Positions 1 through 64,000 of a stretch of 64,000 bases of DNA are shown here, piece after piece. How positions within the stretch are numbered: the first letter of the stretch is position 1; each line of letters begins with the position of its first letter. Source of the stretch: Promicromonospora soli (GTDB lineage Bacteria > Actinomycetota > Actinomycetes > Actinomycetales > Cellulomonadaceae). The translations under genes and the position numbers were made by a program. The notes under the pieces are model-generated. The model searched no databases. It saw only the letters and a program-made list of their open reading frames with translations, and was not told the DNA's origin. The stretch covers positions 448,117 through 512,116 of the forward strand of contig NZ_BNAS01000003.1 of the NCBI RefSeq assembly GCF_014653785.1, written 5' to 3'.

Positions 1-865
1 GACCTTCAACGGTGCGGGGGACACTCCGGCTACGAAGGTCGAGGTCGCGCGCCGGCGGGCCGCCGGGGAGTTCGTGCGGGAGCCCGGGTCCGACGTCGCC
101 GCGGGCGACGTCGTGCTGCGCGCCGGCACCGTCCTCGCGCCGCACCACGTGGCGGCTGCCGCCGCGTGCGGCATCGCCCGCCTGACTGTCCTGGTGCCGG
201 TCTCGGTGGCGGTCGTGTCCACGGGGAGCGAGCTCGTCCCGCCGGACGGCGAGCCCGGCCCCGGGCAGATCTGGGACGCCAACGGTCCCGCGCTCAGCGC
301 CGCCGTTCGTGCCGCGGGCGGGCGGGTGGGCCTGCGCCTGACCGTGCCCGACGACCCGGAGACCGTGCGCGTCGGGCTGGAGCGCGCGGCCGCGTTGTGC
401 GACCTGGTGCTCACGACCGGGGGCGTCAGCCAGGGCGCGTACGAGGTGGTCAAGGACGCCCTGCCCGAGGTCACGTTCCGCTCCGTGGCGATGCAGCCCG
501 GCGGGCCCCAGGGGTTCGGCCGGATCGCGGGCACGCCCGTGCTCGCCTTCCCGGGCAACCCGGTCAGCGCGCAGGTCTCGTTCGTCGTGTTCCTCCGGGA
601 CGTCCTGCGGCGGGCGGGCGGCCTGCCGCCGGTCGAGCGGGTTCGCGCGGTGCTCGACGACGCCGTCGTCTCGCCGGCCGGGAAGCGGCAGCTGCTGCGG
701 GGGCGGTGGGTGCACGACGCCGGCGCCCAACCGCGCGTCGCGGTCGTCGGCGGGCCGGGGTCGCACCTCGTGGCGTCGATGGCGGCGGCGGACGTGCTGA
801 TCGACGTCCCCGCGGCCGCGACTACGCTCGAACCGGGTGCCGAGGTGGCCGCGTGGCCGCTGTGA
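1..865 (+). CDS. moeA: Molybdopterin molybdenumtransferase MoeA, 3' part (5' end outside window)
   Basis: MoeA inserts molybdate into adenylylated molybdopterin, the last step of molybdenum-cofactor synthesis. The reading frame is open from base 2, so the gene begins upstream of the window and about 287 C-terminal residues are present. Visible MoeA hallmarks are the VSTGSEL segment that opens the MogA-like domain, the DANGPAL segment, the LTTGGVSQGAYE loop, the FPGNPVSAQVSF motif and a C-terminal beta-barrel domain IV. The stop is followed 31 bases later by moaE, so the two are probably cotranscribed. Assignment is secure; only the N-terminus is unseen. Confidence 0.95.
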   Translation, partial: TFNGAGDTPATKVEVARRRAAGEFVREPGSDVAAGDVVLRAGTVLAPHHVAAAAACGIARLTVLVPVSVAVVSTGSELVPPDGEPGPGQIWDANGPALSAAVRAAGGRVGLRLTVPDDPETVRVGLERAAALCDLVLTTGGVSQGAYEVVKDALPEVTFRSVAMQPGGPQGFGRIAGTPVLAFPGNPVSAQVSFVVFLRDVLRRAGGLPPVERVRAVLDDAVVSPAGKRQLLRGRWVHDAGAQPRVAVVGGPGSHLVASMAAADVLIDVPAAATTLEPGAEVAAWPL

Positions 866-896
866 CGTCGCACCGACGGACGACGAGGGATACGTG

Positions 897-1316
897 ATGG
901 ACGAGGTAGTGCGCGTGACGCAGGACGTTCTTGACGAGGCCGTCGGGCGGGCCGTCGAGGCGGCGGTGGCCGCACCCGAGTGCGGTGCCGTGGTCACGTT
1001 CCGCGGCGTGGTGCGCGACGAGGACAGCGGCCGCGACGTCACCAGCCTCGACTACGAGGCGCACCCCGACGCGACCGCCGTCCTGCAAAAAGTGTGTCAG
1101 GCGGTGGCCGCCGAGACCGGCCTGCGGGTAGCCGCCACGCACCGGTACGGGCACCTCGAGGTGGGGGACGTCGCGCTCGTGGCGTCGGCGTCGGCCGGGC
1201 ACCGCAAGGAGGCGTTCGAGGCGTGCTCCCTGCTGGTGGAGCGCATCAAGGCCGAGGTGCCGATCTGGAAGAAGCAGCAGTTCACCGACGGCGAGTCCGA
1301 ATGGGTAGGCCTGTAG
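897..1316 (+). CDS. moaE: Molybdopterin synthase catalytic subunit MoaE
   Basis: MoaE is the large subunit of molybdopterin synthase and transfers sulfur from the MoaD thiocarboxylate to precursor Z. The 139-residue product has the usual family length, with the GAVVTFRGVVRDEDSG opening strand, the conserved HRYGHLEVGD stretch and the C-terminal VPIWKKQQF lysine motif at the active site. I chose the ATG at 897 because GAGGG lies 7 bases upstream; an in-frame GTG at 894 is possible. No moaD is seen nearby. The 3' end overlaps the convergent glycosyltransferase gene by 35 bases. Confidence 0.95.
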   Translation: MDEVVRVTQDVLDEAVGRAVEAAVAAPECGAVVTFRGVVRDEDSGRDVTSLDYEAHPDATAVLQKVCQAVAAETGLRVAATHRYGHLEVGDVALVASASAGHRKEAFEACSLLVERIKAEVPIWKKQQFTDGESEWVGL

Positions 1317-2574
1317 CGATCCGGCGTACCCGCGTGACCGCCCGGCCGATCGTGCGGCCCGGCAGGGTCAGGCTGGGCCTCGAAAGTCCGGAGAGGGTGT
1401 GACCGGGCAGGGTGAGGCCGGGCATGGTCAGGCTCGGCATGCTCAGGCCGGACAGGCTGAGGCTCGGCAGCCGCTGGATCCCGCGCCGCCAGATGCGCTC
1501 CCGCACCGGCGGCGGCGGCACGTCGAGCTGGGCGTAGAACGCCTCGGCGCAGGCCCGCCAGGAGAAGAGCTCGGCGTACCGGCGGGTGTCCTCGCGGGAG
1601 CAGTCGAGCGCGGCGAGGCACGCGGCGCGCAGGTCGTCGTCGACGGCGCCCGCGCCGGAGCCCGGGATGAGGTCGCGGGGGCCGGGCGCGTCGAACCCGG
1701 CCACCGGTGTGCCCGAAGCCATCGCCTCCAGGATGACCAGGCCGAACGTGTCGGTGCGGCTCGGGAAGACGAGCACGTCGGCGTCGGCGAAGTGCTGGGC
1801 CAGGTCGTCGCCCGAGCGGCGCCCCCGGAAGTGCGCGTCGGGGTAGCGGGCCTGCAGGTCGGCGCGGGCGGGGCCGTCGCCGACCACCACCTTCGAGCCA
1901 GGCAGGTCGAGGGCGAGGAACGCCTCGACGTTCTTCTCCACGGCCAGCCTCCCCACGTACAGGAAGATCGGTCCGGGCAGGCCGGCGAACACGCCGCGCT
2001 GCCCGGAGCTTGCGGAGGCGTCGGCGGCGCGACGGCGGGGGTGGAACTGTTCGGTGTCCACGCCGAGGCTCCACGGCGTCACGTTGCGGATGCGCCAGTG
2101 GGTGAGCTGCTCGCGCATGGTCGGCGTCGCGACCAGCACGCGGCCGGACTTGTCGTGGAACCTGCGCATGTACTGGTACCCGGCCCAGAGCGGGATCCAC
2201 GACCAGCGCGCGCTCAGGTACTCGGGAAACTGGGTGTGATAGCTGGACGTGAACGGGAAGCCGAAGTGGTCGCAGACAGCGCGCGCGTACCAGCCGAGCG
2301 GGCCTTCGGTGGCGATGTGTACGGCGTCGGGCGCGAACTCCAGGAACCGCCGTTCCACGTCGTCGCGGGCCAGGATCGGCACGCGGATCTCGGAGTAGGT
2401 GATCAGGGGGATGGTCCGGTAGCCGTCCCAGGGCGTGACCACCTCGACCGCGCAGCCCATCAGGCGCAGCTCGACCACCGTGCGCGAGAGGGCCGTGGCG
2501 ACGCCGTTCACCTGCGGCTCCCAGGCGTCGGTCACGATCATGATGCGATGCGGCCGATCGGTCGCTGTAATCAC
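1282..2574 (-). CDS. GT4-family glycosyltransferase (mannosyltransferase-like)
   Basis: A 430-residue GT-B fold glycosyltransferase of family GT4, probably adding mannose or another hexose to a lipid or envelope glycan. The N-terminus carries TDAWEPQVNGVA, typical of actinobacterial alpha-mannosyltransferases (MgtA/PimB-like), and the C-terminal domain has the sugar-nucleotide motif FPSRTDTFGLVILEAMASGTP with the EX7E-type glutamate. The start is a GTG; an ATG 33 bases downstream is an alternative. Residues about 371-410 form a pentapeptide repeat tail that is not part of the fold, followed by a basic end. The gene lies between moaE and moaA without an evident functional link. Confidence 0.85.
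   Translation of the reverse strand: MITATDRPHRIMIVTDAWEPQVNGVATALSRTVVELRLMGCAVEVVTPWDGYRTIPLITYSEIRVPILARDDVERRFLEFAPDAVHIATEGPLGWYARAVCDHFGFPFTSSYHTQFPEYLSARWSWIPLWAGYQYMRRFHDKSGRVLVATPTMREQLTHWRIRNVTPWSLGVDTEQFHPRRRAADASASSGQRGVFAGLPGPIFLYVGRLAVEKNVEAFLALDLPGSKVVVGDGPARADLQARYPDAHFRGRRSGDDLAQHFADADVLVFPSRTDTFGLVILEAMASGTPVAGFDAPGPRDLIPGSGAGAVDDDLRAACLAALDCSREDTRRYAELFSWRACAEAFYAQLDVPPPPVRERIWRRGIQRLPSLSLSGLSMPSLTMPGLTLPGHTLSGLSRPSLTLPGRTIGRAVTRVRRIATGLPIRTRRR
1345..1464. repeat. 15-bp tandem repeat encoding a pentapeptide tail
   Basis: About eight imperfect 15-bp units inside the 3' end of the glycosyltransferase gene, of the type GCCGGGCATGGTCAG on the plus strand. They encode degenerate pentads such as GLTLP, GHTLS, GLSRP and SLTLP. 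Unit number can change by slippage without a frameshift. Confidence 0.8.
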
Positions 2575-2632
2575 GGGCGTGATTCAACCACGTCCGCCCG
2601 GAAAGCCCGTAAGACGCCCACAGCCAGAGGGG

Positions 2633-3790
2633 TCAGCCGCCGATGGCGCCCATGCTGCGCTGGGTCTCGGCGAACGCGTCGGCCGCCAGCTCGACGGCGT
2701 CGCTGCCGTGCGCGCGGGGCTTGGCCCACATTGCGGCGCGCCACGCGTCGCCGACCTCGTCGTCCGTGGCGCCCTTGCGCAGCAGCGCCTTCAGGTCGGT
2801 CTCCTCGTTGCCGAACAGGCACGACCGGACGGTGCCCTCGGCCGTCAGCCGGGTGCGGTCGCAGGCCCCGCAGAACGAGCGGGTCACCGACGCGATGATC
2901 CCGACGGTGGCCGGGCCGTCGTCGACCAGCCACTCCTCCGCCGGGGCCGACGGGTCCTCGCGGCCCGCCGGGGTGAGCGTGAAGCGGGACTGCAGCACGC
3001 CCAGCAGGTCGGCGGCGCTCACGACGTCGTCGCGCGTCCACTGCCCGTCGGCGTCGAGCGGCATCTCCTCGATGAAGCGCAGGTTGCAGCGGTGTTCTAC
3101 GGCCCAGGCGAGCAGGTCGGCCGCGCCCACCAGGGTCTCGGGCAGGAGCACCGCGTTGATCTTGACCGGCGCCAGCCCGGCGGCGAGGGCCGCGCGGATC
3201 CCCTTGAGCACGTCGTCGAGGCGGTCGCGCCGCGTCAGGGTCGCGAACGCCTCCCGGTCCACCGTGTCCAGCGAGACGTTGACGCGGTCCAGCCCGGCCG
3301 CGACCAGGGCGTCCACACGCTTGTCGAGCCCGAGCGCGTTGGAGGTCATGGCGATGCGGACGCGCTCGGGGGCCGCGCGAGGGCCCGACGGCGACGGGGT
3401 CGCCCCGGAGCCGCGGACGGCGGCCATGCCGTCGTCGGCCGCGGTCCGCGCCGCGCCGATGATCTGCTCCAGGTCGCGCCGCATGAGGGGCTCGCCGCCG
3501 GTGAACCGGATGTCGCGGATGCCGAGGTCGCGGACGCCGATGCCGACGAGCCGGCCGATCTCGTCCGGCGTCATCAGCTCGTCGCGCGGCACGAGGGGCA
3601 GGCCCTCGGCGGGCATGCAGTAGGTGCAGCGCAGCGAGCACGCAGTCGTGATCGAGACGCGCAGGTCACGCGCGACGCGCCCGTACCGGTCGACGAGCAG
3701 CGGGGTCTCGGGGCGCGGTTTGCCCCCCGGGGCGGCGGCCCGCCGGGGCACGCCGCGCACCGACGGGATCCCGAGAGTGACAGCGGCCAT
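2633..3790 (-). CDS. moaA: GTP 3',8-cyclase MoaA
   Basis: Radical-SAM enzyme that converts GTP to (8S)-3',8-cyclo-7,8-dihydroguanosine triphosphate, the first step of molybdenum-cofactor synthesis. The 385-residue protein has the N-terminal cluster motif CSLRCTYC (Cys51, 55, 58), the SAM motif TGGEPLMR, the second cluster CGAC followed 13 residues later by another Cys (C-x2-C-x13-C), and the C-terminal Gly-Gly required for GTP cyclisation. About 25 extra residues, rich in Gly, Pro and Ser, lie between the LEQII helix and the MTSNA strand. The start is the ATG at 3790, because the downstream protein begins with the normal actinobacterial extension. It is oriented opposite to moeA-moaE. Confidence 0.96.
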
Positions 3791-3846
3791 TCCCCGAGAG
3801 TAGTCCAGCCCGTACCGCTGCCCGCTGGCCCGACCACCTGTCGGCA

Positions 3847-5283
3847 CTACACCCACGCGAGCGCGTCGAGCAGCTTCTGGGCGATCTCTAGGTCGTCCCG
3901 CTGGTCCCGGTCGGCGTCGTCGGCCGGCAGCGCGGCGGCCAGCTCGAGCGCGTCGTTCAGCGGTCCAGCGGGCAGCACGACACCGCGCTGGCGGAGCAGC
4001 CGCACGGCTCCGACCAGCTCGCAGGCGAGCAGCGTCCGGTAGGCGGCGACCGCCCGTTCCGCCTGGACGACGGCCTGCGATGCGAAGCTCGCGTCCTCCT
4101 CGGCGCCGCGGGAGAGCACGACGGTGCCGAGCGAGGCGGGCTGCGCCGCCGCGCGCAGCTCGCCGAGTGCGCTCGCGGCGACGTACTCGACCATCATCAG
4201 GCCCGAGGCGCCCACCTGACCCGTCGCGAGGAACGGCCGGAGCCCGGTGAGGGCGGGCTCGTTGAGCATCCCGATCCGGGACATCACGAGCGGCCCGGTC
4301 TGGGCGAGGGCGAGGTTGCACCCGTCCAGCGCCAGCCCGAGCGCGGCCTGGTGGAAGGCGCCGTGGTGGACCACGGCTTCGCCGGCCAGGTCGAACAGCG
4401 GGTTCTCCTGCGCGACGCCGAGGACCCGGCCCGCCTGCTCGGCCAGCACCCCGAGCGCGTGCGTGAAGGCTCCCTGGCTGATCGGGAACGCCCGCAGCCC
4501 GAAGGCGTCTTGGATCCGGGCCGGCGGCACCGCGGACTGCCCCGTGGGCCCGGCCGGGACCTCCAGCAGGCGCCGCGCACGTTCGGCCACGACGTCCACC
4601 CCGGGGGCGGCAGCGGCTCGCACGGCGGCGGGCGAGAGAACCGACGGGTTGCCGTCGAGCCCGCGGAAGCTGAGCGCGTAGACGGCAGCGGCGGCACGGT
4701 CGAGCCGGCCGAGGGCGTCGACCACGAGGCAGGTGCGCCCGATCGTGAGGGCGTTCGAGCTGATGAACGGCAGCGCGCTGTCGCTGCTCCAGGGCCCCAT
4801 GGGCTCGAGCGGCCCCGTCGCCGGGCGCTCGCCCATGAGGGTCAGGGCGGTGCCGGCCAGTGCCCCGAGGTCGCCGGTACCGATCGAGGCGTGCGCGCGG
4901 ACGGTGGGCAGGGCATTCCCGTTCAGCATCCCCTCCAGCGCGCGCAGCACCGCCGGGTCCACGCCCGACCCGGCCGTGCAGAGCTGGTTGAGCCGCACCG
5001 CGAGCATCGCCCGCACCGCCCGTTCGGGCAGCTCCGGGCCTGCGTCCACCGCGTGGCTGCGCAAGAGCCGGAGCCCGTGGGCATCGTCGTCGACGACGGC
5101 GGCGGACTTGTTCGCGCCCACGCCCGTCGTCCGGCCGTAGATCGGCACCTCCGCGCTCAGCCGGCGCGTCAGCTCGTGCGCCCGGCCCACTTCCTCGATC
5201 GCGGCGTCGGGCACACGCGCGCGCCCGCCGTCGGCGACGGCGACCACGTCCGCCAGTACTGCGCTCCCGCCAAGCTCGATCAT
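3847..5283 (-). CDS. Histidine/aromatic ammonia-lyase family protein with altered MIO triad
   Basis: A 478-residue member of the HAL/PAL superfamily. The loop [12 protein letters not shown] (catalytic Tyr49) and the long helical core are present. However, the segment that normally reads GSVGASGDL is SIGTGDL here (residues 133-139), so the Ala-Ser-Gly triad that cyclises to MIO is Gly-Thr-Gly or, depending on alignment, one residue short. The conserved QDAY tyrosine is Phe261. It may be a MIO-free lyase or mutase, or a binding protein. The start is the ATG at 5283, with GAAAGG 9 bases upstream; a GTG at 5322 is possible. It diverges from the IclR gene, suggesting control by it. Family assignment is firm, substrate unknown. 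Confidence 0.8.
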
Positions 5284-5325
5284 CGGCGCGGCCCTTTCTC
5301 TTGTGTCCCGTGTATCCACCACCTG

Positions 5326-5390
5326 CCATTGTGCCGGTCAGAGTAGTGCCGCCCAGTGGCAAGAGAGTTTTACACAGTGGCAATGTGCTG
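5326..5390. promoter_or_regulatory. Candidate operator region between HAL-like gene and iclR
   Basis: The 197-bp divergent spacer 5284-5480 is less GC-rich than its surroundings and carries two exact copies of CAGTGGCAA (5354-5362 and 5375-5383), 21 bp apart, which is two helical turns. A related ATTGTGCC lies upstream. The arrangement fits a regulator binding one DNA face, plausibly the adjacent IclR protein. No confident -35/-10 pair was identified. Confidence 0.45.
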
Positions 5391-5480
5391 GCGATCTGCC
5401 GAAAACTCCCGGCCCCTACTTTCGCTGGAGAAAGTTCGACGCAGGACACGGCAGCACACGACGCGTGGAGGGACCCAGAC

Positions 5481-6161
5481 ATGGCAGAGGCCGGGACCAG
5501 GACAGCCGAGCGGGTGCTCGCGCTCCTCGCCGTGGTCTGCGAGCGGGGGCGGGCCAACCTCTCCGAGGCGGCCCGCGCCACCGGGCTCGCACCCAGCACC
5601 GCCCTGCGGCTGCTGCGCACGCTGGAGGGCGCGGGGTTCGTCCGCCGGGACGACGACGCCTCGTTCACGCCGGGCGGGCGGATCATCCAGCTCGGCGCGC
5701 AGGCGCTGAGCAACGAGTCTCTTGTCGACCTCGCGCGACCCGCGATGAAGACGCTAGCGGAAGCGACCGGCGAGTCCGTGTACCTGAGCAGCATCGGCCA
5801 CCACGAGACCGCGCTCTACATCGCCATCGTCGAGGGCTCGCACTCGATCCGGCATCGAAGCTGGGTGGGCGGCACCATCCCGCTGGACGGTACGGCCGCG
5901 GGGCAGGCCCTCACCGGCGCGGTCCCGCCCGGGTCCTGGGCGCTCGTCAGGAGCGGCGTCGAGAGCGACGTCACCGGGATCGCCGCACCGATCCAGGTGG
6001 GCCGGCGCGTGGTCGCCGCCATGAGCCTCGTCGTCCCGAGCTACCGGCTGAGCGAGGACGACGCGGCCCGCTACGGGCGGCTGCTCGCCGCCGAGGTCGC
6101 CACCATCTCGTCGGAGCTCGGTGGTCCGGCGGGCCAGAACCTCGAAGGAGCCACGGCATGA
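5481..6161 (+). CDS. IclR-family transcriptional regulator
   Basis: A 226-residue IclR regulator, normally a dimeric repressor or activator that senses a small carboxylic acid. The N-terminal winged helix-turn-helix spans about residues 5-65 ([21 protein letters not shown]), followed by the GAF-like effector domain containing [20 protein letters not shown] and a C-terminal [13 protein letters not shown] segment. I chose the ATG at 5481, preceded 8 bases upstream by GGAGGG. Its stop overlaps the start of the ABC ATPase gene (ATGA), so the regulator is the first gene of the importer/catabolic operon. IclR proteins commonly control hut and aromatic-acid operons. Confidence 0.9.
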
Positions 6162-7279
6162 TCACGTTCGAGCACGTCTCCAAGGTGTACCCCGACGGAA
6201 CGCACGCGGTGCACGACCTCACCTTCGACGCCCCGACCGGCAAGCTGACGGTGCTGGTGGGTCCTTCGGGCTGCGGGAAGACCACCTCGCTGCGCATGGT
6301 GAACCGACTCATCCGTCCCACGTCCGGCGACATCCTGCTCGACGGCGAATCGACCAATGGCATGGACGAGGCGCTGCTCCGGCGTCGCATCGGCTACGTG
6401 ATCCAGCATGCGGGCCTCTTCCCGCACCGCACCGTTCTCGACAACGTCGCTGCGACCCCACGGCTCTCCGGAGCATCCAAGCGCCAAGCGCGGCTGATCG
6501 CCGGTGAGCTCCTCGAACGCGTAGGGCTGCCCGCCACCTTCGCCTCCCGATATCCGTGGCAGTTGTCGGGCGGTCAGCAGCAACGCGTCGGCGTCGCTCG
6601 CGCGCTCGCCTCCGACCCCGACTTCATGCTGATGGACGAACCGTTCAGCGCCGTCGATCCCGTCGTCCGGAGCCAGCTGCAGGACGAGTTCCTGCGACTA
6701 CAGCGCGAGATCGGCAAGACCATAATCATGGTCACGCACGACATCGACGAGGCGCTCAAGCTCGGCGACCAGGTCGCCGTTCTGCGCACTGGCGGCAAGC
6801 TCGCTCAGCTCGCCACCCCCGAGGAGCTGCTGACCGCTCCCGCGGACGCCTTCGTGGCCGACTTCGTGGGACGCGACCGCGGGTATCGATCGCTCGGCTT
6901 CGTCGCCGCCGCTCCCGGTCTCGTGGTGCGCTCCGAACCCTCGGTGCCGATCGGCAGCAGCGTCGAGGACGCGCGGGCCGCCACCGACGACGACTGGCTG
7001 CTCGTCGTCGACGAACGCGCACATCCGCTGGGGTGGGTCGAACCGCGCACACTGCGCGCTCCGATCTCCTTCAGCGACCTCAACCTCAGTGGAACCGTGG
7101 CACACCGCACGGGAACGATGCGCCATGTTCTCGACGCCAGCCTCAGCGCGCCGAGCCGGCGCGGAGTCCTGGTGGACGAGGACGGCGCCCTGGTGGGCTC
7201 AGTGACGGCCGCCGAGGTCGTCGGGTCCCTTGCCGAGATCCACGCCGCCGGCGTCACGACCGGGGGCACCGCCTCATGA
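6158..7279 (+). CDS. OpuC/ProV-type quaternary-amine ABC importer, ATPase subunit with CBS region
   Basis: ATP-binding subunit of an osmoprotectant/betaine-type importer, 373 residues. Walker A (GPSGCGKT), Q-loop, signature LSGGQQQRVGVARAL, Walker B (FMLMDEPFSAVDP) and switch His are all present. After residue 240 there is a CBS-domain region, as in OpuCA, ending VLVDEDGALVGSVTAAEV. The start ATG overlaps the IclR stop and has GAAGGAG 7 bases upstream. It is followed with ATGA overlaps by two permease genes. From this gene on, third-position usage looks slightly less GC-extreme than in the flanking genes, compatible with acquisition, though I have not measured it. Confidence 0.9.
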   Translation: MITFEHVSKVYPDGTHAVHDLTFDAPTGKLTVLVGPSGCGKTTSLRMVNRLIRPTSGDILLDGESTNGMDEALLRRRIGYVIQHAGLFPHRTVLDNVAATPRLSGASKRQARLIAGELLERVGLPATFASRYPWQLSGGQQQRVGVARALASDPDFMLMDEPFSAVDPVVRSQLQDEFLRLQREIGKTIIMVTHDIDEALKLGDQVAVLRTGGKLAQLATPEELLTAPADAFVADFVGRDRGYRSLGFVAAAPGLVVRSEPSVPIGSSVEDARAATDDDWLLVVDERAHPLGWVEPRTLRAPISFSDLNLSGTVAHRTGTMRHVLDASLSAPSRRGVLVDEDGALVGSVTAAEVVGSLAEIHAAGVTTGGTAS

Positions 7280-7926
7280 ACCTCGACTGGATCGTGCGGG
7301 AATCCGACTCCATCCTCGTCCTGCTGGTGTGGCACCTCGGGCTGTCGGTCGTCCCCGTTGTCATCGGCCTTGCCATGGCACTACCACTCGGATGGGTCGC
7401 GCACCGCAGCGGCGCGTTCAAATCGGTAGTCCTCGGGACGACAGGTCTGCTCTACACCGTCCCCTCGCTCGCACTGTTCGTCATGCTGCCGTCGATCCTT
7501 GGCACCCGCATCCTCGACCCCCTCAATGTGGTCGTCGCTCTCACCGTCTACACGGTCGCTCTGCTCGTGCGCACCGTGTCGGACGGCCTCGACTCGGTGC
7601 CGGTGGAGACCGTGCAGGCCGCTCAGGCGATGGGATACCGGACTCTGCAGCGCCTTGTGTCCGTGGAGCTCCCCGTGGCCGTGCCGGTGATTGCGGCGGG
7701 CCTGCGCGTCGCCGTCGTCTCGAACGTGAGCGTGGTCTCCATCGCGGCGCTGATCGGCACCCAGCAGCTCGGGCTGCTGTTCACGCAGGGCGCGCAGCTT
7801 CGATTCCTCACACCGATCATCGTGGGCATCGTGCTCTGCCTGGTGCTCGCGGTCGTGCTCGATGGTCTCGTCGTGCTGCTTGCTCGCAGGCTCACGCCCT
7901 GGACGCCGAGGGCGGTGCACGCATGA
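7276..7926 (+). CDS. OpuC-type ABC importer permease 1
   Basis: A 216-residue integral membrane protein of the OpuBB/OpuCB type with about five to six hydrophobic segments and the cytoplasmic EAA-like loop VETVQAAQAMGYRTLQRLVSVELPVA that contacts the ATPase. The GLLYTVPSLALF segment is typical of betaine and choline importers. The start ATG overlaps the ATPase stop and its own stop overlaps the next permease, so subunits are translationally coupled. The pair of short permeases plus a separate lipoprotein is the OpuB/OpuC arrangement, rather than the fused permease-binding protein known from some ergothioneine importers. Confidence 0.9.
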   Translation: MNLDWIVRESDSILVLLVWHLGLSVVPVVIGLAMALPLGWVAHRSGAFKSVVLGTTGLLYTVPSLALFVMLPSILGTRILDPLNVVVALTVYTVALLVRTVSDGLDSVPVETVQAAQAMGYRTLQRLVSVELPVAVPVIAAGLRVAVVSNVSVVSIAALIGTQQLGLLFTQGAQLRFLTPIIVGIVLCLVLAVVLDGLVVLLARRLTPWTPRAVHA

Positions 7927-8642
7927 TCGACTATCTCCTCGACCCGGCGCACTGGACCGGCAGCGACAGCATCGGCACACTCCTGGTGCAGCATCTGATC
8001 TACACCGGCCTCTCGCTGCTCGTCGCAGCTGTCATCGGGGTGCCGATCGGTCTCTACGTGGGCCATACCGGCAAGGGCACGTTCTTCATCGCAGGTGTCG
8101 CCAACGCTTTGCGGGCCTTGCCGACACTCGGCCTGGTCATCCTGCTGGTCATCGTCATCGCCCCGGCGTTTGCCTCGGAGCTGGCCTTCGTGATCCCCAG
8201 TCTCATCGTTCTGGTGCTGCTGGCCATCCCCCCGATCATGACGAACACGTACGCGGGCGTCCGCGCCGTCGACGCCGCCGCGGTCGACGCGGCGGTCGGG
8301 ATGGGCTATCGGCCGCTGAAGGTGCTCTTCGCGGTGCAGGTGCCGTGCGCACTACCCCTCATCCTGTCCGGCTTCCGCGGAGCCACCCTGCAGGTCATCT
8401 CGACGGCCACGATCGCCGCTTACGTCTCACTGGGCGGTCTCGGCCGGCTGATCATCGACGGCCGAGCGCAGAACGACTACGACCAGATGCTCGCCGGAGC
8501 CGTACTCGTCGCTGCCCTCGCGCTGCTGGTCGATCTCGGCATCGGCCTGATCGGGCGGTTCGCGGTGTCTCCCGGGCTCACCCGCCGCCGCATCCGCGCC
8601 ACTGCCGCTCAACCGGTTCTCGCGACGACTGCGACCGCCTGA
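7923..8642 (+). CDS. OpuC-type ABC importer permease 2
   Basis: Second membrane subunit, 239 residues, with a hydrophobic core and the EAA loop AAAVDAAVGMGYRPLKVLFAVQVPCALP. NALRALPTLGLVILL matches the OpuBD/OpuCD family. It starts in an ATGA overlap with permease 1. The C-terminus is a short polar tail. Downstream there is an 87-base spacer containing three tandem 14-bp repeats before the binding-protein gene. Confidence 0.9.
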   Translation: MIDYLLDPAHWTGSDSIGTLLVQHLIYTGLSLLVAAVIGVPIGLYVGHTGKGTFFIAGVANALRALPTLGLVILLVIVIAPAFASELAFVIPSLIVLVLLAIPPIMTNTYAGVRAVDAAAVDAAVGMGYRPLKVLFAVQVPCALPLILSGFRGATLQVISTATIAAYVSLGGLGRLIIDGRAQNDYDQMLAGAVLVAALALLVDLGIGLIGRFAVSPGLTRRRIRATAAQPVLATTATA

Positions 8643-8674
8643 CTCCCCTTCTCCCCTCAGTTCCCTCGCTCCAT

Positions 8675-8716
8675 CCCTTCACATCCGACCCTTCACATCC
8701 GACCCTTCACATCCGA
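8675..8716. repeat. Three perfect 14-bp tandem repeats ahead of the binding-protein gene
   Basis: The unit CCCTTCACATCCGA occurs three times head to tail (8675-8688, 8689-8702, 8703-8716) and ends directly before the AAAGGA ribosome site of the binding-protein gene at 8730. The preceding bases are also pyrimidine-rich, giving an unstructured C/T-rich leader. A role in boosting or tuning binding-protein expression over the permeases is possible but unproven. Confidence 0.85.
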
Positions 8717-8729
8717 CCAAAGGACAGCA

Positions 8730-9650
8730 ATGAGAACCCGCCCCGCCCTCGCCCTGGCCGCCCTCGCCGCCACCACTGCCCTCACCCTCTCGGCGTGCTC
8801 GTCGAGCTCCGGCGGAGATCCGCTCGCCGCCGACACGCCCGCTGCGTCGACGGGCGGCATCACCGTCGGGTCCGCCGACTTCCCCGAGAGCCAGCTGCTC
8901 GCCACGATCTACGCCCAGGCGCTCACCGCGGCCGGCGTCGACGCCACCACGAAGTTGAACATCGGCAGCCGTGAGGTCTACATGCCGGCTCTGCTCGACG
9001 GATCGATCAACCTGCTGCCCGAGTACACGGGAGCCACGCTCAGCTACCTCAACAGCGACGCCACCGGCACCGCACCGGAGGACGTGGCCACCGAGCTGGC
9101 CGAGGCTCTGCCGGAGGGAATCGCTATGCTCACGCCCTCCGACGCGCAGGACTCCGACGTCCTCGCCGTCACTCGCGCCACCGCGGAGGAGTACGACCTC
9201 GAGACCATCGAGGACCTCGTCCCCCACGCGTCCGACCTGGTGCTCGGCGGGCCGCCGGAGTGGAAGACCCGGCACGAGGGCGTCGTCGGTCTCGAGGAGG
9301 TCTACGGCCTCACTTTCAAGGAGTTCCGGACCCTCGACGTCGGTGGACCGCTCACCATCAGCGCTCTCGCCAACGGCCAGATCGCCGCGGCCGACCTCTA
9401 CTCCACCAGCCCGGCGATCGAGGAGAACGACTTCGTCTCGCTGGTCGACAACAAGAACCTCTTCCGCGCGCAGAACATCGTGCCGATCATCGCCGAGGAC
9501 CAGGCCTCCGATGAGGTGACGACGGTCCTCGACGCCATCTCGGCGGCGCTCACCACGGAGGACCTGATCGAGATGAACGGCCGTCTCGCCGATGAGGAGA
9601 GCATCGACGACGTCGCGGCCGACTGGCTGAGCGAGCACGACCTCGGCTGA
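8730..9650 (+). CDS. OpuAC-type substrate-binding lipoprotein of quaternary-amine importer
   Basis: A 306-residue extracytoplasmic binding protein. Residues 1-23 are a lipoprotein signal with lipobox LSAC (Cys23). The mature part opens with [22 protein letters not shown] and contains [13 protein letters not shown], both typical of the glycine betaine/choline/carnitine OpuAC family, whose aromatic box binds quaternary ammonium groups. AAAGGA precedes the ATG. A partial, frameshifted paralogue lies at 15095-15843. The ligand is unknown; genomic context suggests a trimethylated histidine derivative. Confidence 0.9.
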
Positions 9651-9699
9651 CCCGCGGCCCGGCACCCGCTGCTGCTGCACCACTGAAAAAGGAACCACC

Positions 9700-9948
9700 A
9701 TGATCGGAAGCCGCACCGGGCAGGTCTCCGTCGCCGACGGCACCCCGCTCGCCGCGGAGAAGCTCGAGCGTCTGCTGACGAACGACTCCGGCACGGGCGT
9801 CATCCGGCACGTCGACGCCGGCTACGAGCGGGCCATCGAGGTAGCCGAGCAGCACGGAGTCCGCATTCCGATGCTCGAGGCGGCGCGCGCCGCCGCCGAG
9901 CCGGACACCGCGTCGAAGACGCCGGCCGTCGCGGCGCAGAGCGTCTGA
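9700..9948 (+). CDS. Urocanate hydratase (HutU) C-terminal fragment, 82-residue ORF
   Basis: The product matches only the last roughly 60 residues of urocanase: [27 protein letters not shown] and [20 protein letters not shown] are close to the HutU C-terminus, followed by about 20 Ala-rich residues of no recognised origin. The NAD-binding core and catalytic cysteine region are absent, so it cannot be a urocanase. It has its own ATG and an AAAAAGGA ribosome site, and no stop or frameshift. It ends 2 bases before the GTG of the HAL-like gene, so it could serve as a coupling peptide or be a relic of a deleted hutU. The HutU match is from memory of the family, not from a search. Confidence 0.8.
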
Positions 9949-9950
9949 TC

Positions 9951-11486
9951 GTGCACTCCGGCACCACGGTGATTCTCGGCGCAGCCACCACCTCCCTCGA
10001 CGAGGTGGTGGCCGTCGCCCGGGGCGCGCACGTCGAACTCGACCCCGCCGCGCTGGCAGGAGTGGCGCGCACCCACGCCTTGATCGCGGACGTTCTCGAC
10101 TCGGGACGACCCGTCTACGGGCTCACCACAGGAGTGGGCGACCTCTACACCGTCGGGGTGGGGACCGAACGGGTCGCCGATGTCCAGCTTGGCATGCTGC
10201 GCAGCCACGCCAGCGGCGTGGGCGAGCCCCACGACGAGTGCGCCGTGCGCGCGATCATGACCACCATGATCAAGGCGCTCGCGCAGGGGTTCAGCGGCGT
10301 GGGGGTGCGCCTGCTGCAGACGATGGTCGACATGCTCAACAAGGGCGTGACGCCGTGGGCGCCGGCGCAGGGCTCGGTCGGATACCTCACGGCGACCGCC
10401 CATATCGGGTTGGCGGTCTTCGGAGAGGGGCGTTCCTGGTTCGAGGGCGCGTTGCTCCCCGGCGCCGAAGCGCTCCGGCGAGCCGGAGTCGAACGGATCG
10501 AGCCGGGACCCCGCGAGGGACACGCGCTCATCAGCGGTACGTACGAGATCACCGGCGTCGGCGCACTCGCCGTGCACGCGGCCCGGAGACTCGTCGACGT
10601 CGCCGACGCTGCCGGCGCCCTCTCTCTCGAGGTGCTGCGCGGCAACAGCCGCGGCTACGACGCTCGGCTGCAGGCTGTGCGGCCGCACCCCGGCCAGGTC
10701 GAAACAGCCCAGCGGCTCCGGGCGCTCCTCACCTCGAGCGAGATCCTCGCGGCCCACCGCACGCACCGGCTGCAGGACGCGCTCAGCCTGCGGTGCATCC
10801 CCCAGGTGCACGGCGCAGTACGAGACGCACTCACCGAGGTGGAGCGGGTCATCGGGGTCGAGATCAACTCGGTCACCGACAACCCGGTCTTCGTCGTGGA
10901 GGACGGGGAGCTCACCGCCCTGCCCGGAGGAAACGGGCACGGGGCTCCGACAGCCCTCGCTCTCGACTACCTGGCCATCGCCGTGGCCGAGCTCAGCACG
11001 ATGTCGCAGGCCCGTTCCGATCGCCTCACGAATCATCACTACAGCGAGCTGCCGGCCTTCCTCATGGACGGCACGTCGGGCGCGTCCGGCTTCATGATCC
11101 CTCCGTACGCGGCCGCCGCCCTCGCGGGCGAGAACCGAGGGCTCGCCGCACCTTCCACAGTGCACACCGTCTCGACGTCTGCCGGGCAGGAGGACCACGT
11201 CAGCATGGGGACGACGGCGGCGAGGAAGGCCGGCCAGGCGACGGCGAACGCGCAGATCATCGTGGCCATCGAACTCCTGTGCGCCGCGCAGGCCGTCGAG
11301 TTCCACGTGCCGCTGCGCCCCGGCGCCGGCACCGGCGCGGTCTACGACGCCATCCGGTCCCATGTCTCCCACCGCACGATCGACACAGAGATCGCCCCCG
11401 ACATCGAGTCGGTGCGCACTCTCGTCGTCGACGGAACGCTGCACCGCATCATCGCCACCACCGTGAAGGACAACGCGCATGCCTGA
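9951..11486 (+). CDS. HutH-derived lyase lacking the MIO triad (candidate betaine trimethylamine-lyase)
   Basis: A 511-residue protein clearly descended from histidine ammonia-lyase: PVYGLTTGVG (Tyr56), ARLQAVRPHPGQ, VEINSVTDNPVF and SAGQEDHVSMG (Glu414) are HAL motifs. At residues 141-149 it reads GSVGYLTAT where HAL reads GSVGASGDLAPL, so the MIO-forming Ala-Ser-Gly is precisely missing. The QDAY tyrosine is Leu278, and the LINGT asparagine is Ser196 (LISGT). Without MIO it should not deaminate a primary amine. Ergothionase, a HAL homologue that eliminates trimethylamine from ergothioneine, is to my knowledge MIO-independent, and is the best model. It starts at GTG 2 bases after the HutU stub and overlaps the CoA-transferase gene by 8 bases. 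Confidence 0.85.
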   Translation: MHSGTTVILGAATTSLDEVVAVARGAHVELDPAALAGVARTHALIADVLDSGRPVYGLTTGVGDLYTVGVGTERVADVQLGMLRSHASGVGEPHDECAVRAIMTTMIKALAQGFSGVGVRLLQTMVDMLNKGVTPWAPAQGSVGYLTATAHIGLAVFGEGRSWFEGALLPGAEALRRAGVERIEPGPREGHALISGTYEITGVGALAVHAARRLVDVADAAGALSLEVLRGNSRGYDARLQAVRPHPGQVETAQRLRALLTSSEILAAHRTHRLQDALSLRCIPQVHGAVRDALTEVERVIGVEINSVTDNPVFVVEDGELTALPGGNGHGAPTALALDYLAIAVAELSTMSQARSDRLTNHHYSELPAFLMDGTSGASGFMIPPYAAAALAGENRGLAAPSTVHTVSTSAGQEDHVSMGTTAARKAGQATANAQIIVAIELLCAAQAVEFHVPLRPGAGTGAVYDAIRSHVSHRTIDTEIAPDIESVRTLVVDGTLHRIIATTVKDNAHA

Positions 11487-12684
11487 CACGACTCCCTCCA
11501 CCGCTCCGCTGGACGGGGTGAGAGTGCTCGACCTGGCGCGCGTGCTCGCCGGCCCGCTGTGCGCAGCCATGCTCGGTGATCTCGGCGCGACGGTCACGAA
11601 GGTCGAGCTACCCGAGCATGGAGACGACTCCCGGCACTTCACGCCGCACCAGAACGGCGAGAGCACGTACTTCATGCTCCTCAACCGGGGCAAGCGCAGC
11701 ATCACCATCGACCTGAAATCGGAACGGGGGCATGCCCTGCTCCTGAAGCTGATCGAGCAGACCGACGTGCTGATCGAGAACTTCCGGCCCGGTGTCACCG
11801 CCCGCCTCGGCATCGACTGGGAGACCGTCAAGGCCATCAACCCCAAGCTCGTCTACGTCAGCATCTCCGGCTTCGGGCAGAGCGGACCGCTGTCCAAGCG
11901 CGCCGCGTACGACCACATCGTGCAGGCCATGGGCGGGATCATGAGCGTCACCGGTTGGGCCGACGGCCCGCCCACCCGCATCGGCGACGCCGTCGGCGAT
12001 GTCGTCGCCGGGATCTATGGGTCCTGGGGTGCGCTCGCCGCCCTCTTGCAGCGAGCGGCCACCGGAACCGGTCAGCACGTCGATGTGGCGATGCTCGACT
12101 CCATCTTCTCGCTGCAGATGGTGTCGCTGTCCCAGCTGCTCGGCGGCGCCCCACTGCCCGGGCGCATCGGCAACAGCCATCCGATCAGCGCGCCGATGGA
12201 CGGCTACGCGGCCGCCGACGGGCACGTCGTGATCGCCGTGGCGAACGATCCGCTCTTCGCCCGGCTCGCCGGAGCCCTCGGGCAGCCGGAGCTGGTGACG
12301 GACGTGCGCTTCGCGAGCGACCCGGCCCGCATGGCTCATCAGGACGACCTCCGCGCGCTGATCGAGTCCTGGACCTCCGCGCGGTCCGTCGACACCATCG
12401 TCGCCGAGCTCGAGGACGCCGGCGTTCCCGCTGCCCCGATCTGGGACATCGCCCAAGTCGCGGCAAGCGAGCACGCCGCGCACCGCGGTCTCGTGCAGTC
12501 GGTCGAACATCCCGTCGCGGGCGCCGTGGGTGTCGTCCCGCAGCCCGTGCACTTCAGCGCGGCCGCCCGGTCGACGGATCTCGCAGCGCCGACCCTCGGC
12601 CAGCACACCGACGAGATCCTCGCGGACGACCTGGGACTCTCTGCTCAGGAGATCGCGGATCTGCGCGCGAGCGGGGTGGTGTGA
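11479..12684 (+). CDS. Class III CoA-transferase (CaiB/BaiF family)
   Basis: A 401-residue formyl-CoA transferase/CaiB-type enzyme that moves CoA between carboxylic acids through an aspartyl-CoA intermediate. The N-terminal VRVLDLARVLAGPLCAAMLGDLGA and the VLIENFRPG motif are diagnostic, and Asp174 in IGDAVGDVVAG aligns with the catalytic aspartate of formyl-CoA transferase. In this operon it is well placed to activate the unsaturated acid released by the lyase (for example urocanate or thiourocanate). Its ATG lies inside the end of the lyase gene. Carnitine/crotonobetaine metabolism uses the same family, so a different betaine is an alternative. Confidence 0.92.
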   Translation: MPDTTPSTAPLDGVRVLDLARVLAGPLCAAMLGDLGATVTKVELPEHGDDSRHFTPHQNGESTYFMLLNRGKRSITIDLKSERGHALLLKLIEQTDVLIENFRPGVTARLGIDWETVKAINPKLVYVSISGFGQSGPLSKRAAYDHIVQAMGGIMSVTGWADGPPTRIGDAVGDVVAGIYGSWGALAALLQRAATGTGQHVDVAMLDSIFSLQMVSLSQLLGGAPLPGRIGNSHPISAPMDGYAAADGHVVIAVANDPLFARLAGALGQPELVTDVRFASDPARMAHQDDLRALIESWTSARSVDTIVAELEDAGVPAAPIWDIAQVAASEHAAHRGLVQSVEHPVAGAVGVVPQPVHFSAAARSTDLAAPTLGQHTDEILADDLGLSAQEIADLRASGVV

Positions 12685-12686
12685 CG

Positions 12687-13592
12687 ATGAGAGCACCCGA
12701 ACCGACGAGGATCGCCGTGATCGGCGCCGGAACCATGGGTGCCGGCGTCGCCGGCGTCTTCGCCGCCCACGGCCACCCGGTGTCGCTCTACTCCCGTAGC
12801 GGTGCGACGCTCACCTCCGCCCTGACCGCGATCGAGGCGCGCATCGGCGACGCCGTCGATCACGTGACCGTCACGACGGACCTCGCTGCCTGCGCCGAGG
12901 AGGCCGGGTTCGTCAGCGAGAACGTCGTCGAGCAGCTTGAGCTCAAGCGCGCGGTGTTCGCCGAGCTCGAACAGCTCGTGCGCGAGGACTGCATCCTGAC
13001 CACCAACACCTCGAGTGTTCCGATCACCGCCATCGCGGCCGGGCTCGAGAACCCCCGACGCGTCGTCGGACTGCACTGGTTCAATCCGCCGGCCGTGATG
13101 CCCCTGGTCGAGGTCGTTCGCGGCTCAGCAAGCGATGACGTCACTGTCGAGCGGGTGATGGCGCTGTGCGCCGCCATCGGCAAGGAGGTGATCGAGGTGC
13201 GGCGGGAGGTGCCGGGCTTCGTGATCAACCGACTGCAGTACGCGCTGCTGCGCGAGGCGATCGCCCTGGTCGAATCGGGTGTCGCCACCGTCGCCGACGT
13301 CGACCGCGCCGTCGAGACGACGCTGGCGCCGCGGTGGTCGGCGTCCGGCCCTCTGCGTCTGATGGATCTCGCCGGACTCGACACCGTCGAGAAGGTCTCG
13401 GCCGTGATCATGCCCGAGCTCGACACGACATCCGGAGTACCGGCGATCGTCAGCTCGCTCGTCGCCGACGGCGCCCTCGGCGCGAAAGCCGGCCGCGGGT
13501 TCTACGAGTGGACACCCGAGACCCTCGCCTCCGCCGTCGCCGAGCGCGACGACACGGTGCGGGCACTGACCGAGCGGAGGAGCGCACGATGA
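12687..13592 (+). CDS. 3-hydroxyacyl-CoA dehydrogenase family protein
   Basis: A 301-residue NAD-dependent dehydrogenase of the short 3-hydroxybutyryl-CoA/carnitine dehydrogenase type. The Rossmann motif is VIGAGTMGAG (residues 11-20), and the His130-Glu142 dyad lies in GLHWFNPPAVMPLVEVV. The C-terminal domain carries PGFVINRLQYALLREAIAL and GAKAGRGFYEW. Start is the ATG at 12687, two bases after the CoA-transferase stop; an in-frame GTG at 12681 is possible. It would oxidise the 3-hydroxyacyl-CoA made by the adjacent hydratase. L-carnitine dehydrogenase belongs to the same family, so direct oxidation of a hydroxylated betaine cannot be excluded. Confidence 0.9.
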   Translation: MRAPEPTRIAVIGAGTMGAGVAGVFAAHGHPVSLYSRSGATLTSALTAIEARIGDAVDHVTVTTDLAACAEEAGFVSENVVEQLELKRAVFAELEQLVREDCILTTNTSSVPITAIAAGLENPRRVVGLHWFNPPAVMPLVEVVRGSASDDVTVERVMALCAAIGKEVIEVRREVPGFVINRLQYALLREAIALVESGVATVADVDRAVETTLAPRWSASGPLRLMDLAGLDTVEKVSAVIMPELDTTSGVPAIVSSLVADGALGAKAGRGFYEWTPETLASAVAERDDTVRALTERRSAR

Positions 13593-14359
13593 CCGGAGCG
13601 ATCACCTTCGAGCAGGACGGCGCCGTCGCGGTCATCACTCTGAATCGGCCGGAGAAGCGCAACGCCCTCAGTCGCGACCTGCTCCTGCAGCTCGTCGACA
13701 CCCTGCGCATGCTGGACCGCGACGAGACGACCCGGGCGGTGGTGCTCCAGGGAGACGAGCGCGCTTTCGCCGCCGGCGCGGACCTCGGCTCGCTCGGCGA
13801 CTCCGGGGCGATCGAGCTGTACACCAGCGGGTTCAGCGAGCTATGGGACGACGTGGCCGCCATCCGGCTGCCGCTCGTGGCCTCGGTCGCAGGGTACGCA
13901 CTCGGCGGCGGACTCGAGCTCGCGCTCATCTGCGACGTGGTCATCGCGGCTGACAACGCTCAGTTCGGCTTCCCGGAGACCTCGATCGGCATCGTGCCGG
14001 GCGCTGGCGGCACCCAGCGCATCGTGCGCGCGATCGGCAAGCCGATGGCGATGGACCTGCTGCTCACAGGACGGCGCCTGACCGCGGCCGAAGCCCTCAG
14101 CTCCGGTCTCGTGAGTCGGGTCGTGCCCCTGGTGGACCTGACCGAGGAGAGCCGCATGATCGCGGACCGCATCGCGGCCGCCGGGCCTCTGGCAACCCGG
14201 ATGGCCAAGCACGCGGTGCTCACGGCGTTCGACGCTCCCCTCACGGTAGGTGTCGCCCACGAGCGGGCCCTGTCCGCACTCATCGCCGCCAGCGCCGACC
14301 GGAACGAGGGCCTGCGGGCCTTCCGCGCCCGCGACGTGCCCGATTTCGAAGGGCGGTGA
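13589..14359 (+). CDS. Enoyl-CoA hydratase/isomerase family protein
   Basis: A 256-residue crotonase-fold enzyme. The oxyanion hole segment (AFAAGADL and YALGGGLEL) is present, and both hydratase glutamates are kept: Glu110 in GGGLEL and Glu130 in FPETSIGIVPGAGGTQR. True hydratase activity on an enoyl-CoA is therefore plausible. The start overlaps the dehydrogenase stop (ATGA). In the proposed pathway it hydrates the CoA thioester of the acrylate side chain; a retro-aldol cleavage like that of feruloyl-CoA hydratase-lyase is another possibility. No thiolase gene is seen in the window. Confidence 0.92.
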   Translation: MTGAITFEQDGAVAVITLNRPEKRNALSRDLLLQLVDTLRMLDRDETTRAVVLQGDERAFAAGADLGSLGDSGAIELYTSGFSELWDDVAAIRLPLVASVAGYALGGGLELALICDVVIAADNAQFGFPETSIGIVPGAGGTQRIVRAIGKPMAMDLLLTGRRLTAAEALSSGLVSRVVPLVDLTEESRMIADRIAAAGPLATRMAKHAVLTAFDAPLTVGVAHERALSALIAASADRNEGLRAFRARDVPDFEGR

Positions 14360-14363
14360 TCGC

Positions 14364-14522
14364 ATGAATGGTGCGACCGATCTGGGCGACGGTGTCGGTT
14401 CGATCGCCGTCGGTCACCGCGCCGACCTCCACGCGCTCGATGCGCCGTCGGCGACGCACCTGGCCTATCGGCCGGGGACGCCGTTGACCTACGCCGTCTG
14501 GAAGGACGGTCGCCGCTCATGA
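14364..14522 (+). CDS. Imidazolonepropionase (HutI) C-terminal fragment, 52-residue ORF
   Basis: The peptide resembles only the end of actinobacterial HutI: GVGSIAVGHRADLHALD followed by THLAYRPGTPLTYAVWKDGR, the last beta-sandwich strands of the amidohydrolase. All metal ligands and the catalytic barrel are missing. The ATG lies 4 bases after the hydratase stop, and the TGA overlaps the hutD start. It is probably what remains of hutI after its 5' part was replaced by the CoA-pathway genes. The frame remains open, so a translated product cannot be excluded. Confidence 0.75.
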   Translation: MNGATDLGDGVGSIAVGHRADLHALDAPSATHLAYRPGTPLTYAVWKDGRRS

Positions 14523-15079
14523 CTCGGGTGCAGATCCTCCGAGCCGCCTCGCGCCCGGTGAGCCGGTGGCGCAACGGAGGAGGCGAGACCTCCGAGATCG
14601 CCCACCACCCCCCGGGTGCGGAGACGGACTGGTGGTGGCGTGCGAGCATCGCCACGATCACGCAGGACGGGACGTTCTCGCCGTTCCCCGGCTGCGACCG
14701 CGTCCTCGTCCCGCTCGACGGTGCAGTACGCCTCGCCATAGCCGGGACCCCGCGCGATGTGCCGAGACTCGGCGCACTCCGATTCCGGGGCGAGGAAGAC
14801 GTCCGGGCCGTCGACGTGACGCATCGGACCACCGACCTCAACATCATCGTCTCCCGCGACCGCGGCACAGCTGACCTGAAGATCGGCGCCGCGCCAGGAT
14901 CACGACTTGCGCCGAGCCCCGGGCAGAGCCTTCTGGTCGTGGCGCTCTCAGACGATGTCGTCACAGACACGGTTGCACTCGCATACCTCGACGCTGCCCT
15001 CTTCACAGCGGGTGACGAGATCATCATCCGGCATGGACTGGTTGCGGTAATAGAACTCACCGATCTCCGGTACTCCTAA
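14519..15079 (+). CDS. hutD: HutD family protein
   Basis: A 186-residue cupin-like protein of the HutD (Ves) family, which accompanies histidine-utilisation operons and is thought to bind urocanate or a related ligand and limit pathway flux. The hallmark RWRNGGGETSEIAHHPPG is at residues 17-34 and the double beta-barrel pattern follows. The start ATG overlaps the HutI-stub stop. Its survival with two hut stubs argues that the operon's ligand still resembles urocanate. The catalytic function of HutD is not established in any organism I know of. Confidence 0.88.
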   Translation: MTRVQILRAASRPVSRWRNGGGETSEIAHHPPGAETDWWWRASIATITQDGTFSPFPGCDRVLVPLDGAVRLAIAGTPRDVPRLGALRFRGEEDVRAVDVTHRTTDLNIIVSRDRGTADLKIGAAPGSRLAPSPGQSLLVVALSDDVVTDTVALAYLDAALFTAGDEIIIRHGLVAVIELTDLRYS

Positions 15080-15094
15080 AGGTTCCCTTGCTCG

Positions 15095-15843
15095 CTCACC
15101 GCCTCCCTGGCCCTGCAGGACGCCGACGTCGACGTCGACGAGAAGTTCAACATCGGTAGCCGCGAGGTCTACATCGAGGCCGTCCAGGACGGCTCGATCG
15201 ACCTCGTCCCGGACTACGCCGGCTCCCTGCTCAAGTACCTCGACACCAAGGCCACCGCGAGCACCACCGAGGACGTGCTCGCCGCGGGCGGGGAGGTCCT
15301 GCCCGACGACCTCACGATGCTCGACGCCTCGGACGCGCAGGACAAGGGCGTGCTCGCGGTGACGCAGGAGACGGCCGACAAGTACGACCTGGAGACCATC
15401 TCCGACCTCGAGCCGGTGGCCGGCGAGATCTCTCTCGGCGGCCCGCCGGAGTGGAAGAAACGGTCAGCGGCGTCGTCGGCCTGGAGGAGGTCTACGGCCT
15501 GAAGTTCAAGGAGTTCGTCAGCCTGGACGCTGGCGGGCCGCTCACCATGACGGCGCTGACCTCCGGCCAGGTGCAGGCGGGCGACATCTTCAGCACCGAC
15601 CCGGGTATCGCCGAGAACGACCTCGTGTCGCTGGAGGACGACAAGTCGCTGTTCGCCGCCGAGAACATCCTGCCCATCGTCCGCACCGACAAGGTGGACG
15701 ACACCATCACCACGACGCTGAACGACGTGTCCGCGGCGCTGACCACTGAGGACCTGATCGAGATGAACGGCCGTGCCGGTTCTGGCGAGGCCCTCGCGGA
15801 CATCGCGAAGGACTGGCTGACCGACGCCGGCCTGCTGAAGTAG
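15095..15843 (+). pseudogene. Truncated, frameshifted OpuAC-type binding-protein gene
   Basis: The region encodes a paralogue of the binding protein at 8730: [34 protein letters not shown] and [11 protein letters not shown] in one frame, then [15 protein letters not shown] to [10 protein letters not shown] in another. One base is missing near 15461-15465 compared with the intact gene. The signal peptide, lipobox and first lobe start are absent. Homology begins about 15 bases after the hutD stop, which marks a recombination junction. The C-terminus to the TAG is otherwise well preserved, so decay looks recent. Confidence 0.88.
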
Positions 15844-15865
15844 CCGTCCGGCGAAGCAGAACTCT

Positions 15866-15914
15866 CCGCTGGTCGAGCCTGTCGAGACCGGGCCTCGACA
15901 AGCTCGACCAGCGG
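15866..15914. terminator. Long hairpin, bidirectional terminator or REP-like palindrome
   Basis: Two 21-nt arms (15866-15886 and 15894-15914) pair with one mismatch around a 7-nt loop. The arm contains GGTCGAGCCTGTCGAG, a sequence type that recurs in Micrococcales genomes as a dispersed palindromic repeat. It lies between the convergent pseudogene and hydrolase gene, where it would terminate both. A half-copy appears inside kdpB near 51944. Confidence 0.8.
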
Positions 15915-15945
15915 GATGTGCCACCTCGGCGAGCCGGGGTGGGCC

Positions 15946-18684
15946 TCAGCCGACCCGGACCGTCGTGGGCGTTCCGACGACGAGCGGGGCGATCGTCACC
16001 TTGTCGATGTCGGGAGCCCAGGCCGAAGGGTTCCCGATCCGGAGGTCGCCGGTGCTCGTGGTCAGCGTGATCGGCACCGTCCGCTGCCAGAAGCTGGTCC
16101 ACGAGTAGGTGTAGCGGAAGAAGGCGGAACCCACGGGTGTCGCCTGCGCTCCCTCCGTCACGACGGCCTGACGGTCGACCACCTGCGGGTTGTAGTCGTG
16201 CCGCCCGGCCGTCTCGGCGTTCGCGTAGTGGACCACGAGGTCGTAGTCACCAGGAGCGTCGAACCCGTCGCCGCGGGGGATCGCTATGTGGTTGTCGCTC
16301 CCCATGCCTACCCAGCCCACGTACTTGCCGCCGGAGGCGTTCGAGCCCGACGCGGCGTCCACGCTCACCACTGCGGCGTCCCCGCCCAGCGGCAGGTCCT
16401 CGGCCTCGAAGGTCGACGCCGCCGCGTCGCCGGCCGGCGCCCGCGTCACGGTCACCGACTTCACGCGGACGCCGCGGTTCGACCGCAGCTCGAGCTCGTT
16501 GATCCCTTCGGTCAGGTGGGCACGGACCGTGGTGCGGCGGTGCCCGCCGTTCGGCACCTGCACCGCCGGGAGCGCGCGGCCCCCGAGACTGAGGCGCAGG
16601 TCGGACGCGCCGGTGGTCTGGTACTCCACCGCGACGTCGTAGTAGCCGGTCTCCATCGCGGTGAGGTAGGCGTCGGCCCGCTGGCCTGAGCCCGCGATGC
16701 CGCCGAAGCCGCGCGTACCCGAATCCCAGGAGAGGCCCGCCCCGCCGTAGAAGCGCAGGGTGCTCGCCGGGTAGGTGGTCGGCTCACCGTCGGTGATGTC
16801 CGTCAGCACGAACTTGTCCAGCGTGATGTCCGAGTTCGGCAGCACCTGGCTCCCGTTCTGGCTCGCCCGGACGGACAGGACATGGGTGCCCGCGGTGAGC
16901 TGCACGGAGACCTCCGTGCTGCCCCGGTACTGCCACCGGGAGGTGGCGTTGAGTGCGAGGTCCGCCGTGTACTGGATGGTGGTCCGGTGCGCGCCGTCGA
17001 CGAAGAGGGCGTGCCGGCCGGCCGAGCCCGGCGTCGCGCCGATGACCTGGAACCGGTAGGTGCCGGTGCGGGGCACGGTGACGGTCCAGTCGGCCTTGGA
17101 GGTCGGCTGGTTGAACGAGCCGACGTCGTGGCTCCCCGAGGCGAGGAACTTCCAGCCGCCGCCCGCCTGCGGGTCCTGGAAGTAGGTCCGGGCAGCAGTG
17201 AGCGCCGTGTCCTCGGCCTCCACGCTGGTCGACCAGACCGGGTCCGCCGTGATCGCCCGGTCCTGCGCGGGCGTGACCACCACCTGGTAGGCGGCGTACC
17301 GGTCGTACGTCGGCACCGTCAGGTTCAGCTTGCCTTCCGTCACGCGCGCCCCGTCGACGGCGTGGACGACGCGCGGGGTGCCGGCGAGCCCCTCGGCGCC
17401 GGTGACTGTTACCTCGCGGACCTCGACGTCCACGGTGTTGCCGAAGACGGCGTGGGAGAGGCCGCGCAGGTCGAGCTGCACGTCGGAGTCGGTGCCGCCG
17501 TAGAGCACCGTCGCGCGGCGGTTGGCGGCGTCGATCGCCCCGATGCCCTGGAGGCTGTCGACGGCGTTCAGCTCGGGCGGCGTCACCTTGACGGTCTGCG
17601 ACCCGGCCAGGTCGCCGTACCACTTGAACATCCACCAGCCGCCGTTGGCCCCGTTCGGCCGGGCGCTGTTGTCGGAGAAGTTGCCGGCGTAGTTCCAGTA
17701 GGCGGTCTGCGAGTCGACTTTGGTGTCCTCGAACATGGAGAACCACTGGATGAGCTGGCCGGGCACGCCCATGTCGCGGAGCATGCCGTACTCGGTGATA
17801 TTGACGTGGATCGGCGAGACGCCCACCTCTTGCTCTAGCGCGCGGTAGTCGGCGAAGTGCGTCCGGTACGTGGAAAGGTTGTTGATGCCGAGCTCGTGCC
17901 AGATGAAGACGTCGGGAAGCACGTCGTGCTGCTTCGCGAACGTGAGGAAGTCCCGTGACCGCTCGGGCTGCCAGCGCGCGTCGCCGGGGCCGCCGATCCG
18001 CGCGGGCGCCAGCCCGTGGCGGGCGTAGACCTCCTGGATCTTGTCGTGCACCGCCTTCCAGTCGGTCAGGAAGGTGTCACGCATCGTTGGCCAGTTCTGG
18101 TACCAGATGCCGTCCGGCTCGTTGAAGGGGATGAACAGGTACTCCTCGGGGTGGTCGGACTGCGTGGCGACTACCTCCACCATGAGCTCGACGACCTCGA
18201 GGTAGTCCCAGACGCCGTTCGGCTCCTCGACGTACTCCCCGGTGGTCTGGTCGTAGGTGCGCACGTCACCGACGCGCACCCCGCGGTGGTACGGCCAGTC
18301 GGGGTAGTGGTCCTGGATGTAGATCGCGAGCTCCTCGCCGTGCTTGGCGAAGAAACCGTCCTCGATCTTGAGGATGTCCCCGCTCGGGTGCTGCGTCCCG
18401 AACGGCGGCTTCTGCGAGGAGTTGGTGATGTGCGCGCCGTTGATCAGTGCCTGCGTGGGCGCGCCCTCGTCGCCGAACCCGTAGAGCGTGCCGGTCGCGC
18501 CGCCCCGGAAGGCACCGGTCGTGGCGCCAAAGTCCACCGCGAGGCCTTCGGGCTCGGCCGCGGCCGACGGAGCGACCGTGAGTGTGGCTGCTACCAGGAC
18601 TGTCACTGCAGTGCCGCTCCATCCTCGCCGTCGCCTGGATCGGCCTTCGAGCTTAGTCTGATCTGCGCTATCAGGATTGCTCAC
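15946..18684 (-). CDS. Secreted multimodular clan GH-A glycoside hydrolase, copy 1
   Basis: A 912-residue exported enzyme. Residues 1-43 are a signal peptide with an RRRR stretch and a PSAAA cleavage site. The catalytic TIM barrel spans about residues 50-400, with a likely acid/base Glu189 in FIPFNEPDG and nucleophile Glu298 in NITEYG; WHELG (Glu264) is also conserved. It resembles GH39-like families, but I cannot fix the family. A beta-sandwich and at least two CBM6/35-like modules follow (about 485-640 and 770-905). It is very similar over its whole length to the neighbouring gene at 18941. A LacI-type operator lies about 120 bp upstream. The substrate may be a galactose-containing plant polysaccharide, by context. 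Confidence 0.85.
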   Translation of the reverse strand: MSNPDSADQTKLEGRSRRRRGWSGTAVTVLVAATLTVAPSAAAEPEGLAVDFGATTGAFRGGATGTLYGFGDEGAPTQALINGAHITNSSQKPPFGTQHPSGDILKIEDGFFAKHGEELAIYIQDHYPDWPYHRGVRVGDVRTYDQTTGEYVEEPNGVWDYLEVVELMVEVVATQSDHPEEYLFIPFNEPDGIWYQNWPTMRDTFLTDWKAVHDKIQEVYARHGLAPARIGGPGDARWQPERSRDFLTFAKQHDVLPDVFIWHELGINNLSTYRTHFADYRALEQEVGVSPIHVNITEYGMLRDMGVPGQLIQWFSMFEDTKVDSQTAYWNYAGNFSDNSARPNGANGGWWMFKWYGDLAGSQTVKVTPPELNAVDSLQGIGAIDAANRRATVLYGGTDSDVQLDLRGLSHAVFGNTVDVEVREVTVTGAEGLAGTPRVVHAVDGARVTEGKLNLTVPTYDRYAAYQVVVTPAQDRAITADPVWSTSVEAEDTALTAARTYFQDPQAGGGWKFLASGSHDVGSFNQPTSKADWTVTVPRTGTYRFQVIGATPGSAGRHALFVDGAHRTTIQYTADLALNATSRWQYRGSTEVSVQLTAGTHVLSVRASQNGSQVLPNSDITLDKFVLTDITDGEPTTYPASTLRFYGGAGLSWDSGTRGFGGIAGSGQRADAYLTAMETGYYDVAVEYQTTGASDLRLSLGGRALPAVQVPNGGHRRTTVRAHLTEGINELELRSNRGVRVKSVTVTRAPAGDAAASTFEAEDLPLGGDAAVVSVDAASGSNASGGKYVGWVGMGSDNHIAIPRGDGFDAPGDYDLVVHYANAETAGRHDYNPQVVDRQAVVTEGAQATPVGSAFFRYTYSWTSFWQRTVPITLTTSTGDLRIGNPSAWAPDIDKVTIAPLVVGTPTTVRVG

Positions 18685-18802
18685 CTGTGTTCCACTCCTT
18701 CGTGGATCGGGGCCATCGGTCGGTCCTCCATCCTGCGACGTCGCAACGGTGCCGGGTCGGGAGGAGGGCGGCGGCCGCGTCGAAAACGTGGCGCCGGGAC
18801 CA

Positions 18803-18817
18803 TGAAAGCGTCAATCA
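18803..18817. promoter_or_regulatory. LacI-type operator upstream of hydrolase copy 1
   Basis: TGAAAGCGTCAATCA, one of three similar 15-bp sites in this locus (others at 21817 and, reversed, at 22981). The shared pattern is TGAAAGCG-N3-ATCA. It lies in the promoter region of the minus-strand hydrolase gene. Confidence 0.7.
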
Positions 18818-18840
18818 TCCGTGTTGGCAAGGGTGGCGGT

Positions 18841-18927
18841 GTAGTCATGCGGCGAGGTAGCCACCCGGTTCGCGCTGGGTGACTACCTCGCTGCATGACT
18901 ACGTCGCCAGATGACTACCTCGGCGAG
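18841..18927. repeat. 26-bp inverted repeat plus 16-bp direct repeats
   Basis: Arms 18841-18866 and 18877-18902 are inverted copies with two mismatches around a 10-nt loop. The right arm continues into three direct 16-bp units beginning TGACTAC (18880, 18896, 18912). It sits just after the stop of hydrolase copy 2 and in the upstream region of copy 1, so it may terminate copy 2 transcripts. A short mobile palindromic repeat is an alternative. Confidence 0.8.
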
Positions 18928-18940
18928 TTACGGGTGGGCG

Positions 18941-21682
18941 TCAGCCGATCTGGACCGTGGTGGGTGAGCCGATGACGAGCGGGGCGACCGTCACCTTGTC
19001 GATGTCGGGAGCATAGGCCGTGGGGTTCCCGAGCCGGATAGCGCCGGTGCTCGTGGTCAGGGTGATCGGTACGGTCCGCTGCCAGAAGCTGTTCCACGCG
19101 TAGGTGTACCGGAAGAACGCGGAACCGACGGGCGTCGTCCCCGTGCCCTCGGTCACGACGACCTGCCGGTCGACCACCTGTGGGTTGTAGTCGTGCGAAC
19201 CCGCCAGCTCGGCGTTCGCGTAGTGGACGACGAGGTCGTAGCTGCCGGGAGCGGCGAACCCGCCGCTACGGGGGATCGAGACGTAGTTGTTGCTCCCCTT
19301 GCCGACCCACCCCACGTACTGGCCGCCCGAGGCGTTCGAGCCGGCATTGGGATCGACGTTCGCCACCGCGGCGCTCCCGTTACGCGTCAGTGCCTCGCCC
19401 TCGATGGTCGACGCCGAGGCGTCGCCCCCCGGCGCGCGCGTGACGGTCACCGACTTGACCCGAACCCCAAGGTTGGACCTCAGCTCGAGCTCGTTGATTC
19501 CCTCCGTGAGGTGGGCGCGGACAGTGGTCCGGCGGTTACCGCCGTTCGGGACCTGGACCACCGGGAGGGCGCGGCCCCCGAGGCTGAGGCGCAGGTCGGA
19601 CGCCCCCGTGGTGTTGTACTCAACCGCGAGGTCGTAGTAGCCGGTCTCCATCGCGTTGAGGTAGGCGTCGGCCCGCTGTGCCTGGCCGGTGATGCTGCCG
19701 AAGCCTCGCGTCCCGGACTGCCAGCCGAGGGCAGCCCCGCCGTAGTACCGCAGGGTGCTCGCGGGGTACGCCGTCGGCTCGCCGTCGGTGGTGTCGGTCA
19801 GGACGAACTTGTCGAGGGTGATGTCCGAGCCCGGGAGGACCTGGGTGCCGTTCTGGCTCGCCCGGACGGACAGGACGTGCGTCCCCGCGGTGAGCGACAC
19901 CGAGACCTCGGCGCTGCCGCGGTACTGCCACTTGGATGTCGCGTTGAGCGCGAGGTCGCCCGTGTACTGGATGGTGGTCCGGTTGGAGCCGTCGACGAAG
20001 AGGGCGTGTCGGCCGGGCTTGCCCGGCGCGGAGCCGATGACCTGGAATCGGTAGGTGCCGGTTCGGGGAACGGTCACCGTCCAGTCCGCCTTGGACGTCG
20101 GCTGGTTGAACGACCCGACGTCGGTGCTCCCTGAGGCGAGGAACTTCCAGCCCCCGCCAGCCTGGGGGTCCTGGTTGTAGGCCGTGGCGGCGGTGAGCTG
20201 GGTAGCCTCGGCCTCCACGCTCGTCGTCCAGACCGGATCGACGGTGATCGCTCGATCCTGCGCCGGCGTGACCACCACCTGGTAGGCGGCGTACCGGTCG
20301 TACGTCGGGACGGTGAGGCTCAGGTTGCCGCCGTTGACCGCAGCCCCGTCCAGAGCGCGGACGACGCGCGGAGTGCCGGCGAGGCCCTCTGCGCCGGTGA
20401 GCGTGACCTCGCGGACCTCCACGTCGACGGCGGTGCCGAAGACGGCGGAGGAGAGGCCGCGTAGGTCGACCTGGACGTCGTCGCCGGTGCCGCCGTAGAG
20501 CACGGTCGCGCGGCGGTTGGCCGTGTCGATCGCCCCGATGCCCTGGAGGCTGTCGACCGCGTTCGGCTGAGGCGGTGTCACCTTGACGGTCTGCGACCCG
20601 GCCAGGTCGCCGTACCACTTGAACATCCACCAGCCGCCGTTGGCGCCGCCCGGACGGGCGGTGTTGTCGGAGAGGTTGCCGGCGTAGTTCCAGTAGGCGG
20701 TCTGGGCGTCGACCTTCGTGTCCTCGAACATGGAGAACCACTGGACGAGCTGTCCGGGTACGCCCATGTCGCGCAACATGCCGTACTCGGTGATGTTGAC
20801 GGGGATCGGCGGGACGCCCAGCGACTGCTCGAGCGCACGGTAGTCGGCGAAGTGCGTCCGGTAGGTGGCGAGGTTGTTGATGCCCAGCTCGTGCCAGATG
20901 AACACGTCCGGCAGGTTCCCCTTGTCACGCGTGTACCGGAGGATGTCGGCCGAGCGTGTGGCCCGCCAGCCGGTGTCGCCGGGGCCGCCGATGCGCGCGT
21001 GCCCGAGGCCGTGGCGCTGCCAGACCTGCTGGATCTTCGCGTGGACCGCGGTCCAGTCGGCAAGGAACTGGTCGCGCTGGGTCGACCAGTTCGGGTACCA
21101 GTTGCCGCCGTCGGGCTCGTTGAACGGGATGAAGAGGTAGGACTCGGGGCGGTCGGACTGCGAGGCCACCGCTTCGGTGACGAACTCGACGACCTCGAGG
21201 TAGTCCCACACGCCGTTCGCCTGGTTGGTGAACGTGCCGGTCGACTGGTTGTAGGTGCGCGTGTCCCCCGGGCGCTGTCCGCCGTTGTAGGGCCAGTCGG
21301 GGTAGTAGTCCTGGATGTAGATCGCCAGCTCCGTACCGTGCTTGGCGAAGAACCCGTCCTCGATCCGCAGCGAGTCACCGCTGGGGTGCTGGGTGCCGAA
21401 CGGGGCACGCTGGGACGAGTTGGTGATGTGGGCGCCGTTGACGAGCGCCGACGTCGGGACGCCGATGTCTCCGAAGCCGTACAGCGTGCCGGTCGCGCCG
21501 CCGCGGAAGGCGCCGGTCGTGGCAGCGAAGTCCACCGTTAGGACGTCGGTCTCTGCCATCGCCGGCTGCGCGACCGTGAGGGTGGTCGCGACGAGTGCTG
21601 TCACCGCGATGCCGCTCCATCCTCGCCGCCGCCTGGATCGGCCTCCGGGCTGAGTCTGATCTGCGCTATCAGGAATGCTCAC
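18941..21682 (-). CDS. Secreted multimodular clan GH-A glycoside hydrolase, copy 2
   Basis: A 913-residue paralogue of the protein at 15946, with the same layout: signal peptide ending near AMA (about residue 43), GH-A barrel with FIPFNEPDG and NITEYG glutamates, beta-sandwich, and CBM6/35-like modules. Long stretches, such as GGWWMFKWYGDLAGSQTVKV, are identical in the two copies. Differences are concentrated in the QSTGTFTNQANG loop region and in residues 215-260, which border the active-site cleft and could alter specificity. The upstream region is also duplicated, including GTGTTCCACTCCTTCGTGG and the LacI operator. Confidence 0.85.
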   Translation of the reverse strand: MSIPDSADQTQPGGRSRRRRGWSGIAVTALVATTLTVAQPAMAETDVLTVDFAATTGAFRGGATGTLYGFGDIGVPTSALVNGAHITNSSQRAPFGTQHPSGDSLRIEDGFFAKHGTELAIYIQDYYPDWPYNGGQRPGDTRTYNQSTGTFTNQANGVWDYLEVVEFVTEAVASQSDRPESYLFIPFNEPDGGNWYPNWSTQRDQFLADWTAVHAKIQQVWQRHGLGHARIGGPGDTGWRATRSADILRYTRDKGNLPDVFIWHELGINNLATYRTHFADYRALEQSLGVPPIPVNITEYGMLRDMGVPGQLVQWFSMFEDTKVDAQTAYWNYAGNLSDNTARPGGANGGWWMFKWYGDLAGSQTVKVTPPQPNAVDSLQGIGAIDTANRRATVLYGGTGDDVQVDLRGLSSAVFGTAVDVEVREVTLTGAEGLAGTPRVVRALDGAAVNGGNLSLTVPTYDRYAAYQVVVTPAQDRAITVDPVWTTSVEAEATQLTAATAYNQDPQAGGGWKFLASGSTDVGSFNQPTSKADWTVTVPRTGTYRFQVIGSAPGKPGRHALFVDGSNRTTIQYTGDLALNATSKWQYRGSAEVSVSLTAGTHVLSVRASQNGTQVLPGSDITLDKFVLTDTTDGEPTAYPASTLRYYGGAALGWQSGTRGFGSITGQAQRADAYLNAMETGYYDLAVEYNTTGASDLRLSLGGRALPVVQVPNGGNRRTTVRAHLTEGINELELRSNLGVRVKSVTVTRAPGGDASASTIEGEALTRNGSAAVANVDPNAGSNASGGQYVGWVGKGSNNYVSIPRSGGFAAPGSYDLVVHYANAELAGSHDYNPQVVDRQVVVTEGTGTTPVGSAFFRYTYAWNSFWQRTVPITLTTSTGAIRLGNPTAYAPDIDKVTVAPLVIGSPTTVQIG

Positions 21683-21816
21683 CTGTGTTCCACTCCTTCG
21701 TGGATCGTCCTTCGTGGATCGGGACCAGTGGTCGACCCTCCGTGCCGCGCGGTGTCATTCGTGCCGAGAGGGCGGGAGGGGGCGGCAATCGTGTCGAAGA
21801 CGCGATGCCGGGAACA

Positions 21817-21831
21817 TGAAAGCGCTAATCA
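21817..21831. promoter_or_regulatory. LacI-type operator between hydrolase copy 2 and lacI
   Basis: TGAAAGCGCTAATCA, close to the classical TGAAAGCGCTTTCA palindrome bound by LacI-family proteins. It lies in the divergent spacer, so it could repress both the hydrolase gene and the regulator gene. Confidence 0.75.
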
Positions 21832-21888
21832 TCCGTGTTTGGCAAGAGGGCCCTCGATGATTGCCGCACTTGCACGTAACCTGGCCTC

Positions 21889-22917
21889 GTGGAACCTGAC
21901 CGCCCGATGAAGCCGCCTGTCATCGCCGACGTCGCACGCGTCGCCGGCGTCTCCGTCCCGACCGTCTCGCGCGTGCTCAGCGGCTCCGTGCCGGTCGGCC
22001 CCGAGCGCCGCGCCCGCGTCATGGCGGCGATCAAGGAGCTGGGGTTTCGGCCGAACGGCGCCGCCCGGGCGCTCGCGACCGGCGGCCAGCCGATGATCGC
22101 CGTGTTCGCCGGGGACACCACGCGGTACGGCTACGCCTCGACCCTCCAGGGTATTGAGGAGGCTGCGCGCCAGGCCGGCTACATGGTGGTCATCTCGGTC
22201 GTCGAGACCGACGACAAGCGCACCGTCGACGCGGCGATCGACCACGCGCTCGGCCAGCCGATGGCCGGCGCGATAGTGCTCGAGTACGACCCGCCGGGCG
22301 TGGCCGCGCTCGCGGCGATCCCCCCGTGGCTGCCCGTCGTGGCGGCGGCCTCGGGCCGGCCGGCGGACGAGCAGGTGGCGCACGCCTTCATGGACGACCG
22401 CTTCGCGGCTGCCCGCGCGACGAAGCACCTCCTTGAGATCGGCCATCACACGGTGCATCACGTGGCGATCCCGTCGCCGGGCCGCCCGAGCGCCCGCATG
22501 CTGGGCTGGCGCGACGCGCTCACGGAGGCCGGCGCGCCCGTCCCGCCCGTGCTCTACGCCGACTGGGCGCCGGACTCCGGCTACGACGCCGGCACGAGGC
22601 TCGCGCTCGATCCCGAAGTGACGGCGGTGCTGTGTGGCAACGACGAGCTCGCGATGGGGCTCACCAAGGGGCTGACCGACGCCGGCAAGAGCGTCCCCGA
22701 GGCCGTCAGCGTCATCGGCTTCGACGACCATCCGCTCAGCCACCTGTGGACCCCGCCCCTGACGACCGTGCGGCAGGACTTCGTCCGGCTGGGTCAGAAG
22801 GCGTTCCACCTGCTCAACGCGCAGATCGACAGCGGCACCGTCCCCGCGTCCGTGCGTTTTGTGCCCGACCTGATCCTGAGGTCGTCGGCGGCCCCGCGCG
22901 CCGTCCACTCCGTCTGA
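21889..22917 (+). CDS. LacI-family transcriptional regulator
   Basis: A 342-residue LacI/GalR repressor. The helix-turn-helix and hinge (VIADVARVAGVSVPTVSRVL) begin near residue 11, followed by a periplasmic-binding-protein-like effector domain with the usual GFDDHPLSHLWTPPLTTVRQD segment. GTG 21889 is preferred: a TAACCT -10-like hexamer lies at 21877-21882 with no ribosome site, as expected for a leaderless actinobacterial transcript. An ATG at 21907 is the alternative. It lies between the hydrolases and the alpha-galactosidase/importer genes, all of which have the 15-bp operator, so it is probably the local regulator responding to a released sugar. Confidence 0.92.
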   Translation: MEPDRPMKPPVIADVARVAGVSVPTVSRVLSGSVPVGPERRARVMAAIKELGFRPNGAARALATGGQPMIAVFAGDTTRYGYASTLQGIEEAARQAGYMVVISVVETDDKRTVDAAIDHALGQPMAGAIVLEYDPPGVAALAAIPPWLPVVAAASGRPADEQVAHAFMDDRFAAARATKHLLEIGHHTVHHVAIPSPGRPSARMLGWRDALTEAGAPVPPVLYADWAPDSGYDAGTRLALDPEVTAVLCGNDELAMGLTKGLTDAGKSVPEAVSVIGFDDHPLSHLWTPPLTTVRQDFVRLGQKAFHLLNAQIDSGTVPASVRFVPDLILRSSAAPRAVHSV

Positions 22918-22980
22918 AAGCGGTTGCGCCCCCTGGGCCCGCCTGAAAGGGACCTGCCCGGAGGGTCTTGCGCTCGATTC

Positions 22981-22995
22981 TGATATGCGCTTTCA
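22981..22995. promoter_or_regulatory. LacI-type operator at the alpha-galactosidase start
   Basis: TGATATGCGCTTTCA, whose reverse complement is TGAAAGCGCATATCA and agrees with the sites at 18803 and 21817. It overlaps the first possible ATG (22985), which raises doubt about that start. A further half-site, TGAAAGCGGTTGCG, begins at 22915. Confidence 0.7.
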
Positions 22996-25120
22996 TAGGG
23001 CCGTGCAAGGAAGCCAGCCGACGACGGCGAACCACAGCTCCGCAGCGACGCGACTGATCCTCTGGTCCGAGGACTCGGGCGAGCTCGTGCTCGTCCTGCC
23101 CGACGACGCCCCGGCCGGCCTGGCCACGAGCGCCGGCGCGGGAACGCCGACGCAGCCTCTCGTGGAGATCCTCGCGGTCGGGCAGGGCCGAGCCAACGCC
23201 AACACCCGCAACACCGCGACGGCGATCGGTGCGCGGCTGCGGGTCCTGGGCCATGACGTGACGTCGGAGGACGGCTGGACGACCGTCCGGGTGTTCCAGG
23301 GCGACGCGGTCACCGGGCTGCACGTGACCTCCCACCTCCGGGTCCGCGCGAATGGCAGCTCGTTGCAGTCGTGGACGTCCGTCCGCAACGACGGGTCGGC
23401 GCCCGTCGTGCTCCAGACGGTGTCGTCGCTGATGATCGGCCGCCCGGTCGGCGCGGTCCCGGTCGCGGACACGCTGTCGCTGGAGGGCAGGAGCGAATGG
23501 GTCGGCGAGAACCGCTGGGCCTGGACGTCGCTCTCGGGCCAGGACGGGCTCGTCGGGCTCGACCTGCCCGCGCACCAGCACCAGGACGCGCGCGGCGCGC
23601 GCAGCCTGGTCAGCACAGGCTCGTGGTCGTCGGGGCGGTACAACCCGGCCGGCGTCCTCCTGGCCGAAGGCGGTCCCGGCCTCGCGTGGCAGGTCGAGCA
23701 CAACGGCGCGTGGCGCGCCGAGCTGGGGGTCCGCCTCGACGAGAGCGACGACGAGGTGCTCGTACTGGGCCTGTTCGGCCCCACCGACGACGACCACGCC
23801 TGGACCCGGGTCCTCGGGGCCGGCGAGTCGTTCGAGTCTGTCCAGGTCTCCCTCGCGGCGTCGTCGGGGTGGCAGGATGCCCTGGCGGAGATGACCCGGC
23901 ACCGCCGGGCGCTGCGCCGCAACCCGCGCCGCCCCGCCGTCGTGTTCAACGACTACATGAACACGCTCATGGGCGACCCGACCACGGCCAAGCTCCTGCC
24001 GTTGATCGACGGGGCGGCCAGGGCCGGGGCGGAGTACTTCTGCATCGACGCCGGGTGGTACGACGACGGCGGCGACTGGTGGGACTCCGTGGGCCTCTGG
24101 GAACCGTCGGTGTCGCGGTTCCCCGACGGCGGCCTGCGGCGGGTCACCGCCGCTGTCCGCGCGGGCGGCATGGTGCCGGGGCTCTGGCTCGAACCCGAAG
24201 TCATCGGCGTGCGCAGCCCACTGGTCGAACGGCTGCCGGACGAGGCGTTCCTGCAGCGCCACGGCGTGCGGATCACCGAGCACGGCAGGCACCTGCTCGA
24301 CCTGCGGCACCGCGACGTCGTCAAGCACCTGGACGAGGTGGTCGACCGCCTGGTCGAGTGCTTCGGCGTCGGCTACTTCAAGCTCGACTACAACGTCACC
24401 CCCGGCGTGGGCACCGACCAGGACGCCGACAGCCCGGGCGACGGCCTCCTCCAGCAGAACCGGGCCCACCTCGACTGGATCGACGGCGTCCTGGCGCGCC
24501 ACCCCAACCTCGTGATCGAGAACTGCGCGTCGGGAGCCATGCGCTCCGACTACGCGCTGCTGTCCCGGCTCGACCTGCAGTCGACGTCGGACCAGCAGAA
24601 CCCGCTGCTCTACCCGCCGATCGCGGCCGGCGCGCTGGTCGGGATCGTCCCCGAGCAGGCGGCGAACTGGGCCTACCCCCAGCCCGACATGACCGACGAG
24701 CAGATCGTCTTCACCCTGTGCACGGGGCTCGCCGGCCGGCTCTACCTCTCCGGCAAGCTGCACGAGATGTCGCCCGAGCAGGCGGCGCTCGTCGCCGCCG
24801 GGGTCGACCTGGCGAAGCAGTGGACGTCGCGGCTGGTCGACTCCGTGCCGTTCTGGCCGCTGGGTCTGCCGACCTGGAGCGCGCCGCTGGTGGCCGCCGG
24901 TCTGCGCAGCGCCGACGAGTCGCTCGTCGTCGTCTGGTGGCGCGGGGCCGAGGCCACCGAGCTCGACCTCGACCTTCCCGCGGGAGCGGTCGACATCGCC
25001 TATGGGCCGCCCGACGACGGGTGGCACGTCACGCGCGACGCGGACGGACCCGTCCAACTCCGCATCCCCGCAGGCCCACAGGCCCGCGTCCTCCGAGTCC
25101 GGCACGCCGGCCTCACCTGA
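22985..25120 (+). CDS. Alpha-galactosidase, family GH36
   Basis: A retaining exo-alpha-galactosidase of 711 residues, without a signal peptide and so cytoplasmic. GH36 motifs: YFCIDAGWYDDGGDWW, GLWLEPEVIG, the nucleophile Asp468 in YFKLDYN, the NCASGAMR substrate loop and the acid/base Asp536 in DLQSTSDQQNP. It would hydrolyse alpha-galactosides (raffinose, melibiose or galactomannan fragments) imported by the following ABC system. The start is uncertain: ATG 22985 lies within an operator and lacks a ribosome site, and GTG 23003 is an alternative. The conserved domain starts at about residue 23. Confidence 0.93.
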   Translation: MRFHRAVQGSQPTTANHSSAATRLILWSEDSGELVLVLPDDAPAGLATSAGAGTPTQPLVEILAVGQGRANANTRNTATAIGARLRVLGHDVTSEDGWTTVRVFQGDAVTGLHVTSHLRVRANGSSLQSWTSVRNDGSAPVVLQTVSSLMIGRPVGAVPVADTLSLEGRSEWVGENRWAWTSLSGQDGLVGLDLPAHQHQDARGARSLVSTGSWSSGRYNPAGVLLAEGGPGLAWQVEHNGAWRAELGVRLDESDDEVLVLGLFGPTDDDHAWTRVLGAGESFESVQVSLAASSGWQDALAEMTRHRRALRRNPRRPAVVFNDYMNTLMGDPTTAKLLPLIDGAARAGAEYFCIDAGWYDDGGDWWDSVGLWEPSVSRFPDGGLRRVTAAVRAGGMVPGLWLEPEVIGVRSPLVERLPDEAFLQRHGVRITEHGRHLLDLRHRDVVKHLDEVVDRLVECFGVGYFKLDYNVTPGVGTDQDADSPGDGLLQQNRAHLDWIDGVLARHPNLVIENCASGAMRSDYALLSRLDLQSTSDQQNPLLYPPIAAGALVGIVPEQAANWAYPQPDMTDEQIVFTLCTGLAGRLYLSGKLHEMSPEQAALVAAGVDLAKQWTSRLVDSVPFWPLGLPTWSAPLVAAGLRSADESLVVVWWRGAEATELDLDLPAGAVDIAYGPPDDGWHVTRDADGPVQLRIPAGPQARVLRVRHAGLT

Positions 25121-25191
25121 CCATCGGGGCCGCTGGCCGGCCCCGGCTCGACCCGCAGTCGGCGAAGACTGCGTCCATCCAAGGAGTCGAA

Positions 25192-26514
25192 ATGAAGCGG
25201 TATCTGACCATCACGACGGCGGCTGTCGCCGTCGGCCTCCTCGCCGCCGGGTGCAGCGACCCGACGGCGGGCAGCGGCGGCGCCGACCCGAGCGCCGGTT
25301 CGGCGGAGTGGCCCGCGCAGGACACGGACCTGACCGGGACCACGCTCACCATCTGGGCCGCGCAGAACTCCAACACCGCGCCCGACGCCGTCGTCGCCGG
25401 GTTCGAGGAGCTGACCGGTGCCGAGGTCGAGGTCGTCACGATCCCCGACCCGTACGAGCAGGGCGTCCAGACCAAGGTCGCCACGGGTGACCTGCCCGAC
25501 CTGGCGTTCTGGCAGCCGACCGGCTCGATGCTCACCGCGCTCAACGCGCCGACCAACCTGCAGCCGCTCGACGGCGCGCCGTGGGTCGACTCGTACAGCG
25601 AGGGCCTCGCCGACATCACCGGCATCCTGGACGACACCCGCTACGCGGCCCTGATCACCAGCCCCGCGGTCGAGGGCGTGTACTACAACAAGGAGGTCTT
25701 CGCCGAGCACGGGATCACGGAGACGCCCACCGACTGGGACAGCTTCCTCGAGACCGCCCGCACCCTGAAGTCCGACGGCGAGACGCCGTTCTTCGAGATG
25801 GCCGGCGACCAGTGGGCCACGCAGTGGTGGGTGCAGGTCCAGCTCGCCGACGCCGCCCAGGACGGCCTGTGGGACCGCGTGAACACCGGCGAGGAGAAGT
25901 TCACCGACCCCACGATCCTCGGCGCCATCGAGACGTACAAGGGCCTGGTCGACGAGGGCCTCTTCAACGAGGACATCAAGACCGCGACGTTCGAGGACCA
26001 GGCGGACGCCCTGCTGGCGGGGGACGCCGCGATGGCGGTCCAGGTCAACTCGTTCTTCGGCCAGCTCCAGGCCAAGGCGGACTCGGCCGAGCTCGACGAG
26101 AAGATCGGCTTCTTCCCGATCTCGCCCACCGGCAACGTCGGCACGTTCATCCCGGACCAGTCGAACGCGCTCGTCGCCTTCAAGACCGGCGCCGCCGACC
26201 AGGAGGCGGCCGCGCGCCAGCTGCTGTCGTACTGGCTCGGCGACGGGTACGCCGACTTCGTGGCGGACCGCGACACGATCTCGCTGCAGGACGGCGTCCC
26301 GACGCCGGAGTCCGTGCCGCAGGCGCTCCTGGACGTCCACGCGTCCCTCGGTGAGTCCGTCGGGTCCATGCAGGCGCTCGCCGTGGCGAACCCCGACCTG
26401 TACATCTACCTGGCCGACATGATCCAGGGCACGACCACGCCCGAAGAGGTCGCGCAGCAGACCCAGGACCAGTTCGCCCAGCTCGCCCGAGCCCAGGGCA
26501 TCGAAGGCTTCTGA
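25192..26514 (+). CDS. Sugar ABC importer substrate-binding lipoprotein
   Basis: A 440-residue family 1 extracellular solute-binding protein. The signal peptide ends in lipobox LAAGC (Cys about 20). The mature N-terminus reads TTLTIWAAQNSNT, followed by FEELTGAEVEVV and VYYNKEVFAEHGITETPTDW, typical of oligosaccharide-binding proteins. AAGGAG lies 5 bases before the ATG. It forms an operon with the alpha-galactosidase upstream (71-base gap) and two permeases downstream, implying an alpha-galactoside ligand. No ATPase gene is linked; such systems often use a shared MsiK-type ATPase. Confidence 0.93.
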   Translation: MKRYLTITTAAVAVGLLAAGCSDPTAGSGGADPSAGSAEWPAQDTDLTGTTLTIWAAQNSNTAPDAVVAGFEELTGAEVEVVTIPDPYEQGVQTKVATGDLPDLAFWQPTGSMLTALNAPTNLQPLDGAPWVDSYSEGLADITGILDDTRYAALITSPAVEGVYYNKEVFAEHGITETPTDWDSFLETARTLKSDGETPFFEMAGDQWATQWWVQVQLADAAQDGLWDRVNTGEEKFTDPTILGAIETYKGLVDEGLFNEDIKTATFEDQADALLAGDAAMAVQVNSFFGQLQAKADSAELDEKIGFFPISPTGNVGTFIPDQSNALVAFKTGAADQEAAARQLLSYWLGDGYADFVADRDTISLQDGVPTPESVPQALLDVHASLGESVGSMQALAVANPDLYIYLADMIQGTTTPEEVAQQTQDQFAQLARAQGIEGF

Positions 26515-26578
26515 CCCAGACCCGCTGGGTGCCGGGCCGCCGTGAGGCGGCCCGGCACCCACCGTCCGAGGACTGATC

Positions 26579-27529
26579 GTGACCGCACAGACCACAGCCA
26601 TCCCGCCGATGCCGCCCGCCGGACCCTCGGCGTCGCGCCGGCCGACGGCGCGCACCGACCATCGCCACCGCGCCAGCCACCCGGCCACGTTCCTCATCCC
26701 GGCGTTCCTGATCCTCGGGGTGTTCTTCTTCCTGCCGACGATCTTCAACTTCGTCTACGCGCTCACCGACTGGTCGAGCTTCAAGAGCGAGATCGGCTTC
26801 GTCGGGCTGCAGAACATCCAGGACCTCATCTCGAGCGGCACCCTCCTGTCGTCCCTGCGGATCACGCTGGTCTACGCGGTCCTGGTGGCGATCTTCCAGA
26901 ACCTCTTCGGGCTGCTGCTCGCGCTCCTGCTCGAGCGCGACACCAAGATCAACCGCTTCGCCCGGGTCATGTTCTTCATCCCGGTCGTCATGTCCGCGCT
27001 CGCCGCCGGCTACGTGTTCCAGGCGATCCTCAAGCCGGACGGCGCCGCCAACGCGATCCTCAGCGCCTTGAGCGGACAGCCGGTCACGATCCCCTGGCTG
27101 GGGGACACCACGTGGACGCTGGTGGTGGTCGCGCTGATCCACTCCTGGAAGTGGATGGGCCTGTCCATGCTCATCTACCTCGCGGGCCTGAAGACGATCA
27201 GCGAGGACGTGCTCGAGGCCGCCCGGCTCGACGGCGCCTCGGCGTGGACCATGTTCCGCGACATCCGGTTTCCCCTCCTCGCGCCCGCGCTGACGTTCAA
27301 CGTCGCCACCGCTCTGCTCGGCTCGATGAACGGGTTCGACATCGTCCAGGCGACCACCGGCGGCGGGCCGGCCCGCACCACCGAGCTGCTCAACATCTTC
27401 ATCTTCCGCACGTTCGGACAGGGCCTGTTCGCCCAGGCCACGACCATGAGCCTCGTGCTCTTCGTCGTCGTCGTGGCCCTCGCGTTCCCCGTCATCCGGA
27501 CCCTGCGCAAGCGAGAGGAAGTCCTGTGA
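26579..27529 (+). CDS. Sugar ABC importer permease (MalF/UgpA type)
   Basis: A 316-residue membrane protein with a polar N-terminal tail of about 35 residues and six hydrophobic segments. The EAA loop is EDVLEAARLDGASAWTMFRDIRFPLL. The MalF-type N-terminal PAFLILGVFFFLPTIFNF segment is present. GTG start. It overlaps the next permease gene by 4 bases, so the two subunits should be made in equal amounts. Substrate is inferred from the adjoining GH36 enzyme. Confidence 0.93.
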   Translation: MTAQTTAIPPMPPAGPSASRRPTARTDHRHRASHPATFLIPAFLILGVFFFLPTIFNFVYALTDWSSFKSEIGFVGLQNIQDLISSGTLLSSLRITLVYAVLVAIFQNLFGLLLALLLERDTKINRFARVMFFIPVVMSALAAGYVFQAILKPDGAANAILSALSGQPVTIPWLGDTTWTLVVVALIHSWKWMGLSMLIYLAGLKTISEDVLEAARLDGASAWTMFRDIRFPLLAPALTFNVATALLGSMNGFDIVQATTGGGPARTTELLNIFIFRTFGQGLFAQATTMSLVLFVVVVALAFPVIRTLRKREEVL

Positions 27530-28359
27530 ACACCACCAGGCACGGAGTCTGGCGGCGCATCCAGCCGGTCGCCGCGATCCTGGCCGTCGTCCTGCTCATC
27601 GGCATGCCGCTGTGGATTGTCGTCGTCACCGCTGGCAAGACCCAGGGCGAGGCCCTCAACCCCGACCTGTCCCTGCCCACGACGTGGCAGTACGCCGAGA
27701 ACTTCGCGGCGGTCTGGGAGCAGGGCCGGGTACCCGCCGCGTTCTTCGGCAGCCTGCTGGTCATGGTCCCGGCGGTCATCGGGGTGCTCGCGCTCGGGTC
27801 GCTCGCCTCGTGGGTCCTCGCGCGCCGCAGCTCCCGGCGCATGGCCGTGCTCTACGCCCTGGCCATCAGCGGCATAGTGCTGCCGCCCGCCGTCGTGACC
27901 GTCGTGCTGCTGCTGCGCCAGCTCGGCCTCGCAGGCACGGCGATCGGGATGATCGGCGTCTACATGGGCATGTACATGTCGACGGTCATCTTCTTCGTCA
28001 CCGGATTCATCCGCACGATCCCGATGGAGCTCGAGGAGGCGGCGCGCGTGGACGGGGCCGGCCCGCTGCGCGTGTTCGGCAAGATCATCCTGCCGCTGCT
28101 GGCCCCCGTGCTGTCGACGGCGACCATCCTGATCTGCCTGTACGTGTGGAACGACGTCTTCTACGCGTTCTTCGTCGTCGGCGGGCGCCTGGACACCCTG
28201 CCGCTGAACCTGTTCCAGGTCGCCAGCGCCGGGCTGTACCTCGAGAACTGGCACCTGATCTTCGCCTACGTGGTGCTCATGAGCCTGCCGCTGCTGGTCG
28301 TGTTCATCGTCGCGCAGCGCAAGATCATCTCCGGCATCACCTCCGGGGCGGTCAAGTAG
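27526..28359 (+). CDS. Sugar ABC importer permease (MalG/UgpE type)
   Basis: A 277-residue second permease with the MalG-type EAA loop IPMELEEAARVDGAGPLRVFGKIILPLL and six hydrophobic segments. The GTG start lies in the end of the previous gene. It is the last gene of the LacI-linked operon and is followed after 12 bases by a strong hairpin. The missing ATPase has to come from elsewhere. Confidence 0.93.
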   Translation: MNTTRHGVWRRIQPVAAILAVVLLIGMPLWIVVVTAGKTQGEALNPDLSLPTTWQYAENFAAVWEQGRVPAAFFGSLLVMVPAVIGVLALGSLASWVLARRSSRRMAVLYALAISGIVLPPAVVTVVLLLRQLGLAGTAIGMIGVYMGMYMSTVIFFVTGFIRTIPMELEEAARVDGAGPLRVFGKIILPLLAPVLSTATILICLYVWNDVFYAFFVVGGRLDTLPLNLFQVASAGLYLENWHLIFAYVVLMSLPLLVVFIVAQRKIISGITSGAVK

Positions 28360-28371
28360 CGAGCGGCCCGC

Positions 28372-28397
28372 GCTCCAGGGGCGAGAGCCCCTGGAGC
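28372..28397. terminator. Hairpin terminator after sugar operon
   Basis: A perfect 11-bp GC-rich stem (GCTCCAGGGGC and its complement) with a GAGA loop directly after the last permease gene. There is no U-tract, which is usual in actinobacteria. Confidence 0.8.
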
Positions 28398-28443
28398 AGC
28401 GGGAGTAGCGTCGTTGACCTGGGGTCGTGCGGAGGAGGCGGCG

Positions 28444-28677
28444 ATGGTCCCGACGATGATGCTGGTCGGGCTGGTGTTCGGCCGCTGGTGGCGAACCACG
28501 CTGATCGCCGCCGCGGTCCTCTGGCCGGCGCTCGTCGCCTGGACGGCGGGACCGTTGTCCGTCGGTCAGGTGATCGGAGCGTCGCTCCTCGGCGCCGCGA
28601 ACGCGGCTGTCGGCGTCCTCGTCCACCAGGCGGTGCGGTGGCTGGTCCGACGAGGGCGCCAGGGCCGGTCGGTCTGA
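28444..28677 (+). CDS. Small hypothetical membrane protein, 77 residues
   Basis: Not recognised as a named family. The product has two or three hydrophobic segments (VPTMMLVGLVF, LIAAAVLWPALVAW and GASLLGAANAAVGVLVHQAV) and a basic C-terminus (RRGRQGRSV). The ATG at 28444 is chosen because GGAGGAGG precedes it. It follows the terminator hairpin of the sugar operon and converges with the oxidoreductase gene. A small integral membrane protein is the only safe description. Confidence 0.55.
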   Translation: MVPTMMLVGLVFGRWWRTTLIAAAVLWPALVAWTAGPLSVGQVIGASLLGAANAAVGVLVHQAVRWLVRRGRQGRSV

Positions 28678-28692
28678 TGTGCGACGGGTTCC

Positions 28693-29688
28693 TCAGGCCC
28701 GGGTGATGACGGCCTTGCCGCGGACGCCGCCCTTGCCCTGCGACTGCACGGCCTCCGCGGTCTGGTCGAAGTCGAAGACCCGTCCCACGACGGGACGCAG
28801 GACGCCGCTGTCGACGAGGGCGCTGATCTTGCGCAGCTGGTCGCCGCTGGCGCGCATGAAGAGGAACTCGTACGTCACACCGAGCTTCTTCGCCTGCCGG
28901 CGGATCTTGCTGCTGAGCGCCGCCATCGCGAGGCGCAGCACCGGGTTCAGGCCGGCCTCGCGGGCGAACGCGGGGTCGGGCGGCCCGACGATGCTGATCG
29001 CCTTGCCGCCGGGGCGCAGCACCCGGAGGGACTTCTCGAGGTTCTCGCCGCCGACGCTGTCCAGCACCAGGTCGTACCCGTCCAGGAGCTGCTCGAAGTC
29101 CTGGTTCCGGTAGTCGACGACGCTGTCGGCGCCGAGCTCCCGGACGAAGTCGACGTTGCCCGCGCTGACCGTGGTCGCGACGGTGGCGCCGAGGTGCTTG
29201 GCGAGCTGGATCGCGACTGTCCCGACGCCGCCGGAGCCGCCGTGGATGAGGACCCGCTGACCCGGCTGAACGTTGCCCCTCTCGACCAGCGCCTGCCATG
29301 CGGTCAGGGCGACCAGCGGCAGCGAGCCCGCCTCCTCGAGAGTTGCCGTCGCTGGCTTGAGCGCCAGATCGGCCTCGGGGACCGCGATGCGCTCCGCGAA
29401 GGTCCCGATGCGGTCCGTGCGGGGCTGGGCATACACCTGGTCACCGAGCGCGAACCCCCGCACCTGGGCCCCGACGCGGATCACCGTCCCTGCGACGTCG
29501 CTGCCCATGACCTGCGGCAGCTCGTAGCGGAGGAACGACTTGAACGCTCCCGACCGGATCTTCTCGTCGACGACGTTGAGCCCGGCGGCCTGGACCTGAA
29601 CCAGCACGTCATGCTCTCCGACGACGGGCTCGGGAACGTCCGCTTCCTGCAGCGGCTCCTTGTACTTGTTGATGACAAACGCACGCAT
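28693..29688 (-). CDS. Zinc-independent NADPH:quinone oxidoreductase-like MDR protein
   Basis: A 331-residue medium-chain dehydrogenase/reductase of the quinone oxidoreductase branch. GroES-like N-terminal domain, then the Rossmann domain with HGGSGGVGTVAIQLAKHLGA and a conserved DLVLDSVGG segment. The catalytic zinc ligands of alcohol dehydrogenases are absent. Such enzymes reduce quinones or enones with NADPH. Start is the ATG at 29688 (MRAFVINKYKEP). It lies downstream of the alpha/beta-hydrolase and divergent TetR, so it is probably the second gene of that TetR-controlled unit. Confidence 0.9.
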   Translation of the reverse strand: MRAFVINKYKEPLQEADVPEPVVGEHDVLVQVQAAGLNVVDEKIRSGAFKSFLRYELPQVMGSDVAGTVIRVGAQVRGFALGDQVYAQPRTDRIGTFAERIAVPEADLALKPATATLEEAGSLPLVALTAWQALVERGNVQPGQRVLIHGGSGGVGTVAIQLAKHLGATVATTVSAGNVDFVRELGADSVVDYRNQDFEQLLDGYDLVLDSVGGENLEKSLRVLRPGGKAISIVGPPDPAFAREAGLNPVLRLAMAALSSKIRRQAKKLGVTYEFLFMRASGDQLRKISALVDSGVLRPVVGRVFDFDQTAEAVQSQGKGGVRGKAVITRA

Positions 29689-29713
29689 GGTGACTTTCCT
29701 TCTTGGTCTGGTG

Positions 29714-29748
29714 TTGTGCTGATGGCTTGTGCTGATGGCTTGTGACTG
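29714..29748. repeat. 13-bp tandem repeat between hydrolase and oxidoreductase genes
   Basis: TTGTGCTGATGGC occurs twice in direct tandem (29714-29726, 29727-29739), followed by a partial third unit. It lies in the 74-base spacer upstream of the oxidoreductase start, probably in the intercistronic mRNA. Confidence 0.75.
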
Positions 29749-29762
29749 CCGCGGGCTGGGGG

Positions 29763-30614
29763 CTAGCGGCGGAGGAAGTCGCGCGCGGCGTCGACGAACT
29801 CGCGGTGGTACTGGAAGACCGCGCCGTGACCGGAGTCCGGGTAGACCGTCACCGCCGCGCCCGGAAATCGCCGGGCCAGCTCGGCGGCGTTCGCTGGCGG
29901 CACCAACCGGTCGCTGTCGCCGTGGACGATGAAGACCTCGTCGACGGCTGACGACAGCTCGACGGGAGCCTGCAGGCCCCATCGGCGCACCGCGGTCAGC
30001 TGCGCGCGAACCGCCCCCAGGGTCACGGGCTTGTCGCGCCCCGTCGTGCGTTGCTTCAGCCGCGCGAGGTAGGCACGGGCGGCGCGCGCCCCCGTGGCGG
30101 TGGAGGTGAAGAACAGCAGCGTCTTCGGATCGTTGAGCCTGAGCGCGGCGCGGACCCCCGTGATGACGGCGGTACGGGTGATGGTGGCCAGGCCGGGCCC
30201 ACCTGCAGGTCCCGTGCTCGCGAGGATGAGCCGGTCGATCAGCCGCGGTGCCCGCGCGGCGACGGCTTGGGCGACCATCCCGCCCACCGCCAGGCCGAAC
30301 ATGTCCACGCGGTCGTGACCGAGCGCCCGGATCAGCGCCACGACGTCGTCGGCCATCTCCTCGAACGACTCGCGGGCGCGTCCTGTGGAGTCGCCGACGC
30401 CGCGGTAGTCGACCGCGATGACCCGGTGATCCTGCGCCAGACCGTCCACGATGCGCGGGTCCCAGCCGTCGAGGTTCGCCCCGAGATGCGTCAGCAGGAC
30501 CAGCGGGATCCCCGTCTGCGGGCCGAGCTCGCGGTAGGCGAACAGGGCACCCGCGGCCGGGATCGTGCGTGTCGGTGCGTCCGTGTAGCTCCGCACCGTT
30601 CCTTGCTGCGACAT
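29763..30614 (-). CDS. Alpha/beta-hydrolase-fold protein with Ala at the nucleophile position
   Basis: A 283-residue alpha/beta-hydrolase homologue. The oxyanion region HLGANLDGWDPR, the acid segment VHGDSDRLVP and the catalytic histidine in SGHGAVFQ are all present. The nucleophile elbow, normally G-x-S-x-G-G, reads GLAVGG, so Ala109 replaces the serine (codon GCG at 30288-30290 on the minus strand). It is therefore likely to be a non-hydrolytic binding protein, a cofactor-independent enzyme that does not need the serine, or a decayed enzyme. Start is the ATG at 30614 with a GGGAGAG ribosome site. It diverges from tetR. Confidence 0.85.
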   Translation of the reverse strand: MSQQGTVRSYTDAPTRTIPAAGALFAYRELGPQTGIPLVLLTHLGANLDGWDPRIVDGLAQDHRVIAVDYRGVGDSTGRARESFEEMADDVVALIRALGHDRVDMFGLAVGGMVAQAVAARAPRLIDRLILASTGPAGGPGLATITRTAVITGVRAALRLNDPKTLLFFTSTATGARAARAYLARLKQRTTGRDKPVTLGAVRAQLTAVRRWGLQAPVELSSAVDEVFIVHGDSDRLVPPANAAELARRFPGAAVTVYPDSGHGAVFQYHREFVDAARDFLRR

Positions 30615-30652
30615 GTCTCTCTCCCGAGGGTCTCGTCCGGCTCGATGAAGCC

Positions 30653-30678
30653 GAGTATGCTCAATCATGAGCAGACTC
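30653..30678. promoter_or_regulatory. TetR operator palindrome
   Basis: Two 11-bp arms (30653-30663 GAGTATGCTCA; 30668-30678 TGAGCAGACTC) with one mismatch and a 4-bp centre. It lies in the 89-bp spacer between the divergent hydrolase and tetR genes, the usual place for a TetR site controlling both. Confidence 0.75.
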
Positions 30679-30703
30679 AGAAACATTGTCAAGAGGGGAC
30701 CAC

Positions 30704-31324
30704 ATGGAACACCGACGAATGCCGATCGGGCGCCGCGAGCGGGCCAAGCAGGACAAGCGCGAACGGATCATGGCCGCGGCCCGGGAGCTGCTCGCGCAGC
30801 ACGGCGTCAGCGGCGTCACTACGCAGGAGATCGCCGATCGGGCCGATGTCGCGATCGGCACCCTGTACCTGTACGCGTCCACCAAGGCGGAGCTGCTGAT
30901 CATGGTCCAGAACCAGAAGTTCGCCGCCGCCATCGACGAGGGCCTGGTCGCCGCGAGCGACGCCGCCGAGCAGGGCGCGCTCGAGAGCGCCGTGGCCCTC
31001 ATCCGTCCGGTTGTGGTGTGTGTGCGGGAGCACGTCGAGAACGGCCGCACGTACCTGCACGAGCTGGTCTTCGGGGATCCTGCCGAGCCCTACCGGCGGG
31101 AGGGCCTGGTCCTTGCCGCTCGACTCGAGCACGGCGTCATCGGCGTGCTCACCCGCGACGGGTCCATCGATGCCACCGTTGCGGCGCTGCTGGCGCGGGT
31201 GATCACCGCGGTCATCCACGTCAGCACGACCGCCACCGTGTACCTGCACCGCAGCGATGACGCCGTCCTTGCCGACATCCGCGAGCAGATCGGTGCCGTC
31301 CTGGCATCCCGTGCCGCCGCCTGA
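30704..31324 (+). CDS. TetR-family transcriptional regulator
   Basis: A 206-residue TetR repressor. The N-terminal helix-turn-helix (AARELLAQHGVSGVTTQEIADRADVAIGTLYLYASTKAELL) covers about residues 20-70; the C-terminal ligand-binding domain is not assignable to a known ligand. The ATG at 30704 is preceded by AGAGGGGA; a TTG at 30686 is possible. It presumably represses the divergent hydrolase-oxidoreductase pair and itself through the palindrome at 30653. Confidence 0.92.
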   Translation: MEHRRMPIGRRERAKQDKRERIMAAARELLAQHGVSGVTTQEIADRADVAIGTLYLYASTKAELLIMVQNQKFAAAIDEGLVAASDAAEQGALESAVALIRPVVVCVREHVENGRTYLHELVFGDPAEPYRREGLVLAARLEHGVIGVLTRDGSIDATVAALLARVITAVIHVSTTATVYLHRSDDAVLADIREQIGAVLASRAAA

Positions 31325-31365
31325 CCGCTCGCCTCACGTGAGAAGGCTCGGGGCCGGCCCGGCGC

Positions 31366-31749
31366 TCAGGCGTAGCTGGCCTTGACCACCAGTACGGGGG
31401 CCGGCGAGTCGAGCAGCACCTGCTGCGTCGTCGACCCGACGAGGAACGTGCCGACGGTGGAGTGCTTGCGCGAGCCGATGACCACGAGCTGCGCAGAGAC
31501 GGCCTCGGCCCGGTCGACTATCGCGTCGGCGACGTCGGCTTGCTCGGCGCGGAAGGTGATCGGCGCCATGGTGACGGTGGGGGGTATGGCGTCGAGCAGG
31601 TGCGCGAGCGCCGCGGGGACCTTGCGGTCCGCCTGCGGCGTGAGCACGAGGACAGCCAGCTCCTGCCGGCGTCGCACCGCCTCGTTGACTGCCGCGCGCA
31701 TCGCGGCCTCACCCTGGGGTGACTCGTTGTACGCCACGAGGACGGTCAT
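31366..31749 (-). CDS. UspA-family universal stress protein
   Basis: A 127-residue single-domain universal stress protein. It starts MTVLVAYNESPQGEAAM with the conserved early Asx/Glu loop, and ends with VIGSRKHSTVGTFLVGSTTQQVLLDSPAPVLVVK, the G-x2-H-x-type ATP-binding loop and Ser/Thr cluster. Start is the ATG at 31749, with AAAGG 4 bases before it and GGAGG further upstream. It stands alone, divergent from the SPFH gene. Function is probably stress-related nucleotide binding. Confidence 0.88.
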   Translation of the reverse strand: MTVLVAYNESPQGEAAMRAAVNEAVRRRQELAVLVLTPQADRKVPAALAHLLDAIPPTVTMAPITFRAEQADVADAIVDRAEAVSAQLVVIGSRKHSTVGTFLVGSTTQQVLLDSPAPVLVVKASYA

Positions 31750-31946
31750 CGGCCTTTGCACCTCCGGACAGGTTCGCCGGGTTGTCACCCCTGCTGGTGA
31801 AACTCTCTCACAAGTCCGGGACTCCGGCAGTCATCGCCTGCCCACGTGGGCTGCGGCAAGGCTGTTTTCGTTTCCACTGTCGTACTCGGCTTGTAAGGTC
31901 CGAATGCGCGCAGCGTCGCGGCCGGGGAGAACAGAGGGAGCACGTC

Positions 31947-33077
31947 ATGGGCCTGCTGGACAAGATCAAGGGCGAGCTCGTCGACATCGTCGAATGGCTC
32001 GACGACACGCGGGACACCATCGTGTGGCGGTTCCCCCGCTACGAGAACGAGATCAAGATGGGCGCGCGGCTCGTCGTGCGGGAGTCGCAGACCGCCGTCT
32101 TCGTCAACGAGGGCGTCATCGCCGACGTGTTCGGGCCCGGCACGTACACGCTCGAGACCCAGAACCTGCCTGTGCTGTCGACGCTGAAGGGCTGGAAGCA
32201 CGGCTTCCGCTCGCCGTTCAAGGCCGAGGTGTACTTCGTCAGCACCCGGCAGTTCACCGACATGAAGTGGGGCACCAAGAACCCCGTCATGATGCGGGAC
32301 CCGGAGCTGGGCATGGTGCGCGTGCGTGCCTTCGGCGCGTTCTCGGCCCGGGTCGCGGACCCGCAGAAGCTGCTGCGCGAGCTCGTCGGCACCGACCCGC
32401 AGTTCCGCACCGACGAGGTGCACGAGTACCTGCGGCAGAACATCGTGAGCCACCTCGCGAGCGTGCTCGCGTCGGCGGGGATCCCCGTGATCGACCTCGC
32501 CGCCCACCACAGCGACTTCGGCGACCAGCTGGCGACCAAGCTCACCGACGAGCTGGCGGACCTGGGCATCTCCGTGCCGAAGTTCGTCATCGAGAACATC
32601 TCGCTTCCGCCGGAGGTCGAGGAGGCGCTCGACAAGCGCACGTCCATGGGCATCGTCTCCTCCGGGACGGTGGGGAGCATGGCCGCATTCCAGCAGTTCC
32701 AGGCGGGCGAGGCGATGGAGGCCGCCGCCGGTGCGGGCGGCGGGGCGAGCGCGGTGGTCGGCATGGGCCTCGGGCAGTCGGTGGGTAACGCGATCGTGCC
32801 GCCCGCTCAGCCGGTGCCGGCGGCGTCGTCCGCGCCCGCCGCGCCGGGGGCGCCGTCAGGCCCGCCGCCGCTGCCCGGCTGGTACCTGGGCAACGGCGGC
32901 GCGCAGACCGGCCCGTTCGACGATGCCGCGCTGGCCGGTCAGGCCGCCGCCGGCACCCTGACGGCCGGCACGCTCATCTGGCGCGCCGGCATGGCGGGCT
33001 GGGAACCGGCGTCGTCCGTGCCCGACATCGCGAAGCACCTCGGCGCGACACCGCCGCCGCTCCCGCCGCAGGCCTGA
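31947..33077 (+). CDS. SPFH-domain protein with C-terminal GYF_2-like domain
   Basis: A 376-residue virion-core/YdjI-type SPFH protein. Residues about 1-270 form the SPFH core (RESQTAVFVNEGVIADVFGPGTYTL; RVRAFGAFSARV; FVIENISLPPEVEEAL). A Gly/Ala- and Pro-rich linker then leads to a C-terminal GYF_2-like domain (GWYLGNGGAQTGPFDDAAL and WRAGMAGWEP), which typically mediates protein contacts. GAGGGAG precedes the ATG. It is followed after one base by a zinc-ribbon membrane protein and then a small zinc-ribbon gene. The set resembles the Bacillus YdjGHI module that recruits PspA at stressed membranes (inference). Confidence 0.88.
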   Translation: MGLLDKIKGELVDIVEWLDDTRDTIVWRFPRYENEIKMGARLVVRESQTAVFVNEGVIADVFGPGTYTLETQNLPVLSTLKGWKHGFRSPFKAEVYFVSTRQFTDMKWGTKNPVMMRDPELGMVRVRAFGAFSARVADPQKLLRELVGTDPQFRTDEVHEYLRQNIVSHLASVLASAGIPVIDLAAHHSDFGDQLATKLTDELADLGISVPKFVIENISLPPEVEEALDKRTSMGIVSSGTVGSMAAFQQFQAGEAMEAAAGAGGGASAVVGMGLGQSVGNAIVPPAQPVPAASSAPAAPGAPSGPPPLPGWYLGNGGAQTGPFDDAALAGQAAAGTLTAGTLIWRAGMAGWEPASSVPDIAKHLGATPPPLPPQA

Positions 33078-33078
33078 G

Positions 33079-34281
33079 ATGGCGGAGCTGACCGACGGCG
33101 GCACGACCGCCCACCACGCCTACCCGTGCGAGCAGTGCGGCGCCAGCGTCGAGTTCGCGGCCGGGACCGGAACGCTGACCTGCCCGTACTGCGGCCACAC
33201 ACAGCTGGTCACCGCCGGCGTCCGGGAGGTGCGCGAGCACGACTTCGCGGCGCTGGCCGCCAAGCCGCGTCCCGCCGCGCCGGCCACGCACGACTACCGG
33301 TGCGGCACGTGCGGCGCGCTCACGACGAGCGACCACCTGTCCCAGAAGTGCGGGTTCTGCGGGTCGCCGATGGTCGCCGAGGTGGAGTCCCTCGGACTCG
33401 TCGAACCGGAGGCCGTGCTGCCCTTCGAGGTCGACCGGGCGTCGATGCAGGCCGCCCTGCAGAAATGGGTGCGCTCGCGGTGGTTCGCGCCGTCGGCCCT
33501 GAAGAAGGTGGTGTCCGCGGAGCAGGCGCACGGCGTCTACCTGCCGCACTGGACGTTCGACGCGCGGACCCGGTCCGACTACACCGGGCAGCGGGGCGAG
33601 CACTACTGGGTCACCGAGACCTACACCACCACCGATTCCGAGGGCCGGAGCCAGACCCATACCCGGCAGGTGCAGAAGACCCGCTGGTACCACGCGTCGG
33701 GCACGGTGGCGCGGGACTTCGACGACGTGCTCGTCGCCGGGACCGGGCGGGTCATGCCAGAGCACCTGGCGAAGCTCAGCCCGTGGCCGCTCGACCAGGC
33801 CCGGTCGTACCAGCCCGACTACCTCGCGGGCTACGAGACCCTGCGGTACGACGTCGAGCCCGAGGCCGGGCTGGACGTGGCCAAGCAGGAGATGGCGCCC
33901 GTCATCGAGAACGACTGCGAGCGGGACATCGGCGGCGACGTGCAGCGCGTGCACCAGGTGAGCACGAGCTATGCCGACGTGACGTACAAGCTCCTGCTGC
34001 TGCCGGCGTGGATCGCCACGTACCTGTACGGCGGCAAGCCGTTCCAGGTGCTGGTCAACGCACGCACGGCCGAGGTGGTGGGGCAGCGGCCGTGGTCGGC
34101 CTGGAAGATCGTCCTCGCGATTCTCGCGGGGCTGGTCCTGGTCGGCGCGATCGTGTGGGCGGTGTTGGCATCCCAGGACGGCGGCACGGCGCTCGCCGCG
34201 GCCGCTGGGCACTTGGGCGATCCGGGCGCCCGTGAGAGCGTGGGGTTCTACGTGGATCCAGAGTTGTATCCAGGGTTCTGA
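33079..34281 (+). CDS. Zinc-ribbon membrane protein of SPFH module
   Basis: A 400-residue protein with two N-terminal zinc ribbons (CEQCGASVEF with CPYCGH, and CGTCGAL with CGFCGSP, about residues 15-95). A long soluble domain follows (about 110-330), then a transmembrane helix near residues 345-370 (WKIVLAILAGLVLVGAIVWAVL) and a short polar tail. It begins one base after the SPFH stop, so the two are translated together and likely interact. A YdjG-like role as membrane partner of the SPFH protein is inferred from architecture and gene order. Confidence 0.85.
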   Translation: MAELTDGGTTAHHAYPCEQCGASVEFAAGTGTLTCPYCGHTQLVTAGVREVREHDFAALAAKPRPAAPATHDYRCGTCGALTTSDHLSQKCGFCGSPMVAEVESLGLVEPEAVLPFEVDRASMQAALQKWVRSRWFAPSALKKVVSAEQAHGVYLPHWTFDARTRSDYTGQRGEHYWVTETYTTTDSEGRSQTHTRQVQKTRWYHASGTVARDFDDVLVAGTGRVMPEHLAKLSPWPLDQARSYQPDYLAGYETLRYDVEPEAGLDVAKQEMAPVIENDCERDIGGDVQRVHQVSTSYADVTYKLLLLPAWIATYLYGGKPFQVLVNARTAEVVGQRPWSAWKIVLAILAGLVLVGAIVWAVLASQDGGTALAAAAGHLGDPGARESVGFYVDPELYPGF

Positions 34282-34346
34282 GGAACCGCACGTCTGGCCC
34301 GTCCGTTGGTCCACCGGCAGACGACGACCGCAAGGAGACCATTACG

Positions 34347-34772
34347 ATGTTGTGCCCGATCGACCAGACCACGCTCGTCATGTCCGAGCGCAAGGGGATC
34401 GAGATCGACTACTGCCCCACGTGCCGTGGCGTGTGGCTCGACCGTGGTGAGCTCGACAAGGTCATCGACCGCTCGGTAGAGGCCGAGATCGCCGCGGAGA
34501 ACCGGCCGACGACGCCGGTCCCACCCTCGGCTCCCGCTCCGCCGATGCCGCCCGTGCCGAACCCCGTGCAGGCCGGCCCGGCCTACGGCTCCCCGCAGCC
34601 GGCCTACGACCCGCGGTACGACGACCGGCGGCGCGACGACGACCGCCGCTACGACCGGGACCGCCGGTACGACGACGACCGCCGGTACGACTCGTACGGT
34701 GACCGCCGGAACGACCCGCGGTACAAGAAGAAGCGCAAGGAGTCCTTCCTCGAGGACCTCTTCGACTTCTGA
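34347..34772 (+). CDS. zf-TFIIB-type small zinc-ribbon protein
   Basis: A 141-residue protein. The N-terminal 40 residues are a TFIIB-type zinc ribbon: MLCPIDQTTL, then YCPTCRGVWLDRGELDKVID. A Pro-rich linker follows, and a low-complexity tail of Arg, Asp and Tyr repeats (DDRRYDRDRRYDDD) with a basic, acidic end (KKKRKESFLEDLFDF). AAGGAGA lies upstream of the ATG. The gene belongs to the SPFH/zinc-ribbon module and ends shortly before a strong bidirectional terminator. Molecular role unknown. Confidence 0.88.
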   Translation: MLCPIDQTTLVMSERKGIEIDYCPTCRGVWLDRGELDKVIDRSVEAEIAAENRPTTPVPPSAPAPPMPPVPNPVQAGPAYGSPQPAYDPRYDDRRRDDDRRYDRDRRYDDDRRYDSYGDRRNDPRYKKKRKESFLEDLFDF

Positions 34773-34790
34773 CCACGTCCATCGACCTGT

Positions 34791-34822
34791 CAGGCCCGCA
34801 GCTCGCGCGAGCTGCGGGCCTG
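34791..34822. terminator. Perfect 15-bp stem hairpin between convergent genes
   Basis: Arms CAGGCCCGCAGCTCG and its complement with a 2-nt centre, placed between the convergent zinc-ribbon and APC permease genes. It would terminate transcription from both sides. Confidence 0.88.
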
Positions 34823-34844
34823 ACGGGTTGGCGGACCCGGACTC

Positions 34845-36815
34845 TCAGCCGGCGTGCACGTGGGGGCGCTTGGTGCGGTCGGGCTCGGCACGGCGCAGGA
34901 TCTCGCGGGTGACGGGTGCGACCTCGCCCGCGCCGAAGAGCAGGAACCGCAGCAGGTGGTTGATCGGGTTGCCCTCGGTCCACTCGTAGTAGATGTGCGG
35001 CGGTACGCCGGTCACGTCGCGCACGTGCAGCAGCAGGGCGGCGAGCGCGTTGGGGACGCTGGGCGCCTCCAGGGTGATGGCGCGGTACCCGCCCGGCCGC
35101 ACGACCCCCGTGGCTTCGATCACCGACTCGAAGTCGGACGGGTCGGTGAGCGTGACCTCGACGAAGATGATGTCGTCGGAGCGCGGAAGATCGTTGTCGG
35201 AGGCGATCTGGGCGACCTTCTCCTGGTACTCCTGGGCGTCTCCGGCGTCGGGCTCGTTGGCGACCAGGCGGACGTTGCGTCTGGCGCACTCTCGAACGTA
35301 CTGCTCGGCGCGAGCATCGAGGACGACGCCGGTGGTCCGCAGCTCGAACGACCTCGTCAGGCGCGAGACCAGCGAGACGAGGACGATCGCGACGATGAAG
35401 ACGGCGCCGATCTTCACGCCGTCGGGCCGCTCGATGACGTTGAGCGCGGTGGTGTAGAAGAAGATCAGCGTGATCACGGCGAACGCGACGGTGAGCCGGC
35501 GCTGCCCCGCCTTGCGGGCCGCGAGCGTGACGGCGACGCAGGCCGAGGAGAACAGGACCAGGACGCCGGTGGCGTACGCGCCGCCCTGAGCGTTGACGTC
35601 GGCGTTGAAGATCCACGTCACCAGGAACGCGATGGCGGTGATCACCAGCACGAGCGGCCGGGCCGCCGAGGCCCACTCGGGCGCCATGCCGTAGCGGGGC
35701 AGGTAGCGAGGGATCAGGTTGAGCAGGCCGGCCATGGCCGAGGCACCGGCGAACCACAGGATCGCGATCGTGGCGAGGTCGTACGCCGTGCCGAACACCG
35801 GCCCGAGATAGGAGTGTGCGAGGTAGGCGAGGGCCCGCCCGGACGCGGCGCCGCCGTCGGCGAACTCCTCCTGCGGGATGAGCCAGGTGGTGACCAGGCT
35901 GCTCGTCACCAGGAAGCAGCTCATGGTGACCGCGGCGGCGGTGAGCAGCTTCTTGGTGTTGCGGATCCGGCCGGCCGGACGCTCGGGGGTATCGGTGGGG
36001 TCGCCCTTGACGTGGGACATCACGGCGACGCCCGTCTCGAAGCCGGACATGCCGAGCGCGAGCTTGGGGAAGACGAGCAGTGCCAGTGCGACGATCATGA
36101 CCGGGTTGCCGTGCTGGGTCACCAGCGCGGTGGACCAGTCACTGATGACCTGGGGCTCGGTGAAGACATGGACGAACGACACCAGGATCGTCACCACGTT
36201 GAGCAGGAGATACACCGCGACCAGGACGACGGCGATGCCGATGGCCTCGGTGAACCCGACCAGGAACACGACGCCGAGCAGCGCGATCAGGCCGAGCGTG
36301 ATCCACAGGTTGCCGCCGTGCAGCAGGTCGGCGACGGCGGGGTTCTCCACCGCGTGCTCCGCGGCGTCCGCTGCCGACAGCGTGATGGTGATGACGAAGT
36401 CCGTCGCGGCGAAGCCGAGCAGCACCAGGACGAACAGCTTGCCCCGCCAGAAGGTCAGCAGCCGCTCGAGCATCGCGATCGAGCCCTGCCCGTGCGGGCT
36501 CTCGGCGGCGACCCTGCGGTACACGGGCAGTGCGCCCAGGAGGGTGAGCGCGACCAGGACGAGGGTCGCGATCGGGGACAGGAGCCCTGCCGCCAGCGCT
36601 GCGATCCCGGGCTGGTAGCCCAGCGTCGAGAAGTAGTCGACGCCCGTCAGGCACATCACCTTCCACCAGGAGTGCGCCTTCTCCGGCGGAGGCTCCTGGG
36701 CGTAGGCCCCGAGCTTGTCCGCCCGGAGCTCCTGTCCCGCCAGGAGCCACGACCTCAGTCGGGAGGGCGCAGGAGGGGGTGCGGCCGGGGGCGCGGTGAC
36801 AGTCACGTCCGCCAT
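34845..36815 (-). CDS. APC-superfamily permease with cytoplasmic C-terminal domain
   Basis: A 656-residue membrane transporter with about 12 hydrophobic segments after an 80-residue Pro-rich soluble N-terminus, and a C-terminal soluble domain of about 150 residues (from [14 protein letters not shown] to PHVHAG). [23 protein letters not shown] and [16 protein letters not shown] are conserved in a family of amino-acid or potassium APC permeases whose substrate I cannot assign. The ATG at 36815 ([10 protein letters not shown]) was chosen; the frame continues upstream without support. It lies next to a DUF389 membrane protein. Confidence 0.82.
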
Positions 36816-36931
36816 TACAAAGCCAACCCACCGCTGTCGGTGCGGTCTTTGACGGATCCTTAACGCCGGCAGCGCTGTGACCCGTGTCACGCGCGCTTGG
36901 GCTACCGGGGTGGTGGCACTGTCGTTGAGCG

Positions 36932-37891
36932 TTACGAGTCGCTCGTGGCCCTGACCTGGCCGGAAGCGGTCCTTCCCTGGAAGCGCCACCAGGTCCGCTG
37001 GATCAGGAGGCATACCACCGCGCCGGCCACGATCATGGCGACGTTGATGGCGAACTGGGCCAGCGAGCCCGTGGCTTCTTCGCCCACACCGTAGGCGAGC
37101 GCGACGGCGGCGTTACCCACGGCCGGGACGGTGGTCACGGAGATCAGCACGCCCACGAGCACCCCTGACCGGCCAGACGTCAGCGAGATCATGCCGGCCG
37201 CTCCGGCGAGCGCGCCGACCACCCAGCTCAGTGCGTCCGGTGCCCAGATGAACGACGTCTGCGGCCGGTCGGCGAGCAGTGTCGCCTGGTCCGCCAGGCC
37301 CCACGCCTGGAGCAGCAGTGCCATCAGGACGGACGCCGCGAACCCGGCGGCGAACCCGGCCGCCAGGGTGGCCGCGGCTCGCCCGGCCGTGCGCCAGCGC
37401 CGCCCGACCAGGCCGACCGAGATCGCGGCGAGCGGGCCGAAGTCGGGGCCGGTCACCATGGCGCCGACGACGAGGATCGGCTGGTCGAACAGGACGCCGA
37501 TCATGCCGATGGTGGTGGCCAAGGCCATGAGGGCGAGGTAGCCCAACGAGGTGCGCGACTCGGCCTCGGTGCGGTCCACGACCTCTTGCCACACGAGCGC
37601 GTCCTCCGGCAGGCCGGGGGCGGCGTCCTGCGCTCGAGTGGCATGGTGCGAGAGAGAGGTGTCCACCGACTCCACGGCGATGGAGCCGTCGCGGCCCAGA
37701 CCCATATCGGTCAGGCGGTCCAGGATCGGGCTGAGCGCCTCGCGTGCGACGTCGGCCATGACGACGTCGCCCGGCGGGTCGACCGCGCAGTCGGGGAGCA
37801 CCACGACGTTGGTCGCGGCGGGACTGGACCGCAACAGGTCCACGACGTCGGCCGTGGCCGCGGACGGGCTGACCACACGGAGGTGCTGCAT
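36932..37891 (-). CDS. DUF389 family membrane protein
   Basis: A 319-residue protein of the DUF389 family. The N-terminal domain (about 1-130) starts [20 protein letters not shown], and a membrane domain with about six helices contains the family segment [11 protein letters not shown]-like (here [22 protein letters not shown]). Function is unknown across the family. The ATG at 37891 lacks a clear ribosome site. It is divergent from the BTAD-type regulator gene 125 bases away and is followed by the APC permease on the same strand. Confidence 0.85.
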
Positions 37892-38015
37892 CACGCCGAC
37901 ACCGTATCCGTGGGTGACGCCGCACCGGCTGGTGTTGACGCAACCCTTACGGGGCCGGTCGAGCACCTCGGCCGACGCCGAGGGCGTCCAGCTCGCCCGT
38001 GGCAGAATCAACCGG

Positions 38016-41000
38016 GTGCAAATCGGGATGATTGGACCGTTCGAGGTGCGCCTGGACGATGGCGTCGTCGCCGATGTGCCGGGCGCCCGGCTGCGCGCGC
38101 TGCTGGTCGCGCTTGCGCTCAACCCGGGTCGCGCGGTCCAGAAGGCCACGCTCGTCGACTGGATCTGGGGTGAGCACCCGCCGTCGGACGCGGCGAACGC
38201 CCTGCAGCGCCTGGTCTCCCGACTACGGAAGGTGCTGCCGGACGGATCGATCGAGGGGCAGCCGAGCGGCTACCGGCTGCGGGTGGAACCCGACGCCGTC
38301 GACGCCGTGCGGTTCGAGCGGCTCGTCGGCAAGGCCCGCGCCGACGACGGTCCGCGGCGGGTCCAGCTGCTGCGCGACGCCCTCGCGTTGTGGCGCGGCG
38401 CGGCCATGCAGGACATCGACCTGGAGGGCAGCGCGGCGTTCGACGCGGCGGTCACGCGCCTCGACAGGCTGCGGCTGAGCGTCATGGAGGACCGGTTCGA
38501 CGCGGAGATCGCCCTCGGCCACGGCGCGGACCTGGTCCCGGAGCTGACCGACCTGGTGGCCGCGCACCCGGTGCGGGAGCGGCTCGTAGCCGCGCTGATG
38601 CGTTCCCTCGCCGCGACCGGTCGCGACACCGACGCGCTGCTCCTGTACCAGCGCACCAGAGAGGCCCTGGCCGACGCGCTCGGCGTCGACCCCTCACCGG
38701 AGCTGTCCGCGTTGCACGTCGCGCTGCTGCGCGGCGAGGTGGGGCGGCCCGACGAGAACCGGAAGACCAACCTACGTGCCGAGCTGACCACGTACGTCGG
38801 GAAGGACGCCGACGTCGCCGCGGTCCGCGACCTCGTCGGGGAGCATCGGCTGACCACCCTGATCGGGCCGGGCGGCGCGGGCAAGACCAGGCTGGCCACG
38901 GAGACCGCGCGCACGCTGACTGACGACCTCCCGGACGGCGCGTGGCTGGTGGAGCTCGCGGCGATCGGCGCCGACGGCGACGTGGCGCAGGCAACGCTCG
39001 CCGGGCTCGGTCTCCGGGACGCGCTGCTCGGCGAGGCGCCGGACCTCGACCCGACCGAGCGGCTGGTCGCCGCGATCCGCGAACGGGAGATGGTCCTGGT
39101 CCTGGACAACTGCGAGCACGTGATCGAGCCGGCGGCGGCGCTCGCTCACCGCCTGCTCGGGGAGTGCCGCCGGCTGCGGATCCTCGCGACGAGCAGGGAG
39201 CCGCTCGGCATCACCGGTGAGGCGCTCTGGCCGGTGCTGCCGCTGGGCCTGCCGGAGGCGGACGCCGGCCTCGACGAGATCGCATCGGCGCCGGCCGTCC
39301 GGCTGCTGCGGGAGCGAGCGAGTGCGGCGCGCCAGGACCTCGCGGTCGACGCGTCCACCCTGCCGACGATGGCCCGCATCTGCCGGACGCTGGACGGTAT
39401 GCCGCTGGCGATCGAGCTGGCCGCGACCAGGCTGCGCACCCTGTCCATCGACCAGCTCGCCGACCGGCTCGACGACCGGTTCCGCCTGCTGACCGGCGGC
39501 AGCCGCACCGCCCTGCCGCGACACCGGACGCTGCGCGCGATGGTCGACTGGAGCTGGGAGCTCCTGACCGACGCCGAACGGACGGCCCTGCGCAGGCTGT
39601 CGGTGTTCGCGGGCGGGGCGAGCCTGGAGGCGGCCGAGCGGGTCTGCGCCGGCGACACGGCCGAGCCGGAGCAGGTGCTCGAGCTGCTCACGGCACTGAC
39701 CGAGAAGTCGCTGCTGGTCGCCGAGCCCGCCGGCACTCCGCGCTACCGGATGCTCGGCACTATCAAGGAGTACGCCGCGCAACGCCTTGCGGAGGCGGGA
39801 GAGTCGGACCTGGCCCGCCGGGCGCACCTCGCACACTTCGCCGACCTCGCCGAAACCGTGGAGCCGCGCCTTCGCCGGGCGGAGCAGCGGCAGGGGATCG
39901 GCACGCTCGCCGTCGAGCACGACAACATCAGCGCCGCGATGCGCGGTGCGCTCGCGGCCGGCGAGACGCACGCGGCGATGCGGCTAGCGGCCGGCGCCGG
40001 CTGGTACTGGTGGCTCAGCGGGCACAAGTCCGAGGGCCAGGAGCTGGTCACCGCGGCCGCCGAGCTCCCCGGCGATGTCGACGACAAGACCCGGTCCGCC
40101 GTGTACTCGCTGGTCGTGATGTTCGCCAGCTCCGGGCGGGCCGCCGACGAGCGCCAGGCGGCGGACTGGATCCACAAGGCCTACGAGCTCAGCCTGCGCG
40201 ACGGGCCGCACAGCCCGCTGCTGGGGCTGATCATCCCGCTGGAACGCATGCTGCAGGGGTCCGACCCCCTGAACGCGTGGGAGTCGGCCCTCGACAACGA
40301 CGACCCCTGGGCACGCGCGCTGGCCCGGCTGCAGCTCGGCAAGATGCGGGTGATGCTCGGTCACGCCGGGCAGGAGGCTGACACCCACCTCGAGACGGCG
40401 CTCGCCGAGTTCCGGGCGCTGGGCGAGCGGTTCGGGATCTCCTTCGCCCTGACCGAGCTGGCGGACCGCATCGCCACGCGCGGCGAGTTCGCCGCCGCGG
40501 CCGAGTACTACGAGCAGGCGATCGCGGTAGTGACCGAGGTCGGGGCCGTCGAGGACGTCATCCGGATGCGGTCGGGACAGGCGCGGCTGTACTGGCTGCT
40601 GGGCGACAAGGACGCGAGCGCGGCCGCGACAGCCGATGCGGCACGGCTCGCGGAGCGGGTCACGTGGCCGGAGGCGCTGGCGGAGGTGGCCCTGGCCAAG
40701 GCGGAGCTCGCCCGCTGGGGCGGGGACGCCGAGGAGGCTCGCCGGCAGCTCGATATCGCGACGACGATGTTCGGCGAGCAGGCGTCGAACCTCCGCTCGC
40801 TGACGCACCACCAGCTGGGCTACCTCACGGACGACCTCGGCGAGGCTCGCGAGCATCGCGCCGCGGCCTGCAGGGCCGCGGCCGAGGCGGGGTACGCACC
40901 CATGCTCGCGCAGACGCTTGTCGGGGTCGCGGACCTGGCACTGCGGCGCGACCAGCACGAGCAGGCCGCGCGGCTGCTCGCGGCGAGCGCCGTCGTGCGC

Positions 41001-41147
41001 GGGCTGCGGGACCGTTCCGACCCGGACCTGGCCCGGATCGAGGAGGCAGCGCGGAGCCGCCTCGGCGACGCGGGGTTCGCCGAGGCGGCTCGGGAGGGTA
41101 CGGAGACGAGCTGGGATCAGCTGGTCGCGGTCACGCTCGCTTCGTGA
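38016..41147 (+). CDS. BTAD/NB-ARC-type transcriptional regulator (SARP-like)
   Basis: A 1043-residue signalling ATPase. An OmpR-type winged helix (about 1-90, IGMIGPFEVRLDDGVVADVPGARLRALL) and bacterial transcriptional activator domain (about 95-245) are followed by an NB-ARC-like ATPase (Walker A GPGGAGKT near residue 287, Walker B LVLDNCEH, sensor LATSREPLGI). A long TPR-like helical region ends the protein. Such proteins activate secondary-metabolite and exporter genes. GTG 38016 is the likely start, as the domain begins at once; ATG 38028 is an alternative. Its 3' end overlaps the convergent exporter permease gene by 17 bases. Confidence 0.9.
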   Translation: MQIGMIGPFEVRLDDGVVADVPGARLRALLVALALNPGRAVQKATLVDWIWGEHPPSDAANALQRLVSRLRKVLPDGSIEGQPSGYRLRVEPDAVDAVRFERLVGKARADDGPRRVQLLRDALALWRGAAMQDIDLEGSAAFDAAVTRLDRLRLSVMEDRFDAEIALGHGADLVPELTDLVAAHPVRERLVAALMRSLAATGRDTDALLLYQRTREALADALGVDPSPELSALHVALLRGEVGRPDENRKTNLRAELTTYVGKDADVAAVRDLVGEHRLTTLIGPGGAGKTRLATETARTLTDDLPDGAWLVELAAIGADGDVAQATLAGLGLRDALLGEAPDLDPTERLVAAIREREMVLVLDNCEHVIEPAAALAHRLLGECRRLRILATSREPLGITGEALWPVLPLGLPEADAGLDEIASAPAVRLLRERASAARQDLAVDASTLPTMARICRTLDGMPLAIELAATRLRTLSIDQLADRLDDRFRLLTGGSRTALPRHRTLRAMVDWSWELLTDAERTALRRLSVFAGGASLEAAERVCAGDTAEPEQVLELLTALTEKSLLVAEPAGTPRYRMLGTIKEYAAQRLAEAGESDLARRAHLAHFADLAETVEPRLRRAEQRQGIGTLAVEHDNISAAMRGALAAGETHAAMRLAAGAGWYWWLSGHKSEGQELVTAAAELPGDVDDKTRSAVYSLVVMFASSGRAADERQAADWIHKAYELSLRDGPHSPLLGLIIPLERMLQGSDPLNAWESALDNDDPWARALARLQLGKMRVMLGHAGQEADTHLETALAEFRALGERFGISFALTELADRIATRGEFAAAAEYYEQAIAVVTEVGAVEDVIRMRSGQARLYWLLGDKDASAAATADAARLAERVTWPEALAEVALAKAELARWGGDAEEARRQLDIATTMFGEQASNLRSLTHHQLGYLTDDLGEAREHRAAACRAAAEAGYAPMLAQTLVGVADLALRRDQHEQAARLLAASAVVRGLRDRSDPDLARIEEAARSRLGDAGFAEAAREGTETSWDQLVAVTLAS

Positions 41148-41880
41148 ACGTCGACGACGCCCACAGGTACCCGACAAGAGCGATCCCGGCGCACCAGGCG
41201 ACGGCGGTGACGGCGTCGCCCGTGTCCGGTGCGCCGGCGAGCAGCCCGCGCATGGTCTCGATGATCGGCGTGAAGGGCTGATACTCCGCGAACTCCCGCA
41301 GGCCCGGCCCCATCGTCTCCGCGGGGACGATAGCGCTGCTGAAGAACGGCAGCATGACCAGCGGCACCGAGGCGAGGCCCGCTGTCTCCGGAGACTTCGC
41401 GAACAGTCCCAGGGCGACCGTCAGCCAGCCGGTCGCGAAGCCGAGCACCACGACCAGGCCGACGACGCCGAGCCAGTCGAGGAGGCTCGCCGCTGGGCTG
41501 AAGCCCAGCAGGAAGGCCACGCCGATCAGGGCGGCGATGGCGATCACGTTGGTCAGCACGCTGGCGACGACGTGACTGGTCAGCACCGCGCCGCGGGAGA
41601 TGTCCATGACCTTGAACCGGTTGATGATGCCCTTGGTCATGTCGGAGTTCACCGCCGTCGCGGTGGACCCCAGCCCGTAGCAGACGGCCAGCAGCATCAG
41701 TCCGGGCGTCGCGTAGTCGATGTAGTCGACGCCGACGTCGAACGCGTCGCCGAACATGTACACGAACATCAGCATGATGATGATCGGCATCAGGACCGCG
41801 TTGAACACGGAGGTCGGGTTGCGGGCGATGTGCATGAAGTTGCGGCGCAGCATCACTATCGCGTGAGGCTTGTGGCTCAC
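41131..41880 (-). CDS. DrrB-like ABC-2 exporter permease
   Basis: A 249-residue ABC-2 type permease with six hydrophobic segments. NPTSVFNAVLMPIIIMLMFVYMFG and the conserved DMTKGIINRFKVM loop are typical of daunorubicin-resistance DrrB-like exporters. It overlaps the ATPase gene by 4 bases. Together they likely export a lipophilic compound or lipid. Adjacency to the BTAD regulator suggests, but does not prove, regulation by it. Confidence 0.92.
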   Translation of the reverse strand: MSHKPHAIVMLRRNFMHIARNPTSVFNAVLMPIIIMLMFVYMFGDAFDVGVDYIDYATPGLMLLAVCYGLGSTATAVNSDMTKGIINRFKVMDISRGAVLTSHVVASVLTNVIAIAALIGVAFLLGFSPAASLLDWLGVVGLVVVLGFATGWLTVALGLFAKSPETAGLASVPLVMLPFFSSAIVPAETMGPGLREFAEYQPFTPIIETMRGLLAGAPDTGDAVTAVAWCAGIALVGYLWASSTFTKRA

Positions 41881-42815
41881 TTAGTTGCCTCCGTGGTGCG
41901 GCCCGTCAGGGCGAGGAATACGTCGTCGAGGTCGGGGGTGCGCACGGAGAGCTCTTCCGCGCTGAGCGAGTACTCGTCGAGCCGGTCCAGCACTGCCCGC
42001 AGAGAGGTCGAGCCGCCGTCGCCGGGAACCCGCAGGGCGAGCGCGTCGTCGTCCCGCGCGGAGCCCGGGAAGAGCAGCGCGGCCGCATCGAGCAGGGACA
42101 GGTTGGCGAACCGGAGCCGGATGTGCGTCCCGGGGATCAGCCGCTTGAGCTCGTCGGGGGTGCCCTGGGCGACCAGGCGGCCCTGGTCGAGCACGGCGAC
42201 CTGGTCGGCGAGCTGGTCGGCCTCCTCGAGGTACTGGGTCGTGAGGAACACGGTCACGCCGTCGGCGACCAGGTCGCGGATGATCGACCACATCGTGCGG
42301 CGGCTGCGGGGGTCCAGTCCCGTCGTCGGCTCGTCCAGGAAGATGATCTGCGGGTCGCCGACCAGCGTCATGGCCAGGTCCAGCTTGCGGCGCATGCCGC
42401 CCGAGTAGGTGGACGCGGGCTTCTGCGCCGACTCGACCAGGTCGAACCGTTCCAGCAGGTCGGCGACGACCCGCTTGCCGTCCTTGGCGGAGACCGGGCT
42501 CAGGTCCACCATCAGCTGCAGGTTCTCCTGCCCCGTCAGCAGCTCGTCGACCGCCGCGAACTGACCGGTGACGCCGATCGCGGCGCGCACCGCCTTGGCG
42601 TCGGTCGCGACGTCGTGCCCAGCGACATGTGCCGCCCCACCGTCGGCCTTCATCAACGTGGTCAGCACGTTCACCGTCGTCGTCTTTCCCGCCCCGTTGG
42701 GGCCGAGGAGGGAGAAGATGGTGCCCGCGCGGACGTCGAGATCGATGCCGTCGAGCACGACCTTGTCCTTGAATGCCTTGCGCAGTCCGGAGACCGCGAT
42801 CGCTGAGGTCGCCAT
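41877..42815 (-). CDS. DrrA-like ABC exporter ATPase
   Basis: A 312-residue ATPase: Walker A GPNGAGKT, signature YSGGMRRKLDLAM, Walker B IIFLDEPTTGLDPRSR, and the DrrA-type C-terminal domain (ELSVRTPDLDDVFLALTGR). It energises the permease encoded next. Start is the ATG at 42815, overlapping the CPBP-gene stop. The three-gene order protease-ATPase-permease suggests one transcript. Confidence 0.94.
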   Translation of the reverse strand: MATSAIAVSGLRKAFKDKVVLDGIDLDVRAGTIFSLLGPNGAGKTTTVNVLTTLMKADGGAAHVAGHDVATDAKAVRAAIGVTGQFAAVDELLTGQENLQLMVDLSPVSAKDGKRVVADLLERFDLVESAQKPASTYSGGMRRKLDLAMTLVGDPQIIFLDEPTTGLDPRSRRTMWSIIRDLVADGVTVFLTTQYLEEADQLADQVAVLDQGRLVAQGTPDELKRLIPGTHIRLRFANLSLLDAAALLFPGSARDDDALALRVPGDGGSTSLRAVLDRLDEYSLSAEELSVRTPDLDDVFLALTGRTTEATK

Positions 42816-43624
42816 CACAGGAGGCCCATCGAGAGGGCGACGAGGCCGCCAGTGGTCGCCAGCAGTGCCGATCCGGGGTGCATCCAGATCGACGCCCGGA
42901 TGTCGTGCTTGCGCCAGACGAACCAGACGCCCGGGAACAGGAAGACGATCTTCGACAGGACCGTCCAGGGCGCCCAGAAGTGATACACCGAGAACAGGAC
43001 CGTGTTGAACAGCGGAGCCCACTTGCCCAGCTGGGGAAGGCGGGGCAGCAGGAACCCGCGGAAGTAGTACTCCTCGATCAGCGGCAGGGTGAAGCCGGTG
43101 AACGGCAGGCAGATCAGCAGCGTGGTCACCAGCGACTGCTGGGAGTACCCGTCGAGGTAGGTGGTGGCGGAGGGGCCGGCGCCCTCGTACTGGATCCAGG
43201 TGAAGGCCGTGTCGTAGACGAGGCTGTCCAGCGGGATGAGCGCGAGCGACACCACGGTCATGTACACCATGAGGCCGATGCCGATCGCGGCGATCTTGCC
43301 GCGCGAGAACGGCTTGTCCAGGTAGTGCAGCACCCCGCGAAGGGAGTAGCGGCCGGTGCGCTTGCGGCCCAGCCACAGAAGGCCGAACTGGATCGGGAAG
43401 AGCACCACGGCCAAGGCGATAGCCCAGGCGAGGAAGATCGGGAAGCCGGTCGCCCGGGTGAGCGGTGCGGCGATGAACGCGTAGACAGCGACGATCAGTG
43501 CGCCGGGGACGAGGTGGAGCGCGATGGACAGCGGCACGGAGTGGCGGTCCGCGAGCAGCCGTTCGACTACTCGGCTCGTTCGAGTGTCTGGTGCTATGTC
43601 TGTGAGGTTCTGTGTGTTCTCCAT
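42815..43624 (-). CDS. CPBP-family intramembrane metalloprotease
   Basis: A 269-residue membrane protein of the CAAX protease/bacteriocin-processing (Abi) family. The EExxxR glutamates are in PLIEEYYFRGFLLPRL and the downstream conserved histidine is in SVYHFWAPW. It has seven to eight hydrophobic segments. In gene clusters, these proteases sometimes process peptides or confer self-immunity. ATG 43624 is chosen over a GTG at 43654. It is translationally coupled to the DrrA-like gene, so a role with the exporter is plausible. Confidence 0.88.
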   Translation of the reverse strand: MENTQNLTDIAPDTRTSRVVERLLADRHSVPLSIALHLVPGALIVAVYAFIAAPLTRATGFPIFLAWAIALAVVLFPIQFGLLWLGRKRTGRYSLRGVLHYLDKPFSRGKIAAIGIGLMVYMTVVSLALIPLDSLVYDTAFTWIQYEGAGPSATTYLDGYSQQSLVTTLLICLPFTGFTLPLIEEYYFRGFLLPRLPQLGKWAPLFNTVLFSVYHFWAPWTVLSKIVFLFPGVWFVWRKHDIRASIWMHPGSALLATTGGLVALSMGLL

Positions 43625-43690
43625 GCCGCAGATGTTTCCCCGGTCCGCGGACACGGCCCTGACACGGCCCTGACACGGAGCTCGCCGGGG

Positions 43691-44983
43691 TCATCGATGA
43701 GCCTCGGCCGTGCGCTCGATGAGAGTGACCGCCCGGTCCAGGCCTCGCTCTCGGGCGACGCGTTCGCCGAGCTCCGCAGCCGCGGCCACCGCGGCCGGTG
43801 CGCACGCCTCGGCGATCCGTGTGGCTAGCGCGGGCCCGGCGAGCTTGCGCTGCGGCAAGGGCTCCGGGGCGACGCCGCGTGCATGGGTCACGCGCCCCCA
43901 GAAGGGTTGGTCGGCCACGAACGGGCACACGACCTGGGGCCGACCGGCCGCGAACGCGGTGCCGGTCGTCCCTGCTCCGCCGTGGTGCACTATCGCGGCC
44001 ATGCGCGGGAACAGCGCCTGATAGTCGACGTCGCCAACCACGAGCAGCTCCACACCGCGCTCGGCCGCTGCGGCGTCCGCCGTCTCGGCGTCGAGTCCGC
44101 CCCAGGCGGTGGCCATCACGAGCCTGTTACCGGTCAGGGCAGCAGCCTCGACCACCGCCCGGGTGCTCGACTGCGGGGCCAGTCCCGACATCGAGCCGAA
44201 GCCGGCGAACAACGGAGCGGGACCGTCTGCCAGGAACCGTTCGACGTCGGCCGGGAGCCGGGGCTCGGGTGGGAGGAACCAGTACCCGGTGACCTCGGCT
44301 CCCGCGGGCCAGTCCGCCGGCTGCGGCAGCACCGACGGGCTGTGGGCGTGCAGGACCGTGGCCGGGCCGCCGTCGGGCCGCACCGCCGGGTCGTGCCGGC
44401 CTGGCCTGGGCGACAGACCGAGGGTGTCCCGCCGCCACCGGTCGATCACCCGGCCGAACATCGCGGTGGGCAGCCGCATCCCGCCGAACGTGGCCCGGTT
44501 CAGCCATCCCGGTAGGCCGAACGGCAGTGACTGGCCTGGCCACGGGTACTCGCGCGTGGGGACGTACATAGGCAGCGGCAGGCCCAGTACGGCCGGGATC
44601 CCGAGTGCTTCGGCGACGTGCTGGCCGGCCAGGATCTGCCCGTTGTGTACGACGACGTCCGCCCCCGCCCCGGCGCCGTGGCCGGCGACCTGCCAGGAGT
44701 CGGCCAGGACCTCGTCGAACATCGACGGCATCTCGCGGATCTGTCGTAGCCGCGTCCGGACACCGCCCGCAAATGCCTCGCCCGCTTCTGCGGGCGAGTC
44801 GAGCTGTCGCAGCGGGCCGTCGTCGACCCCCGCGAACGTCACGCCGTTCCCGGCGGCGAGCTCGGCGAAGCGGTGCGGCGCACACAGCACCGCCTCGTGG
44901 CCAGCAGCGCCCAGTGCCCGCCCCAGCGCGACGAACGGTTGCACGTCACCGCGGGTACCCAGGGACATGATCAGCGCCTTCAT
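43691..44983 (-). CDS. GT1-family (UGT-like) glycosyltransferase
   Basis: A 430-residue macrolide/sterol-type glycosyltransferase. The N-terminus MKALIMSLGTRGDVQPFVAL and the C-terminal nucleotide-sugar motif IVHHGGAGTTGTAFAAGRPQVVCPFVADQPFWG are diagnostic of GT1. GAAGGAG lies 7 bases before the ATG. It may glycosylate and inactivate a lipophilic compound or make a glycolipid. It lies 82 bases downstream of the TetR-ATPase-permease unit on the same strand and may be its last gene. Confidence 0.9.
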   Translation of the reverse strand: MKALIMSLGTRGDVQPFVALGRALGAAGHEAVLCAPHRFAELAAGNGVTFAGVDDGPLRQLDSPAEAGEAFAGGVRTRLRQIREMPSMFDEVLADSWQVAGHGAGAGADVVVHNGQILAGQHVAEALGIPAVLGLPLPMYVPTREYPWPGQSLPFGLPGWLNRATFGGMRLPTAMFGRVIDRWRRDTLGLSPRPGRHDPAVRPDGGPATVLHAHSPSVLPQPADWPAGAEVTGYWFLPPEPRLPADVERFLADGPAPLFAGFGSMSGLAPQSSTRAVVEAAALTGNRLVMATAWGGLDAETADAAAAERGVELLVVGDVDYQALFPRMAAIVHHGGAGTTGTAFAAGRPQVVCPFVADQPFWGRVTHARGVAPEPLPQRKLAGPALATRIAEACAPAAVAAAAELGERVARERGLDRAVTLIERTAEAHR

Positions 44984-45065
44984 CGGAAAGCTCCTTCAGG
45001 GTCGACGAATTGAACGCCGACCAGGCTTCCCGGCACACCAGTGACGACAGTAGACCCCCGCCCGC

Positions 45066-45857
45066 TCACACGTTCGTCAGGCGCCGCCAGGCATCGACGA
45101 CGGCAGCGATCGCCAACGGGGCGCCGGCCGCGGCGAGCAGCAGGTTGGGCAGGCCGATCGCGGCTGCGGCGTCGGCCCCGCCCATGCCCGCCCACAGGGA
45201 CGGCGCGGCGTAGGGGAACCACGACCCACCGCCGAGCAGCACCACCATCTGAGTGAGCGCAACCACGCCGACGAGGCCGCCGACGGTGCCGAGCTGGCTG
45301 CGCGTCACGGTCGCGACCCAGGCGAACGGCAGGGCAAGGCCCCCGCCCAGGAGCCCGGCGACAACGGCGGTCCGCACGTCGGCCCAGGCCGCAAAGGGCG
45401 CGCCCGAGACCGCGGCGACAACGGCCGAGGCGGCGACGGTCACGGCCACGGTCAGCACGACGCACCCCGCGATCCAGGCCAGCGTGACCAGGCATTTGGC
45501 CAGGGCGATCGTGCTGCGTGGCACGGCGAGGCCGAACAGAGCGCCCGCGGTCCCGCTCTCGAGCTCGCGCCCGAACGACCACGCGACGAAGAACCCGCCG
45601 GCGGCCAGTGCGGCGACGGACAGGACCTGGGCGCACACCATCAGGTGTGTGGTGGCGAGGTCGCCGGTCGCGTAGTCCGCGAGCTTGGCCGCGGTCGGGC
45701 CCCCGGCCTGGGGCGAGCGGGCCAGCGCGACCATCCCCACGCTCGCGAGCGGCACCAGCACCACCAGCAGCACGGATGCGATACGCGCGACGGCGGAGCG
45801 GCGCAGCTTGAGCGCCTCGATGGCCAGGGCGGCGCGGAGTGCGGCGGCGGGTGTCAT
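45066..45857 (-). CDS. ABC-2 family exporter permease
   Basis: A 263-residue membrane protein with six hydrophobic segments (ASVLLVVLVPLASVGMVAL and onward) and the SFGRELESGTAGALFGLAVPRSTIALAK segment common to ABC-2 permeases of antibiotic or lipid exporters. It overlaps the ATPase gene by 4 bases. Substrate unknown; control by the co-transcribed TetR implies induction by a small molecule. Confidence 0.85.
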   Translation of the reverse strand: MTPAAALRAALAIEALKLRRSAVARIASVLLVVLVPLASVGMVALARSPQAGGPTAAKLADYATGDLATTHLMVCAQVLSVAALAAGGFFVAWSFGRELESGTAGALFGLAVPRSTIALAKCLVTLAWIAGCVVLTVAVTVAASAVVAAVSGAPFAAWADVRTAVVAGLLGGGLALPFAWVATVTRSQLGTVGGLVGVVALTQMVVLLGGGSWFPYAAPSLWAGMGGADAAAAIGLPNLLLAAAGAPLAIAAVVDAWRRLTNV

Positions 45858-46606
45858 GCCCGGTACTCCATATCGGCAGTGCGGGTTTTGGCGGAGTTAC
45901 TGTCTGCGGCGAGCACCATGGCGAAGAACCGCTGTTCCAGGTCGGTGCCGCCGGGTTCCAGCCGCCCGACGTCGCGCCCGGCATGCAGCACGACGATCTC
46001 GTCGGCGATGCGTGCCACCTCGTCGAGGTGGTGGCTCGAGACGAGCACCGCCGCGCCGTCGTCGGCCAGCTCGCGGACGAGCTCGCGTACCAGGACGACG
46101 CCCTGCGGGTCGAGGGCACTGGTCGGTTCGTCGAGGATCAGCGCGGTCGGCCGGTGGAGGGTCGCGCACGCGATCCCCAGGCGCTGACGGTTGCCCATCG
46201 AGAGGGTTCGGGCCAGTGCGTGCCGCCAAGGGCCGAGTCCCATGCGGCCGACGGCGGCGCTCGCCCCCCGTGCGGTCGCTCGCCCGGGCTGCCCGTGCAG
46301 CCGGGCGGCGCAACAGAGGTTCTCCGTGACGGTCAGCTCCGGGTAGACGAGTGGCGACTCGACCACGTGGCCAAACCTCGCTGCGACGTCGCCGGGCAGG
46401 TCAGCCGGGTTGTGGCCGAGGATCCTTGCCGTCCCGCGCGTGGGACGGAGGCGGCCGGTGAGCGCGCGCAACGCCGTCGTCTTGCCCGCGCCGTTGAGGC
46501 CGATCAGGGCCGTGACCCGGCCGGGCCGGACCGTCAGCGTGAGGTGGTCGAGGGCGACCCGGCTGCCGAAGTTGTGCGAGACGTCGTCGAGCACGAGGGC
46601 GGTCAT
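45854..46606 (-). CDS. ABC exporter ATPase
   Basis: A 250-residue ATPase with Walker A GLNGAGKT, the somewhat unusual signature LSMGNRQRLGIA (GNR in place of GGQ), Walker B LILDEPTSALDPQG and switch His in SSHHLDE. It belongs to the CcmA/BcrA-like branch. It overlaps tetR upstream and the permease gene downstream by 4 bases each, so the three proteins are translationally coupled. Confidence 0.9.
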   Translation of the reverse strand: MTALVLDDVSHNFGSRVALDHLTLTVRPGRVTALIGLNGAGKTTALRALTGRLRPTRGTARILGHNPADLPGDVAARFGHVVESPLVYPELTVTENLCCAARLHGQPGRATARGASAAVGRMGLGPWRHALARTLSMGNRQRLGIACATLHRPTALILDEPTSALDPQGVVLVRELVRELADDGAAVLVSSHHLDEVARIADEIVVLHAGRDVGRLEPGGTDLEQRFFAMVLAADSNSAKTRTADMEYRA

Positions 46607-47169
46607 GAAGTGGCTCCTGCCGGGGCGAGCTGCGCGAGGGCGCGGCGGACGAGATGGGCGAGCGTGATGTCGCCGGGTGCGGAGCCCCAGGCAAGGAGGG
46701 CGGCGGTGGTTGCGGCGAGGCAGGCGGAGGCGGCGATGGCGGCGTCGAGCCGGTCGACGCCGTCGGCGACGAGCCGCTCGACGATCGCCTCCTGGGTGGC
46801 TTCGGTGCCGACCGACACCGCGGCGCGGAGCGACGGGGACTGCGCGACGAGGGCAACCCGCCGCCTCGCCGTCGCGTCCTCCGTGGGCGTGATGTCGCCG
46901 AGCGCAGAGAGCAGGCCGAGGCGGACGCGTTCCAACGGCGGCAGGTCGGCCGGCTGGGCGCCGACGGCGTCGGCGATGAGCGGGTCGTAGGGGTCGGTGA
47001 CGAGCACGGCGTCCTTGGTGGGGAAGTGCCGGAAGAACGTCATGGGGGTGACGCCGGCGGCGTCGGCGATCTGGTTCACCGTGGTGGCGGAGTAGCCCTG
47101 GCGCTCGAAGAGGTCGAGCGCCGCATCGAGGATGCGGGCTCGGGTGCGGAGGGTGCGGGGTGTCGGCAC
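46603..47169 (-). CDS. TetR-family regulator of the ABC exporter
   Basis: A 188-residue TetR protein. The helix-turn-helix is ALDLFERQGYSATTVNQIADAAGVTPMTFFRHFPTKDAVL-like, with the usual amphipathic C-terminal domain. I chose the GTG at 47169 because the upstream in-frame TTG at 47193 would place a perfect palindromic operator inside the coding region. No ribosome site precedes GTG 47169, which fits a leaderless mRNA. It is the first gene of the exporter unit and so likely autoregulates. Confidence 0.88.
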   Translation of the reverse strand: MPTPRTLRTRARILDAALDLFERQGYSATTVNQIADAAGVTPMTFFRHFPTKDAVLVTDPYDPLIADAVGAQPADLPPLERVRLGLLSALGDITPTEDATARRRVALVAQSPSLRAAVSVGTEATQEAIVERLVADGVDRLDAAIAASACLAATTAALLAWGSAPGDITLAHLVRRALAQLAPAGATS

Positions 47170-47177
47170 GCTTGAAA

Positions 47178-47192
47178 TGTTAGTCACTAACA
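47178..47192. promoter_or_regulatory. Perfect TetR operator palindrome
   Basis: TGTTAGTCACTAACA, 7-bp perfect arms around one base, immediately upstream of the TetR start (9 bases). Position and AT-richness in GC-rich DNA support an autoregulatory operator covering the promoter. Confidence 0.85.
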
Positions 47193-47239
47193 ATCGTGCT
47201 GGACAAGGGGCCGACCGCCGGTCGGCAAGCTCCGTTGGC

Positions 47240-48607
47240 TCAGCCGATGATCGGTGCGCTCTCCGGGAGCCGATACAAGCGCCGGCGGGCGCGCAACGCG
47301 AGCGCGGTGCCGAGGGTGACCGGCCCGAGTCGCCCTATGAACATGAGCACCACGAGCGCCAACTGGTGGTACCAGGCCAGCGACGCCGTGATGCCGGTGG
47401 ACAGGCCGGTCGTGGTGAATGCGGAGGCCACCTCGAACAGGATCTCGTCCACTGTGAACGGTGACAGTGCCGTGATCCACAGGGTAGGCAGGACCACGAT
47501 TGCCACCGCGAGCAGCGCCACGGTGAGTGCCTCCCGCTGCGTGGCCGGGGAGATGCGGCGGTCGAAGAGGGTGGCGTCCGGGTCGCCCCGCAGCTCGGAC
47601 CAGATCACCACGCCGAGCACGGCGAACGTGGTCACCTTGATGCCGCCTGCGGTTCCGGCAGACCCACCGCCGATGAACATCAGGATGACCGTGCCGAGCC
47701 AAGACTCGGTGTGCATCGCACCGGTGTCCACGGAGTTGAACCCCGCAGTGCGTGCGTTGGCTGCATGGATGAAGGAAGCCAGGACCCGGTCCGCAGTGCT
47801 CAAGGCGCCCATGGTCGCGGTGTTGTCCCACTCGGTGACCAGGAAGAACCCGGTTCCGCCCACCAGCAGCAGGACCGTCATGAGCAGCGTGATCTTGGAG
47901 TGCAGGCTCCAGTGCCTCGGCCCTCGCCGCTCGCGCAGCACCTCCAGGATTACGGGCAGTCCCAGCCCGCCCACGATCGTGGCGACGGCGATCGGCACGC
48001 AGATCCACGGGTCGGCCACGAAGTCCATCAGCGAGTTCGAGAACAGGGCGAAGCCCGCGTTGTTGTACCCAGAGACCGCGTGGAACACCCCGTCCCACAT
48101 CGCGCGGCCCAGCGGCTCGTCGTAGGTGACGGCGAAGCGCACGGTCAGCACAGTCGCGACGACCGTCTCGATGACGGCCGCGAGGATGACCACCCGGACC
48201 AGCGTGCGACGCACGTCACCAAGGCCCACCGTGCGGGTCGAGGCCGCCGCGACCAGCCGGGAGCTCAGGCCGAGGCGACGGGAGACCAGGACACCCAGCA
48301 GCGACGCCACGGTCATGACACCCAGGCCGCCGATCTGGATCAGCACCAGGATCACCGCCTCGCCGAACCCGGACCAGAACACCGGCGTGTCCGTCACTAT
48401 CAGCCCCGTCACGCACACGGCTGACGTCGCGGTGAACAGGGCCTCCATGAACGACGCCGGCTCGCCGGAGGCGGAGATCGGGAGAAGCAGGAGCAACGTG
48501 CCGACCGATATGGCGCCGAGGAAGCCCACGATCACGAGCTGGCCAGGCCGCCGCTGGAGAGACACGCCCCGGCTCCGCTCGCGATGTTCAGGGCTGCTGA
48601 ACCGCAT
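47240..48607 (-). CDS. KtrB/TrkH-family potassium (or sodium-coupled potassium) channel subunit
   Basis: A 455-residue SKT-family transporter with four pore-loop repeats. The filter glycines are in TSAVCVTGLIVTD, VSGYNNAGFAL, NARTAGFNSVD and FTTTGLSTGI. Helices M1-M2 pairs flank each. KtrB normally needs the cytoplasmic RCK protein KtrA, which is not encoded next to it here. It is separated by a 199-bp spacer from the divergent kdp operon, so two potassium-uptake systems are adjacent. Confidence 0.93.
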   Translation of the reverse strand: MRFSSPEHRERSRGVSLQRRPGQLVIVGFLGAISVGTLLLLLPISASGEPASFMEALFTATSAVCVTGLIVTDTPVFWSGFGEAVILVLIQIGGLGVMTVASLLGVLVSRRLGLSSRLVAAASTRTVGLGDVRRTLVRVVILAAVIETVVATVLTVRFAVTYDEPLGRAMWDGVFHAVSGYNNAGFALFSNSLMDFVADPWICVPIAVATIVGGLGLPVILEVLRERRGPRHWSLHSKITLLMTVLLLVGGTGFFLVTEWDNTATMGALSTADRVLASFIHAANARTAGFNSVDTGAMHTESWLGTVILMFIGGGSAGTAGGIKVTTFAVLGVVIWSELRGDPDATLFDRRISPATQREALTVALLAVAIVVLPTLWITALSPFTVDEILFEVASAFTTTGLSTGITASLAWYHQLALVVLMFIGRLGPVTLGTALALRARRRLYRLPESAPIIG

Positions 48608-48716
48608 CTGGCTACCGTCGTCCTTCGTTAGTCACCCAACGGGCGGTCTCATGGGTGTCCGCCTGGCGCCCGACGTTTACCGTAGTCCGAGATCGATGCG
48701 CGCACGCGAAAGGCGC

Positions 48717-48767
48717 CGTCAAGGTGTCGTCAGGGTCTTCGCGTCCGGCGTCAACGTTCCGTCAAGG
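48717..48767. promoter_or_regulatory. Candidate KdpE-type direct-repeat operator upstream of kdp operon
   Basis: Four related octamers: CGTCAAGG (48717), CGTCAGGG (48728), CGTCAACG (49 bp region at 48749) and CGTCAAGG (48760). Within each pair the spacing is 11 bp, and the pairs are 32 bp apart. OmpR-family response regulators bind direct repeats of about one helical turn. The block lies 40-90 bp before the first kdp gene. Binding by KdpE is inferred. Confidence 0.6.
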
Positions 48768-48806
48768 AGTCCCGCCACGGGCCGCCGTCGGCAATAGACC
48801 GGTGGC

Positions 48807-48923
48807 ATGACCGATCTGGCCTTCATCCTCCTGACCGTGGCGTTCTTTGCCGTGGTGGCAGTGGTGGCGCGTCGCGCCGCCACGCACGAGTCCGCCGTCA
48901 CCCCTCTGGGGAGGCGGAAGTGA
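48807..48923 (+). CDS. 38-residue single-pass membrane protein ahead of kdpF
   Basis: MTDLAFILLTVAFFAVVAVVA is one hydrophobic helix, followed by a basic, polar tail ending GRRK. The stop overlaps the GTG of kdpF by 4 bases, so it is the first cistron of the kdp operon. Small proteins of this type precede kdpF in other actinobacteria as far as I recall, but the function is not known. It may be a second KdpF-like lipid-facing stabiliser of the complex. Confidence 0.7.
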   Translation: MTDLAFILLTVAFFAVVAVVARRAATHESAVTPLGRRK

Positions 48924-49012
48924 ACCCCTTTGACGTCGTGAGCCTGGCGCTCACGCTGGCCGGCCTCGTGTACCTCTTCATCGCGCTGATCCGCGCGGAC
49001 CGTACGCGGTGA
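48920..49012 (+). CDS. kdpF: Potassium-transporting ATPase subunit KdpF
   Basis: A 30-residue single-helix peptide ([20 protein letters not shown], ending RADRTR), typical of KdpF, which stabilises the KdpABC complex in the membrane. It starts at GTG 48920 and ends in a 4-base overlap with kdpA, giving continuous translational coupling. Confidence 0.88.
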
Positions 49013-50682
49013 CCACCTTGACCCCAGTATTCGCAGCTGTGGCCCAGATCCTCGTCCTGGTCGCCGCCCTCGCCGCCGTGCACGCGCCGCTGGGTGCGTA
49101 CATGGCGCGCACCTACACCCGCCCCGACCACCTGCGGGTCGAGCGCCTCTGGTACCGCGCCGTGCGCGTGGATCCGGACGCCGAGCAGCGCTGGACCACC
49201 TACCTGATGTCGCTGCTGGGCTTCTCGCTCGTCTCGGTCCTGTTCCTGTACGGGATGCTGCGCCTGCAGTCGTACCTGCCGTGGGGCCTCGGCTTCTCGG
49301 GGTTCGACCCGGCGGGCGCCTGGAACACCGCGGTCAGCTTCACCACGAACACCAACTGGCAGTGGTACTCGGGCGAGGCGGCGGCGGGCCACCTGGTGCA
49401 GATGGCCGGGCTGGCCGTGCAGAACTTCGTCTCGGCGGCAGTCGGCATGGCCGTCGCGGTCGCCCTGGTGCGCGGCTTCGCCCGCTCGGGGACCGACGCC
49501 CGCGTGGGTAACTTCTGGACCGACCTGACCCGCGGCGTGACGCGGATCCTGCTTCCCCTGTCCGTGGTGGCGGCGATCATCCTCATGGCCGGCGGCGTGA
49601 TCCAGAACCTGGACCCGCACACCGCGATCAGCACGGTCGAGGGCGCCACGCAGCACGTGCTGGGCGGCCCGATCGCATCCCAGGAGGCGATCAAGGATGT
49701 CGGCACCAACGGCGGCGGCCCCTTCAACGCGAATTCCGCGCACCCCTTCGAGAACCCGACGCCGTTCACCAACATCGTCGAGATCTTCCTGCTGCTGCTC
49801 ATCCCGTTCACGCTGCCCCGCACGTTCGGCATCATGGTCGGCGACAAGCGCCAGGGCTGGGCGATCCTGGGCGTCATGGCCGGGCTGTGGGCGGCGTCGC
49901 TGGCGCTGACCACCTGGGCCGAGATGGCGGGCCCCGGCGCAGCGCCCCAGGCGGCGGGCGCCGCCATGGAGGGCAAAGAGACCCGGTTCGGGCTTGCTGC
50001 GAGCGCCCTGTTCGCGGTGTCGACGACGGCGACCTCGACGGGTTCGGTGAACTCGATGCATGAATCGTTCACGGCGCCCGGCGGCGGCATGCTGCTGTTC
50101 AACATCCTGCTGGGCGAGGTCGCGCCGGGCGGTGTGGGAGCGGGCCTGTACGGGATGCTCATGCTGGCAGTGGTCGCGGTGTTCGTGGCGGGCCTGATGG
50201 TGGGCCGCACCCCGGAGTACCTGGGCAAGAAGATCGGCCGCCCGGAGATGACGGTCGTCGCGCTGTACGTGCTGACGGTGCCCGCACTGGTGCTGGTCGG
50301 CACGGCGGTCGCCGTCGTCGTCGAGCCGGGGCTGGCAGGCATCCAGGACCCGGGAGCGCACGGCCTGTCGGAGGTGCTGTACGCGTTCGCGTCGGCCGCG
50401 AACAACAACGGGTCGGCGTTCGCCGGCCTCGCCACCGGAACCCCCTTCTACGAGGTGACGCAGGGCCTGGCGATGCTCGCCGGGCGGTTCATCCCGATCG
50501 CGCTGGTGCTGGCCCTGGCCGGCCTGCTCGCGAGCCAGACCACGGTCCCGGCGACGTCGGGCACCCTGCCGACGCACCGCCCTCTGTTCGCGGGCCTGCT
50601 TGCCGCGGTGACGGTCGTCGTCGTGGGGCTCACCTTCATCCCCGTTCTTTCCCTCGGTCCCGTCGTGGAGTCCCTGTCATGA
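49009..50682 (+). CDS. kdpA: Potassium-transporting ATPase subunit KdpA
   Basis: The potassium-binding, channel-like subunit of the Kdp P-type ATPase, 557 residues. Selectivity-filter segments are visible in [49 protein letters not shown] and [13 protein letters not shown]. Ten or so hydrophobic helices. The GTG start overlaps kdpF. Expressed under potassium limitation in known systems; control here probably by KdpDE encoded in the same operon. Confidence 0.97.
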
Positions 50683-52868
50683 CCATCGACACCCGGAACA
50701 CTCCGGACGTCCCCACCCAGGAGCCCGCGCCCGACGCCGGCACGCGGCACCACTCGAAGCGCACCAGCCCGCGCGCCCTGACCGGGGCGCAGCTCCGGGC
50801 GGCGCTCCCGGGCGCGCTGCGCAAGCTCGACCCGCGGGTGCTTTACACGTCGCCGGTCATGTTCGTAGTCGAGGTGGGCGCCTTCGTGACGACAGTCCTG
50901 GCGATCATCGAGCCGGGCGTGTTCGCCTGGTGGATAGCGGTGTGGCTGTGGGCGACGGTGTTCTTCGCGACCCTCGCGGAGTCGGTCGCGGAGTCGCGCG
51001 GCAAGGCGCAGGCCTCCACGCTGCGCGCGACACAGAAGCAGACGACGGCGCGCAAGGTCCGCGCCCCGCAGGACACCCTGGAGACGGGTTCACGGCTGGA
51101 CCTGCTGCCGACCGTCGAGGTGCCGTCCTCGACGCTGCGGGTGGGCGACGTCGTCGTGGTCGCGGCGGGCGAGACCATCCCGGGCGACGGCGATGTCATC
51201 GAGGGTGTCGCGTCGGTGGACGAATCGGCGATCACCGGCGAGTCCGCCCCCGTAATCCGGGAGTCCGGCGGTGACCGCAGCGCGGTCACGGGTGGCACCG
51301 TGGTGCTGTCCGACCAGATAGTCGTGCGCATCACTGCGCCCGCCGGGTCCACGTTCGTGGACCGCATGATCGCCCTGGTCGAGGGCAGCGAGCGGCAGAG
51401 GACGCCGAACGAGGTGGCGCTGAACATCCTGCTCACGTCGCTGACCATCGTCTTCCTCCTGGCGGTCGCCACGCTGCAGCCGTTCGCCGTGTACTCGGGC
51501 TCGCGGCAGTCGCTGCTGGTCCTGGTGGCGCTGCTGGTCTGCCTGATCCCCACGACGATCGGCGCGCTGCTCAGCGCGATTGGTATCGCTGGCATGGACC
51601 GGCTGGTGCAGCGCAACGTGCTGGCTATGTCGGGCAGGGCGGTGGAGGCGGCGGGCGACGTCGACGTGCTGCTGCTCGACAAGACCGGCACCATCACCTA
51701 CGGCAACCGGCGCGCGACCGAGGTACTGCCGGTGGGCAGCGTGACGCCGAGCGAGCTCGCCAAGGCCGCCCGCCTCGCCTCGCTGGCCGACGAGACCCCG
51801 GAGGGGCGCAGCATCGTCGACCTGGTCGACGGTGAGTTTGGGGCGGGCGACGAGCTGCCGCTGGACGCCGAGCTGGTGCCGTTCACCGCCCAGACCCGCA
51901 TGTCGGGCGTCGACCTGCCGGCTCCAGCGGTCACCGATTCGCGGGTTGAGCCTGTCGAAACGCTCCGCATCCGCAAGGGTGCCGGCAGCGCGATCCAGCG
52001 CTGGGTGCACAGCACGGGCGCCCACGTCACGGCGGAGGAGGCAGCCGAGCTGGAGCGGCACGTCGACGCCGTCTCCCGGATGGGCGGCACGCCGCTCGTC
52101 GTCGCGGAGCAGGTCGGTGAGGCGCCGGCGCGGGTGCTCGGCGTCGTCCGGCTCAAGGACGTGGTCAAGGAGGGCATGCGCGAGCGGTTCGACGAGCTGC
52201 GCGCCATGGGCATCCGGTCCGTCATGGTCACGGGCGACAACCAGGTGACCGCGCGCGCGATCGCCGCGGAGGCGGGCGTGGACGACGTCCTGGCGGAGGC
52301 CACGCCCGAGGACAAGCTCGACCTGATCCGCCGCGAGCAGGAGGGCGGCAAGCTCGTCGCCATGGCCGGGGACGGCACGAACGACGCCCCGGCGCTCGCC
52401 CAGGCCGACGTCGGCGTCGCGATGAACACCGGGACGTCCGCCGCGAAAGAGGCGGGCAACATGGTGGACCTCGACTCCGACCCCACCAAGCTCATCGAGA
52501 TCGTGGAGATCGGCAAGCAGCTCCTCATCACGCGCGGGGCGCTGACCACGTTTTCCGTTGCGAACGACGTCGCGAAGTACTTCGCGATCCTGCCCGCCAT
52601 GTTCATGACGGTTTTCCCGCAGCTCGACGTGCTGAACATCTTGCGCCTGGCGAGCCCGGGCTCGGCGATCCTGTCGGCCGTCATCTTCAACGCGCTGATC
52701 ATCCTCGCGCTGATCCCCCTGTCGCTGCGCGGCGTGCGGTACAGGCCGGCATCGGCGTCGTCCCTGCTGCAGCGCAACCTGCTGATCTACGGCCTCGGCG
52801 GCCTGATTGCCCCGTTCTTCGGCATCAAGCTCATCGACCTCGTCGTCTCGCTGCTCCCGGGCCTGTAG
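50679..52868 (+). CDS. kdpB: Potassium-transporting ATPase ATP-binding subunit KdpB
   Basis: The P-type ATPase subunit, 729 residues. Hallmarks: TGES (actuator), [11 protein letters not shown] with phosphorylated Asp334, and [20 protein letters not shown]. The regulatory Ser in TGESAPV is present. In the nucleotide-binding domain, the normal link between MSGVDL and IRKGA contains about 15 extra residues (414-428, [15 protein letters not shown]). The DNA there matches the core of a dispersed palindromic repeat. The insertion keeps the frame, so the enzyme is probably functional. Confidence 0.96.
51944..51961. repeat. Half-copy of dispersed GAGCCTGTCGA repeat inside kdpB
   Basis: GGTTGAGCCTGTCGAAAC shares the core GAGCCTGTCGA with the hairpin arm at 15871-15886 and lies exactly in the extra loop of KdpB. 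It reads in frame as VEPVET. Such elements are usually intergenic. Confidence 0.65.
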
Positions 52869-52891
52869 CCCTCAGAAGGAAAGGAACTCAC

Positions 52892-53518
52892 ATGGCAACG
52901 ACCACTGTGGCGAGCGACCTCGCGACGCTGACCCGCCACTCGATGGCGGGGCTGCGCATGCTGCTCGCGTTCACCCTCGTGACGGGGCTGGCCTACCCGC
53001 TCGCGATGACCGCCGTCGGGCAGGTGGCCTTCCCCTGGCAGGCGGGCGGCTCGCTCGTCCAGTCCGACGGCGCCCGCACCACCTCGCGCGACGAGGCCGT
53101 GGGCTCCGCGCTCATCGCCCAGGGCTTCAAGGGCGCGGAGTACTTCCACCCCCGGCCGTCCGCAGCGGGCGACGGCTACGACACCCTCGCCTCCGGCGGG
53201 TCCAACCTAGGGCCGCTCAACCCCGACCTGGTCGCCTCCATCGAGGAGCGCAAGGCAGCGGTGGCCGAGGAGAACGGCGTGGCCCCGGCTGACGTCCCGG
53301 CGGACGCCGTCACGGCGTCGGGCTCGGGCCTGGACCCGGACATCAGCCCGGAGTACGCCGCCATCCAGGTCGCGCGCGTCGCGCAGGCGCGCGGTCTGTC
53401 CGACGCCGACGTCGCGGACCTGGTCGCGCGGCACACAGTCGGGCGCGACCTGGGCGTGCTGGGCGAGCCCCGCGTGAACGTGCTGGAGCTCAACCTTGCC
53501 CTCGATGCCGCAAACTGA
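52892..53518 (+). CDS. kdpC: Potassium-transporting ATPase subunit KdpC
   Basis: The single-span accessory subunit that raises ATP affinity of KdpB, 208 residues. One N-terminal helix (MLLAFTLVTGLAYPLAMTAVGQ) and the conserved FHPRPSAAGDGYD and GSNLGPLNPDL motifs. AGAAGGAAAGGA lies before the ATG. The gene begins 23 bases after kdpB and ends 4 bases before kdpD. Confidence 0.96.
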   Translation: MATTTVASDLATLTRHSMAGLRMLLAFTLVTGLAYPLAMTAVGQVAFPWQAGGSLVQSDGARTTSRDEAVGSALIAQGFKGAEYFHPRPSAAGDGYDTLASGGSNLGPLNPDLVASIEERKAAVAEENGVAPADVPADAVTASGSGLDPDISPEYAAIQVARVAQARGLSDADVADLVARHTVGRDLGVLGEPRVNVLELNLALDAAN

Positions 53519-53522
53519 GGAC

Positions 53523-56018
53523 ATGACCACCGGACGCCGGGGCCGCCTCACCGTGTATCTCGGGGCGGCCCCAGGCGTGGGAAAGACCTACGCCATGCTC
53601 GACGAGGCGCACAGGCGACGTGCGCGAGGCACCGACGTCGTGATCGGCCTGGTCGAGACACACGGGCGGGCGGCGACGATCGCCAAGATCGGCGACCTGG
53701 AGATGATCCCGCGGCGACACGTCGAGCACCGCGGGTCCACGCTCACGGAGCTCGACGTGCCGGCCGTGCTGGAGCGGGCGCCCGAGGTGGCGCTCGTGGA
53801 CGAGCTCGCGCACACCAACGCGCCCGGGTCCGAGCACCCCAAGCGCTGGCAGGACGTGCACGACCTGCTGGACGCCGGCATCGACGTGGTCACCACGGTC
53901 AACGTGCAGCACCTGGCGTCGCTGACCGACGACGTCGAGGCCATCACCGGCGTCCGGCAGCGCGAGACGGTGCCCGACCAGGTGGTGCGCGACGCGGACC
54001 AGATCCAGCTCACGGACCTCTCGCCGGAGCAGCTGCGGCGTCGGCTCGCGCACGGCAACGTGTACCGGGCCGAGCAGATCGACGCCTCGATGTCGTCCTA
54101 CTTCCGCGTGGGGAACCTGACGGCGCTGCGCGAGCTCGCCCTGCTCTGGCTTGCCGACCGCGTCGACGACGCCCTGACCAGGTACCGCGCCGACCACGCG
54201 ATCGACGGCACCTGGCCCGCACGCGAGCGCATAGTCGTGGCCGTCACGGGCGGCCCCGAGACGGAGACGCTGCTGCGCCGCGGCGCGCGCATCGCCCAGC
54301 GGGCCGCCGGCACCGAGCTGCTCGCCGTGCACGTGCTGCCCACGGACGGGCTGCCGTCCACGCCGTCGGCCACTATCAGTGCGTACCGGACGCTCGCGGA
54401 GTCGCTCGGCGGGACGTTCCACACGGTCGTGGGGGAGGACGTGCCGTCCGCCGTCGTGGACTTCGCGCGCGGTGTGAACGCGACCATGATCGTGGTGGGC
54501 GTGTCCCGGCACAGCGTGTTGCGGCAGGCGCTGCTCGGCTCCTCCAGCGCGGAGATCGCGCGGCTGTCCGGCGCCATAGACGTGCACCTCGTGACGCACG
54601 AGCAGGCGGGCACCGGTGCGGGCGTGCGGTCGCGGTACTCCTCGCTCTCTCCGGCCCGCCGGGTCGCGGGATGGCTGACGGCGGTGCTCATTCCCGTGGC
54701 CCTCACCCTCGTGCTGCTGCTGTTCGGCCGCGACGAGCAGAACCTGCCGAGCCACCTGATGTTCTACCTCGCGGGCGTCGTGGCCGTGGCGCTCGTGGGC
54801 GGGCTGTGGCCGGCCCTGGTCACGTCGGTGGTCTCGTTCGCGGTGCTGAACTGGTTCTTCACCGAGCCGACCGGGCTCCTGATCATCGACCAGCCGGGGG
54901 ACGTCATCGCGCTCGTCGTCTTCGTGCTGGTCGCGGGCTCCGTGGCCTCGGTGGTCGACCTGGCCGCGCGGCGCAGCACCCAGGCATACCGGGCGCGCGC
55001 CGAGGCGTCCACGCTCGCCGCGCTGTCGCGCTCCGTGCTGTCGGGCGAGGACACCGCGCAGGCGATTGTGCAGCGCCTCGCCCAGACCTTCGCGATGGCG
55101 GACGTGCGCCTCGAGGAGCGCAAGGACGACCGCTCGCCGTGGACGACGGTGGCGCACGCCGGCTCTGGGGAGGCCGAGACCGTTACCGAGGTGGCGATCG
55201 ACGACCGGCACCGGCTCCTGCTCGCCGGGCGGGTGCTCCCCGCGAGCGACCGGCAGGTGGTCGAGGCGTTCGGCGCGCAGGCCCGCATAGTGCTGGAGCA
55301 CCGGCGACTGCGCGAGCAGGCCGCCCAGGCCGAGGTGCTGGAGCGGACCGAGAGCACCCGCACCGCGCTGCTGGCCGCCGTCTCGCACGACCTGCGCACC
55401 CCGCTCGCGGTGATCCGCACGGCCGTGGACGGCCTCGCCTCGCCCGACGTCGAGCTCGACCGGGAGAACCGCGACATCCTCACGGCCACGATCGCGGACT
55501 CGACCTATCGGCTCGAACGGCTCATCGGCAACCTCCTGGACCTGTCGCGCCTGCAGGCCGGCGCCGTCCGGCCCGCTCTGCGCGCCGCGTCGCTGGAGGA
55601 GGTGGTGCCGATCGCAGTCGAGCCGTGGCTGTCCGAGCTCACGCTGGACGTGCCCGAGGACCTGCCGCTCGTGCACACCGACCCCGGCCTTTTCGAGCGG
55701 GTGGTTGCGAACGTGGTCTCCAACGCGGTGCGGCACTCCCCGCCCGGCGCGAAGGTGCTGTTCACTGCCTCGGCGGCGCGCGACTCGGTGGAGCTGCGCG
55801 TCGCCGACACCGGGCCGGGCGTGCCCGACGACCGCAAGGCCACCATGTTCGAGCCGTTCCAGCGGCTCGACGACACGAGCTCAGGAGGCCTGGGCCTCGG
55901 GCTGGCCGTCGCGTCGGGGCTCGCTGCCGCCGTCGGCGCCCGGATCGCGGCCGAGGACACTCCTGGCGGCGGCCTGACGATGGTGCTCACGGTGCCGCGT
56001 GATGGGATGGCGCAGTGA
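53523..56018 (+). CDS. kdpD: Sensor histidine kinase KdpD
   Basis: An 831-residue membrane sensor. The N-terminal KdpD domain has Walker A GAAPGVGKTYAML and the VDELAHTN segment, followed by a universal-stress-like domain (about 230-350). The four-helix DUF4118 membrane region lies at about 385-490. A GAF-like linker, the HisKA box SHDLRTPLAVIR with His622, and the ATPase domain (NVVSNAVRHSP, ADTGPGVPDD, GLGLGLAVASGL) follow. It senses low potassium/c-di-AMP in known systems and phosphorylates KdpE. Start ATG 53523. Confidence 0.96.
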   Translation: MTTGRRGRLTVYLGAAPGVGKTYAMLDEAHRRRARGTDVVIGLVETHGRAATIAKIGDLEMIPRRHVEHRGSTLTELDVPAVLERAPEVALVDELAHTNAPGSEHPKRWQDVHDLLDAGIDVVTTVNVQHLASLTDDVEAITGVRQRETVPDQVVRDADQIQLTDLSPEQLRRRLAHGNVYRAEQIDASMSSYFRVGNLTALRELALLWLADRVDDALTRYRADHAIDGTWPARERIVVAVTGGPETETLLRRGARIAQRAAGTELLAVHVLPTDGLPSTPSATISAYRTLAESLGGTFHTVVGEDVPSAVVDFARGVNATMIVVGVSRHSVLRQALLGSSSAEIARLSGAIDVHLVTHEQAGTGAGVRSRYSSLSPARRVAGWLTAVLIPVALTLVLLLFGRDEQNLPSHLMFYLAGVVAVALVGGLWPALVTSVVSFAVLNWFFTEPTGLLIIDQPGDVIALVVFVLVAGSVASVVDLAARRSTQAYRARAEASTLAALSRSVLSGEDTAQAIVQRLAQTFAMADVRLEERKDDRSPWTTVAHAGSGEAETVTEVAIDDRHRLLLAGRVLPASDRQVVEAFGAQARIVLEHRRLREQAAQAEVLERTESTRTALLAAVSHDLRTPLAVIRTAVDGLASPDVELDRENRDILTATIADSTYRLERLIGNLLDLSRLQAGAVRPALRAASLEEVVPIAVEPWLSELTLDVPEDLPLVHTDPGLFERVVANVVSNAVRHSPPGAKVLFTASAARDSVELRVADTGPGVPDDRKATMFEPFQRLDDTSSGGLGLGLAVASGLAAAVGARIAAEDTPGGGLTMVLTVPRDGMAQ

Positions 56019-56740
56019 TCGATGAGCCGGACGGCGGGGGCGAGCGGTCGGGCAACCGGGTGCTCGTGGTGGACGACGACGCGGCGCTGGCCCGCGCCCT
56101 GGTCATCAACCTGCGGGCGCACGGCTGGGAAGTGACCGCCGCGCCGACGGGTGCGGCGGCGCTGGACGCCGTCGCGTCGGCCCGGCCGGACGTGGTGCTG
56201 CTCGACCTGGGCCTGCCCGACATGCCCGGGCTCGACGTCATCGAAGGGATCCGGGGCTGGACCCGGGTGCCGATAGTGGTGCTGTCGGCACGGCAGCTCG
56301 GCGACGACAAGGTCGACGCCCTCGACGCCGGAGCCGACGACTACGTGACGAAGCCGTTCGGGATGAACGAGCTGCTCGCGCGGCTGCGCGCCGCGGTCCG
56401 CCGGGCGGAGCCTGCTCACCCGGAGGAGCCTGTGGTCGTCGCGGGGGAGCTACGGATCGACCTGGCCCGGCGGCAGGTGTCCCGCGGAGGGGCCGACGTG
56501 CGGCTGAGCCCCACCGAGTGGGCGCTGCTGGAGGTGCTGGTCCGCAACCGGGGACGGCTCGTGGACCGCAAGCTGCTGCTGCACGAGGTCTGGGGCCCGG
56601 CGTACTCGACGGAGACCAACTACCTGCGCGTCTACACGGCGCAGCTGCGCCGCAAGCTGGAGAATGATCCGTCGCACCCGCGCCATATCCTCACCCACCC
56701 GGGAGCTGGGTACCGGTTCGAGGCGGAGCCTGCCGAGTAG
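56015..56740 (+). CDS. kdpE: Response regulator KdpE
   Basis: A 241-residue OmpR-type regulator: receiver domain with DDD acidic pocket (VLVVDDDAAL), phospho-acceptor in VVLLDLGLPD and Lys in DDYVTKPFG, then a winged helix (LSPTEWALLEVLVRNRGRLVDRKLLL). GTG start overlaps kdpD by 4 bases. Its 3' end overlaps the convergent EamA gene by 50 bases. It is expected to activate kdpFABC through the direct repeats at 48717. Confidence 0.96.
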   Translation: MIDEPDGGGERSGNRVLVVDDDAALARALVINLRAHGWEVTAAPTGAAALDAVASARPDVVLLDLGLPDMPGLDVIEGIRGWTRVPIVVLSARQLGDDKVDALDAGADDYVTKPFGMNELLARLRAAVRRAEPAHPEEPVVVAGELRIDLARRQVSRGGADVRLSPTEWALLEVLVRNRGRLVDRKLLLHEVWGPAYSTETNYLRVYTAQLRRKLENDPSHPRHILTHPGAGYRFEAEPAE

Positions 56741-57650
56741 GGCGGGTGTTCAGCCCGAGCAGGACCCCGACCACCACGACCGCGACACCCAGCCACACGA
56801 CCGGACCCGGCACCGGGGCGCCGAGCAGCACGCCGCCCACGGCCGAGGCCACCGGGACCACACCGGTGAAGAGGCCGGCACGTCCCGGGCCGATCAGCCC
56901 CACCGCCGTGTACCAGAGCAGGAACGCCACCACTGTGACGCTCAGCGCGAGGTGCAGCGTGGCCGGTACGTGCTCGGGTCGCAGGGAAAGTACGGCGCCC
57001 GGACCCTCCGTCGTCAGGCTGAGTGCCCACAGCGCCACCGCTGCGATCCAGACCGCGTGGAGCGACACGCCGTGCGGCCCGAGCCGGCGCAGCACCGGCA
57101 CCGCCAGGAGCGTGAAACCGGCCTCGCAGAGCAGCGTCAGCAGCGCGTACCCCAGGCCCGCGCCGTCCGTGCGCCCACCACCGGTGACCAGGACGGCGCC
57201 CAGCGTCACCACCACCGCTCCGACCACCACCGACGGGGTGGGCCGGGTCCGGCCGAGCAGCGGACCGGCGAGCGCGAGCAGCACCGGTACTGCGGCGACG
57301 GCCACGCCGATCACCGCCGGTTCGGCATGCGCGACGCCGCGCACCACACCCACGTTGAACAGCACCAGCCCGCTCAGCGCCACACCCGCCAGCCACACCC
57401 ACTCCCGGCCGCGCGGCGCGGGGACCGTGCGGCCGGTGACCCGCAGGACCAGGAGCAGCACCAGCGCGGCCAGCGTGTACCGGAGTGCCTGCACGGCGAA
57501 GAGCGGTGCGTCGGCGAGCACGCCCGACACGGCAACCTGGCTGCCCACGAGGGCCATGCCGAGCCCGGCGAACAGCGGGCCCGACCAGGACGCCGCCGGC
57601 CGGCCAGGTCGTGTCTCGCTGCGTGCCGCCGGCCGGGTAGAAGTTGTCAT
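56691..57650 (-). CDS. EamA/RhaT-type DMT transporter
   Basis: A 319-residue drug/metabolite exporter with ten hydrophobic segments and two EamA repeats (the second begins near GGRTDGAGLGYALLTLLCEAGF). The substrate is probably an amino acid or related metabolite. It diverges from a MocR-type regulator, a frequent pairing in actinobacteria, and so is likely its target. The C-terminal end overlaps kdpE. Confidence 0.9.
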   Translation of the reverse strand: MTTSTRPAARSETRPGRPAASWSGPLFAGLGMALVGSQVAVSGVLADAPLFAVQALRYTLAALVLLLVLRVTGRTVPAPRGREWVWLAGVALSGLVLFNVGVVRGVAHAEPAVIGVAVAAVPVLLALAGPLLGRTRPTPSVVVGAVVVTLGAVLVTGGGRTDGAGLGYALLTLLCEAGFTLLAVPVLRRLGPHGVSLHAVWIAAVALWALSLTTEGPGAVLSLRPEHVPATLHLALSVTVVAFLLWYTAVGLIGPGRAGLFTGVVPVASAVGGVLLGAPVPGPVVWLGVAVVVVGVLLGLNTRPTRQAPPRTGTQLPGG

Positions 57651-57673
57651 GGCCGTGAGCCTGCCTGCTTCTT

Positions 57674-57681
57674 GGTATACC
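57674..57681. promoter_or_regulatory. Candidate MocR operator in eamA-mocR spacer
   Basis: GGTATACC, a perfect 8-bp palindrome within a wider CTTGG...CCAAG arrangement (57671-57695), located in the 68-bp divergent spacer. This is the most AT-rich stretch locally. Direct binding is not shown. Confidence 0.4.
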
Positions 57682-57718
57682 TGACAGAGCCAAGTTCATG
57701 ACGAAGAAGGAGACCAAG

Positions 57719-59218
57719 ATGGGCGGGGCCGACTTCCTCCAGCTCGATCCCGCGCAGGCTCCGCCCGGAAGCCTCACCGCGTGGCTCGCCGAGGAGGTGC
57801 GGAGCGCGGTCTCCGACGGCCGACTCGTCCCGGGGGACCGGCTGCCCGCTACCCGGGTGCTCGCCGACCAGCTCGGCTGCTCGCGCGGCGTGGTGGTCGA
57901 CGCCTACCGGCGTCTCACCGACGAGGGCCTGCTGTCCGGGCGGCACGGCGGCGGCACCACCGTCCGTGCCGCATGGACGCCGTCGCCCGCGCCGGAGATC
58001 CGGCCCCGCGCCGGGGCGGTGCGCGCCGCGCCGTCCGGCACGGCCGGCCCGATGCCCGGCCTGGCCGACCCGGCGGGGCCGATGTCCGGGCTGGCCGGCC
58101 CGGCAACCGACCTGATCGATCTCTCGCCCGGCCTGCCCGACCTGTCCGCCTTCCCGCGCGCCGCCTGGGCCCGCGCCGAGCGGGCGGCGCTGACCGGCCT
58201 GGCGTCGAGCGAGCTCGGCTACGGCGACCCGCGTGGCCTGCCCGCGCTCCGCGAGGCGCTCGCGGGCTGGCTCGCCCGCACCCGCGGGCTGCGCGCCCAC
58301 CCGGACGAGATCCTCGTGGTCAACGGCGTCTCGCAAGGCCTGATGCTGCTCGCCCGGGCGCTCATCACCCGCGGGGTGGACCGGATCGGGTTCGAGGACC
58401 CGGGTTCGTTCGGCGCGCGCGAGCACCTCCGGCGGTGGGACCTGGAGCCCGTCCCCGTCCGGGTGGACCAGGACGGGCTCGACGTGGAGGCCCTCGAGCA
58501 CGCGGGGCTCGACGCCGTCGTGGTCACGCCCGCGCACCAGTTCCCCACGGGCGTCGTGCTCGGGCCGGAACGGCGTCGGGCGCTGATCGCCTGGGTGCGC
58601 TCCGAACCGACGTCGGGCCAGGGCGGAATGCCGAGCCGCCTGGTCATCGAGGACGACTACGACGCCGAGCACCGCTACGACCGACCGCCCGTCCCGGCGC
58701 TGCGCGCCCTGGCGCCCGACCACGTGGTGCACCTGGGCAGCGTCTCCAAGACGCTCGCCCCCGCCATCCGGATCGGCTGGCTGCTCGCGCCCGCAGCGCT
58801 GCGGTCCGAGCTGGTCGAGGCCCGGTACTGGACCGACCTCGCGAGCCCCGCCCTGCCCCAGCTCGCGCTGGCGCACTTCATCACCTCGGGCGGGTTCGAG
58901 CGGCACCTCCGCCAGGTCCGACGCCGACACCGCGCCCGCCGCGACGCCCTGCTGGCGGCGCTCGCGGCTCACCTCCCCGACGGCACCGCCCACGGCGTGG
59001 CCGCCGGCCTGCACCTGCTGGTGACGCTGCCGCCCGGTGTGGACGACGCCGTCGTGGCCCGGCGTGCCGCCGAGGCCGGGGTGCGGGTGCACCCGCTGTC
59101 GGCGCACCGGGTGGGCGCCGGGCCGCCGGGCCTGGTGATCGGCTACGCCGCGAACACCCCGGACCGCCTGCACGAGGCGGTGCGGCGGATAATGGGTGTC
59201 GTCGGGAGCGGCTGGTGA
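57719..59218 (+). CDS. MocR/PdxR-type GntR regulator with aminotransferase domain
   Basis: A 499-residue regulator. GntR helix-turn-helix at about residues 20-85 (LPATRVLADQLGCSRGVVVDAYRRL), then a type I aminotransferase-fold effector domain with the pyridoxal-phosphate lysine in HLGSVSKTLAPAIRIGWLL and the DDYDAEHRYDR loop. It senses an aldimine of PLP with an amine or amino acid. The ATG at 57719 is chosen because GAAGGAG lies 6 bases upstream; ATG 57698 is in frame. It probably controls the divergent exporter. Confidence 0.92.
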   Translation: MGGADFLQLDPAQAPPGSLTAWLAEEVRSAVSDGRLVPGDRLPATRVLADQLGCSRGVVVDAYRRLTDEGLLSGRHGGGTTVRAAWTPSPAPEIRPRAGAVRAAPSGTAGPMPGLADPAGPMSGLAGPATDLIDLSPGLPDLSAFPRAAWARAERAALTGLASSELGYGDPRGLPALREALAGWLARTRGLRAHPDEILVVNGVSQGLMLLARALITRGVDRIGFEDPGSFGAREHLRRWDLEPVPVRVDQDGLDVEALEHAGLDAVVVTPAHQFPTGVVLGPERRRALIAWVRSEPTSGQGGMPSRLVIEDDYDAEHRYDRPPVPALRALAPDHVVHLGSVSKTLAPAIRIGWLLAPAALRSELVEARYWTDLASPALPQLALAHFITSGGFERHLRQVRRRHRARRDALLAALAAHLPDGTAHGVAAGLHLLVTLPPGVDDAVVARRAAEAGVRVHPLSAHRVGAGPPGLVIGYAANTPDRLHEAVRRIMGVVGSGW

Positions 59219-59231
59219 ATACGGTTTCCCC

Positions 59232-60176
59232 GTGTCCCATCACCCGAGCACGTTGACGGTGCAGATGGCGGAGAGCCTCCTGCACAAGGCCTATCCCTCC
59301 GCGTCCGTTGCCCAGGTGGTCGAACGCACCGGCGGGCACCTGAGCACCGTCTACGAGGTGCGCTGCACCGAACCGACGCTCCGGCTGATCATCAAGATCT
59401 ACTCCGACCAGTGGGTCTGGAAGCAGGAGAAGGAAGTACACGTCTATCAGGTGCTGGCCGGGAACAGCGTCAGCCGTGTCCCGGCCATTCTTTACAGCGA
59501 GAGCGCCGGCGGTCCGGACAATCAGGCCTTCACGCTGATGACGCTCCTGGACGGTCAGCCATTGTCCGAGGTCAGCGCAGGGCTCGACGCCGCAGCGATA
59601 CGGCAGATCTATCGCCAGATGGGCGAGTTGCTGGCCTCGGTGCACCGCATCCGACAGGACGCGTATGGCTACATGGTGACCGGCATCGTGGACCCGGCGC
59701 CCACCAACGCCGTGTACATGGCACGCCAGTTCGCGAAGAAGCTCAACGAGTTTGCCGATCTCGGCGGCGACCCAGAACTCCATCGGGCCGTGGAGGCACG
59801 AGTAGCGGAACAGGCCGGGCTCTTCCATCGCTGCCCGGCCCCGGTGCTTTGTCACAACGACTTCCATGAGGGCAACATCCTCGTCACCCGAGTCCAGGGT
59901 GACTGGACCGTCACCGGGTTCATCGACGTCGAGAATGCCATCGCCGCCGACCCGCTCCTCGATCTGGCGAAAACCGAGTCCTACTCGATGCGCGGCGACG
60001 AGACCAAACGCAATGCGCTCTTCGACGGCTACGGTGCTCTGCCGGAAGACTGGCGCGAGCGCCTTGCTGTTTACCAGCTCTACCACGCGTTGGAGCTATG
60101 GGACTGGTTCGCTTCCATCGGCAATAGGTCGCCGCTGGAGGGCATCGCCGGCGACATGCGGCGGCTCGTGCGTTGA
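59232..60176 (+). CDS. Aminoglycoside phosphotransferase-family kinase
   Basis: A 314-residue APH/choline-kinase-fold protein. Catalytic loop CHNDFHEGNILV with Asp and Asn, metal-binding DxD-type segment GFIDVENAIAADPLLDLAK. ATP-binding lysine in LRLIIKIYSD. The acceptor cannot be inferred: antibiotic resistance, choline-like or sugar substrates are all possible. The start is uncertain (GTG 59232 chosen; GTG 59196 and ATG 59265 are possible). Base composition is visibly less GC-rich than both neighbours, suggesting recent acquisition. Confidence 0.85.
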   Translation: MSHHPSTLTVQMAESLLHKAYPSASVAQVVERTGGHLSTVYEVRCTEPTLRLIIKIYSDQWVWKQEKEVHVYQVLAGNSVSRVPAILYSESAGGPDNQAFTLMTLLDGQPLSEVSAGLDAAAIRQIYRQMGELLASVHRIRQDAYGYMVTGIVDPAPTNAVYMARQFAKKLNEFADLGGDPELHRAVEARVAEQAGLFHRCPAPVLCHNDFHEGNILVTRVQGDWTVTGFIDVENAIAADPLLDLAKTESYSMRGDETKRNALFDGYGALPEDWRERLAVYQLYHALELWDWFASIGNRSPLEGIAGDMRRLVR

Positions 60177-60236
60177 AGCCATGCCTGTGTCGATTTCTCC
60201 TCGTCAGGTCCGACCGCCGGTTGGCATGATCGCCGA

Positions 60237-61205
60237 ATGACCCGCGTCCGACCCACCTGGCCCGACCTCCCGGCGCACGTACGCGACGCCATAGTCGCCA
60301 AGGTCGGTGGCCCCGTCACGGCGTGGACGTCGCACGACGGCGGGTACTCGCCCGGCTGGGCGCTCACGCTGGAGTCGGCGACCGGCAGCGTCTTCGTGAA
60401 GGTCGCGTCGACCGAGTACGAGATCGCGGCACGCCTGCACCGCCAGGAGGCGGCGCGCGCCGCGGCTCTGCCTGACGGCGTCCCCGCGCCCGGGTTCCGC
60501 TGGATCATGGAGCTGCCCGACGCCGAGGCGGCGGACCGTGCGTGGGTGGTGATCGCCTCCGACGTCGTGCACGGGCGTGCGCCCCGGACCGACCCGTGGG
60601 ACCTGGACGACCTCGACCGCCTGCTCGACCTGGCCGGCCGCATCGCGCAGCACGAGGTGCCCGACGTCGGCGTGTTCCCCGCCTTCAGCGACCACGCCTT
60701 CCCCGAGGCCGCCCTGCTGGCCGACGAACGGCCTGCGGGCCTGGCCACGTACGACCCGTGGCTCGCGGCGAACCTCGACCGCATGGCCGAGATCGCCGCG
60801 CCCGAACGCCAGGCCGAGGCATTCGGCGGCCCGCACCTGGTGCACGCCGACCTGCGCGCCGACAACGCGCTCATCGTCCAGGGGCCCGACCGAGTGGAGG
60901 AGGCGGTGGCCGTGGACTGGCCGCACGCCGTGCGCGGGGCTCAGTTCCTGGACCAGACCGGCATGCTCCCGGTCGTGCACGCCACGGGCGGCCCCGCCCC
61001 GGAGCAGGTCCTGGAGCGGACGCCGCTGGGGGCGGGCGTCGAGCCCGAGGCCGTCACCGTGTGGGTAGCTGTGCAGACCGCTTACTTCGTGCGCACCTCG
61101 CTGGAGGACCCGCCGCCCGGCATCCCGCACGTGCGGGCGTTCCAGCGGATCCAGGCAGAGGCCTGCATCCCGTGGCTGCGCGACCGCCTGCACGACGCGG
61201 GGTAG
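60237..61205 (+). CDS. Phosphotransferase (APH-fold) family protein
   Basis: A 322-residue APH-fold protein with catalytic loop LVHADLRADNALIV and VAVDWPHAVRGAQFLD. It is not closely similar to the preceding kinase and has the high GC of the host, so the pair is not a simple tandem duplication. Substrate unknown. The ATG follows a short spacer with no clear ribosome site. It converges on the CdaR-family gene. Confidence 0.82.
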   Translation: MTRVRPTWPDLPAHVRDAIVAKVGGPVTAWTSHDGGYSPGWALTLESATGSVFVKVASTEYEIAARLHRQEAARAAALPDGVPAPGFRWIMELPDAEAADRAWVVIASDVVHGRAPRTDPWDLDDLDRLLDLAGRIAQHEVPDVGVFPAFSDHAFPEAALLADERPAGLATYDPWLAANLDRMAEIAAPERQAEAFGGPHLVHADLRADNALIVQGPDRVEEAVAVDWPHAVRGAQFLDQTGMLPVVHATGGPAPEQVLERTPLGAGVEPEAVTVWVAVQTAYFVRTSLEDPPPGIPHVRAFQRIQAEACIPWLRDRLHDAG

Positions 61206-61243
61206 CCGGACGTCGGCAGACTCCCGGCGCCCCAGGACGTCGC

Positions 61244-62437
61244 TCAGAGATCGGCGCCGTCCTCGCCGTCGAGCTGATCGGCGAGGCAGGCGAGGTACAG
61301 GGCCATGGTGGTCCGGTGGTCCCGGAGCGGACGGCCGGTGATCTGCTCGATCTTGCCCATCCGGTACACGATGGTGTTGCGGTGGATGTGCAGGGCCGCG
61401 GAGGCCCGCACGAGGTTGAACCCGCTCTCGCACCAGGCCGTGATCGTGTCGCGAAGCAGCGGCCAGTCCGGCTCGGCACGCAGCGCCGCCGCGGTGAGGT
61501 CGAGCAGGCGGTGGCGGGCGGGCTGGCCCGCTGCCGTGAGGACCTGGTGGACGCGCAGGTCGGCGATGAGGTGGATGGTGGGACCCCCGGCCACGCGCGC
61601 GCCCAGGCGGAGCGCGTCGCGAGCGTCCTGATATGACTCGTGCAGCCCGGCGACCGTGTCGGCCGGCTCGCCGATGCCCACCCGGGTGGTCAGGCCGTCC
61701 TGAGCGGCGATGACGTCGGCGACCCGCCGGCAGTCGTCCACCAGCGACGTCACCGGTTGGCCGGCCGGGAGCCGGTGGAGCACGCCGATCCGCCCCGGCG
61801 CCGTGCTCGCGACGATGTCCTGAGGCCCGGCGAAGACATCGCGGACGGTGCGGAGCAGTTCCGAGCGGACCAGCACCATGTCGCGGCCGGGAGCGCCCTG
61901 GCGGCGGCTGTCCGTGCCGGGCACCGCGATCTCGAACGCCACCGCAAGCCGGCGGAGCCGGAGGTCGAAGCCCAGCTCGGCGGCGCGGAACACCAGGAAC
62001 TCGTCCTCCACGACGTGGGGGTCGTACGAGGCGACGTCGGCGAACAGTCTCTCCGCGGCCCGCTCGGCGAGCAGGCGGGAACGGAGCATCACCGACTCGC
62101 GGAGCAGGATCTCCGTCTGGCGCTTGACGAGCAGCCCGAAGCGGCGCACCTGGACAGGCGGTCCCGTGATGCCGACCGTCCCCACGGCCTGCCCGTCCAT
62201 GATCACCGGCAGGGTGATCCCGGGGCGCACCCCGCGTAGCTGCTGCGCCTGCGACGCGCTGTGCGCTGCGAGCTCCCGGGTGCGGATGACCTCGACGGAC
62301 GCCTCGTGAAAGCTCCCGACACGGCTGTCGTCGCCGCTGCCGATGACCATGCCCTCGGCGTCGGTGATCAGCACGTTGAAGCCGATGACCGCGGAGGTGT
62401 CCCCGGCGATCTCCTGGGCGAGTGACGGGCTGAGCAT
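61244..62437 (-). CDS. CdaR-family (sugar diacid type) transcriptional regulator
   Basis: A 397-residue regulator. N-terminal sugar-diacid recognition domain (AQEIAGDTSAVIGFNVLITD, GVRPGITLPVIMDGQAVGTVGITG), a central GGDEF-like region, and a C-terminal PucR-type helix-turn-helix (NLVRASAALHIHRNTIVYRM). Known members respond to glycerate or glucarate. GGAGGAAGG precedes the ATG at 62437. It diverges from an amino-acid-type ABC importer operon over a 202-bp spacer, which makes that operon its likely target. Confidence 0.9.
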   Translation of the reverse strand: MLSPSLAQEIAGDTSAVIGFNVLITDAEGMVIGSGDDSRVGSFHEASVEVIRTRELAAHSASQAQQLRGVRPGITLPVIMDGQAVGTVGITGPPVQVRRFGLLVKRQTEILLRESVMLRSRLLAERAAERLFADVASYDPHVVEDEFLVFRAAELGFDLRLRRLAVAFEIAVPGTDSRRQGAPGRDMVLVRSELLRTVRDVFAGPQDIVASTAPGRIGVLHRLPAGQPVTSLVDDCRRVADVIAAQDGLTTRVGIGEPADTVAGLHESYQDARDALRLGARVAGGPTIHLIADLRVHQVLTAAGQPARHRLLDLTAAALRAEPDWPLLRDTITAWCESGFNLVRASAALHIHRNTIVYRMGKIEQITGRPLRDHRTTMALYLACLADQLDGEDGADL

Positions 62438-62639
62438 TGGCCTTCCTCCCGTGGAAGGAGCTGCCGGGAGATTGGACGAACCGTACAGCAGCGGTTGTTC
62501 CTTCGACCACAAGTTCGTACGAGATGTCCAGTGACGCACGGCACAAGCCCTCAATAGCGTATGCACACCTTCACGGGCATCCCCGCCGCGCACAGCGCGG
62601 TGAACGGCGGGTTCCTCAACGAACGAAAGGACCAAGCCG

Positions 62640-63578
62640 ATGACTCGTGTGCGCTCTCTGCTTACCACCCTGTCCGTCGTCCTCCTGCTGCCGGCGCTCG
62701 CTGCCTGCGGCGGATCGGGCGAATCCGCACCGAAGGACGTGTCCGCCGACACGGCCGCGCTGGGCACCATCGAGCCCGGCGTGCTCAAGGTGGCCGTCCA
62801 GCCGTACGCGCCGTACACCAGCGTCGAGGACGGGAAGATCGTCGGCCTCGACGGGGACATCCTCAGCTACGTGGCCGACCAGCTGGGCCTCGAGATCCAG
62901 CCCGAGGTGACCGACTTCGCGGGCATGCTCGCCGGGGTCCAGTCCGGCCGGGTGGACATCACCATCGGTGGCGTCGCCTGGAGCGAGGACCGGCAGAAGG
63001 AGGGTCTGTTCACCGACCCGCCCTACTACTCGCCGCCGGTGATGGCCGTGAAGGGTGACAAGACCTACCAGACGGTCGACGACCTGGAGGGCCTGCAGCT
63101 GGGCACCGTCGAGGGCTATGTCTGGGTCGAGTCGATCCAGGCCGTGCCCGGCGCCGAGCTGCACGCCTACCCCGACGCCAACGGGGTGTTCGACGACCTC
63201 GCGGCGGGCCGGCTCGACGTCGGCTTCCTCGACCCGCTGCTGGTCACCGCGGCGCAGGCGGAGCGGCCGGAGCTGGAGATCAGCACCCTGTACATGACGC
63301 CCCCGACCGCCGAGCAGGTCGCGGCCGAGCCCGCCTACGAGTACTTCCAGCCCTACCAGACCGGCTTCTACCTGCCCCCCGAGGCCACCGAGCTGGAGAA
63401 GGCCGTCTCCGAGCAGATCGACGCCATGTACGAGAACGGCGAGATGGAGAAGCTCGTCGAGAAGTGGGGCGGTGACCCCGAGCAGTTCCTCACACCCACC
63501 GACGCGTTCGCCACCGCTCGTGCGGGCGTGGACCGGCCCGACGACTGGACCCCGCCGACCATCGCGGCGAGGGGATGA
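62640..63578 (+). CDS. Polar amino-acid-type ABC importer substrate-binding lipoprotein
   Basis: A 312-residue family 3 solute-binding protein. Lipobox LAAC (Cys23) after a short signal. The mature domain shows VLKVAVQPYAPYTSVEDGKIVGLDGDIL, GRVDITIGGVAWSEDRQ and the usual C-terminal EKLVEKWGGDPEQF. Family members bind amino acids, opines or related anions. AAAGGA lies upstream of the ATG, and a CCGCGC/GCGCGG hairpin is at 62586-62600. It is followed by the permease gene with a one-base gap. Confidence 0.92.
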   Translation: MTRVRSLLTTLSVVLLLPALAACGGSGESAPKDVSADTAALGTIEPGVLKVAVQPYAPYTSVEDGKIVGLDGDILSYVADQLGLEIQPEVTDFAGMLAGVQSGRVDITIGGVAWSEDRQKEGLFTDPPYYSPPVMAVKGDKTYQTVDDLEGLQLGTVEGYVWVESIQAVPGAELHAYPDANGVFDDLAAGRLDVGFLDPLLVTAAQAERPELEISTLYMTPPTAEQVAAEPAYEYFQPYQTGFYLPPEATELEKAVSEQIDAMYENGEMEKLVEKWGGDPEQFLTPTDAFATARAGVDRPDDWTPPTIAARG

Positions 63579-63579
63579 C

Positions 63580-64000
63580 ATGTCCGGCCTGTTCGAGGTG
63601 CCCTGGGCCGACTACCAGTCGGAGCTGACCGACGCCCTGTTGCGCACCGTCCTCTACACGGTGGTCAGCTTCGCGGGCGCCGTCGTGCTCGGCCTGGTCG
63701 TGGCGCTGCTGCGGCTGAGCCGGGCCCGGCCGGCCCGCGTGGTCGCGGCCGTCTACACCGAGGTGTTCAAGAACGTCCCGCTCCTCGCCATCATCTTCCT
63801 CACCTACTTCGGCCTTGCCTCCGTCGGTATCCGGCTGGACGTGTTCATGGCCGGAGCCCTCAGCCTGACCGTGTTCTACGCCGCGTACCTGTCCGAGACC
63901 TTCCGTTCGGCGATCAGCGGGGTGCACGCGGGGCAGACCGAGGCGGGCGAGGCGCTGGGGCTGGGCCGGACGGGCATCTTCGGGCAGGTCGTCATGCCGC
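63580..64000 (+). CDS. Amino-acid ABC importer permease, 5' part (runs off window)
   Basis: The first 140 residues of a HisM/GlnP-type permease: LLRTVLYTVVSFAGAVVLGLVVALLRLS is the first membrane segment, VYTEVFKNVPLLAIIFLTYFGL is the family's conserved TEVFRNTPLL-type segment, and the EAA loop has begun (GQTEAGEALGLGRTGIFGQVVMP) at the window edge. The ATG is one base after the binding-protein stop. The remaining part and the ATPase lie outside. Confidence 0.92.
   Translation, partial: MSGLFEVPWADYQSELTDALLRTVLYTVVSFAGAVVLGLVVALLRLSRARPARVVAAVYTEVFKNVPLLAIIFLTYFGLASVGIRLDVFMAGALSLTVFYAAYLSETFRSAISGVHAGQTEAGEALGLGRTGIFGQVVMP

Follow-up and report, generated by a model that had tools for sequence, protein, structure and literature searches.

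A MIO-deficient lyase family of actinobacteria as a candidate route from substituted histidine to urocanate

Analysis of a 64,000-nucleotide stretch of the Promicromonospora soli genome (hereafter the window) reveals a protein, P0001, that is predicted to adopt the HAL fold and, judging by its sequence, belongs to a real MIO-deficient subfamily spread across many actinobacterial genera. Such P0001-type relatives of histidase in soil actinobacteria, often still found together with histidine-breakdown genes and an importer, probably open a modified histidine, and do so by a chemistry other than that of histidase. Our leading reading, which we hold tentatively and at somewhat less than even chance, is that P0001 is a MIO-free lyase that converts an N-substituted histidine, with hercynine as the best candidate, to urocanate; the substrate is the least certain part of this explanation. 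The features concerned are collected in Table 1.

Table 1. Features of the window, with positions counted from its first nucleotide
Feature	Position	Strand	Remarks
P0001, MIO-deficient HAL-fold lyase (predicted)	3847..5283	-	478 aa from ATG; AlphaFold mean pLDDT 92.0
Phe261 (QDAFGLR; Tyr280 of P. putida HAL)	4501..4503	-	Tyr 23, Phe 18, Leu 1 of 42 aligned members
Ser175-Ser176 in place of histidase Asn195-Gly	4756..4761	-	identical in 42/42 aligned members
Loop ASIGTGDL at the MIO position	4867..4890	-	residues 132-139 from ATG; Gly135-Thr136-Gly137
Conserved operator-like element between P0001 and IclR	5346..5384	.	repeated TTGCCACTG with GTAAAA; putative function
IclR-family regulator	5481..6161	+	97% identity to Promicromonospora panici
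ABC importer ATPase, betaine/osmoprotectant (QAT) type	6158..7279	+	
ABC permease	7276..7926	+	
ABC permease	7923..8642	+	
Substrate-binding protein, OpuAC family	8730..9650	+	EgtU (ergothioneine) closest among solved sequences; altered cage
Urocanate hydratase relic, C-terminal ~54-60 residues, own ATG	9700..9948	+	open frame of 82 codons
P0002, the window's other HAL-fold protein, with the triad missing	9951..11486	+	loop GSVGY---LTATAH
CaiB/BaiF-type CoA-transferase	11479..12684	+	
3-hydroxyacyl-CoA dehydrogenase	12681..13592	+	
Enoyl-CoA hydratase family protein	13586..14359	+	
HutD-family protein	14519..15079	+	
Frame-broken second substrate-binding protein relic	15203..15840	+	two pieces with 82% and (the longer piece) 94% identity to the L039 (Promicromonospora panici) binding protein

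The open reading frame of P0001 spans positions 3847-5322 of the minus strand (491 aa), with a possible upstream GTG start at 5322; the ATG at 5283 is the better start and gives the N-terminus MIELGG, as in the orthologues at loci L039 and L042. P0001 matches Lyase_aromatic (PF00221) with 269.9 bits against a cut-off of 27.3, while its NCBIfam hutH score of 205.3 bits lies far below the cut-off of 539.15. Curated models give histidine ammonia-lyase as the best label for the three family members tested, in every case under the cut-off. The host genome contains three PF00221 matches, namely P0001, P0002 in the same window, and a canonical histidase with a CSG triad on another contig (L001, loop GSLGCSGDL), the gene of which adjoins an intact urocanate hydratase gene. 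Because of this canonical histidase, P0001 is not the host's sole histidine candidate.

The structural model of P0001 finds ergothionase (PDB 6s7j) as its top Foldseek match (E 3.0e-25), in a near tie with a histidase as the next (7.2e-24). Alignment of the model with ergothionase by VIA-align gives a Z of 42.7 and an rmsd of 2.6 over 472 residues, tied with tyrosine aminomutase (Z 42.6-42.7) and Thermoplasma histidase (42.3) and ahead of Pseudomonas putida histidase (40.8-41.1).

The sequence at the MIO position reads ASIG-TGDL, as the preliminary description of this DNA had noted. Compared with GSLGCSGDL of the host's canonical histidase, it is one residue shorter and has no Ala-Ser-Gly triad; Gly135-Thr136-Gly137 stands where the histidase pattern GSxG(A/C)SGDL has its triad. 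In an alignment of 42 family members (P0001 of the window and 41 from the best 80 of at least 573 related loci), Gly135, Thr136 and Asp138 are identical throughout, making Gly-Thr-x-Asp the constant motif, whereas Gly137 is replaced by Ala in 4 of the 42 and the same position is Ser in L014-L019. With identities to P0001 reaching down to 45% among the aligned members, the conservation of the three constant residues is taken to exceed chance. An order-level alignment covered 14 of the at least 17 orthologues recognised in the order. According to PMC3903478, MIO enzymes conserve the ASG tripeptide strictly, its Ser-to-Ala substitution lowers activity more than 1000-fold, and Ser-His is a histidase signature.

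Apart from the triad, the histidase active site is largely kept. Specifically, Tyr49, Ser76-His77, Gln258, Arg264, Phe310 and Glu395, which correspond to Tyr53, Ser-His83, Gln277, Arg283, Phe329 and Glu414 of P. putida HAL, are identical throughout the 42 aligned members. With the triad gone and the other active-site residues invariant, the family looks like an imidazole enzyme without an electrophile and not like a decayed copy. From these features we infer that P0001 carries no MIO-type group, and a MIO-free state of the family is well supported by the alignment. Phe261 in place of the QDAY tyrosine, to which the preliminary description had also drawn attention, is present in P0001, but its use as a family marker was dropped because the position varies between Tyr, Phe and Leu (Table 1).

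The P0001 family shares with histidase its fold, the Ser-His signature, most active-site residues and hut neighbours, and differs from it by the missing ASG/CSG triad and Asn195, by an importer of its own, by forming a separate clade and by scoring under the hutH cut-off. Ergothionase of Treponema denticola, described as a trimethylamine lyase without MIO in PMC13405746, likewise combines the HAL fold with a loop SIG-x-GD that is one residue shorter, and retains the Tyr, His, Gln, Arg and Glu. Its SSIG-EGD and SCNA segments bring both the shortening and the Ser for Asn195 that are common to the P0001 family. All 42 aligned family members have the Asn of its GVGxN[KR] motif, but L152 has GVGAAR. 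Unlike P0001, to which it is about 24% identical, ergothionase carries Glu in place of the Thr in a loop of equal length, and has a lysine in IQKTF, which we take to be catalytic, where P0001 has Tyr367 (Glu366-Tyr367). The MIO-free principle thus has a precedent in ergothionase, whose structure is solved.

A scan of the genome collection confirmed at least 573 related stretches, the best 80 of which were kept and looked at; by their titles, these 80 are actinobacterial (Promicromonospora, Mycobacterium, Microbacteriaceae, Streptomyces, Amycolatopsis and others). A tree of 51 rows was built after removal of the loop and Ser-Ser columns, with 25 P0001-type rows chosen for spread, the truncated L121 left out and L164 (annotated hutH, loop GSLGY) relabelled P0002-like; the tree program flags long branches and odd letter composition, Treponema ergothionase included. 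In this tree, the P0001 family forms one actinobacterial clade with support 100/100. Together with ergothionase and further MIO-deficient proteins it makes up a larger group (96/92), outside which canonical HutH and P0002 fall. For groups named after the tree had been inspected, the AU test rejects the P0001 family together with canonical HutH (p = 0.002), in line with the earlier proposal of a MIO-free subfamily. It also rejects P0001 together with P0002 (p = 0.004), so the two HAL-like genes of the window represent different subfamilies. The P0001 family with ergothionase (p = 0.137) is neither rejected nor demonstrated, and P0002 with HutH is not rejected (p 0.19). A single MIO loss for all MIO-deficient classes is present in the best tree with support 66/3, which neither demonstrates nor rejects it.

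IclR regulator and importer neighbours recur in the family loci. The preliminary description had proposed to look among proteins with a GTGDL motif for a clade with such neighbours, and the clade described above has them. In particular, a four-gene importer of the osmoprotectant type (ATPase, two permeases and binding protein) adjoins the P0001-type gene in all 16 loci from other genomes of the order, one of which (L161) spans only 5.4 kb, versus none of 20 canonical hutH loci, made up of the host's own and 19 picked among the matches listed (2 with ATPase matches only). The reference proteins of this comparison were from P0001- and P0002-type loci, and the neighbour counts rest on tblastn. 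Furthermore, GTAAAA occurs in 12 of the 15 spacers between P0001-type and IclR genes that could be aligned (1 deviating, 2 too short to tell; the sixteenth locus, L061, gave no spacer). This conserved element between the divergent genes supports the shared IclR control region that had been claimed for the window.

Of the best 80 of at least 573 loci, 54 have the full importer cassette, 35 a HutU homologue no more than 10 kb away, and 59 one or the other. The same best 80 loci have IclR in 39, RpiR in 26, HutF in 30, HutI in 22 and canonical HutH in 9 (CSG-type frames were seen in 8), and an MFS transporter in 9, the one tested being nearest the aromatic-acid type and under its cut-off. The remaining 21 of these best 80, some on short contigs, have neither a full importer nor a HutU homologue in the stretch covered. 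At locus L042, the hydratase is a true HutU (915.9 bits over a cut-off of 375), its score as thiourocanate hydratase (667.8) being under 930, and HutI, HutF (formimidoylglutamate deiminase) and an amidohydrolase are also over their cut-offs. Thus HutU and later hut genes lie near family loci; in the window, HutU is represented by the relic alone. Among the genomes of the order, at least 17 have the family, and all 17 have HutU over the cut-off versus 111 of 198 genomes overall, which is weak support, the 17 falling in five genus codes.

The window also holds traces of its own history. The urocanate hydratase relic, which scores best with hutU, sits between the binding protein and P0002, and its best match among 37 HutU proteins, a set from which the host's own intact HutU was absent, is the HutU of Microbacterium marinilacus (L071; 49 of 60 residues, 82%). 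In L071, a single stretch carries a P0002-type HAL, HutU, the importer, IclR, a P0001-type HAL and canonical HutH. P0001 and the IclR regulator are 92% and 97% identical to their counterparts in Promicromonospora panici; the importer proteins of the window are 59-66% identical to those of P. panici versus 71-76% to those of L071. From these importer identities and the relic of a second binding protein downstream, it appears that P0001 lost its original importer to a P0002 module that brought in its own importer and hydratase. P0001 and P0002 thus seem to belong to two modules now side by side in the window, and not to be a pair that diverged together. As the importer in the window is of the P0002 type, its ligand need not be the substrate of P0001. 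Farther along, the window encodes two proteins in tandem (15946-18684 and 18941-21682) that resemble each other and are 912 and 913 residues long; both have CBM35-like matches, the second under the cut-off.

P0002 lies 4.7 kb from P0001 and, with a loop three residues shorter, likewise departs from the canonical MIO sequence, as had been noted for the pair; it belongs to a MIO-deficient class separate from the P0001 family. P0002-type proteins of Rhizobium, Agrobacterium, Sodalis and Klebsiella plasmids resemble P0001 in the absent triad and the adjacent QAT-type importer, and differ in the loop GSVGY---L, in SGT (GGT in Klebsiella) for NGT, and in their clade. The order importer, HAL, CoA-transferase, dehydrogenase, enoyl-CoA hydratase of the window is found again in Agrobacterium, Rhizobium and Sodalis, with the CoA-transferase and one permease absent from the gene table of the Rhizobium record. 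A CoA/beta-oxidation route for P0001 was rejected, since the CaiB, dehydrogenase and enoyl-CoA hydratase genes come after P0002; they occur in only 2, 1 and 2, respectively, of the best 80 of at least 573 P0001-type loci.

On a Klebsiella quasipneumoniae plasmid (NZ_CP092408.1, 15160-36668; L035), the P0002 type is the only HAL listed in 21.5 kb, preceded by a QAT-type importer and accompanied by hutU, hutI, hutG, HutD, hutC and formimidoylglutamate deiminase. The hutU product is a true urocanate hydratase (1019.6 bits), and this hut cluster independently ties a MIO-deficient HAL to urocanate breakdown. Among the matches listed, 25 come from Klebsiella plasmids and are roughly 59% identical to P0002.

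Further MIO-deficient HAL-like genes were seen along the way. A Priestia megaterium plasmid gene annotated hutH (L164:1459-2997) has the loop GSLGY---LNHQ and no triad, and additional classes are represented by L119, L120, L122 and L021. The HAL-like protein of Sinorhizobium meliloti pSymA has an N-terminus resembling a signal peptide and ergothionase as its nearest solved sequence. In R. leguminosarum, a MIO-deficient HAL-like gene lies beside hutC and a MaoC-family dehydratase, and one in Sinorhizobium lies with LLM flavin oxidoreductases; the order itself holds another MIO-deficient relative. In one genus of the order (L155-L160), a third, very divergent HAL-like gene is found about 4 kb from the P0001-type gene, with the loop GNGAA-GEIIPLA in the three aligned (L156, L158 and L160).

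Ammonia leaves poorly and the beta proton of histidine lacks acidity, which is why histidase depends on MIO. In the reading we prefer, P0001 would act on a histidine that already carries a substituent on its alpha-amino group, with hercynine (N,N,N-trimethylhistidine) as the first candidate, and the substituted amine would be removed by base-catalysed elimination to give urocanate, which the ordinary hut enzymes would carry on to glutamate. With a good leaving group, such a lyase would need no MIO electrophile, just as ergothionase does without one, and the divergent IclR gene, the QAT-type importer and P0001 may constitute one inducible uptake-and-degradation unit. We infer urocanate as the product from the hut neighbours and the relic in the window. 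The preliminary description had left the chemistry of the MIO-free subfamily entirely open; the subfamily stands, and its chemistry can be narrowed, since neighbours and relic point to urocanate and ergothionase is a known MIO-free relative. Hercynine is ranked first on the imidazole-type pocket, the missing electrophile, the EgtU-like binding protein and the linkage to urocanate hydratase, while the presence of canonical HutH in 9 of the best 80 of at least 573 stretches argues against plain histidine.

Hercynine is made as an ergothioneine intermediate by Mycobacterium and Streptomyces. As family members occur in both genera, a hercynine lyase there would need tight control. In the host genome, no match to EgtD exceeds the cut-off (42 versus 290.9 bits), so self-made hercynine provides no argument in this organism. 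In the PMC full-text literature, a scope without subscription journals and no proof of absence, we found no description of the P0001 clade.

Several observations speak against the preferred reading. Tyr367 stands at the position of the ergothionase lysine, 21 of the best 80 of at least 573 loci show neither the full importer nor a HutU homologue in the stretch covered, and the tree neither rejects nor demonstrates P0001 and ergothionase as nearest relatives. In addition, the importer binding proteins have lost the betaine cage. According to PMC9732360, an aromatic cage holds ergothioneine in EgtU. We compared 56 binding proteins, namely that of the window, 51 from L038-L118 and 4 of the P0002 type from proteobacterial plasmids. 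They share with EgtU/OpuC-type importers the binding-protein family, an aromatic residue at 293 (Tyr for Phe, 56/56), and Glu375 and Arg379 (54/56). Unlike EgtU, they lack two of the four cage aromatics and hence the cage of a betaine importer: Tyr341 is replaced by Asp in 56/56, Tyr443 is changed in 56/56, to Glu or Gln in 55, and Thr275 is replaced by Arg in 56/56. The acidic and amide residues favour a protonated amine over trimethylammonium. The importer type, which alone is no proof of a quaternary amine, was dropped after this alignment as proof of a betaine substrate.

The same replacements, including the invariant Arg at the Thr275 position, are what recommends a MIO-free lyase acting on a histidine derivative with a protonated amine, for instance N-methylhistidine, N,N-dimethylhistidine or an opine of histidine; the product would once more be urocanate. 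The hut linkage fits this equally well. Such amines, however, are poor leaving groups without an electrophile, and none of the results names a substrate of this kind; we regard this possibility as less likely than the preferred reading, but as a serious rival to it.

An improbable alternative is that P0001 is a paralogue without catalysis, whose role is to sense or store histidine or urocanate, or to modulate HutH. A second, non-functional hutH exists in Pseudomonas fluorescens, and the missing triad, together with canonical HutH alongside in 9 of the best 80 of at least 573 stretches, would suit such a role. Yet the identity of Tyr49, His77, Gln258, Arg264, Phe310 and Glu395 in all 42 aligned members goes beyond expectation for a silent copy, and it is common for family loci to have the importer in a stretch that shows no canonical HutH. 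Nor is P0001 at all likely to be an ergothionase that removes trimethylamine from ergothioneine; the fold, the loop and a binding protein nearest EgtU among solved structures fit such an enzyme, but the hydratase tested at a P0001-type locus (L042) is urocanate and not thiourocanate hydratase, the ergothionase Lys is Tyr in P0001, and the ergothioneine cage of EgtU is altered. Least credible is the ethylidene MIO analogue that the preliminary description had entertained, in which Gly-Thr-Gly cyclises and P0001 is an ammonia-lyase: Gly135 and Thr136 are invariant as it would have them, but the loop is one residue shorter, the histidase Asn is gone, the third residue varies to Ala and Ser, and the Thr position is occupied by Glu in ergothionase, whose loop has the same length.

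Coming back to the substituted-histidine lyase, its most specific form is that the whole clade is a second hut entrance, a hercynine (histidine-betaine) trimethylamine-lyase producing urocanate directly and served by an importer of its own, in which acidic residues have reshaped the cage. We consider this form possible but doubtful; if true, it would close the route of hercynine breakdown and add a source of trimethylamine. More generally, if modified histidines are what the family opens, the hutH label conceals a second way into histidine catabolism. For hercynine, from which ergothioneine is made, a single purified enzyme would then be enough to put such a route to the test. The P0001 family would also offer a natural series for how a lyase may work after losing its electrophile.
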